Assembly (NCBI GenBank): GCA_003223295.1
Contig: QHYM01000270.1
Span: forward strand, 1-32,009
DNA from: Acidobacteriota bacterium
Lineage (GTDB): Bacteria; Acidobacteriota; Terriglobia; Acidiferrales; UBA7541
Reading direction: 5' to 3'
Length of the DNA: 32,009 nt
In this document: positions 1 to 32,009 of the stretch, piece by piece
How positions within the stretch are numbered: position 1 is the stretch's first letter
How the letters are laid out: every line of letters starts with the position of its first letter
Notes under the pieces: generated by a model
The model's database searches: none
What the model was told of the DNA's origin: nothing
Seen by the model: only the letters and a program-made list of their open reading frames with translations
Made by a program: the position numbers and the translations under genes

Positions 1-1108
1 TATGACGAAGCTTTGAAGAGTGCCGTGGATTCTTGTAGAGCTGGCGCAGACTTGCCAGAGCACTTGCGAAGTTGAACCGAGCCAAAACTCTTTCGCGGCC
101 GGCTTCCGCAAGTCGCTTGCGCATTTGCTCATCATTTAGCAACCTGAGGAGCGCGCCGGACAGCGCGGCGGGATTCTCCGAGGGAATCAGCAGTCCGTTT
201 ACTTCGTGTTCTATGATTTCTGGTACGCCGCCCACCGTGGTTGCTACAACTGGTAGACCCGCAGCCATGTACTCAAGCACAGCATTTAATCCTGCAGCGC
301 GAACCTGGTCCTCGAAGAACGAACGCATCTCACCATCGCCCGCAAAGAGGAATCTTGCCTCCGGGCACACCTCACGCACGCTTCGTGCTGCTTCAATCAG
401 GTCACCATGACCCTTTGCGCCCGTATGCATATTCGCGACGGTGATGATCAATTTGTGATTTGGAGAAATACTGGGAAGCAGATGTTGCCGGTCGCATGCT
501 GCCTGAATGAATTTCTCCGTGTCAATTCCGTTGTAGACCACGTGGATTTTGTCCGGAGCGAAGCCATCTCGTATCAGCAATTCCTGGCGAACAGCTTCCG
601 AGTTCACCAGGATCCGCGTGGAAAGCTCCTGAACTCTCCGGAGAATCTTCCGTCTTACCGGCGTATACCACCACCAGCGCCCCAGGTCCCTCCGACTGGA
701 AATGATGACGGGAACGCCTGCCAGCCACGCCGCCGGGACTGCAAACAAATTCGAGTACAGGTCGTTTGTGTGAACGACTTCAAATCTCCTTTTGCGGATA
801 AAGGCCACCAGCTTTAACATTTGCAAAGCCGCTTTTGGCCGAAGCAAGCTTGCTCGGACCGGAAACTCCACACACTCAAGCCCACTTTCGTTCAATCTTG
901 CCTTCAGGGGACCGTCGGCGCGGAGGCAGCCCACAGTCACGCAATATCCTTCCTCTTTGAGTTGCCGGGCGACTTCCACGCATTGTGTTTCGGATCCGCC
1001 CAATTCCAGCGTCTGTATGAACATCAGTACTCGCGTGCCGTTCTGTGATGAGCAAATATTGCGATTCATGTCCGATTCATGTTCCTGTTCTTGGGGAGCT
1101 TTGATCAT
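1..1108 (-). CDS. Family-4 glycosyltransferase (GT-B fold), partial at window edge, with an apparent internal deletion
   Basis: Likely transfers a sugar from a nucleotide-sugar donor to a lipid-linked EPS precursor in the cytoplasm. The reading frame is open to base 1, so the C-terminus is missing. The ATG at 1108 is chosen because an in-frame TAA lies just upstream; a second ATG at 1069 is possible. Visible: an N-terminal GT-B half with a glycine-rich acceptor loop (LELGGSETQ), the linker motif VYNGID, and the donor-side segment LEYMAAGLPVVATTVGG. Between RAAGL and NAVLEYMAAG (junction near 286/287) about 33 residues usual for the family are absent. These include the stretch with the first Glu of the EX7E donor-binding motif (normally EGLPNAVLE). 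The frame is intact, so the protein may be inactive or the site may be misassembled. It lies 38 bp after the amidotransferase gene and closes the visible part of the EPS operon. Confidence 0.85.
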   Translation of the reverse strand, partial: MIKAPQEQEHESDMNRNICSSQNGTRVLMFIQTLELGGSETQCVEVARQLKEEGYCVTVGCLRADGPLKARLNESGLECVEFPVRASLLRPKAALQMLKLVAFIRKRRFEVVHTNDLYSNLFAVPAAWLAGVPVIISSRRDLGRWWWYTPVRRKILRRVQELSTRILVNSEAVRQELLIRDGFAPDKIHVVYNGIDTEKFIQAACDRQHLLPSISPNHKLIITVANMHTGAKGHGDLIEAARSVREVCPEARFLFAGDGEMRSFFEDQVRAAGLNAVLEYMAAGLPVVATTVGGVPEIIEHEVNGLLIPSENPAALSGALLRLLNDEQMRKRLAEAGRERVLARFNFASALASLRQLYKNPRHSSKLRH

Positions 1109-1146
1109 GGCCGCACCCCCAATCCTTTATTCATTTGGGCGAGTCT

Positions 1147-3117
1147 TTACGCGCTGGCCAATTCCGGTGTGCTCTCGCCGATGGTTGCATCACGAAGAGA
1201 TAGGCCGTTTGTCCACTGGGACGTCGATTTGACCGTGGCTTGCTTTTCCATGAAATTTCGGTGCCAGAGTTCGAAGATCAGCAGATGCCAAAGCTCCCAA
1301 GACCGATCGCGAACCCCTCTTCGATGCTCCGACAAACGTTGAGCTACGCCGCTCTTTTCAAAATATCCGCGCTGTATCGTTTTAGGCTCTAACAGGATAT
1401 CCAGCAGAGCCGGAGCAGGGTTCTGACGGAACCAATGAAGGAGCGGCATAGAAAACCCTTGTTTGGGGCGGTAGAGCACTTTCTTGGGAATGTTCAGTCG
1501 CTCAGCCAGCTTTTTTAAAACATATTTAAGTTCTCCAAGCCGCAACTTCCACCGGGGCGACAACGTTGCTGCCCACTCGGCCAAGGGATGATCCAGAAAT
1601 GGCGCCCTGACCTCGAGTGAATTCGCCATGCTCATGCGATCGACCTTTGTCAAAATGTCTCCCGAGAGGTACGTTTTTGCATCGAGATATTGCACTTCAC
1701 TCAGTGGGTCTGAGGCGGGACCGTGTTCCATAAAGTGCAAGAACGAAACATAGGGCGAGGGCTGTTTATCCGCCCAGGCTAGGAAATCCTTGGAGAAAAT
1801 GTTCCTTTCCCGGTGGCTAGTAGGTAGTAGTGATACTCCATCTAAGTAGCGTTCCCGAAGAGGCAGCGAAAGATTGTAAAGAAACCTGCGTCCACGCCAA
1901 CCAGTGGGAACTATGGGGTGCACGTGCTTTCGGTACCACCGCCCTGTTTCGAACGGAAACAACCGAACTCCTCTGCGCCCTAGATAGGATCCGTACCGCT
2001 CGTACCCGGCAAAAAGTTCATCCCCTCCATCTCCCGCTAGTGCCACGGTAACGTGTTGCCGAGCCAAGCGGCAGACATGGTAAGTGGGAACAATTGATGA
2101 GTCGCCGAAGGGTTCTTCGAGAGACTCTGTTAAGAGGTGTACGGTCTCCTCGATGTTTGGCTCCACATAAAGTTCGTGATGCTCGGTGCCAAATTGTTTT
2201 GCGACCGCGCGAGCGTGCTCACTTTCATTGAAATCTGCATTGGGAAAGCCAATCGAAAACGTTTTGACCGGGCGTGAGCTGAATCGCGCCATCAAGGCCA
2301 CCACAATTGAAGAATCAACACCTCCGCTCAGCAGAGCCCCCAGTGGAACATCACTGATCAGCCGCACTCGAACGGCTTCGGCCATCCGCTGCTCGAGCTC
2401 TTCAAGGCACTCTTCCTCACTCCGCGGCTCGTAGGTTCCGTAAGCAGGCAAATCCCAATACTTCTGGACGCGGACTTGCCCATTTGAGAATTGAAGGTGG
2501 TGCCCGGGGGGCAGCTTTTTAATGCGCTTGAAGGATGTGTTGGGATCGGGGATGTAGCCGAAGTGGAAGAAACCCAACAGTCCTTGAGGAGCAATTTCAG
2601 CAAGCCCGGGCGCACAAGCCAAAATCGTCTTGATTTCCGATCCAAATAGCAGGCGAGTGCCATCCATCCCGTAGTACAGCGGCTTTTTACCAAAGCGATC
2701 ACGTGCGAGGAACAGTTTCTCTTTTCGTTGATCCCAGACGGCTAGCGCAAACATTCCGCGCAACTTCTTCACGCATTCGACTCCATATTCTTCGTACAGG
2801 TGGACGATCACCTCAGTGTCCGAGTTCGTGTAGAAGTGGTGGCCACGCGCTTCCAGCTCCGGGCGCAGTTCGGGGAAGTTATAGATTTCGCCGTTGAAGA
2901 CCACCCAAATATTGCGGTCCTCGTTGTGGATCGGCTGGTGACCCGTCGACAGGTCAATGATGCTCAAGCGCCTCATTCCCAGCCCGGCGCGGCCGTGCAC
3001 GTAGATTCCTTCATCGTCCGGACCCCGGTGTACGATCGTCTGGCACATCTGATGGACGTCCGCTGCTTCAGCAGAGTACGTGGGTTCAATGCCAACGATG
3101 CCGGCTATGCCACACAT
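1147..3117 (-). CDS. AsnB-like glutamine-dependent amidotransferase (exosortase-A-associated type)
   Basis: A class II glutamine amidotransferase fused to an asparagine-synthetase-type ATP domain, about 656 residues. It moves ammonia from glutamine to an acyl-adenylate; in EPS loci the acceptor is thought to be a uronic acid of the polysaccharide, not free aspartate. The start at 3117 gives the sequence MCGIAG, so Cys2 becomes the N-terminal nucleophile after Met removal; an ATG four codons upstream would block this. Visible motifs: HRGPDD, FNGEIYN, the PP-loop SGGVDSS, and the late motif LTKVDRMSMANSLEVRAPFLD in register. It lies 90 bp after the NusG paralogue. The length and context match amidotransferase 1 of exosortase-A EPS clusters. 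A short hairpin lies in the gap before it. Confidence 0.92.
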   Translation of the reverse strand: MCGIAGIVGIEPTYSAEAADVHQMCQTIVHRGPDDEGIYVHGRAGLGMRRLSIIDLSTGHQPIHNEDRNIWVVFNGEIYNFPELRPELEARGHHFYTNSDTEVIVHLYEEYGVECVKKLRGMFALAVWDQRKEKLFLARDRFGKKPLYYGMDGTRLLFGSEIKTILACAPGLAEIAPQGLLGFFHFGYIPDPNTSFKRIKKLPPGHHLQFSNGQVRVQKYWDLPAYGTYEPRSEEECLEELEQRMAEAVRVRLISDVPLGALLSGGVDSSIVVALMARFSSRPVKTFSIGFPNADFNESEHARAVAKQFGTEHHELYVEPNIEETVHLLTESLEEPFGDSSIVPTYHVCRLARQHVTVALAGDGGDELFAGYERYGSYLGRRGVRLFPFETGRWYRKHVHPIVPTGWRGRRFLYNLSLPLRERYLDGVSLLPTSHRERNIFSKDFLAWADKQPSPYVSFLHFMEHGPASDPLSEVQYLDAKTYLSGDILTKVDRMSMANSLEVRAPFLDHPLAEWAATLSPRWKLRLGELKYVLKKLAERLNIPKKVLYRPKQGFSMPLLHWFRQNPAPALLDILLEPKTIQRGYFEKSGVAQRLSEHRRGVRDRSWELWHLLIFELWHRNFMEKQATVKSTSQWTNGLSLRDATIGESTPELASA

Positions 3118-3206
3118 AATTCTTGCCACTCCAGAGTCACTTCGACCAACTCACGGAGAAATTGCATAAATTCGGAAACTCCCAACAGCCCGTCTGGGGC
3201 TCTGCT

Positions 3207-3770
3207 TTAGGAGCTGAGTACGAAGGAGCTTAACGGGACAGTCCGTCCTGTCTGCTGTGGGATTGGTGTCACCCACTCACCATCAACTTCTACAGCCACT
3301 GATCGTTGAAGCAAGGAAACGGACAAGACTAAGCGGGAGCGTCCCTTGAAATTCAGCAGGACACCCTCCAAGCCGCTCAGTGGTCCGGCTTCAACTCTGA
3401 CTCTCTCTCCGACCTTTAGAAACGGCCAGGGATGCCTGGGGATGTCGGCCCTGACCGCAGTCTGAAGGGCGATTACTTCTTCTTCGTCGACGGGAATTGG
3501 TGTCTTTCCGATTCCGACAATCTGGATAACACCAGGGGTCGTGAGAATGGGAAGGCGATCCAGCAGATTGAACCGGCAAAACAAGTAGCCTGGGAAAAGC
3601 GGCATCTCGAATTCCTGCATGCGATCGGACCAACGGCGCTTGCATTGGTAAAATGGTAGAAAGACCTCGTAACCCCTGCCGGCTAGCTGTTTTGCGGCAA
3701 AGTTTTCGTATCTGGTCCTGGTTTGTACGGCAAACCAAGGATGCGTCTGATCTGCGTATGTCAGGTTCAT
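3207..3770 (-). CDS. NusG paralogue of the RfaH/UpxY/LoaP kind, EPS operon antiterminator
   Basis: Specialised NusG proteins bind elongating RNA polymerase and let it read through long polysaccharide operons. Visible: an NGN domain starting at PWFAVQTRTRYE, with LFPGYLFCRF typical of NusG-like proteins, then a KOW segment (VGERVRVEAGPLSGLEGVLL). The length of 187 residues fits. The start is uncertain: ATG 3770 places the NGN domain right at the N-terminus, as in the family; ATG 3815 and TTG 3824 are also in frame. An ops-like element (3825-3835) lies directly upstream, which suggests that the gene controls its own transcription. It sits between cpsD-like and asnB-like genes, the usual setting for this class. 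The ops link is inferred from sequence similarity to the E. coli site. Confidence 0.88.
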   Translation of the reverse strand: MNLTYADQTHPWFAVQTRTRYENFAAKQLAGRGYEVFLPFYQCKRRWSDRMQEFEMPLFPGYLFCRFNLLDRLPILTTPGVIQIVGIGKTPIPVDEEEVIALQTAVRADIPRHPWPFLKVGERVRVEAGPLSGLEGVLLNFKGRSRLVLSVSLLQRSVAVEVDGEWVTPIPQQTGRTVPLSSFVLSS

Positions 3771-3824
3771 GATCGTGCGGTTCAATCCTTTGTCTGCGAA
3801 CCGCTCCTCTCCCATACGGGACAA

Positions 3825-3835
3825 GCTACCGCCAT
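3825..3835 (-). promoter_or_regulatory. ops-like element upstream of the NusG paralogue
   Basis: The minus strand reads ATGGCGGTAGC followed by TTG. GGCGGTAGC is identical to the core of the E. coli ops site (GGCGGTAGCGTG), where RNA polymerase pauses and RfaH is loaded onto the non-template strand. The site sits in the loop of an imperfect hairpin: CTCTCAT on the 5' side can pair with ATG-GG-AGAG on the 3' side with a two-base bulge. The same 11-mer occurs at 7408-7418. Position within the leader of the antitermination gene supports autoregulation. Confidence 0.55.
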
Positions 3836-3892
3836 GAGAGTCCCAAAACTCTGACTCTGGAAAAGTCCGGCTTTGGCTACCTCGCAGCCGCC

Positions 3893-3910
3893 GTCCAGCA
3901 CTCGCTGGAC
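3893..3910 (-). repeat. Perfect 7-bp hairpin after the cpsD-like stop
   Basis: GTCCAGC and GCTGGAC flank a four-base loop 10 bases downstream of the kinase stop codon and upstream of the ops-like element. No T-run follows on the minus strand, so it is not a canonical intrinsic terminator. It could pause polymerase or protect the mRNA end. Confidence 0.5.
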
Positions 3911-3920
3911 AATCTGGACA

Positions 3921-4820
3921 TTACTCCGTGTCCATTCCGAATCCGGCATAATACGAGTGACCGCCGTAATCCGCGCCTTCGTTGGCGCCGTTCAGCACAA
4001 CGCCCAAAAGGTTATTCCCGCGAAATTCCTGTAAAGTTGTTTTGACCAGATCGTGGGCCGTCTCGCCCGCTCGTACCACAACGATCACTCCATCGCAGAA
4101 TTGGGCAATTATTCCTGCGTCGGCCACTGCCAAAACCGGTGGCGCGTCCACAATGACCCAGTCAAAAACTGAGTTAATCCCGTTGAGGAAGCCTTTTAGC
4201 TTTCCGTTTGCGAGTAACTCGGAAGGGTTTCCTACCGGCCTACCTGCGGGAACAAGGAAGAGTTCCACCTTGGGATCCGCCTGGAGGATGGAAAATTCAT
4301 CGGCCCTACCGCCGAGATAATCACTCAAACCCGGTGCGGAGGGCGCTCCCAACCGTACATGAAGCCTGGAGGCTCGCAGATCCGCATCTATGAGCAGAGC
4401 GCGTCTTTCGTGCTGCCGTGCGATCGCCAGCGCCAGATTGAGAGCCACAAATGTCTTTCCTTCCCCCGGCAAGGTGCTGGTTACAAGGAGTGTCCGTATT
4501 GGACTTTTCTCCCGCAGCCGGTAAAGGCGCGAGCGAAGGGTTCGAAACTGTTCGGCACATAGAGCAGAGGATTGTTTGGTGGAGAAAACATCATAATCCG
4601 GACTTAACTTCCAACCCGGCTTGATGCACCGCTGGCGCAATTCCTCAAGGCGAAGGCAACGCCCCGCCGTGGGCATTTCTTCCCGTCTTGGGGATTGCAT
4701 CGCTCCGGCAGCCACCGCAATCCCGTCGTCGCCAAAGCCGAGTGGAGTCGGATCAGCGGGTTTCCAGGCGGGGGGGCGCTGCTCTTCTGCCTTCTTCAGA
4801 GCTTCATGAATGCGGCTCAT
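3921..4820 (-). CDS. CpsD/CapB-type bacterial tyrosine kinase (exosortase-A-associated autokinase)
   Basis: Cytoplasmic P-loop BY-kinase of about 299 residues that pairs with the Wzz-type protein to control EPS chain length and export. The start at 4820 (MSRIHEALKKAEEQR) is chosen over a longer frame because it has a strong GGAAGGAGAG site just upstream and matches the N-terminus usual in these kinases. Visible: Walker A STLPGEGKT (residues 115-123), Walker A' LIDADLR (143-149), Walker B VIVDAPP (about 222-228), and a short tyrosine-containing tail (Tyr285, 290, 291) suited to autophosphorylation. The start overlaps the end of the ATPase gene by 17 bp, so the two are translationally coupled. 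The membrane adaptor is the separate Wzz protein, as in Gram-positive and exosortase-type systems. Confidence 0.9.
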   Translation of the reverse strand: MSRIHEALKKAEEQRPPAWKPADPTPLGFGDDGIAVAAGAMQSPRREEMPTAGRCLRLEELRQRCIKPGWKLSPDYDVFSTKQSSALCAEQFRTLRSRLYRLREKSPIRTLLVTSTLPGEGKTFVALNLALAIARQHERRALLIDADLRASRLHVRLGAPSAPGLSDYLGGRADEFSILQADPKVELFLVPAGRPVGNPSELLANGKLKGFLNGINSVFDWVIVDAPPVLAVADAGIIAQFCDGVIVVVRAGETAHDLVKTTLQEFRGNNLLGVVLNGANEGADYGGHSYYAGFGMDTE

Positions 4821-5760
4821 AGCTCTCCTTCCCGGACCCAACGGCAAAGGAGGTAGGCTGACGCATTCGCTCCAGAACTGTTGATAAATCGCGCAACACT
4901 CTTTCAACGGATGACAAGTCTTCTGCCCGTGTGCTCTGTTGGGCCGTGGGCCGGTCCAGCTCAAATTCGTGGGCCACTCCCTCAATATGGGCTGAGGTAA
5001 CCGTCTTTTGCTGGTCGGCGAAGCAGTTGATCAGGGCATGTTCACACAAAACGTTGGTTACCCGCGGGATTCCTCTTGCATGCCGGTAGATGCTTTCGAC
5101 GGCTTCCGGAGAAAACAACGATCCGTTGCTCGCCCCCGCAATTCGTAAGCGCTCTGCGATATAGCCTTGTGTTTCCTCGAGCGTCAAAGGATTCGTCCGG
5201 CATCGCACCGTAATCCGTTGGCGAAGCTGGCGCAGATGGGGCTGCCTGAGCTTTTCTTCGAGCTCGGGCTGGCCCGACAGCACCACTTGCAAGAGTTTGT
5301 CGGTGGACGTCTCGAGGTTTGTCAGAAACCGGATTTCTTCCAGCACCTGGTCGGAGAGGCTTTGCGCCTCATCCACGATCAAGACGGCCATTTGCCCATT
5401 GCTGTACCGATCCAGAAGCCATCGGTTTAGGCGCATCAGGATTTCGCTCTTCGAGTGAGATTCGCAGGGGATTCCGAGATCTGCCATTAAGCACTCGAAC
5501 AGCTCCGTGGTAGTCAGGTTGGTGTTGAAAATAAATGCGGTGGCCGCGCGGTTCTGACGAAGCCAGTCCAGGATCATGTGGAGCAGGGTTGTTTTTCCTG
5601 TTCCCACTTCGCCGGTCAGCAGGATGATGCCCCTCCGGCCTCGTATTCCATAGGCCAGGCTGGCCAATGCTTCCTGAATCCCTGGCGTTAAGAACAAATA
5701 CCGGGGATCCGGATTGACCTTAAAGGGGCTTTCTTTCAAGCCAAAAAACTTCTTATACAT
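4804..5760 (-). CDS. ExeA/GspA-like AAA+ ATPase of the EPS locus (exosortase-A-system ATPase type)
   Basis: About 318 residues. N-terminal MYKKFFGLKESPF followed by Walker A GEVGTGKT (residues 50-57) and Walker B LIVDEAQ (127-133), then a sensor region and an AAA lid. This matches the ATPase that regularly stands between the Wzz-type and kinase genes in exosortase-A EPS loci. Its exact role in export or regulation is not established. The start overlaps the end of the Wzz gene by 8 bp and its end overlaps the kinase start, which indicates one tightly coupled transcription unit. Confidence 0.9.
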   Translation of the reverse strand: MYKKFFGLKESPFKVNPDPRYLFLTPGIQEALASLAYGIRGRRGIILLTGEVGTGKTTLLHMILDWLRQNRAATAFIFNTNLTTTELFECLMADLGIPCESHSKSEILMRLNRWLLDRYSNGQMAVLIVDEAQSLSDQVLEEIRFLTNLETSTDKLLQVVLSGQPELEEKLRQPHLRQLRQRITVRCRTNPLTLEETQGYIAERLRIAGASNGSLFSPEAVESIYRHARGIPRVTNVLCEHALINCFADQQKTVTSAHIEGVAHEFELDRPTAQQSTRAEDLSSVERVLRDLSTVLERMRQPTSFAVGSGKESYEPHS

Positions 5761-7300
5761 TTCGTTCTTTCCAAGATGAAGGTGCCAAACTTAATTCAGA
5801 CCGCCTCGGACGAATGCCCGTGTTGGGCAGGTTACGAATCTTCCTCACATTCCCGGTGTGGGAGATCAGCGCTAGTGTCTGTACTCCGAGGTACGTTTCA
5901 ACGTCGTGTCTGCTTCGGATGGATCGGTCTCGCATCTGCGAGAGATGTACGATGCCGGCTGCCAACCCTAGCCCCGCGCAGAGTCCGCCGAGGCTAAAAA
6001 GCCGACGATTTGGGAAAGAAGGCGTCTCCGGCAAGCTCGGCGGATCAATTACCCTAAACCTCTCTGCCTGCTGGCCATTTTCAAGCGCAGTGGCCATCTG
6101 CGACTCATTTCGCCTTTTGAGCAGGTCGTTGTAGAAAGTGAGGGCCGTCTGATAGTCCCGTGTCAAGGCTTGGAATTCCTGCTGGACGCCCGGGCTTGAT
6201 TCAATCCGTGCCTGAAGCACACGGATTTGTTTTTGCAGCTCCTCTTGCTGCTTTGCTTTTTGGATGATGCTCAGCTCTTGCTGATGAAGTTGTGCACGAA
6301 GCTGCTGTACCTGCGGAGTTTCGATAACGGGAATTGCGGCTTTCTGTTCTTCGGTTGCGGTTAGATCTTTGGCGGGCGCCGATTCAATTTGCTTTTCTAG
6401 TTGTGCGATCGCGTGTTTGAGTTGAATAACCTTCGGGTGCTTGTCTGTATAGCTTCTTTGGAGCATGGCGAGCTGATTCTGCATATCGCTGAGCTGTTGC
6501 TCCAGGGACTTGGAGCTCTGCCCGCCCGAAGTTTTTCTCAATTCTGCAAGCTGCTGGTTCAACATGGATTCCAGAAAAGTCTTTTCTTGCCGGGCCTGAT
6601 TCAGACCTTGTGTCACGGCTTCGAGTTGCGGAGTCATGCCGGCCAATAGCGTGACATTGGTCTTTTCGTCCTCCGGTAGTGATCCGATGTGCCGGCTTTG
6701 AAACGCAGCCACCTTAGCGTCCTGTTCGTCCAGTTTGGCCTTGGCTTCCTCCAATTGTTTGGCCAAAAACTCTGTCGTATCTTCCGTCCGTTTTTGCCGC
6801 TGATGAATATTTTGACTCCTAAACATGGAGCTGATTTGAGTGCAAACTTGCTGCGCAAGTTGCGCATCCCCCAGTGTTACGTCCACTGTGAAGCCTGGCA
6901 GTTCGCGCGACAATGTCCCGGGCATCGGATTGAGCGGCGCTACTTTGATCGACTTTTTAAGCCGTTCGATCATGACTTCCATGGGGACTCGCCCGGCATC
7001 CTTTTTGTACGGGTTAAATTGCTCTACCAATTCCTGTAACCTCGTGCGGCTGAGGATTTGTCCTTGCATGCTGGCCAGACGTTGGTTCACGTCCTCACTC
7101 ACCACGGGTTTTACATAGGCCTCAGGGACCACCGGTTCCTCCACCAGAACCATGGTGTGCGACGTGTATTGTGCCGGAATGACTATCGACAAAAGAAAAC
7201 CAGCCGCGGCGCCCAAGGCGGCCGCGCTGATGAGCAGCCAGCGTCGCCGAAGCAGAAGCGCCACGTACTCTTCGACATTCATTTGGCGGCGGACTTCCAC
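5753..7300 (-). CDS. Wzz-type polysaccharide chain-length determinant, inner membrane
   Basis: About 515 residues. A first membrane helix (LLISAAALGAAAGFLLSIV) follows the start NVEEYVALLLRRRW. The central part is rich in Gln, Glu and Lys with heptads, which indicates a long periplasmic coiled coil. The second helix (about LGGLCAGLGLAAGIVHL) is preceded by the Pro-rich segment PSLPETPSFPNRR usual for Wzz proteins. There is no fused kinase; that is supplied by the separate CpsD-like protein. The start is uncertain: GTG 7300 has a GAGG site five bases upstream, ATG 7282 is the first ATG, and GTG 7351 is the longest frame. A structured gene-free leader of about 350 bp precedes it. Confidence 0.9.
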   Translation of the reverse strand: MEVRRQMNVEEYVALLLRRRWLLISAAALGAAAGFLLSIVIPAQYTSHTMVLVEEPVVPEAYVKPVVSEDVNQRLASMQGQILSRTRLQELVEQFNPYKKDAGRVPMEVMIERLKKSIKVAPLNPMPGTLSRELPGFTVDVTLGDAQLAQQVCTQISSMFRSQNIHQRQKRTEDTTEFLAKQLEEAKAKLDEQDAKVAAFQSRHIGSLPEDEKTNVTLLAGMTPQLEAVTQGLNQARQEKTFLESMLNQQLAELRKTSGGQSSKSLEQQLSDMQNQLAMLQRSYTDKHPKVIQLKHAIAQLEKQIESAPAKDLTATEEQKAAIPVIETPQVQQLRAQLHQQELSIIQKAKQQEELQKQIRVLQARIESSPGVQQEFQALTRDYQTALTFYNDLLKRRNESQMATALENGQQAERFRVIDPPSLPETPSFPNRRLFSLGGLCAGLGLAAGIVHLSQMRDRSIRSRHDVETYLGVQTLALISHTGNVRKIRNLPNTGIRPRRSELSLAPSSWKERNV

Positions 7301-7654
7301 TTTTACCTCGCTCTCCTTGCTTTTGCCGATACGGCATCCGGTCGGGCACACCGTAGTCCGCTCATGCTACGGGACAAAACACCGCCGGGAATAAGCATTT
7401 CCCGCGTGCTACCGCCATGCACGGGCGGCTGTCTAAACGCTGAAACTGTTTCCGGTCGAACGGTTCCCCGGACCCTGCCTGAGCCCTCCTCAGCGGGGCT
7501 CTCTCTTGGTGCCCAGCCTAATGAACCAAGCCTTTGCGGACAATCGGGCACGTTCCCCATCCGAATAGGTGTAAACACCTGAAGCACACCTAAAGGAAAT
7601 ACACGAAATTGCCTTTGGTCCTCAAAGCCATCGATTTGCGCCCACATTTCTTGT
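7301..7654 (-). promoter_or_regulatory. Structured gene-free leader inside the EPS operon, before the Wzz gene
   Basis: This stretch of about 350 bp holds no convincing gene; a minus-strand frame across it lacks any recognisable domain. It holds several inverted repeats: AGGTGT-AA-ACACCT (7567-7580); GTGCCC 7509-7514 with GGGCAC 7546-7551; CTTGGT 7505-7510 with ACCAAG 7525-7530; GAGCCC 7481-7486 with GGGCTC 7496-7501; and an ops-containing hairpin (7401-7425). The second and third pairings share bases 7509-7510, so they exclude one another, as in attenuators. It does not match any riboswitch consensus I know. Confidence 0.55.
7408..7418 (-). promoter_or_regulatory. ops-like element in the loop of a leader hairpin
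   Basis: The minus strand reads ATGGCGGTAGC, identical to the element at 3825-3835 and containing the E. coli ops core GGCGGTAGC. It lies in the loop and 3' shoulder of a hairpin in which CCCG-TGC pairs with GCA-CG-CGGG (7401-7425, two-base bulge). It is about 110 bases upstream of the Wzz start in an untranslated leader. A further 8-mer match at 4306-4313 lies within coding sequence and is probably chance. Confidence 0.55.
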
Positions 7655-8998
7655 CTAGAACTTGTAATCATGTGTCCGGTAAAATAGGCCTAGCGTAAAT
7701 CGGTTCCTGTCCACATCCAGAACAAGCGGCACAAACTGGTTCGCGCGCTGGCGCAGGTAGTTGTATCCAAGGTGCAAACTCAGGGTTTGCACCAGCGGGC
7801 GTTCGAGGGCTACTCCGGCTGATTGCGTATCAAACGCCCCTTTTCCATTGGGTCCTTGAAGGGCTACGGACCTTGCGTTCGATCCGGTTAGCGCGATGTC
7901 CCACTTCCAGGCCATTGGGCGTCGGATCTCCGCGCCTTCGTAGGAATTTGTAACCGCCGGCAAGAGTCCTCCGCCGTCTGCAACAAGATAGTGAGCAGTC
8001 AAGCGAAAGACCGTTTGATTCGAACGGAATGTCACCGACCCGCCGCCTCCGGGGTTCCACCGCATTGTTCTTTGCGTGACGAGGACGTTCCCCGGTTGGA
8101 GTGGATTTGTCGAGGGAACCAGGAATTGTCCTTCGGAGTCGGAGTATTCCGCTCCTCCGAAAACACTCAGGGTCACGTACGGACTGGCGTCCCACAGCAG
8201 TTTCAGAAAGGCCCCGTGCGTTATGTCATGAAAGGATTGGCTAAAGCGAAGGTTTTGGTATTGATATTCCAAACTCGTCGTAAAGTGCCGGGTCACCCGG
8301 TAGCTATAACTTCCTGCACCTACGTCGCTCTGCGTGCTAAACAGACTTGGGGCAGGATTTGTATTGGCATTTCCTATGTTTGTAAAGCGTCGGAACGCAT
8401 GGCCCCCGGTAAAGTTAAATGAAGTGCGGTGGCTCACGTCGTACTCGACTTCTCCCGAAGCTTCATTGGCAAATTGCCGGGAAAACGGCGTGAAGAGCGT
8501 GGTATTGAGATTGGAAGAGCCGCCTGCAGGAAGAGAAAGGTCTCCATTCGCACGCGGCTCTAACCCACCGGTAGTGTAGTCCAGTGAATCCTTCAATCGG
8601 AAGAGCAAATGCCTTCCCGCGTGGAATTCGTTGTCAAAGTCTAGGCGCTGGTCAACTTGGTTGAAATTGCGGGCCGTCTGGTAGAACAAGGCGTTCGGGC
8701 GGTAATCCAGCCCGAGTTTCCAGCCCGGCCCCTTGGTCCAGATGCTGAACAGCGCGCCCTCTTCAAATACGTAGTCCCTGACGCGGCGCGCGTTGTCTCC
8801 GAGAATGTTGTCGTCCCAGCTCGATGCGCTATGGAGTTCGACGGCAAATCCGCTGGTTTCGGGCTGCTGGGTTATGTATCTTAAATTGGTTTCGGGCTCC
8901 TTGGGAGCAGATCGCTCCTGTCCTTGAACGACAAAGGGTACACCCATCAGCGTGAAGGATGCGGCCAGTCGGAACAGGGATACTCTGGTATATTCCAT
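7655..8998 (-). CDS. Outer-membrane beta-barrel protein of the EPS locus
   Basis: About 447 residues. A Sec signal (SLFRLAASFTLMGVPFVVQG, cleavage near Gln-Gly-Gln) is followed by alternating hydrophobic and polar strands with many Tyr, Phe, Arg and Asn, typical of an outer-membrane barrel, up to a final strand ending RTHDYKF. Barrels of this type accompany the Wza-like gene in exosortase-A EPS clusters and may serve as the outer-membrane channel or as an export accessory; the role is inferred from context. It starts 11 bp after the Wza-like stop with an AAGG-type site. Confidence 0.8.
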   Translation of the reverse strand: MEYTRVSLFRLAASFTLMGVPFVVQGQERSAPKEPETNLRYITQQPETSGFAVELHSASSWDDNILGDNARRVRDYVFEEGALFSIWTKGPGWKLGLDYRPNALFYQTARNFNQVDQRLDFDNEFHAGRHLLFRLKDSLDYTTGGLEPRANGDLSLPAGGSSNLNTTLFTPFSRQFANEASGEVEYDVSHRTSFNFTGGHAFRRFTNIGNANTNPAPSLFSTQSDVGAGSYSYRVTRHFTTSLEYQYQNLRFSQSFHDITHGAFLKLLWDASPYVTLSVFGGAEYSDSEGQFLVPSTNPLQPGNVLVTQRTMRWNPGGGGSVTFRSNQTVFRLTAHYLVADGGGLLPAVTNSYEGAEIRRPMAWKWDIALTGSNARSVALQGPNGKGAFDTQSAGVALERPLVQTLSLHLGYNYLRQRANQFVPLVLDVDRNRFTLGLFYRTHDYKF

Positions 8999-9009
8999 GA
9001 GCGTGACCT

Positions 9010-9687
9010 TCAGGGCACAATGATGGTGTCCCCGGCCTGTAACTCGATGTTCTGCGAGTCATTCTTGCCTTTTGACACCTGCTTGTAGTTGAACGGAAGG
9101 GTTATCGTGGTTCCCTGAGGAGTGCGCCTCAAAACATGGATTTTGGTGACTTTGGCAAAGTCGCGAAAACCTCCTGCCTGCGCCAAACCATCCAGCACAC
9201 TTGTTGGTTTAACCAGCGGAAATGATCCAGGATGCTCAACCTCGCCCATGACGCTAAATTGCCGGCTCTTTACTTCCTCTACGACGACCGTAACTTCCGC
9301 GTCTTTGATGTAGTCGTGGAGTTTTTCGGCAATGGTTGCTTGAAGACTGTACGGCATCACCCCACTCGCTTGGATTTCCCCAATGAGTGGCATGGTGATC
9401 TTGCCGTCCATCCGCACCGGAACTTTCTGTGACACTTCAGGCTCGTGAAGTACATTGATGGCAAGTAAATCGCCGGGCCCGATGATGTAAGAGTTCGCAT
9501 CGACGGGTACGGGGTCAGAAGAAGGATTGGTGGTCGGGGAATTTTGCCGGGGGCTTATCTTTTCCTCGCGTTTTGCTGGGCGCGAACTGCTTTCTTGACA
9601 TACTGCACAAGTGGCCGTCACGCTTAACAAAACTAAAGTAAGTACCGTGAATTTTGCGGGATGGGCAGGATAAGACACATGCATCAT
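9010..9687 (-). CDS. Wza-type polysaccharide export protein (Poly_export plus SLBB)
   Basis: About 225 residues. Signal peptide (FTVLTLVLLSVTATCAVCQ), then the Poly_export motif YIIGPGDLLAINVLHEPE, a G-K-I-T-M-P-L-I-G segment, and one SLBB-like domain starting at QFSVMGEVEHPGSFPL. It probably forms the periplasmic and outer-membrane part of the EPS exporter. The chain is short compared with E. coli Wza and has no clear lipobox Cys or C-terminal amphipathic helix, so the separate beta-barrel may complete the channel. The start ATG 9687 has GAGGTGG upstream; a longer frame to 9822 has no family similarity. First gene of the EPS unit in this window. Confidence 0.9.
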   Translation of the reverse strand: MMHVSYPAHPAKFTVLTLVLLSVTATCAVCQESSSRPAKREEKISPRQNSPTTNPSSDPVPVDANSYIIGPGDLLAINVLHEPEVSQKVPVRMDGKITMPLIGEIQASGVMPYSLQATIAEKLHDYIKDAEVTVVVEEVKSRQFSVMGEVEHPGSFPLVKPTSVLDGLAQAGGFRDFAKVTKIHVLRRTPQGTTITLPFNYKQVSKGKNDSQNIELQAGDTIIVP

Positions 9688-9751
9688 TTCACCACCTCGA
9701 TGCTTAATAGGTCGTGCGAGTCCCGAAGCACATCGCAGGTCCACACCGAAA

Positions 9752-9772
9752 TCTGCAACCCTTGATTGCAGA
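9752..9772. repeat. Inverted repeat TCTGCAA-N7-TTGCAGA upstream of the Wza-like gene
   Basis: A perfect 7-bp inverted repeat with a 7-base spacer, 65-85 bp before the Wza-like ATG. It could be an operator or a 5' UTR hairpin. Confidence 0.5.
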
Positions 9773-10024
9773 CCTATCCAGCCTAGGAAGGTGGGGCCCA
9801 AACGACAATCCGGTGAGTACACGAAACCCTATGTAGGTGAATCTCCTACGGGTATATCTAGGGTGGTCTCCTCACATTTGGATCGTCACGCTAACTCTTT
9901 TTCCTTCAAGAAGTTAACGCGCCTACGGGAATGGGAGACTGATTCTGTGACCCTTTCTTGCTAGAAATAGTAAGAAGTGGATAAGGGAATCCACCAATTC
10001 CCAGTCATCTTCAATTCTTTGCAA

Positions 10025-10040
10025 TGCCGATAACGTGCCG
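10025..10040 (-). promoter_or_regulatory. Candidate sigma-54 promoter of the EPS operon
   Basis: The minus strand reads CGGCAC, five bases, then CGGCA. The invariant GG (10039-10038) and GC (10027-10026) are separated by exactly ten bases, matching 8 of 11 positions of TGGCAC-N5-TTGCA. A second 8/11 match lies at 10179-10194. By a rough count 0.6 such matches are expected in 500 bp by chance, so this is weak on its own. It fits the known link of exosortase-A EPS loci with sigma-54-dependent PrsR regulators. Confidence 0.25.
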
Positions 10041-10215
10041 AGAAAAGTTGGTGGAGGCGGGGGAGTCGGAATATTCATGTGTGCTGAAAACAAGGAAGTT
10101 ATTGGTTTTTCGAGACGCTAAAAACGCAGATAACGGCAAAATTGCGTCTAACTGGAACGTATCTGGAACGCGGATTTTTGCATTCGTGCTGCCTCGCAGA
10201 CTGCCTGCGACTTCG

Positions 10216-11574
10216 TCAAGAGATTTGGCCTTTTTCTCCGGATGAAGATAGGTTCGCTTCGGGTGACAGACTGCGCTCGGGATCTACGAACAACCATGCC
10301 ACGGAACCGAGCACCGACAAACCCGCAGCCATAAGAAAAGACGTGGTCCAGCCGAATCGAGACGCAAGAAACGGAGTCAGTGAGGCGGTGAGCGCTCCCC
10401 CGAATTGATTGCCCATGTTCATGAAGCCGGAGACGGAGCCGGAGGAACCGGAAGCGATATCGGCGGTGACCGACCAGAACGAGCTTTGCGAAAGATAGAG
10501 TGCGCCCGCACCTCCGGCGAGCACCAGGCTGGCCAGCCCGGCGCTCTGCACTTGCGAACCAAACAAAAGGAAGACGGCGGTCAAGACCAGCGCGAAAACG
10601 GCGATGCCACAGCGTCCAGCGCGTTTTCCGTAGAGCTTCGTGACCTTGTCGCTGATCGCGCCGCCGACGGGGCTGCATGCGGCCATAGACAGAAAGAGAA
10701 GTGTCGTATAGGACGCACTAGCCTTCAGATTCAATCCACGCACTTTGGCCAGGTAAATGAAGAACCAGGTAAAGAAAATCCAGGCGATATAACCGAAACA
10801 GAAATAGGCGAGCGTAACGGCCCAAACATTCTTCGAGGAAAGGATATTCATCCACGGAATGCGGTCACCGGCTGCGACGCTACGGTGATTCGATTCTTCG
10901 GCCGTGCGGGAGTAGGCCGATGGCCTAACCGTTCGCCCGGCCTGAATGAATTTTAGTTCCGCTGGCGAGATTTTGGGATGCTCTTCGGGCGTATTCCGCG
11001 CAAAGAGATACCAAATTGCACCGACGGCCAGCCCCATGACCGCGCTCAGCCAAAACGACCATCGCCAACCATAGTGAACCATGATGTAGGTGATGAGGAA
11101 CGGCGTGGCACCCGCACCGATGCCCACGCCGGCAAAAATCAGACCGTTGGCTCTTCCCCGCTCCTGCGAGGGAATCCAACGCGAAACGAATTGGTTGGAG
11201 GCGGGGAACAACACCGCTTCTCCTGCTCCCAGAAGAAAGCGGGCCGCTGCAAGAACCAGAACCGCTGAGATTATCCCGGGTGGAACGGCGGCAATAAGAG
11301 AAGTAAAGATCCCCCACCACACCACGCCGACGGCGAGCACGCGCCGCGATCCGAGGCGGTCGGCCAGCCATCCTCCCACGGTTTGGAAAAATGCGTAGCC
11401 GAGCAAGAAGGCGCTGGTCAGCGAACCTAGCTGTACGTTGGTAAGGTGAAATTCTGTGGCAATGGAACTTCCGGCGATAGAAAGATTGATTCGGTCGAGG
11501 TATGCGACCGCGCTCAGAACAAATAGCCAAAGCACCAGGAACCAGCGCACGCGACTCTTCGCACCTTCAACCAT
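10216..11574 (-). CDS. MFS transporter, anion:cation symporter family (sugar-acid type)
   Basis: About 452 residues with 12 predicted membrane segments. YLDRINLS in helix 1 and GGWLADRLGSRR between helices 2 and 3 are typical of the ACS family, which includes D-galactonate, glucarate and hexuronate proton symporters. It probably imports an acidic product of the periplasmic enzymes encoded upstream. The start at 11574 has AGGGAG five bases upstream. It is last in the five-gene unit RraA, PQQ dehydrogenase, RidA, PLP enzyme, MFS; the 90-bp gap to the PLP gene has no clear terminator. The substrate cannot be read from the sequence. Confidence 0.9.
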   Translation of the reverse strand: MVEGAKSRVRWFLVLWLFVLSAVAYLDRINLSIAGSSIATEFHLTNVQLGSLTSAFLLGYAFFQTVGGWLADRLGSRRVLAVGVVWWGIFTSLIAAVPPGIISAVLVLAAARFLLGAGEAVLFPASNQFVSRWIPSQERGRANGLIFAGVGIGAGATPFLITYIMVHYGWRWSFWLSAVMGLAVGAIWYLFARNTPEEHPKISPAELKFIQAGRTVRPSAYSRTAEESNHRSVAAGDRIPWMNILSSKNVWAVTLAYFCFGYIAWIFFTWFFIYLAKVRGLNLKASASYTTLLFLSMAACSPVGGAISDKVTKLYGKRAGRCGIAVFALVLTAVFLLFGSQVQSAGLASLVLAGGAGALYLSQSSFWSVTADIASGSSGSVSGFMNMGNQFGGALTASLTPFLASRFGWTTSFLMAAGLSVLGSVAWLFVDPERSLSPEANLSSSGEKGQIS

Positions 11575-11664
11575 GCAGACTCCCTTGATACCTCCTGATA
11601 TTGGGCACGCGGTGGCTCCCGGAATGCAGTTTCATCAGAGACGCGAACGAAAGAGCTGATTCGC

Positions 11665-12924
11665 CTACGCAGTGTGTGCCTTTAGGAATTTCACCAATTC
11701 CTGGGCGATGACCTTTTCTTCCCCGGGCTTCAGCATGAAGGAATTCATGGACAAGGCTTCGCCATGCTCCCCCGACGAAAGAACGATGGACGGTTTTCCG
11801 CTGCGCAGGGCAGTCGTGACTTCGCGCGGCGTCAGCTTGATGCGGGTGGAATCCCACTTGATGTGCAGGTGGGGCACGTGGTTGGCGATTTCCGGGGTAG
11901 GGAAAGAAGTCGTCACCCCCGGAATTCTTGTAACCTGCGCGGAAACAAAATCCAGTCGTCGTTGCCATTCCTTGTTCAGCGCCTCGTGATCTTCCTTCAA
12001 ATAAGATTCGAGCGCCTTGACCATCCCGACGATTTCTTCCTTGCCCACTTTCTGGCTGCGCCCGAGTGTGTCTTCGTGAGGACTGTTGTTCAATAGTGCG
12101 TAGGCCACTAAATCTTTCTTTCCTATAAGCAACCCAGCGCATTGCGGCCCACGAATCGCTTTTCCCCCGCTGAACGCAATGAGGTCGTATCCCATGTTCG
12201 CGTAGTCCCAAAGGCGCGAGACAGGAGGTGTATCTGCGGCCGCATCATTAAATGCCGGGATATTGTTTTCATGGGCCAGCTTGACCCATTCCTGCACTTT
12301 GATCTGTCCCTCATTGTCGGCGAAGTTCGAGAAATGCATCATCGCTGTTTGTGGATTGATGGCTTTTTTCAAATCGTCGCGGGATTCTACGACCACGAGC
12401 TTTATTCCGGTAGCGCGCAACTGATGGTCAAATGGATTGCGATGCGATTTTTGGATGATGACTTCCGATTTCATCCCTGTTAAATCGGGCAACTGCTCGA
12501 TGAACTTCGGGTTGTCCCCTGTAAGGATGCCTGCAAGACCGGACTGCATTGCGGCAGCAGCACCACACGTGACGAGCGCGCTGTATCCCTCCGGCAGCTT
12601 GAGCATCTCAGCGATGCGCTGGCCAGCAGCGACTTCCAAATCAGGAATGCTGACAAAATGGCGCCCCGCCATCGCCATGACTGCTTCGACTTCCGGACGC
12701 ATCATGGAGCCGCCCAGAACAGTCATGGTTCCTTGGCCGTTGATGACGGTCGTCACGCCCAATTCTTCATAAACGTTTCCAGTTGCGCCGAAGCCCGTAA
12801 TAGGCCCAGCCTTGGCGCCAACAGTCGGATGGGCAAACGCCTTACGCCCTGTGAAAATCGTTCCCACCAGCGCGCCGAGTGTGCCCAAAAAAGTTCGGCG
12901 ATTCCAGTTATCTTTGAATACCAT
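11665..12924 (-). CDS. Tat-exported SelA/DgaE-like PLP-dependent enzyme (copy 1)
   Basis: Fold-type I PLP enzyme of about 419 residues, related to selenocysteine synthase SelA and D-glucosaminate-6-phosphate ammonia-lyase DgaE. The probable PLP Lys is Lys255 in SGGKAIRGPQ; Asp227 in NDAAAD may hold the pyridine nitrogen. The C-terminal domain is complete, with the helical stretch after KVGKEE present, unlike copy 2. The N-terminus NRRTFLGTLGALVGTIFTG is a Tat signal ending near AFA. This predicts a periplasmic enzyme exported folded with its cofactor, which is unusual for this family. It starts 4 bp after the RidA stop, with GGGGGCG upstream. By analogy it would eliminate ammonia from an amino acid or amino-sugar acid and release an enamine for RidA; the substrate is not known. 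Confidence 0.87.
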   Translation of the reverse strand: MVFKDNWNRRTFLGTLGALVGTIFTGRKAFAHPTVGAKAGPITGFGATGNVYEELGVTTVINGQGTMTVLGGSMMRPEVEAVMAMAGRHFVSIPDLEVAAGQRIAEMLKLPEGYSALVTCGAAAAMQSGLAGILTGDNPKFIEQLPDLTGMKSEVIIQKSHRNPFDHQLRATGIKLVVVESRDDLKKAINPQTAMMHFSNFADNEGQIKVQEWVKLAHENNIPAFNDAAADTPPVSRLWDYANMGYDLIAFSGGKAIRGPQCAGLLIGKKDLVAYALLNNSPHEDTLGRSQKVGKEEIVGMVKALESYLKEDHEALNKEWQRRLDFVSAQVTRIPGVTTSFPTPEIANHVPHLHIKWDSTRIKLTPREVTTALRSGKPSIVLSSGEHGEALSMNSFMLKPGEEKVIAQELVKFLKAHTA

Positions 12925-12928
12925 CGAT

Positions 12929-13456
12929 CTACGCCCCCTTCTTTACGTCGCGCACCACGGCAGCAATGCAGTTGATCTCCACGAGCGACTCGCCCGGTAA
13001 TCCAGCTACAGCCACGGTAGTCCGAGCGGGGCCGCCATTCGGAAAGTATGTCTTGAAAACCGAGTTCATGCCGTCGTAGTAGTCCAGCTTTGCGAGATAC
13101 ACGGTGAGTTGAAGAATGCTGTCCATGGTACCGCCGCCTGCTTCGACGACGGCCTTTACGCCGTCCATCACCATTTGAGTGTGCATTTCGATCGTCGGTG
13201 TTTTTCCGGCGTCCGATTTGTTGCCGCGCGAATGTGCGCCTTGCCCGGCGATGTAGATCAAGCCATTGTGAATAATAAGCGGCGTGATGAAACCCTTGCC
13301 GGCAGGTTTTCCATCGCCGTCGAGCTTCTGAATGGTGCCGGTACCCTGCGCGGCCGATGCCGGCGTTTCGCCTGTCATTCCCGCGAGGCCGAGGCCTGGC
13401 AAAAGCCCGGCCAGCCGAGCGGTAAAACCTCTTCTCGTGCTGCGATCGGTAAACAT
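12929..13456 (-). CDS. Tat-exported RidA (YjgF/YER057c) family protein
   Basis: RidA proteins hydrolyse reactive enamines/imines from PLP enzymes to keto acids and ammonia. About 175 residues; RidA domain from about residue 41. ATG 13456 is chosen for the strong AAGGAGG site (13465-13471) and because it places STRRGFTARLAGLLPGLGLAG, a Tat signal, at the N-terminus. The substrate-carboxylate Arg is kept (Arg145, GPART, equal to E. coli Arg105). The position of E. coli Glu120 is Asn162, so the reaction may differ from classical 2-aminoacrylate deamination. Directly upstream of the PLP gene (4-bp gap), which supports joint function in the periplasm. RidA proteins are normally cytoplasmic or organellar. 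Confidence 0.88.
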   Translation of the reverse strand: MFTDRSTRRGFTARLAGLLPGLGLAGMTGETPASAAQGTGTIQKLDGDGKPAGKGFITPLIIHNGLIYIAGQGAHSRGNKSDAGKTPTIEMHTQMVMDGVKAVVEAGGGTMDSILQLTVYLAKLDYYDGMNSVFKTYFPNGGPARTTVAVAGLPGESLVEINCIAAVVRDVKKGA

Positions 13457-13502
13457 TGCTGATTCCTCCTTCGAGTGATGGTGATTTGAAATCGTTCGTT
13501 CT

Positions 13503-15194
13503 TCAAGGCAACCCAAAACTAAAGACGTCGCTTCCCGCCGCGATGGCCACGTATTGTTTGCCTTTCACCGCGTAGCTCATGGGTGAAGCATGCATATTCT
13601 GGCCTGTATTGAAGTGCCACAGGGGCTTGCCCGTTTGCGCGTCAACGGCTTCAAAGGACTGGGCATCATCGCCGAAAAAGAGCAGCCCGCTGGCAGTGGT
13701 CATAACTCCACCCGAGGAATGCCCCTGGCCTGCTTGAGGATAGCGCCAGGCAGGTTTGTCGGATTCAAGACTGAAAGAGAGCAAACTTTTCTGGGCATGA
13801 TCCCCGGGACTGCCGCGAGCGCCTGTGGAATAGTATGTCTTTCCTTCGGAAAATTCCTGTGGCTTTAACAAAAACACATCGCAGTTTTCGCTCGCCAGGA
13901 AATAGAAAAGATGAGTCGAGGGATTGTAAGAAGGCGAATACCAGTTTGTGGCCCCGATGAATCCGGGACAGGTGCGCGTGCCCTCTGCAGTGGGTTGGAC
14001 GCCGGTTCGAATCGGACGACCCTGCGCATCAATGCCCTTCGCCCAATTGAGTTTTTCCACGAATGGAAAGGCGGAGAGAAATTTTCCACTAGTGCGGTCC
14101 AAAACGTAGAAAAACCCATTGCGATTGGCTTGGACAAGCAGCTTTCGCGGCTGCCCCCGATAGTTCGTGTCGATCAGGACGGGAGTCTCTGTCGCGTCGT
14201 AGTCATACAGGTCGTGCGGCGTAAATTGAAAATACCATTTGAGCTTTCCCGTATCCGGGTCCAAGGCCAGCACGCTGTCGGTGTAAAGATCGGCTCCCGG
14301 TCGCGGACCGCCATCAAAATCGGGAGCGGGATTGCTGGTGCACCAATAAATCGTATTCAGTTCGGGATCGTATGTGCCCGGCATCCAGGTAGTGCCGCCA
14401 CCGCGCTTGTAGAGTTCGCCGGGCCAGCTCTCGGAGCCAAACTCGCCGGGCCCGGGAATTGTCCAAAAGCGCCACACTTCTTTTCCCGTCTCCGCGTCGA
14501 AGGCGGCGAGGAATCCGCGGACGCCGTCGTCGCCGCCGGACGTTCCCACCAGCACTTTGTCTTTCACGACCAGCGGAGCGCTCGTTGCTCCGTAGTTTTT
14601 GTTTCCTTCAGCGTAAGGAACGTCCCACAGTAGGTGGCCCGAGCGTGCGTCCAGACAGAGCAGATGGGCGTTGTCCGTTTCCATGTAGAGGTGCGACCCG
14701 AGAATTCCAACGCCGCGGTTGTGATGTTGTGAGGCATCGTCGATCAGGCCTTCTGTGATGGGGCGCGAGTAATGCCAAATGAGGCGGCCGGTTTGCGCAT
14801 CCAGCGCAAATGCATCGTTTGCGGAAGTGATGAACATGATGCCGTCGAAAACTACCGGCGTGACTTCCATGCTGTTTGAATTGGACACGTGGAAAACCCA
14901 TTGGGCGCGGAGCTGTTCGACATTCTTTGGAGTGATCTGTTCAAGGTTGCTGAACCGGCGGCCAGTATAATCGCCATTATAGGAAAGCCAATTCGCGCCC
15001 ACTGGCTGCGCCGCGAGAGCTTCCGAAGTCACATGGATGGAAGTCGAAACGGAACTGTTCTCCGCGTCTTGCGTTTGTGCCCGCGTTTGGAGGGCAAGGA
15101 AACTGGCCAAAAGGGCTACTGTGGTGGCCAAAAATCTGCGGATCAGAGCGGGGAAACCCGCTTTCTCCACCGGCTCCATGAAAGTATTTGCCAT
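13503..15194 (-). CDS. PQQ-dependent dehydrogenase (quinoprotein), periplasmic, lanthanide-type metal site
   Basis: Eight-bladed propeller quinoprotein of about 563 residues with a Sec signal ending near TRAQ. It oxidises an alcohol or sugar and passes electrons to a cytochrome c. Repeats with the W-docking pattern (TGRLIW, TGKEVW, TGKLKW, TGKPLW) are clear. Metal/active-site region: Asn288 in SNP, catalytic Asp331 and a second Asp at +2 (Asp333, DYD). In methanol and ethanol dehydrogenases the extra Asp marks lanthanide use. The Glu ligand of MxaF (Glu177) is replaced by Asp222 in SGGDDG. There is no vicinal Cys pair. No fused heme domain; the divergent di-heme cytochrome gene (16220-17128) is the likely partner. 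87 bp after the RraA-like gene. Confidence 0.9.
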   Translation of the reverse strand: MANTFMEPVEKAGFPALIRRFLATTVALLASFLALQTRAQTQDAENSSVSTSIHVTSEALAAQPVGANWLSYNGDYTGRRFSNLEQITPKNVEQLRAQWVFHVSNSNSMEVTPVVFDGIMFITSANDAFALDAQTGRLIWHYSRPITEGLIDDASQHHNRGVGILGSHLYMETDNAHLLCLDARSGHLLWDVPYAEGNKNYGATSAPLVVKDKVLVGTSGGDDGVRGFLAAFDAETGKEVWRFWTIPGPGEFGSESWPGELYKRGGGTTWMPGTYDPELNTIYWCTSNPAPDFDGGPRPGADLYTDSVLALDPDTGKLKWYFQFTPHDLYDYDATETPVLIDTNYRGQPRKLLVQANRNGFFYVLDRTSGKFLSAFPFVEKLNWAKGIDAQGRPIRTGVQPTAEGTRTCPGFIGATNWYSPSYNPSTHLFYFLASENCDVFLLKPQEFSEGKTYYSTGARGSPGDHAQKSLLSFSLESDKPAWRYPQAGQGHSSGGVMTTASGLLFFGDDAQSFEAVDAQTGKPLWHFNTGQNMHASPMSYAVKGKQYVAIAAGSDVFSFGLP

Positions 15195-15281
15195 TTGTTG
15201 AGAGCCTCTATACTACGGCATGCTTCCAGGTTGCACTCCCAATTTTAGTATTTAAATCGAATCAAAATCTCCCACATCGTT

Positions 15282-16067
15282 CTAAAGGCGCCCAAACTTC
15301 TTTACCGCTTCCTGGATGGACTTGAGTTTTTCGATCCACGCATACATCGAGTGCTCTTTGAAATCCATCTCCTGTGCCAGCGCAAGGACTTGCGGCGCAC
15401 TCGAGCGAGGGACCACTACCACGCCATCAGCATCCGCGACGATGATGTCAGCAGGACTTACTTTGACCCCATCGCACACGACCGGAATGTTTGATCCCGC
15501 GAAGCGGTAGTGGCTTATCGAAGTGGAGGGTACGATGCCCAAGGCGTACACGGGGAATCCAATTTTTTGCAAATACGCTGTATCTCGCACTCCTCCGTCG
15601 ATCACCGCGCCAGAAAAATTGCGCGAGTACATCGCCGTGCCCATCAGGCCTCCCATGCCGGCGATGTCGGCGCCGTCCTCGACGACCATGACGTACACGG
15701 AATTTGGAGGGCCCTGGTCGATTGCTGCAAGCATCCCAGTGAGTGCGCCTGGGTCATTGTTGCTTTCTTTCTTCAATAGCACCGTAAGCGCAAATCCAGC
15801 AAACTTCGTCGGGAAAATGGGCCGCATCCGATGGGTCATGTACATCTTGCGTCCGCTGATTTGTTCGAGCGCATCAGATACGGAGGCCGCTTCGACATGC
15901 CGGAATCCTTCGAGCAGGGAAGCGTCGTCGCTCGGCTTCGCAGCTTCCTGGCTAGAGTTCGCGGAAGGATGCCAGGCCCATCCTGCAATTCCCGCTAGGA
16001 CAAGACTTACAGCTAGAACTCCTCCGCAGATAATGGCGCGACGGAAAAAGCCGGCGAATCTGTTCAT
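15282..16067 (-). CDS. Exported RraA-fold protein (HMG/CHA-type aldolase family)
   Basis: About 261 residues. The RraA fold from about residue 50 keeps the metal/keto-acid signature G-X20-R-D (Gly140, Arg161, Asp162) of 4-hydroxy-4-methyl-2-oxoglutarate aldolases. Active members cleave or decarboxylate 2-keto acids with Mg; RNase E-inhibitor members have lost this. The N-terminus AIICGGVLAVSLVLAGIAGWAW is a signal peptide or membrane anchor, so the protein faces the periplasm. That fits an aldolase acting on the keto acid from the PLP/RidA step, not an RNase regulator. Strong AAGGAGG at 16073-16079. First gene of the minus-strand unit, divergent from the cytochrome gene. Confidence 0.85.
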   Translation of the reverse strand: MNRFAGFFRRAIICGGVLAVSLVLAGIAGWAWHPSANSSQEAAKPSDDASLLEGFRHVEAASVSDALEQISGRKMYMTHRMRPIFPTKFAGFALTVLLKKESNNDPGALTGMLAAIDQGPPNSVYVMVVEDGADIAGMGGLMGTAMYSRNFSGAVIDGGVRDTAYLQKIGFPVYALGIVPSTSISHYRFAGSNIPVVCDGVKVSPADIIVADADGVVVVPRSSAPQVLALAQEMDFKEHSMYAWIEKLKSIQEAVKKFGRL

Positions 16068-16219
16068 GTAATCCTCCTTAAAGTCAGTGTGAAGCGCCGC
16101 CTCAACGAGATATCGTGCCGTTTCATTGGAAGCGGGATTTTTTGCAAAGCAAATGATACTTTTAACCTCTCAAAGTTGATAGGGAGCGCGACAAAATCGC
16201 TTCAACCGCCACCAGCCAA
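16068..16219. promoter_or_regulatory. Divergent promoter region between RraA-like and cytochrome c genes
   Basis: 152 bp between two oppositely directed units that seem to form one pathway. It is AT-richer than its surroundings and contains TTTGC-AAA-GCAAA (16141-16153). No clear -35/-10 pair can be assigned by eye. Confidence 0.45.
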
Positions 16220-17128
16220 ATGACTGACGTCCGTTCGCGAATCACGACTTGGAGCAAGGCAGGTCTTATTCTGCTTTCCTCCCGCCATTTTCTCTGCGCG
16301 GCCACTGCTTCAGCATTCTTTGCCGCCTGCGTGTTGGTGTTACAGGCCGGCGCCCAGAATACGAGATCCGCGGCCAGGAAAAATCCGGCGGGAGATTCTG
16401 CTGCTGAGGATGGCCGGAAAACGTTTGAATCCATTTGCGCCACATGCCATGGCTTGGATGGGCGCGGCGGCGAACGCGGCCCGGATCTGGTATCGCGTGC
16501 GGAAGTGGTGGCCAAGAGTGATGCCGAGCTCCAAGAAATTCTGAAGGTAGGGAAGACCGCGGCGGGGATGCCGTCGTTTGCAGGCTACAAAGCGGAGCGG
16601 GTGGCCTCGATTGTGGGCTATTTGCGGACGCTGCAGGGTGGGAACAAAGCAGCCCGGCTGCCAGGCAATCCGGTGCAAGGCAAGATGCTGTTTTTTGGTA
16701 AGGCGAAGTGCTCGGAATGTCACATGATAGGCGGGCGAGGCGGATTCTTCGGTCAGGACCTGACCAGGTATGCTGGGAAACGGGACGTGGATGGCATTCG
16801 TGCAGCCATCATAAATCCGAATAAAGACCTGGATCCACGCCGCGGACTGGTGACGGTTGCGCTCGCTGATTCGAATCGGCTTACTGGATTGGCGCGCAAC
16901 GAAGACAATTTTTCGCTTCAATTACAAACGCCAGACGGAACATTTCACTTGTTGAACAAGGCCGACATCCTGAGGCTGACCTACGACGGGAAGTCGGCAA
17001 TGCCAGCCGACTACGGCTCAACACTTTCAACGACTGAACTCAATGACTTGGTGAGTTTCCTACTCCGCACGGTGGACGCGGAAAAAGCAAGCAAGGCCAA
17101 GGAGGCCGAAGATGACGTCGATGAATAG
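16220..17128 (+). CDS. Di-heme cytochrome c, likely electron acceptor of the PQQ dehydrogenase
   Basis: About 302 residues, periplasmic. Signal segment about residues 14-46 (cleavage near QAGAQ). Heme 1: CATCH (73-77) with Met117 in GMPSF. Heme 2: CSECH (164-168) with Met261 in AMPADYG. The second half (about 154-286) resembles the heme-binding domain known from Pirellula/Verrucomicrobium-type proteins and the N-terminal domain of the fusion at 29975-32009. So the dehydrogenase and cytochrome here are split, while there they are fused. The ATG at 16220 lacks a good ribosome site, so the exact start is uncertain. The lactonase gene follows after 21 bp. Confidence 0.88.
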   Translation: MTDVRSRITTWSKAGLILLSSRHFLCAATASAFFAACVLVLQAGAQNTRSAARKNPAGDSAAEDGRKTFESICATCHGLDGRGGERGPDLVSRAEVVAKSDAELQEILKVGKTAAGMPSFAGYKAERVASIVGYLRTLQGGNKAARLPGNPVQGKMLFFGKAKCSECHMIGGRGGFFGQDLTRYAGKRDVDGIRAAIINPNKDLDPRRGLVTVALADSNRLTGLARNEDNFSLQLQTPDGTFHLLNKADILRLTYDGKSAMPADYGSTLSTTELNDLVSFLLRTVDAEKASKAKEAEDDVDE

Positions 17129-17149
17129 AAAAGAAACGCAGGGCAGAAG

Positions 17150-18115
17150 ATGAGGCGATACCCAGCCGTAGCGCTGTTGCTAGCGGTTTTGTTCGCTGCA
17201 GTCCTTGAGCTGCGGGCCCAGAAATCCAAACGTGAATTCCAATTGCATGCAGACTCGGAGGAATTTTGGACGTTGGTTGATCGAGACGCCAAACTTTCTA
17301 TGGTTGGCACCGGATTTGGATTCACGGAAGGGCCGGTGTGGGATCCGGAGGGCTTCGTTCATGTAAGCGATGAAGTTACGAACAAGATTTTTCGGCTTTA
17401 TGCTGACGGGCGAAAAGAAGAGCTGGTGTCTTTAGGTGACCCCGACGGGAATACCTACGACCGTCAACACCGATTGATTGATTGCGCCAGCGTGTTGCGC
17501 GCAATCATTCGGCTGGATCGCGATGGAAAGTACGAGATTCTTGCTGAACGATTTGAGGGGAAGAAATTCAATAGCCCGAACGACGTGGTGACCGGGCCGG
17601 ATGGCGCTCTGTATTTTACTGATCCCACGCTGGATCTGCCCGAAGGACAGAAACAGGAAATTACGTTTAAGGGCGTGTACCGGCTGGATCCTTCGGGAAA
17701 GGTCAGTCTGCTCACCAAGGAACTGTCGCAGCCGAACGGACTGGCTTTTTCTCCGGATGGCAAGAAATTCTATGTGGACGACAGCGAGCAACGAAACATC
17801 CGGGTTTTCGATTTTACGATGGACCACACGCTGGCGAACGGCAGAATGTTCGCAGAAGAGCCAGGCGGAAAAGGCGATGGAGTGCCGGACGGCATGAAGG
17901 TAGATTTGGCCGGAAATCTCTACGTAACCGGGCCAAAAGGGATCTGGATTTGGAATGCGTTGGGGCGGCACCTGGGAACAATTGAAATGCCTGAGCAGTC
18001 CGCGAATCTTGCGTGGGGCGATCCGGATTACGGGACTTTATACATCACCGCAACCACGTCCGTTTACAAGTTACGAACCAGAACGCACGGATTCGTCCCA
18101 TACCTAAGTCGTTAG
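17150..18115 (+). CDS. SMP-30/gluconolactonase family lactonase, exported
   Basis: Six-bladed propeller lactonase of about 321 residues that hydrolyses sugar lactones. Signal peptide YPAVALLLAVLFAAVLELRAQ. The divalent-metal ligands of the family are in place: Glu60 (TEGPVW), Asn144 (NSPNDV), Asn196 (QPNGLAFSPDG) and Asp247 (GVPDGMKVD). Co-transcribed with the cytochrome gene and divergent from the PQQ dehydrogenase unit. It would open the lactone that a PQQ sugar dehydrogenase forms in the periplasm. The stop lies 17 bp from the convergent stop of the triple-RidA gene. Confidence 0.9.
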   Translation: MRRYPAVALLLAVLFAAVLELRAQKSKREFQLHADSEEFWTLVDRDAKLSMVGTGFGFTEGPVWDPEGFVHVSDEVTNKIFRLYADGRKEELVSLGDPDGNTYDRQHRLIDCASVLRAIIRLDRDGKYEILAERFEGKKFNSPNDVVTGPDGALYFTDPTLDLPEGQKQEITFKGVYRLDPSGKVSLLTKELSQPNGLAFSPDGKKFYVDDSEQRNIRVFDFTMDHTLANGRMFAEEPGGKGDGVPDGMKVDLAGNLYVTGPKGIWIWNALGRHLGTIEMPEQSANLAWGDPDYGTLYITATTSVYKLRTRTHGFVPYLSR

Positions 18116-18132
18116 TCCGACGAGCGATCAGC

Positions 18133-19383
18133 TTACTGCAGGGGCTTTGCGTTTGAGTCCTTTCGATTACGAACGGCGATGAGCGACATCTGCTCCAGTG
18201 TCGGATAATGTACATCATCTTCGAGCTTGCGATTGCCGGGCCGGAGTTGCTGGACCGTGGTCTGCGCGGGCAGCGGGCCATTGAAATATTTTTTGTACAC
18301 GGCCGCGTACTGCGGACTTTCCGAAATGTCGTCGAAGTAGATCGTCGTCGAAACGACCTGATCAAAGTTCATGTCCGCTTCTTCCAGGTTGTCGAGCAGG
18401 TTGCGCATGGTTTGCCGGGTCTGATCGGTGGTCGAAGCCGCGTAAATACCGCCGTTAGGTCCAGGAATGAAACCGCTCTTTGCCGAACAGTATAATGTAT
18501 CGCCAGCGAAGACGCATGGACTGGCGGTTGGGCTGGGCGTCATGTTCTTCGGACGCACGGCTTTGCGGCGCGTCAGATCGCGGACCGCCACGCCGGTGTA
18601 AGCGATATGCGCGCCTTCAGGAAGGCTGGAGACCTCGATGGTAGCCCGAGCGGGGGTATTTCCGAATTCAAAGCGCGCCGCGTAGTGCTCGTTCATAATG
18701 CGCATCGGAATTTCGTTCGTGAGGTAGGGGTTCACGAAGACCATATTGGAGTTGCTGAGTCCTGCGGCTCGTAGGACCGCGCTTAAGCGGTCCAGCGCCA
18801 TGTCCACTTGAGCTATGGGACTCTGAGGCACGGCCCCGCTCACGGGATCCCTGCCGGGCATAGTCGAAACAAATAGGCGATCATGAGTCAGCATTCCTGC
18901 GGAGTAGGCCTTGCTCAAAGGCCAGTTGGGAACAGATACGGATTGCTTTCCCCTCAGATCGCGAACGGCGACTGCGGTAATTTGCAAAGAAGCCTCCGGA
19001 ACGCGAGCGACGCCGAGAACGCCGCGAGCTGGCGGCTCTTTGGGAAAATACGCAGCGAAGGCGTCGTTCAGTTCCGGGTACTGACTCGTGTCCTCAAGAT
19101 AGACCTGAACGTAAACGACGTGGTCCATCGTGAGTCCGGCAGCTTCGACCAGGCGCTTGACGTTGTCGAGGCACTGGCGCACCTGCTCGGGAAACTTGGT
19201 GGGGGTCGTTCCGTCTGCACGGTGAGGTCCTTGGGCGGAGATGTACAGGTAGTCTCCGGCATCGATGCTGGGCGAGCCCGGCACGGAGGAGGAAGGCGAG
19301 ACTGCTTGCGAGGAGGCCACACGCGGTTGGAGGAACGCGAAAGCCGCGAAGAGCAGCGCCGTGGAGCGAAACAAACGTATCAT
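18133..19383 (-). CDS. Exported protein with three RidA domains in one chain
   Basis: About 416 residues with a Sec-type signal (LFRSTALLFAAFAFLQPRVASSQA). Three consecutive RidA (YjgF) domains: about 33-143, 150-270 and 277-406. Domains 1 and 2 keep the substrate Arg (Arg120 in PPARG, Arg246 in TPARA); domain 3 has Gln374 instead (LPAQT). The Glu120 equivalent is Thr, Thr and Ser. RidA is normally a homotrimer with active sites between subunits, so this chain could fold as a pseudo-trimer with one degenerate unit (inference). Its start overlaps the stop of the second PLP gene by 4 bp (ATGA), indicating translational coupling. Confidence 0.88.
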   Translation of the reverse strand: MIRLFRSTALLFAAFAFLQPRVASSQAVSPSSSVPGSPSIDAGDYLYISAQGPHRADGTTPTKFPEQVRQCLDNVKRLVEAAGLTMDHVVYVQVYLEDTSQYPELNDAFAAYFPKEPPARGVLGVARVPEASLQITAVAVRDLRGKQSVSVPNWPLSKAYSAGMLTHDRLFVSTMPGRDPVSGAVPQSPIAQVDMALDRLSAVLRAAGLSNSNMVFVNPYLTNEIPMRIMNEHYAARFEFGNTPARATIEVSSLPEGAHIAYTGVAVRDLTRRKAVRPKNMTPSPTASPCVFAGDTLYCSAKSGFIPGPNGGIYAASTTDQTRQTMRNLLDNLEEADMNFDQVVSTTIYFDDISESPQYAAVYKKYFNGPLPAQTTVQQLRPGNRKLEDDVHYPTLEQMSLIAVRNRKDSNAKPLQ

Positions 19384-20570
19384 GCGGGCTTTCCCTGTCG
19401 CGCCGCGCTGAGGATGGTGCGCAAACGCCGCCCGACGATCATCTCTTCGCCCGGCTGAATGGTCATGGAAACCAGCTCGATGTGATTCTGTTTTTTTGGT
19501 TCTTTGGGATTCGGTTTTGGTTTGTCGGTTCCTTCCTGCACTGCCGGCACCATGCTGGGGTTGTCAATGCTGAGCACTTCGATGACCGGGTCGCCCTCGT
19601 GCAATTTCTTAGCGCATTCGGCGACGTTGAAACCCCACGCCTCCTGGTCCCAGGTGATTCGCAGCGTTGGATAGCGGTTGCCATCATCTGGAATGTAAAT
19701 TTCGGTGTGAGTGCCGATGACTTCTTCTTTCCCAACCTTCATCGGCCGGCAGACGGCGCCTTCGAAGGGGCACGAATTCCGAAGGGCGGCTTCGATCAGA
19801 TCCTTGCGACCTAGCAGCACGCCGCTGCATTGCGGTCCGCGCAACCCTTTGCCGCCAGAAAAAGTGTACAGATCGAGCTTCATTTTTGCGTAGAGCTTGA
19901 TGTTGTCGATCGGCGGAATACCGGCGGCGTCGTCAAGCAGCAACGGTACATTATAATCTTTGGCAATGGCCGCTTCCCGCGCGAGCTTATCGCCCAAATC
20001 CGTAGTGTAGATCATCGCGGTGTTGCCGGTGATGGCGCTCGCAATGTCGTCGGGCTTCTCAACCAGCACGAGCTTTGCACCGGCCAGCCGTATGGCATTG
20101 TCAAAAGCGCTGCGTCCACCAACCATGATGACTTCGTGTTTCAGGCCTGTAGTGTCGGGAAGCTGCCAGATTTTTTTGGGGTCACTCCCAGCCATGCAAG
20201 CGGCCGTGGCCGCGGCCATCGCGCCTGCCGCTCCCGAGGTGATTAGTCCCGATTCGGCACCCGTCAATTCCGCCAACCGCTCCCCCACGGCATGGTGAAG
20301 ATCCACCATGTTAACGAAATGCCGGCTGGCTTCGGCTTGCGCCTGCTGAACCTCGGGAAATTGCAGCGATCCACTGAGATAGGTCCATGTGCCCCGGCAG
20401 TTGATGACGGTCTTGACGCCCAGGCGGCTGTAGACATTTCCGCGCAGGTCTAATCCGAAGGCGGCCGCAGATTTCTCATAGAGGCCTTGAGCGGCGATCT
20501 GAGCCAACAGCGGGGAGGCCGCCAGCATTTTCATGAATCCGCGACGGTTGGCGTGTTGTGTTGCGAGCAT
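19380..20570 (-). CDS. Tat-exported SelA/DgaE-like PLP enzyme (copy 2) with an internal deletion
   Basis: About 396 residues, paralogue of the protein at 11665-12924. Tat signal NRRGFMKMLAASPLLAQIA. The PLP Lys is Lys241 in SGGKGLRGPQCSG; Asp213/214 in LLDDAAG. After KVGKEEVIGT (residue 287) the chain continues at once with HTEIYIPDDGNRYPTLRITWD, while copy 1 has 36 more residues here, forming helices before its PHLHIKWD. The frame is intact. Copy 2 also carries a Lys/Pro-rich insert (about residues 345-360) late in the C-terminal domain. The start at 20570 has a GGAGG site, 20 bp after the CBM9-like stop. Coupled by a 4-bp overlap to the triple-RidA gene, so the PLP/RidA pairing is seen twice in this window. 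The function of the shortened form is uncertain. Confidence 0.83.
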   Translation of the reverse strand: MLATQHANRRGFMKMLAASPLLAQIAAQGLYEKSAAAFGLDLRGNVYSRLGVKTVINCRGTWTYLSGSLQFPEVQQAQAEASRHFVNMVDLHHAVGERLAELTGAESGLITSGAAGAMAAATAACMAGSDPKKIWQLPDTTGLKHEVIMVGGRSAFDNAIRLAGAKLVLVEKPDDIASAITGNTAMIYTTDLGDKLAREAAIAKDYNVPLLLDDAAGIPPIDNIKLYAKMKLDLYTFSGGKGLRGPQCSGVLLGRKDLIEAALRNSCPFEGAVCRPMKVGKEEVIGTHTEIYIPDDGNRYPTLRITWDQEAWGFNVAECAKKLHEGDPVIEVLSIDNPSMVPAVQEGTDKPKPNPKEPKKQNHIELVSMTIQPGEEMIVGRRLRTILSAARQGKPA

Positions 20571-20590
20571 ATTTTTCCTCCAGAACTTTC

Positions 20591-21406
20591 TTATTTCGCG
20601 AAAACCAAAGTTCCAAAATGTTCAGGCACGTGATTGGGGTCACGATTGACGACGCAAGTCGGCTGCCAGCACATGAAATGGCGCTCCGGATCGGCCCCAA
20701 GTCCGTCTATTCGATAAAGATTGGCGCGCCACTTGGTTCCGGCGCTTACCGGCTTTTCGCTGACTGAGCGCAGTGGCACGCGAGCCGCCGCGTACCACAC
20801 ATGATTTTTCTCATCGATACTTCCAAGACGCTGCCAGCCAGAATTCCAATTGGCGTCGAAAGAGTCTTTGTTGATGTTGATGGCCAGATCGACCCAATCG
20901 CCAGTAGGAGCGATCTCGAATTCACGATAGTGTTTGATATCGCTCCAATCGTCGCCGAGGAAAAATTCAACGACGTCACGGTCCCACAGCTTCAGGCGGT
21001 CCTTCGAATTGTCGGCGGGCAGCCAGAGATTCAATTCGGTGTATGGGCAAATAAACAGAAGGTACAAGTCGGAGTCGGTCCATAACGCGCGAACTTCCGT
21101 TTTGAGCTTGGGATAGTCGATTTGGTGCGTACAGTCTTTGACGATCCATGCAGATGACGCGTTAGCCCAGGTCTTGGAGTGTGGATCAATGTTCAACTGT
21201 GGCGCTTTCGAAACGTGTGGAATCGAAAGAGACGCCATCGGCGATGCAACCTCGCAGACCTTGCCGGCGGCACTGTTGTCCAGGGCTGCCTGCGCTGAAG
21301 CCGGCAGACCACGGCCAAGCGAAGGAGCGGCAAGTCGTGAGCCCGCCCAAACAACAAGCAAAGCAACTGCAAAGACCGCGAACAGAACTTTTTTCACCGG
21401 GAACAT
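20591..21406 (-). CDS. Carbohydrate-binding family 9-like (CBM9-like) exported protein
   Basis: About 271 residues. A signal or anchor helix (VLFAVFAVALLVVWAGSRLAA), then a DOMON/CBM9-like beta-sandwich with family features: TEVRALWTDSDLYLLFICPY, WDRDVVEFFLGDD, YREFEIAPTGDWVD, RANLYRIDG and a C-terminal PEHFGTLVFAK. Such proteins bind or recognise glycans outside the cytoplasm; no catalytic site is visible. The ATG lies 2 bp after the TPR stop without a strong ribosome site, so translation is probably coupled. Confidence 0.85.
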   Translation of the reverse strand: MFPVKKVLFAVFAVALLVVWAGSRLAAPSLGRGLPASAQAALDNSAAGKVCEVASPMASLSIPHVSKAPQLNIDPHSKTWANASSAWIVKDCTHQIDYPKLKTEVRALWTDSDLYLLFICPYTELNLWLPADNSKDRLKLWDRDVVEFFLGDDWSDIKHYREFEIAPTGDWVDLAININKDSFDANWNSGWQRLGSIDEKNHVWYAAARVPLRSVSEKPVSAGTKWRANLYRIDGLGADPERHFMCWQPTCVVNRDPNHVPEHFGTLVFAK

Positions 21407-21408
21407 TG

Positions 21409-23052
21409 CTAAGGACGCGGCGCGTTTCTGAGCTCTGGAGAAATCTCAGAAGCTCTCTCGAACTCAGCCCGCGACTCTGCCTCCTTTCCCAGTTGATGAA
21501 GAGCCAATGCAAGGTTGTAGTGCGCTTCAGCATAGAGCGGTTTGAGGCGCACTGCTTCCGCGAATTCGGACTGTGCCGCGTTCGCATCCCCACTCTGCAA
21601 CAAGACCAGGCCAAGATTGCTGTGAGCCTCGGCGAAATGCGGTTCGCGACGCAGCAATTCTCTGAAAACACTAGCAGCCCCGGCCAGGTCGTTGTTCTGG
21701 CTGAGTACCAGCCCCAACTGCACGCGTGCGTCAGTGTATTTGGGATCGAGGCTGATGGCCTCATTCAGTTCCCGCGCGGCCTCGTTCAATTGACTGGACT
21801 GCGCGAGCGCAAGGCCAAAGTTGTAATGTGCTTCAGGCAAGTCGGGATCGGACATCACCGCCCGCCGGAGTTCATCGAGCGCGCGTGCGCCATCGTTCTG
21901 GCGCCAATAGAGCAGTCCGAGGCTCGAGTGGGCCTGTGCATAGTCCGGTTTCAGCTCGAGCGATTTCTCGTAGGCCGCCAGGGCACGCGGAACGTCTCCC
22001 TTGCGCTCCCACGTTACTCCCAGATAGTAATGGCCGGTCGGCAGCTCGGGACTTTGCTCGACAGACTTCTGAAAGAGCGCCAGGGCATCGTCGAGCTTCT
22101 GCTGCTTCAGCGCCTCCACGCCCTGGAGGATAAGATATTTGGTTTGCGCCAGGCGGGCGCGGAACTCTCGCAGTGCGCTCACCTCATCCAGCTCCTTGTG
22201 GGCGGCGCCAGTCTCGCCCTGAGCACGCAACGCGATGCCTAGGTTGTAGTGCGCCTTTTCGAAATCAGGCTTTAACTCGATCGCCCGCCGGAACGCTGCG
22301 ATCGCGCCGGCGGTATCCCCACCGGATTTGAGCTCCATGCCCAGGTTATATTGCGCCTCCGGGTCCTTGGGATCGATTTCGACAGCTTCGCGAAACTGGG
22401 CAAGGGCGCCAGCGTGATTGCCCTGGCGGCGCAGTGTCACGCCCAGCAGCAAGTGCGCCGGTGCGAACCGCGGCCTAAGCCGGAGGGCACGGCGAAATTC
22501 CGCCGCAGCACTATCCAATTTGCCCAACTGTCCTTCGGTCATCCCCAGCTCGATATGCATCTCAGCCGTGGGCTTCGACTGGAGCGCCCGCCGTAACTCG
22601 CCCTCAGCTGCCACAGGATCGTTCTGCTGCACGTAAACTCGCGCCAGGAGGCGACGGGCCCCGGCGTTCGCGGGATCGAGGTCTATTGCCGTGCGCAGTT
22701 CCTTGAGCGCGGCGGCCCGATCGTTCAGATCGTACCAGGTCGCGCCTAACCCGTAATGTGCATCGGCCCACTTTGGTTTGAGCCGCAGCGCAGCTTCGAA
22801 CTCTTCAACCGCCTGCTTGGTGTCACCCTTGTATTTCAGCGTCAGCGCTAAATTGTAATGCGTGTCCGGGTCGTTGGGTTCGAGATCCAGAGCCTTGTGA
22901 TAACTCGCGATGGCTTGGTCCCACAATTTGCTGCGAGAGAATTCGATAGCTCGTTCGCGGTAGCTCTCGGCAGTCTGGGAAAAGGCTGTAGCGGAGAGCA
23001 ACTGGCCCAGAACGGCAAAGAACAATACTCGCTTGCAATCGGCGAAGATCAT
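21409..23052 (-). CDS. Periplasmic tetratricopeptide-repeat (TPR) protein
   Basis: About 547 residues. Signal peptide (VLFFAVLGQLLSATAFSQ), then about 15 TPR units in a row with the usual W/L-G-Y-A-F-A-P pattern (for example AHYNLALALHQLGKEAESRAEFERA). No other domain is seen. Probably a protein-interaction scaffold; the partner is not known. It is transcribed after the TonB receptor gene across a gap holding a very stable hairpin, and just before the CBM9-like gene. The regular repeat produces long meaningless open frames on the opposite strand. Confidence 0.9.
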   Translation of the reverse strand: MIFADCKRVLFFAVLGQLLSATAFSQTAESYRERAIEFSRSKLWDQAIASYHKALDLEPNDPDTHYNLALTLKYKGDTKQAVEEFEAALRLKPKWADAHYGLGATWYDLNDRAAALKELRTAIDLDPANAGARRLLARVYVQQNDPVAAEGELRRALQSKPTAEMHIELGMTEGQLGKLDSAAAEFRRALRLRPRFAPAHLLLGVTLRRQGNHAGALAQFREAVEIDPKDPEAQYNLGMELKSGGDTAGAIAAFRRAIELKPDFEKAHYNLGIALRAQGETGAAHKELDEVSALREFRARLAQTKYLILQGVEALKQQKLDDALALFQKSVEQSPELPTGHYYLGVTWERKGDVPRALAAYEKSLELKPDYAQAHSSLGLLYWRQNDGARALDELRRAVMSDPDLPEAHYNFGLALAQSSQLNEAARELNEAISLDPKYTDARVQLGLVLSQNNDLAGAASVFRELLRREPHFAEAHSNLGLVLLQSGDANAAQSEFAEAVRLKPLYAEAHYNLALALHQLGKEAESRAEFERASEISPELRNAPRP

Positions 23053-23132
23053 GGGAAGCCCGAGCCGTACCCGCTATCGGCTGGCAGTATCAAATCGCAG
23101 AGTTCGTAGCATCCCTGCGCACTCACGCCAGA

Positions 23133-23160
23133 GTAGGATACGTGTCTCCACGTATCCTAC
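23133..23160 (-). repeat. Perfect 12-bp hairpin with a GNRA tetraloop, after the TonB receptor stop
   Basis: GTAGGATACGTG and CACGTATCCTAC pair perfectly around four bases. On the minus strand (the transcribed sense) the loop reads GAGA, a GNRA tetraloop. It starts 15 bases after the receptor stop (23176). No T-run follows, so a simple intrinsic terminator is unlikely. It may stabilise the receptor mRNA end or reduce expression of the downstream genes. Confidence 0.7.
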
Positions 23161-23175
23161 CCGTCAGAGCGCAAG

Positions 23176-26100
23176 TTAAAAGTGGAATTTCGCGCTGATT
23201 TGGCCGATGCGCGGTTCTCGCGCGCTGGTCACAAGACCGAACTGGCTACCACAGTTCGGGTCGATGTCATTCGTGCAAGTACGGAAGCTGCCGCTTGGGT
23301 TTGTGAACTGCGCATGGTTGAAGATGTTGAAGAATTCCGCGCGAATTTCAAAGGCCAGGGCTTCCTTAATAACAGTGCGCTTCGAAAAGCCGAGGTCGGT
23401 ATTGTTGAGTCCAGGTCCGTGGAAAAACTGGCGATTCGAATTGCCGAATTGTCCCAAGGGACCGGAGGCAAAGGCATCTGGTAGGAAGAAAGTGTTTGCG
23501 CCATTGGGGCCGGATTTGCGCGGGTCTTGAATGACAACGTTGCCGACGCGGTCAGGCACATCCGTATTCCCACTCCCCGTTAGGGACCAGTCTCCGCTCT
23601 GGCGAATTCGGACAGGCAAACCACCGGAAAAACGAGTGATTCCATGGAGCGCCCATCCTTGAGTAAGGCGCTTCGGTGCGCTTTTGAAGGCCCGGTCGAA
23701 GGGAAGCGCCCAGATATAGCTGACGACGAAATTATGAGTCATGTCGAAGGCCGATAGCGAGCGGCTCAGCCGGTGATTCGCGAAGTTCACCCACTGGCCA
23801 AAGCCAGAGGAGTCGTCGATACCTTTTGAGAAGGTATACGCTGCAAGGAAGGTGAGGTCGGCGGCCTTGCGCTCCACCGTCACCTGGGCTGCGTTGTAAT
23901 TCGAGTTGGCAATATTGACGGTAAAGCTGTTGTTCGGGCCGAAGGCAGGTCCGAGTGTGTCCCGCGTCCCAATGACCTGACTCCCATTAGGTAGCGTGTA
24001 AGTGGTCTGCTCACCATTACGTCCGCAAGTGGGCTTAGCGCCCATTGCGTTTAGCTGGGCACAAAGAGCGGGATTACCCGGATTGGCGTCGTACTGCGAA
24101 ATCAATTTGTGGCCCTGCGTTCCGACGTAAGCCAATTTCAAGACGGTCGACTTCGAAATCTCACGCTCGAAGGAAAGATTGTAGTGTTCGGCGTATGGCA
24201 TTCTGTTGTGAATGTCATAACCCGGAGAGTACGATATGGGCAAATAAATCGAATAATCCAAGGTCGCGTTGGCGGGGTCACCTGGAATTGGGAATGTAAA
24301 TGGGAAGCGCGCACCCTGCGAGCTTCCGTCAACGCGCGTCTGGAACGGCAATTCCAAAGTGACAGGGATTTCCGGTTGCCAATACAAGCCAAACGGGGCG
24401 TCACCTACTTCGTAGAACAAGTTCAAGTCCTCAATCGAGGTGTAATAGATGCCGAAAGAGGCGCGGATACTGGACTTGCCAGGACCGCCAAAGACCTTGC
24501 CCAGTGTCCCTTCGCTAAAACCGGGCGAATAAGCAAGGCCGACGCGAGGAGCGAAATTGTTGTAGTGCGTTGGAGCGAGCGTGCTCGGAATACTGGGATC
24601 TCCAGGAACAACCCAACCGAGCGGCGCGGTCGGGAATTGAGTCGATTGCAAGCCGGGCACGATGGTCTCGATTTTGCCTTGGGTGTCATACCACGGCATG
24701 CTGACATCCCAGCGCAGACCCAGATTGAGCGTCAGGTGCGGCTTCACCTTGTAGGTGTCTTGCGCGTATGCGCCCCCATAACGCGTGCGCGAATCCAGAA
24801 ACTGCTGACTGCACTGGTTATAGCCGGAAGACGCGCCCAGTAGGAAGTCGGCGATGTCGTTTCCCGTTTCAGTCCCGTCAAACGTAAAGTCTCCGTTGGG
24901 CGCGCAAGTGTTGCGCTCATTGATTTGCAGATACCGGAACTCGCCACCAAATTTCAGCGTGTGAGAACCATGTACCTTGGAAAATCCGTCGGAAACGTGC
25001 CAAGTGTTATTGGGTTGAAACGTCGTCAGCGTATTGACGCCGATCGAGAAGTTGTTGAAATATTCCGGTGGTACAGTCTCCGGAAACCCCACGGGGCCCG
25101 ACGGATTGATGCCGAGCGTGCCTACGCCGGTAACAAAACCGAGGTCGGAGAGTTTAGCGAAGCTGGACTTGGGCTTGTCAGTAGTAGTAGCGGTGCGAAA
25201 GAAGCTCAAGCGGAACTGGTTCACTGTTGCCGAGCCGAGCATCTTGTTGTTGCTCATGACAAACTGCTGGGTGTGAGAGGGTGTTTCGCTGGAAAACCCG
25301 GGTACGCTGGCATTCAAGGCGTTTACCACATTCGAGCCATCCCAATAGTAGTAGAACGACCAGTTGCCCGTCTTCTGGTTATTGAAGTCGACGCGCTGGC
25401 CAACTTTGTTGTCGCCAGCGGTATTCCTTTGGCTGGCATCGGCAAAGATTCCGGCAACGGGGTCTATATTCCCCAATGGAATATAGGGCAGTAGCTTCGT
25501 CGCTCGAAGGTCGAAAGCGCCCTGGGGAATTACGCCGCCGGGAAAAACACAGCCAGTAACTGGATCGGTATTGGCGCAGCCCGGAAACGAGTAAGGCTCA
25601 TCGGCAACGACCGTCTGGCCGGTTAGTGGATTCAAGCGACTCGTCAGGGTCTGCTCCCAATTCAACGCACAGGTGGCACCTGCCGAGCATGGGGCACTCT
25701 GAACCACAAATGGCTGACCCGTATCGGAGTCCACAAAGGCACTGGTACCGAATTTGCCGTCGCGTTGGTCTTGCGTGGGCAGTTGTACAAGACCTGTGCT
25801 GGCTCCTTTGACCTGGCGAGTACCCTGATAGTCGGTGAACCAGAAGACCTTGTTTTTCCAGAACGGCCCGCCCACTGCATAGCCGAACTGATTGCGCCGA
25901 AGTTCCGCTTTGGTGGGATCAAAGAATCCCCGGGCGTCGAATTTGTCGTTCCGCAGAAACTCGAAGACGGTGCCGTGGATTCCATTGGTACCCGACTTGG
26001 TAATCGCATTCATGACCGCGCCGCTGAATTTTCCGTACTCCGCGTCAAAGCTGTTGGTGATGAGACGAAACTCTTCCACCGAATCAAGATTGGGGACTAG

Positions 26101-26754
26101 GCCGGCACCAAGATTGCGTCCTTCGCTAACATCACCACCGTTGACCAGGAACGCGTTGGCAGTTTCTCGCTGGCCATTCACGGACAGATTGCCGGGGGAA
26201 TCGATATATCCGGAAACGGGCCGGTCTTGCTGGATCGAACCTGACGTGATGGGGACGACTCCAGCTTGCAGCCCGAGAAGGTCGAGGTAGCTACGGCCAT
26301 TCAAGGGCAGGCTAAGCATTTTCCTCGAATCGATTACATCTCCCAATTGCGTGCTTTGTGTTTCCACTTGTACTGCGTTGGCAGTGATTTGGACCTGTTC
26401 TGTGACGCTGCCGACGTCAAGCGTAATGTCGACGCGCAACTGGTCATTCACTTTGACTTCGATGTCGGTTGCTGTGTATGCTCGAAAACCCGTTCCGGTG
26501 GCAGTCAGCTTGTATGTTCCTGCCGGCAGAGCCAGAAAGCGGTAAGAGCCATCCGCACCCGAAGCCGTCTCCTGGCTGAAATTGGTTTGCGCATTGAGGA
26601 CTACAATGCGCGCGCCGGCAACTGTGGCCTGCGAACGATCCCGCACTACGCCCAGAATCGATCCAGTCACATCCGCACGCAGCAGATTCGGGATAGAAAG
26701 TATTGCGAAAGCAAGTAAGAGAGCCGAAACTACATGTTTAAACCGATTTTGCAT
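23176..26754 (-). CDS. Oar-like TonB-dependent receptor with N-terminal carboxypeptidase-regulatory domain
   Basis: About 1,192 residues, outer membrane. Signal peptide (VVSALLLAFAILSIPNLLRA), carboxypeptidase-regulatory (CarboxypepD_reg) domain about 27-110 (GSILGVVRDRSQATVAGARIVV, DGSYRFLALPAGTYKL), plug domain about 120-260 (LPLNGRSYLDLLGLQAGV, NAFLVNGGD, SGAVMNAITKSGTN), then a long beta-barrel ending in Phe (ISAKFHF). Proteins of this size and layout are abundant in Acidobacteriota and are taken to import large substrates such as glycans or peptides; the ligand here is unknown. Being first in a unit with a CBM9-like protein and a PLP enzyme, it may bring the pathway substrate into the periplasm. 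No SusD gene is adjacent. A GGGGGT site precedes the ATG. Confidence 0.92.
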   Translation of the reverse strand: MQNRFKHVVSALLLAFAILSIPNLLRADVTGSILGVVRDRSQATVAGARIVVLNAQTNFSQETASGADGSYRFLALPAGTYKLTATGTGFRAYTATDIEVKVNDQLRVDITLDVGSVTEQVQITANAVQVETQSTQLGDVIDSRKMLSLPLNGRSYLDLLGLQAGVVPITSGSIQQDRPVSGYIDSPGNLSVNGQRETANAFLVNGGDVSEGRNLGAGLVPNLDSVEEFRLITNSFDAEYGKFSGAVMNAITKSGTNGIHGTVFEFLRNDKFDARGFFDPTKAELRRNQFGYAVGGPFWKNKVFWFTDYQGTRQVKGASTGLVQLPTQDQRDGKFGTSAFVDSDTGQPFVVQSAPCSAGATCALNWEQTLTSRLNPLTGQTVVADEPYSFPGCANTDPVTGCVFPGGVIPQGAFDLRATKLLPYIPLGNIDPVAGIFADASQRNTAGDNKVGQRVDFNNQKTGNWSFYYYWDGSNVVNALNASVPGFSSETPSHTQQFVMSNNKMLGSATVNQFRLSFFRTATTTDKPKSSFAKLSDLGFVTGVGTLGINPSGPVGFPETVPPEYFNNFSIGVNTLTTFQPNNTWHVSDGFSKVHGSHTLKFGGEFRYLQINERNTCAPNGDFTFDGTETGNDIADFLLGASSGYNQCSQQFLDSRTRYGGAYAQDTYKVKPHLTLNLGLRWDVSMPWYDTQGKIETIVPGLQSTQFPTAPLGWVVPGDPSIPSTLAPTHYNNFAPRVGLAYSPGFSEGTLGKVFGGPGKSSIRASFGIYYTSIEDLNLFYEVGDAPFGLYWQPEIPVTLELPFQTRVDGSSQGARFPFTFPIPGDPANATLDYSIYLPISYSPGYDIHNRMPYAEHYNLSFEREISKSTVLKLAYVGTQGHKLISQYDANPGNPALCAQLNAMGAKPTCGRNGEQTTYTLPNGSQVIGTRDTLGPAFGPNNSFTVNIANSNYNAAQVTVERKAADLTFLAAYTFSKGIDDSSGFGQWVNFANHRLSRSLSAFDMTHNFVVSYIWALPFDRAFKSAPKRLTQGWALHGITRFSGGLPVRIRQSGDWSLTGSGNTDVPDRVGNVVIQDPRKSGPNGANTFFLPDAFASGPLGQFGNSNRQFFHGPGLNNTDLGFSKRTVIKEALAFEIRAEFFNIFNHAQFTNPSGSFRTCTNDIDPNCGSQFGLVTSAREPRIGQISAKFHF

Positions 26755-27649
26755 TAGGTACCCCCAAGTGGGCGTAGCATGTCACGAAACACTAGAGGCA
26801 ATCAAGCCCGTTGCACACCTTGCGGTGTTCGATACAGCCTGCCTCTCGCGGACGACAAATATGTCGGTCATCACTACTTGGCGGAATCCCTTTACAGGTG
26901 ACCAGGTGGGGTGCTACTTCCTACTTTTCAGGTGGCCACGGCCAGTCTGATCCTGGAGCTTCGCCCGGTTTTTTCTCAAACTCAACGCCACTAGGAACCG
27001 CTTTGATTTTCACAATGGATCGCGAGACCGACTGTATGGAGTTCTTGATCGCGTTAAACGCGCCTTTGCCAGCATCAGCACAGACGGGGCATCGGAATCT
27101 TCCACGAAGAGCCCCTGCATCACGCTTTACCGAGATTTGATGGTGTGTCACAACAAGCGTGGAGCCACGAACAAGTGGAATGCTGAGCGATTAGTGTCGG
27201 CAGGTGATTCAACATCTCCGCTTTTGCTGCCTAGGGAGGAAAAGGGAAACTCATACCTCCATCGAAGTGCCAAGGGAGCGTGTTGGGACCGAATCGCGGA
27301 CGAATCGTGCCGGAAGGAACGACGAAGAACGCAAGGACGGATGATTGACACCACCGCCCCTACCAACCATCCTTCTGATTGGTCGGGACTTAGCAAAAAC
27401 GCGAGGGGGCAAAAGGGGGCAAATAGTCCTGATGAAGCGGTTCGTGCATGAATTCTCAGCGGCGCGGAGTGACACCGGGTCTTGAGGAAAGCCGTCACTA
27501 ACGCTATCCGACTCACCTGCTGCGTGCCGCACTTGCGCAGCCGTTCCCCTTCCGTATTGCCGGACGGCTCCCGGCTCGCGGCTCGCGGCGATCCTCGCCT
27601 CTTCCGCGGTTCAGCGTTACAATCATTCTCACGCGCCGGGGAGGTGCCC
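26755..27649. promoter_or_regulatory. Intergenic region between the divergent TonB receptor and aldo/keto reductase genes
   Basis: About 900 bp. The part near 26755-26900 should hold the receptor promoter; it contains an inverted repeat CGACA-N4-TGTCG (26853-26866), a possible operator about 100 bp before the receptor ATG. A direct repeat CGAATCG-N4-CGAATCG occurs near 27290-27310, and a small GC-rich repeat (GGCTCGC twice) near 27570. One small possible gene on the minus strand is listed separately. I see no RNA gene or mobile-element remnant. Confidence 0.5.
26921..27151 (-). CDS. Possible small hypothetical protein with a CxxC-like Cys pair
   Basis: Frame of 76 residues with a GTG start. 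It contains RFRCPVC, a Lys/Val-rich middle (SIVKIKAVPSGVEFEKK) and a Pro/Trp-rich end (SDWPWPPEK). The composition is more protein-like than that of other frames in this gap, but there is no clear ribosome site and third-position GC is only about half. It belongs to no family I recognise. It could be chance. Confidence 0.3.
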   Translation of the reverse strand: MTHHQISVKRDAGALRGRFRCPVCADAGKGAFNAIKNSIQSVSRSIVKIKAVPSGVEFEKKPGEAPGSDWPWPPEK

Positions 27650-28639
27650 ATGATGAAGGACTTATCCCGCAGAAAATTCCTGGAACGCGTTGGCCTTACG
27701 ACCGCTGGAGTTGGCATTTCGCTTTTCCCCGACGTGGTGGAAGCCCATCCCACTATCGCCTCGCTGCCCAAGCGCACACTCGGCCGAACTCATGCGAAAG
27801 TTTCGATTCTCGCCTTTGGCTGCGGGAGTCGCTTCCTCATGTACGAAGACGAGGAAAAAGCCATTGCTGCGCTGAATCATGCGATCGATCTTGGCATCAC
27901 ATACCTCGACACCGCTTACGCATATGGCGACGGCAAGAGCGAGAGCCGTGTCGGCAAGGTCATGGCCACGCGCCGCAACGACGTCTGGCTGGCCACAAAA
28001 ATTCCCGATCGCACGCGCGACGCCTTCCTCCGGCGCCTCGAAGGCAGCCTCACTCGCCTGCAAACCGATCACCTGGACCTCGTACACATCCACAGCCTCG
28101 GCCAAGCCGACGATCTCGAAAAAATCGAAGCCCCGGATGGTGCACTCAAGGGCTTGCTGGAAGCTCGCGAGCAGAAACTCACGCGGTTCGTCGGCATGAC
28201 CAGCCACACAAATGGCGAAGTTCTTGCCACAGCCATTCAGCGACACGATCTCGATTGCGTGCAGATGGCGCTGAATGCATCGCGCAACGGCCGCTTTGAA
28301 GAACTCGCGCTTCCTGCCGCCAATGCCAAGAATCTCGGCATTATCGCCATGAAGGTCACCGGCCAGGAATTTCTTCTCGGCAACGCTGCCGGCAAAGCCG
28401 ACATCGATTCACTGCTGCGCTATTCCATGAGCTTACCCGTAACCACTGCCGTCGTGGGCATGCCCACTCTCGCCATGCTCGAGCGCAACACCACTATCAC
28501 CAGAAATTTCTCTCCATTAACAAAGGACGAGATGGACCGTCTCCGCCAGCAGCTCACGCCGTCTCGCGATGGCCTCGAGCATCGCCTCTCCGGCCACCTC
28601 GACGGCCCCACGGCCGTCCCCGAACTCTTCTGGGTGTAG
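27650..28639 (+). CDS. Tat-exported aldo/keto reductase
   Basis: About 329 residues. ATG 27650 is chosen because GGGGAGG lies just upstream and the N-terminus is then a Tat signal (LSRRKFLERVGLTTAGVGISL). The frame continues upstream to 27482 without homology. The AKR catalytic tetrad is in place: Asp87 (YLDTAYAYG), Tyr92, Lys117 (LATKI) and His148 (DLVHIH). AKRs need NAD(P)H, which is not free in the periplasm. Tat export of the folded holo-enzyme with bound cofactor would explain this, so it may act as an oxidoreductase with tightly bound NADP. Third codon positions are richer in C/G than in neighbouring genes, a possible sign of separate origin. A short hairpin follows the stop. Confidence 0.87.
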   Translation: MMKDLSRRKFLERVGLTTAGVGISLFPDVVEAHPTIASLPKRTLGRTHAKVSILAFGCGSRFLMYEDEEKAIAALNHAIDLGITYLDTAYAYGDGKSESRVGKVMATRRNDVWLATKIPDRTRDAFLRRLEGSLTRLQTDHLDLVHIHSLGQADDLEKIEAPDGALKGLLEAREQKLTRFVGMTSHTNGEVLATAIQRHDLDCVQMALNASRNGRFEELALPAANAKNLGIIAMKVTGQEFLLGNAAGKADIDSLLRYSMSLPVTTAVVGMPTLAMLERNTTITRNFSPLTKDEMDRLRQQLTPSRDGLEHRLSGHLDGPTAVPELFWV

Positions 28640-28645
28640 TTTCTC

Positions 28646-28661
28646 CTGCGCCAAAGCGCAG
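28646..28661 (+). terminator. Hairpin after the aldo/keto reductase gene
   Basis: CTGCGC-CAAA-GCGCAG, a perfect 6-bp stem six bases after the stop codon. No T-run follows, so termination would be weak or depend on a factor. Confidence 0.35.
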
Positions 28662-28806
28662 CAAAAGCAGAGCGGAATCGAACCCGGGAAGACGGAAAAC
28701 GCAACAAGCCCGAAACCTATGCGGGCAATTTCCACTCGCGAGGCGTGTCGTAGTTCGACTTCAGAAAATAAGGTAATGTCAGATGGCCCAATCATGGAGG
28801 TTGGCC

Positions 28807-29919
28807 ATGTCGACTTTTACCCGGCGTCAATTCAATCGCACCCTGATGGCATCCGTTGGATCGGTTTGGGCGCGCGATGTTGCGGGGAATGCGTCCCAAG
28901 CGAACCAACAGCAGACTTGGGCCGGATCTATCACCGACGTTCCGGGGATCAAAGCCGGTCACTACACCGACTCACGGCGGCCCACAGGTTGCACCGCGTT
29001 GCTTTTCGAAGGCAAAGCTACCGCAGGCGTCGATTACGACGGCTCCGCGCCCGGCTCGCATTTGGGAGTCCTCCTTCAACCCGTGAGTCCAATTGACACG
29101 ATCCATGGACTTCTGCTGACCGGTGGTGGACCCATGGGGCTGGCGGCGGTCGCAGGAGCAGTTCGCTACCTCGAGGAGCACAAGACAGGATTCGATTGGG
29201 GAATTCCCAACGTTCGTGTCCCGATCGTTGTAGGTGCTGTAATCGACGACTTGGCCTTGGGAGATGCGAGAATTCGTCCGGACGCCGACGCCGCTTACAA
29301 AGCCTGCCAGGCAGCCTCCTCGGCGCAACTGGAGGAAGGCAATGTTGGTGTCGGTTCAGGAGCGACGGTCGGGAAGATGCTTAGAAGCAAGGGTTACAAC
29401 GGAATGAAGTCGGGCGTCGCCACATCCAGCCTTCTGCTTGGGGACATCATTATTGGCGCACTGGTTGTGGCGAATTCGGTCGGCGACATCCTGGACCGTC
29501 GCACAGGAAAAATCGTTGCCGGAGCGCTCCGGCATGACGGCAAGGGGTTTGCCAATATTAGCGAAACGCTAAGAAAGCTCGCCGCGAGCGCGGGTTCCTC
29601 TAGCTTAAACATCAGCGATGTACCTCTGCGGAGTACAACGCTCGTTGTGGTTGCAACCAATGTGTCTTTCACAAAGACCGAGCTGACCAAGATTGCGATG
29701 ATGGCTTCAACCGGAGCTGCACGAGCCATCAATCCCTACCACACGAACGGCGACGGTGACTCCACTTTCGCAGTCTCCACCAACAGAATAAGTTCCGACC
29801 TCGGAATCTCTGTGATCGGTGCGTTGGCCGCAGATCTCGTTTCCGAAACTGTGGTTCGCGCTGTCACCCACAGCAAGTCTGTCGAAGGTTGGGTGGCCGT
29901 TCGCGATTTGCAGTTCTAG
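28807..29919 (+). CDS. Tat-exported S58 (DmpA/P1) family peptidase
   Basis: About 370 residues. The P1/DmpA family are self-processing N-terminal-nucleophile aminopeptidases that act on N-terminal or beta-amino-acid peptides. ATG 28807 has a GGAGG site six bases upstream (28796-28800) and gives the Tat signal FTRRQFNRTLMASVGSV; an upstream ATG at 28783 is less likely. Family segments seen: ITDVPGIKAGHYTD, LLTGGGPMGLAAVAGAVRYLEE, VGSGATVGKML, and SVGDILDR. The probable processing site and nucleophile are in LRSTTLVVVATN (Ser/Thr), followed by GAARAINPYHTNGDGDSTFA. It follows the aldo/keto reductase with a 167-bp gap and may be a separate unit. Confidence 0.87.
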   Translation: MSTFTRRQFNRTLMASVGSVWARDVAGNASQANQQQTWAGSITDVPGIKAGHYTDSRRPTGCTALLFEGKATAGVDYDGSAPGSHLGVLLQPVSPIDTIHGLLLTGGGPMGLAAVAGAVRYLEEHKTGFDWGIPNVRVPIVVGAVIDDLALGDARIRPDADAAYKACQAASSAQLEEGNVGVGSGATVGKMLRSKGYNGMKSGVATSSLLLGDIIIGALVVANSVGDILDRRTGKIVAGALRHDGKGFANISETLRKLAASAGSSSLNISDVPLRSTTLVVVATNVSFTKTELTKIAMMASTGAARAINPYHTNGDGDSTFAVSTNRISSDLGISVIGALAADLVSETVVRAVTHSKSVEGWVAVRDLQF

Positions 29920-29974
29920 CTTCGCGGTGCTGAGAAATATGACGCCGGTTCGTCAGGACACATTTTGCAAGCTG

Positions 29975-32009
29975 TCACGGCAAACCGAAGCACAGGATAT
30001 TGGGGCCGACTGCAAGCGCCACAAATTGCTTGCCGCCGGCCATATAGGTCATCGGCGAGGCTTTGTTTATTCCGTTCGTCGGAAAATGCCACAACGCCTT
30101 CCCGTCGCGCTCGTCGAGGGCGATTACATCTCCGCTCGGGTCTCCGTAGAAGAGGATGCCTCCGGCCGTGGCCAGCACTCCTGAGTTTCTCTTCCCATCG
30201 ACAGGGCCGATTTGCGGGGCCTCCCAAACAATCTTTCCGGTTTCAATATCGAATGCCCGGAGGTATTTCTTTCCAGGCTCCTGGGCGGTCTTGCTTTTTT
30301 TTGCTCCGCTGGAGGTCAGTTTTGCCTCGCACTTTTCCAGAGCGACAACGTAATAGAGACGCGTAACCGGGCTGAACGCAGTGGCATTCCAATTTGTGCC
30401 AACTTCCGGACAGACAAAACCCGCTTCTTTGGCACGCTGTGGACGGCCGTCAGGACCAATACCGCTAGCCCAAGTCGTACGAACGAAGTTCCTAGCCGTC
30501 AGAACGCGGCCATCAGTCCGGTCAAGCACGTAGAAAAAGCCGTTCTTGTCGGCGTGTAGCAGGAGTTTTCGATAGCCGCCCTGATACTTCGTGTCAACCA
30601 GCACCAGCGGGGCATTTGCGTCCCAGTCGTGGATGTCATGGGGAGTGACCTGGTAATGCCATTTCAACTTGCCGGTATCAGGGTTCAACGCGAGGATGCA
30701 ATTCGTATAGAGGTTGTCGCCGGACCGGTCGCGATCGTCGGAATCGGGGAAAGGGTTGCCAGTGGACCAATACAGAGTATCCGTCTCTGGATCATAAGAG
30801 CCGGTCAGCCAGGTTGAGCCGCCGCCGAATGTGGGTTCTTTGCTTCCCCAGGTCTCAAGAGCTGGTTCCCCTTTGCTTGGAATTGTCCAGAACCGCCACA
30901 CGCGTTCGCCAGTCGAAGCTTTGTAAGCGGCAACAAATCCACGTATGCCCCAATCAGCCCCGGAAACCCCCGCAATAACCAGATCTTTGACGATAAGCGG
31001 TGCCACAGTCGAACCATAGTGCTGAGGTTCATCTGGCATTGCGACTTCCCACATGACATGGCCGGTGGTCCGGTTCAAGGCAATCAGATGCGCATTGTCG
31101 GTGACCATGAATACTTTGTCGTCGAGGACAGCCACGCCACGGTTCGTACCCAAAGCCGCGTCTCCAACGAGTTCGCGAGTACGCGGACGCGAATACTCCC
31201 AAATCTCGCGGCCTGTGAACGGATCCAGCGCAAAGGCGGCATTTGGTCCCGTCACATACATGATGCCATCCGCAACGATGGGCGTCGTTTCCAGCCCGAA
31301 GTAGCGCATGTTCTCAACGAAATAGTTTGTATTGGGAAATGAGTTCTTCCATAAAGGAACCGAGAAGATCCATTTCAGAGTGAGTTGGTGCACATTTGTA
31401 GTGTTGATTTGAGTCAGTTCGCTATACCGGTTTCCGCTCAGATTACCGTTGTAGGTCAGCCAGTCGCCTGGCTTCGGATTTGAGATTCTCGCAAACTCGA
31501 TTCCCGCCACCTTGGACGGCTGAGACTTAGAAACTCGTGCACCGACACCAGTGGGCATGTCCAGATAAGCTACTAAATCCCGCAGTTCTTCTGGGCTGGC
31601 TTTGACCGACGGCATTATCGATTGTTTTTCTTCCGTGATTGCTGAGATCTCTCCCTGTTGAATAAGGTGGAACTGTCCGGTTAGATCCTGCAGCCGGATA
31701 TCAAAATTACTGCGATTCCTCACAAATCCCCGAATGGTGTTTCCATTCCGCAGTTGAGCGGTAGCAAGTTCGTAACCGGGCGCGATTCGCGAATTCGGGT
31801 TCACCAGCTTCGCTTGAATTTCGTCGCCCGTCATTTCCCGACCTACGCTTGATAAGTCAGGACCTATCGCCGCTCCGGCGCCGGAAATCATGTGACACGA
31901 AGCGCACTGTCCCTTACCAAAGAAAAATGACTCTCCTGCTGTCGCGTCACCGCCGACGGTGCTTTCCGCGGACGGAGCATTCAGGGAGCGTACCAATACA
32001 ACGAGGGAG
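29975..32009 (-). CDS. Cytochrome c-PQQ dehydrogenase fusion, N-terminus cut by the window edge
   Basis: At least 677 residues; the frame is open to the right edge, so the start and signal peptide are outside. An N-terminal heme domain with CASCH and a Met in IMPS (about the first 145 visible residues) resembles the second heme domain of the cytochrome at 16220-17128. It is followed by a quinoprotein propeller similar to 13503-15194. Active-site region: Asn in TGNP, and Asp-Trp-Asp in HDIHDWDA, with the +2 Asp typical of lanthanide-dependent enzymes. The MxaF Glu177 position is Asp (SGADWG). Electrons would pass inside one chain from PQQ to heme. Convergent with the peptidase gene; 55 bp separate the stops. 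Confidence 0.9.
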   Translation of the reverse strand, partial: SLVVLVRSLNAPSAESTVGGDATAGESFFFGKGQCASCHMISGAGAAIGPDLSSVGREMTGDEIQAKLVNPNSRIAPGYELATAQLRNGNTIRGFVRNRSNFDIRLQDLTGQFHLIQQGEISAITEEKQSIMPSVKASPEELRDLVAYLDMPTGVGARVSKSQPSKVAGIEFARISNPKPGDWLTYNGNLSGNRYSELTQINTTNVHQLTLKWIFSVPLWKNSFPNTNYFVENMRYFGLETTPIVADGIMYVTGPNAAFALDPFTGREIWEYSRPRTRELVGDAALGTNRGVAVLDDKVFMVTDNAHLIALNRTTGHVMWEVAMPDEPQHYGSTVAPLIVKDLVIAGVSGADWGIRGFVAAYKASTGERVWRFWTIPSKGEPALETWGSKEPTFGGGSTWLTGSYDPETDTLYWSTGNPFPDSDDRDRSGDNLYTNCILALNPDTGKLKWHYQVTPHDIHDWDANAPLVLVDTKYQGGYRKLLLHADKNGFFYVLDRTDGRVLTARNFVRTTWASGIGPDGRPQRAKEAGFVCPEVGTNWNATAFSPVTRLYYVVALEKCEAKLTSSGAKKSKTAQEPGKKYLRAFDIETGKIVWEAPQIGPVDGKRNSGVLATAGGILFYGDPSGDVIALDERDGKALWHFPTNGINKASPMTYMAGGKQFVALAVGPNILCFGLP

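Follow-up and report, generated by a model that had tools for sequence, protein, structure and literature searches.

The question raised by this locus is what PLP lyases and RidA proteins would do outside the cytoplasm. Enamine-releasing PLP chemistry is normally studied as cytoplasmic, with RidA protecting other PLP enzymes. The cluster occupies positions 10216 to 20570 of the window, defined here as the whole 32,009-nucleotide stretch analysed (positions 1-32,009 of contig QHYM01000270.1, assembly GCA_003223295.1, from an Acidobacteriota bacterium; Terriglobia; Acidiferrales; UBA7541). The first-pass annotation described a locus with an exported PLP lyase, RidA, quinoprotein, cytochrome, SMP-30 and RraA, plus a carrier. 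This description holds, and all of the named cluster genes are intact ORFs with Pfam or NCBIfam support. The features are listed below; "exported" and "Tat-signalled" refer to predicted signals.

10216 to 11574, minus strand: MFS carrier of the anion:cation symporter (galactonate/sugar-acid) type (Pfam MFS_1, 239 bits)
11665 to 12924, minus strand: PLP1, a Tat-signalled DgaE/SelA-like PLP lyase (Pfam SelA, 39.7 bits)
12929 to 13456, minus strand: RidA1, a Tat-signalled single-domain RidA (PF01042, 70.7 bits)
13503 to 15194, minus strand: exported quinoprotein of the PQQ alcohol/sugar dehydrogenase family (TIGR03075, 490.3 bits)
15282 to 16067, minus strand: RraA/HMG-aldolase-fold protein with an N-terminal anchor or signal (PF03737, 124 bits)
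16220 to 17128, plus strand: exported c-type cytochrome (CBB3-III domain and TIGR02603 heme domain)
17150 to 18115, plus strand: exported SMP-30/gluconolactonase (PF08450, 160 bits)
18133 to 19383, minus strand: RidA3, an exported three-domain RidA of the 3x-RidA type (three PF01042 stretches)
19380 to 20570, minus strand: PLP2, a second Tat-signalled DgaE-like lyase (Pfam SelA, 26.5 bits)
20591 to 21406, minus strand: exported CBM9-like protein (PF16011, 23.7 bits, just under the cut-off of 25; synteny)
21409 to 23052, minus strand: exported TPR protein (synteny)
23176 to 26754, minus strand: TonB-receptor-type outer-membrane protein with a carboxypeptidase-regulatory domain (PF25183, 607 bits; PF13620, 70 bits; synteny)

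The last three genes (20591-26754) accompany PLP2 and RidA3 in several relatives, and the locus runs beyond position 20570. Each of the two DgaE-like lyases adjoins its own RidA: RidA1 and PLP1 are 4 bp apart, and the PLP2 and RidA3 ORFs overlap by 4 bp. On balance, we lean towards reading the cluster as a periplasmic route from an unphosphorylated 2-amino sugar (glucosamine-like) to a nitrogen-free 2-keto-3-deoxy sugar acid that is imported. The gene content, synteny, export motifs, catalytic residues and kinase-aldolase linkage given below are observed, and from them we infer the substrates, reactions and localisation.

The export signals claimed in the first-pass annotation are conserved as sequence motifs. 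RRx[FL] is present in all 63 PLP1-clade proteins whose N-terminus is available (two of the 65 are truncated), in all 15 assessable PLP2 relatives and in 45 of 46 assessable RidA1 relatives. Five further proteins (quinoprotein, RraA, cytochrome, SMP-30 and RidA3) have a hydrophobic stretch near the N-terminus, and TatC is encoded in the window's genome.

The cluster is conserved beyond chance. Synteny was sampled around 65 de-duplicated PLP1-clade genes, with the window itself excluded, and six core partners recur near them 33 to 47 times, including RidA (47), quinoprotein and cytochrome (46 each), and RraA and carrier (44 each). Two control sets searched with the same thresholds yielded none of the core partners: arbitrary 20-kb stretches drawn from six congeneric genomes (0 of 20) and loci around other PLP paralogues (0 of 25). 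The co-occurrence that the earlier proposal called for is thus borne out.

An identification of the PLP enzyme as DgaE itself fared differently. The best PDB match of PLP1 is DgaE (7lc0/7lce, E 8e-33), and both lyases pass Pfam SelA. PLP1 and PLP2 score 141.1 and 113.8 bits with the DgaE NCBIfam model (cut-off 600), 183.7 and 129.2 bits with the DgaE-like subfamily TIGR01437 (cut-off 385.3), and reach the cut-off of none of the NCBIfam PLP-enzyme models that they match. The active site of PLP1 was judged by sequence alignment because its structure model is poor (pLDDT 46). The PLP lysine, K255 of PLP1 in the motif SGGK, is Lys in 168/168 homologue rows. DgaE residues R301, R332 and R346 align with H352, S383 and F396 of PLP1, and the phosphate-arginine positions hold T, L and M in PLP2. 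Arg-Arg-Arg occurs at these positions in only 2 of the 168 homologues, both beside a KDGP aldolase. No His lies opposite DgaE His162-His163 in the aligned stretch (FSNFADNE in PLP1, TTDLGD in PLP2), and two alignments put different residues there. His197 of PLP1, just before the aligned stretch and nearly invariant in 12 alignment rows, might replace the function of this pair. PLP1 thus has neither the phosphate arginines nor the two active-site histidines and scores under the DgaE cut-off, so its identification as DgaE was rejected. PLP2 forms its own clade with a support of 100.

DgaE and PLP1 share sequence family, the PLP lysine, and a presumed loss of water and then ammonia that gives a keto-deoxy acid feeding KDPG aldolase. 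DgaE follows PTS uptake, takes a phosphorylated substrate, has R301, R332 and R346 near the phosphate and uses His163 as proton donor, whereas PLP1 has an export signal and none of these four residues. An unphosphorylated 2-amino-sugar acid fits as the predicted substrate of PLP1.

A RidA gene is directly upstream of PLP1 in 44 of 58 relatives and absent there in 14. R146 of RidA1, presumably the catalytic arginine in the PAR motif, is kept in 52/52 relatives. The AlphaFold2 model of RidA3 (pLDDT 81, pTM 0.82) matches chorismatase and RidA folds. RidA3 has Arg in domains 1 and 2 and Gln in domain 3 at the RidA-arginine position; across 12 rows, this position of domain 3 is Gln or Glu in nine and Arg in two, with the pattern unmatched in one. 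The 3x-RidA proteins (PMC4433059) likewise have three RidA domains per chain and are presumed covalent trimers; RidA3 differs from them in its export signal, its overlap with a PLP lyase gene, and a domain 3 that usually lacks the RidA arginine.

The quinoprotein scores above the cut-off for PQQ alcohol dehydrogenases (TIGR03075, cut-off 480.05) and under that for acido-empty-quinoprotein group A (TIGR04528, 546.8 bits, cut-off 650). PQQ alcohol dehydrogenases bind metal and PQQ with Glu, Asn, a catalytic Asp and a Cys-Cys pair. The quinoprotein keeps the Asn and the catalytic Asp, has Asp in place of the metal-binding Glu, and lacks the usual Cys-Cys pair, with invariant His157 in that region instead. 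D222, N288, D331, D333, H157 and R160 are invariant in 49/49 relatives, and the catalytic residues appear largely intact. We take its DxD active site to be lanthanide-type. Among solved structures it is closest to alcohol dehydrogenases, in a list of 26 that includes a sorbose and a glucose dehydrogenase. The c-type cytochrome is its probable electron acceptor. PqqC and PqqE are present in the window's genome; within the genus, PqqC shows no significant association with the cluster (15/17 carriers versus 12/19 others, p 0.13), with no match in one 97%-complete carrier (G019) and a split match alone in another (G018).

SMP-30 has gluconolactonases as its best PDB matches (3e5z and 3dr2). Its E60, N196 and D247, at what we take to be the Glu, Asn and Asp metal ligands, are kept in 31/32 (one gap), 32/32 and 32/32 relatives. 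The carrier is closest to the D-galactonate-type NCBIfam model TIGR00893 (222 bits, under the cut-off of 395), and in 41 of 59 relatives its gene follows PLP1 on the same strand, no more than 1.5 kb downstream. It is predicted to import the keto-deoxy acid.

A KDG kinase gene is present in 14 of the 65 loci (13/45 among those with at least 3.5 kb downstream), and 11 of these 14 also have a KDPG aldolase gene downstream. The best PDB match of the linked kinase is 2-keto-3-deoxygluconate kinase (2afb), with NCBIfam KDG-kinase models below cut-off. In the window's genome the kinase and KDPG aldolase are adjacent on contig C153, where the kinase match spans residues 2-285 of 363 at 71%. By hand count, a kinase at 70% identity or above is found in 17/17 PLP1 carriers of the genus versus 10/19 non-carriers (Fisher p 0.0012, kinship ignored). 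A mutarotase-like gene (DUF4380/TTE1925, weak matches) occurs in 17/65 loci, and a NagB-like gene in 10/65 and in no control or paralogue locus. Together with the lactonase, these neighbours suggest a route through sugar acids whose product is KDG-like, in agreement with the earlier claim of such a pathway. GH31 and polysaccharide deacetylase genes are near the cluster in single lineages. The window holds no deacetylase or hexosaminidase, which leaves the amino sugar a putative substrate.

The favoured route would proceed as follows. The TonB-receptor-type protein, probably the uptake channel, would let the substrate in. The quinoprotein would oxidise C1 and pass electrons to the cytochrome, and SMP-30 would open the lactone. 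The Tat-exported PLP lyase would take water off the 2-amino-aldonate to give an enamine/imine, which exported RidA would hydrolyse, releasing ammonia and leaving KDG (or an epimer). This KDG-like acid would enter the cytoplasm through the MFS carrier, and there KDG kinase (KdgK) and KDPG aldolase (Eda) would yield pyruvate and glyceraldehyde-3-phosphate. PLP2 and RidA3 would act as a second, parallel lyase-RidA pair. Several of the observations given here count against this route: the kinase is in no more than 14 of 65 loci, PqqC has no significant link to the cluster, the quinoprotein departs from the usual metal and Cys-Cys residues and is closest to alcohol dehydrogenases, 14 of 58 PLP1 genes have no directly upstream RidA, RraA is kept beside kinase and aldolase, and the window has no deacetylase or hexosaminidase.

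The exported lyases and RidA could instead act on free hydroxy-amino acids (D-serine, D-threonine or peptide-derived analogues), with the quinoprotein oxidising a small alcohol or aldehyde, so that the cluster scavenges amino acids rather than amino sugars. An S58 (DmpA-type) peptidase gene at 28783-29919 on the same contig, an S15 peptidase gene in two relatives' loci, the amidohydrolase gene adjoining the genome's third PLP paralogue, and the alcohol dehydrogenases closest to the quinoprotein all agree with this. OngC, which converts GlcN1A to KDG, also accepts D-serine and D-threonine (PMC9537276). Amino-acid scavenging is nevertheless unlikely: it has no evident use for the KDG kinase and KDPG aldolase, lactonase, mutarotase-like and NagB-like genes, and the carrier is nearest to a galactonate transporter model.

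The first-pass annotation also had the RraA-like protein doing the job of DgaF in the periplasm. Its best PDB match is an HMG/CHA-type aldolase (3noj), and R161-D162, which we take to be the aldolase motif of this fold, is kept in 46/46 relatives; every NCBIfam aldolase model matched scores below cut-off. Its gene often adjoins the quinoprotein gene or stands one or two genes off. These observations, with the quinoprotein's alcohol dehydrogenase relatives, would suit complete cleavage in the periplasm, in which RraA cleaves the keto-deoxy acid to pyruvate plus an aldehyde (e.g. glyceraldehyde) for the quinoprotein to oxidise and the carrier imports small acids. This is quite unlikely, as SMP-30 and the mutarotase-like gene would have no function in it and the linked kinase and KDPG aldolase would be superfluous. 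An RraA gene is retained in 11 of the 14 kinase loci, and the remaining three loci break off at contig ends, so kinase and RraA do not simply stand in for one another. The RraA-like protein probably does not just take the place of DgaF, and cleavage after import is more likely than in the periplasm; RraA may split some of the keto acid by a retro-aldol reaction. From the earlier pathway reading, the sugar-acid route, co-occurrence and conserved export signals are supported, and DgaE identity and the RraA role as stated are not.

The sub-threshold PLP-enzyme scores and the absent His162 and His163 would also allow another chemistry (racemase or transferase) on an unrelated exported substrate, with a regulatory or niche-related association to sugar-acid genes, but this is very improbable given the tight RidA pairing seen twice in the window and the Rid genes near haloarchaeal and rhizobial homologues, which favour an enamine-releasing lyase.

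The periplasmic amino-sugar route resembles the ong cluster of Pseudoalteromonas prydzensis (PMC9537276). That cluster serves oxidised chitin; a PLP deaminase takes GlcN1A to KDG, and kdgK and a RidA-family gene (OngD, its role unexplained there) are essential. Both systems have TonB receptors, an inner-membrane carrier, PLP deamination, a RidA-family gene and KdgK. Here too RidA and KDG kinase go with the deaminase, RidA adjacent and the kinase in 14 of 65 relatives' loci and elsewhere in the window's genome. Deamination is cytoplasmic in ong and predicted to be periplasmic here; C1 is oxidised by an LPMO there and putatively by the quinoprotein here; the carrier takes an N-acetylated acid there and, by prediction, a keto acid here. 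OngC is a fold type III PLP deaminase, unlike the SelA/DgaE-matching PLP1. No LPMO or GlcNAc1A deacetylase was found among the window genes scanned.

A DgaE-like enzyme is likewise beside a Rid/RutC-family gene in the proposed Natrarchaeobius glucosaminate route (PMC12343721) and in haloarchaeal plasmid clusters, with glucose dehydrogenase, an IclR regulator, deacetylase or lactonase added in some. These sets use glucose 1-dehydrogenase where a quinoprotein is found here, and the Natrarchaeobius substrate is thought to be phosphorylated. No Tat signal was seen in the haloarchaeal lyases, in contrast to PLP1 and PLP2. A Halosolutus plasmid holds PIG-L deacetylase, glucose dehydrogenase, lactonase, DgaE-like enzyme and Rid together. 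A Granulicella plasmid holds RraA, PLP enzyme, RidA, lactonase and a BBE-domain protein, with no quinoprotein annotated in the stretch. Rid genes are near DgaE-like homologues of several haloarchaea and of rhizobia and relatives, with none annotated near some others.

A more far-reaching idea, offered tentatively, is that in Acidobacteriota the entire deaminating half of amino-sugar catabolism has been relocated from the cytoplasm to the periplasm. Folded, PLP-loaded lyases and their partner RidAs would be exported by Tat, reactive enamine and ammonia would be both formed and dealt with in the periplasm, and only the nitrogen-free keto acid would be imported. The lyases would be one acidobacterial lineage spread into several paralogues, and the quinoprotein a lanthanide-type (DxD) amino-sugar dehydrogenase with His157 replacing Cys-Cys.

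If the periplasmic route is correct, the exported lyase-RidA pair would represent enamine-releasing PLP chemistry as a periplasmic catabolic step, and would give OngD a testable role. It would also suggest how abundant, hard-to-grow soil acidobacteria may live on amino sugars, for which chitin or cell walls could be sources, while the amino sugar itself is never imported.

The window is the complete contig C197 of a 6.03-Mb genome, and its nearest named relatives in a scan of GTDB species genomes are acidobacteria (best 80 of 183 relatives). The first-pass annotation had proposed a candidate periplasmic amino-sugar or sugar-acid pathway at 10216-20570, and its gene list for this region was borne out by the ORFs and by Pfam/NCBIfam matches. 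The genes of this region and of the sequence beyond it are listed below in order.

10216-11574: MFS carrier
11665-12924: PLP1, a DgaE/SelA-like PLP lyase
12929-13456: RidA1, the partner of PLP1, separated from it by a 4-bp gap
next: quinoprotein, then RraA-like protein
next: c-type cytochrome and SMP-30 lactonase, in opposite orientation to the carrier-to-RraA genes
18133-19383: RidA3, a three-domain protein, beyond SMP-30
19380-20570: PLP2, a second DgaE-like lyase, overlapping its partner RidA3 by 4 bp
20591-26754: CBM9-like, TPR, and TonB-receptor-type genes, which travel with PLP2 in several relatives
27653-28639 (+): aldo/keto reductase adjoining the cluster, with a double-arginine (Tat-like) N-terminus
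28783-29919 (+): S58 (DmpA-type) peptidase adjoining the cluster, also with a double-arginine (Tat-like) N-terminus
29975-31996 (-): second quinoprotein, placed behind a fused cytochrome c domain and reaching almost to the contig end; its active site is also D-W-D

The left part of the window, with ORFs identified by eye, looks like an exopolysaccharide cluster that is separate from this one.

The best 80 of the 183 relatives reduce to 79 distinct loci, 77 of which carry acidobacterial titles; weaker relatives are not represented. Members of the PLP1 clade were defined as having PLP1 as the best reference match with at least 57% identity over at least 300 amino acids, and were de-duplicated on the last 200 residues. 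With the window excluded, 72 of the 79 loci (L075-L146) and 18 other loci yielded 65 distinct PLP1-clade genes. A well-flanked subset of 38 loci has at least 7 kb upstream and at least 3.5 kb downstream.

Partner families near PLP1-clade genes, from the best 80 of 183 relatives plus 18 loci (number in all 65 loci; number in the 38 well-flanked loci)
RidA1: 47; 30
Quinoprotein: 46; 32
Cytochrome: 46; 34
Carrier: 44; 28
RraA: 44; 29
SMP-30: 33; 23
IclR regulator: 23; 13
TonB-type receptor: 20; 13
Mutarotase-like (DUF4380/TTE1925): 17; 10
KDG (2-keto-3-deoxygluconate) kinase, PfkB family: 14; 9
PLP2: 12; 10

At the same thresholds, each of the 11 partner families scored 0 of 20 in arbitrary 20-kb stretches, which were drawn from six genomes and mostly from contigs that carry the cluster elsewhere. 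Each also scored 0 of 25 at loci of other PLP paralogues, a zero that applies at the same identity thresholds, as several of these loci do hold a more distant RidA (30-39% identity). The paralogue control takes in L145, which is below the PLP1-clade threshold, and L147-L153. It omits L064 and L067, which carry PLP2, and L070, L072, and L073, which have no PLP gene. The gene set that the first-pass annotation treated as a unit co-occurs in other genomes, with the six core partners recurring at 33 to 47 of the 65 loci and at none of the controls. Gene order is also retained in the same set of loci: in 44 of 58 loci the gene directly upstream of PLP1 is RidA1, and in 41 of 59 the carrier is no more than 1.5 kb downstream. 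In a 101-genome sample, 32 genomes have PLP1-like genes at E up to 1e-30, a count that includes paralogues.

Locus L054 (G004:C261) has the carrier, RidA1, quinoprotein, RraA, cytochrome, SMP-30, and PLP2 module, and is a cluster without PLP1. Part of the cluster is also present in two named strains, Acidobacteriaceae bacterium KBS 96 (L100) and Granulicella tundricola (L184). Two loci titled Betaproteobacteria (L083) and Arcobacter (L152) are of acidobacterial type and are probably mislabelled or from mixed bins. Seven relatives contain a cupin protein with a weak match to ureidoglycine aminohydrolase models (for example, L090 1813-2685), beside PLP2 in some. Many relatives also encode, between PLP1 and the carrier, another RraA-family protein (about 300 amino acids) with a signal-like start. 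Examples, among others, are as follows.

L093 11314-12225, opposite strand: second RraA-family protein
L098 8499-9425, opposite strand: second RraA-family protein
L117 1477-2382, opposite strand: second RraA-family protein

The PfkB kinase of L037 has 2afb, a 2-keto-3-deoxygluconate kinase, as its best solved relative (E 2e-56). The kinase gene comes right after the carrier in 12 of its 14 loci and is followed by a KDPG/KHG aldolase gene in 11; the aldolase of L084 matches TIGR01182 above cut-off (199 bits). Of the three remaining loci, L104 and L117 stop close to the kinase; in L089 the next ORF has no assigned identity. The window's own genome has adjacent kinase and aldolase genes on contig C153, matching at 71% (residues 2-285 of 363) and 50%, respectively. 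Within the genus, a kinase of at least 70% identity is present in 17 of 17 PLP1 carriers versus 10 of 19 non-carriers (hand-counted; p 0.0012, with kinship not controlled). Among the other neighbours, 10 PLP1 loci have a NagB-like gene, which belongs to the glucosamine-6-phosphate deaminase family but scores below its cut-offs; a GH31 gene occurs in L036, with a homologue in L037, and L051 has a polysaccharide deacetylase. Support is good for the cluster itself, for its conservation, and for a sugar-acid destination.

PLP1, PLP2, and RidA1 carry double-arginine signals, and the remaining soluble products have a hydrophobic stretch at the N-terminus. An RRx[FL] motif precedes the catalytic domain in all 63 PLP1-clade proteins with an N-terminus (2 of the 65 are cut off), in 15 of 15 assessable PLP2 proteins, and in 45 of 46 assessable RidA1 proteins. 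Among 168 de-duplicated homologues plus DgaE, RRx[FLM] occurs near the start in 136 of the 151 rows that come from loci of acidobacterial type and in 2 of the 18 other rows. By elimination these two are L190 and L199, both haloarchaeal, and their matches were taken as artefacts because the frames used begin a long way before the annotated start. Export of PLP1, PLP2, and RidA1 is predicted from these conserved motifs.

In a quick tree of 55 lyase rows, a branch with support of 97 separates the 40 acidobacterial-type rows, without exception, from DgaE and from rows of rhizobial type and of haloarchaea. Separate clades, each with support of 100, hold PLP1 and PLP2.

The nearest solved protein to PLP1 is DgaE of Salmonella (E 8e-33). 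In the DgaE study (PMC9529869), the substrate phosphate is close to R301, R332, and R346, and His162 is close to O6. His163 is the proton donor, the H163A mutant lets the enamine go, and RidA is named among the enzymes degrading such enamines. For PLP1, AlphaFold2 gave no model of usable quality. By alignment, H352, S383, and F396 of PLP1 occupy the three arginine positions, and both histidines are absent, with His197 just upstream. Only 2 of the 168 homologues retain the arginine triplet, and each adjoins KDGP aldolase and PTS-related genes. These residues fit an unphosphorylated PLP1 substrate, as would be expected outside the cytoplasm.

PLP1 and PLP2 both lack His163 and both have a RidA; in the classical DgaE proteins L192 and L193, His163 is present and a linked RidA is absent. 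A rule in which loss of His163 calls for RidA fails, however, for rhizobial-type homologues. His-His occurs in 6 of 168 homologues; five of these are not classical DgaE (Rhizobium twice, Phyllobacterium, Qingshengfaniella, and Caballeronia), and each of the five has a RidA no more than 1 kb away. The link is for this reason only partial and is not claimed.

Conservation extends to the ligands of SMP-30, the R-D motif of RraA, and the arginine of RidA1. The AlphaFold2 model of RidA3 is usable (pLDDT 81, pTM 0.82) and has three RidA-like domains in one chain; against the PDB, chorismatases rank first, followed by single RidA chains. In 9 of 12 rows, domain 3 has Gln or Glu in place of the RidA arginine, which suggests an asymmetric, partly inactive fused trimer. 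Novelty of the fusion was dropped, as 3x-RidA was described in 2015 (PMC4433059).

The quinoprotein retains Asn288, Asp331, and Asp333 in 49 of 49 relatives. We take this DxD (Asp331, Asp333) to be the lanthanide-type arrangement. Asp222 replaces the usual Glu, and an invariant His157 occupies the position of the Cys-Cys pair of other enzymes. The NCBIfam name led to consideration of an "empty" quinoprotein that has no PQQ, and one carrier genome has no PqqC match. This reading was set aside because PqqC and PqqE both score above cut-off in the window's own genome. Across the genus, PqqC shows no significant association with the cluster (15 of 17 carriers versus 12 of 19 non-carriers, p 0.13). 

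Comparable gene sets exist elsewhere. A Halosolutus plasmid has, in one stretch, a PIG-L deacetylase, IclR, a DgaE-like enzyme, Rid, glucose 1-dehydrogenase, and a lactonase, and Halorussus has a deacetylase, a DgaE-like enzyme, glucose dehydrogenase, and Rid. On a Granulicella plasmid, RraA, a PLP enzyme, RidA, and a lactonase are accompanied by a BBE-domain protein, BBE being a family of FAD sugar oxidases; the annotation of that stretch includes no quinoprotein. In the oxidised-chitin (ong) pathway of Pseudoalteromonas prydzensis, a PLP deaminase takes GlcN1A to KDG, and a RidA-family gene and kdgK are essential, according to PMC9537276. That deamination is cytoplasmic in the same source, whereas it is predicted to be periplasmic here. 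No exported DgaE-like lyase with RidA is described in the titles or abstract openings among the matches listed from the open PMC literature. The proposed exported order of events, with oxidation, lactone opening, and ammonia loss in the periplasm before import of a keto-deoxy acid, is the most economical reading. The type of pathway is already known, and what would be new is its putative relocation to the periplasm.
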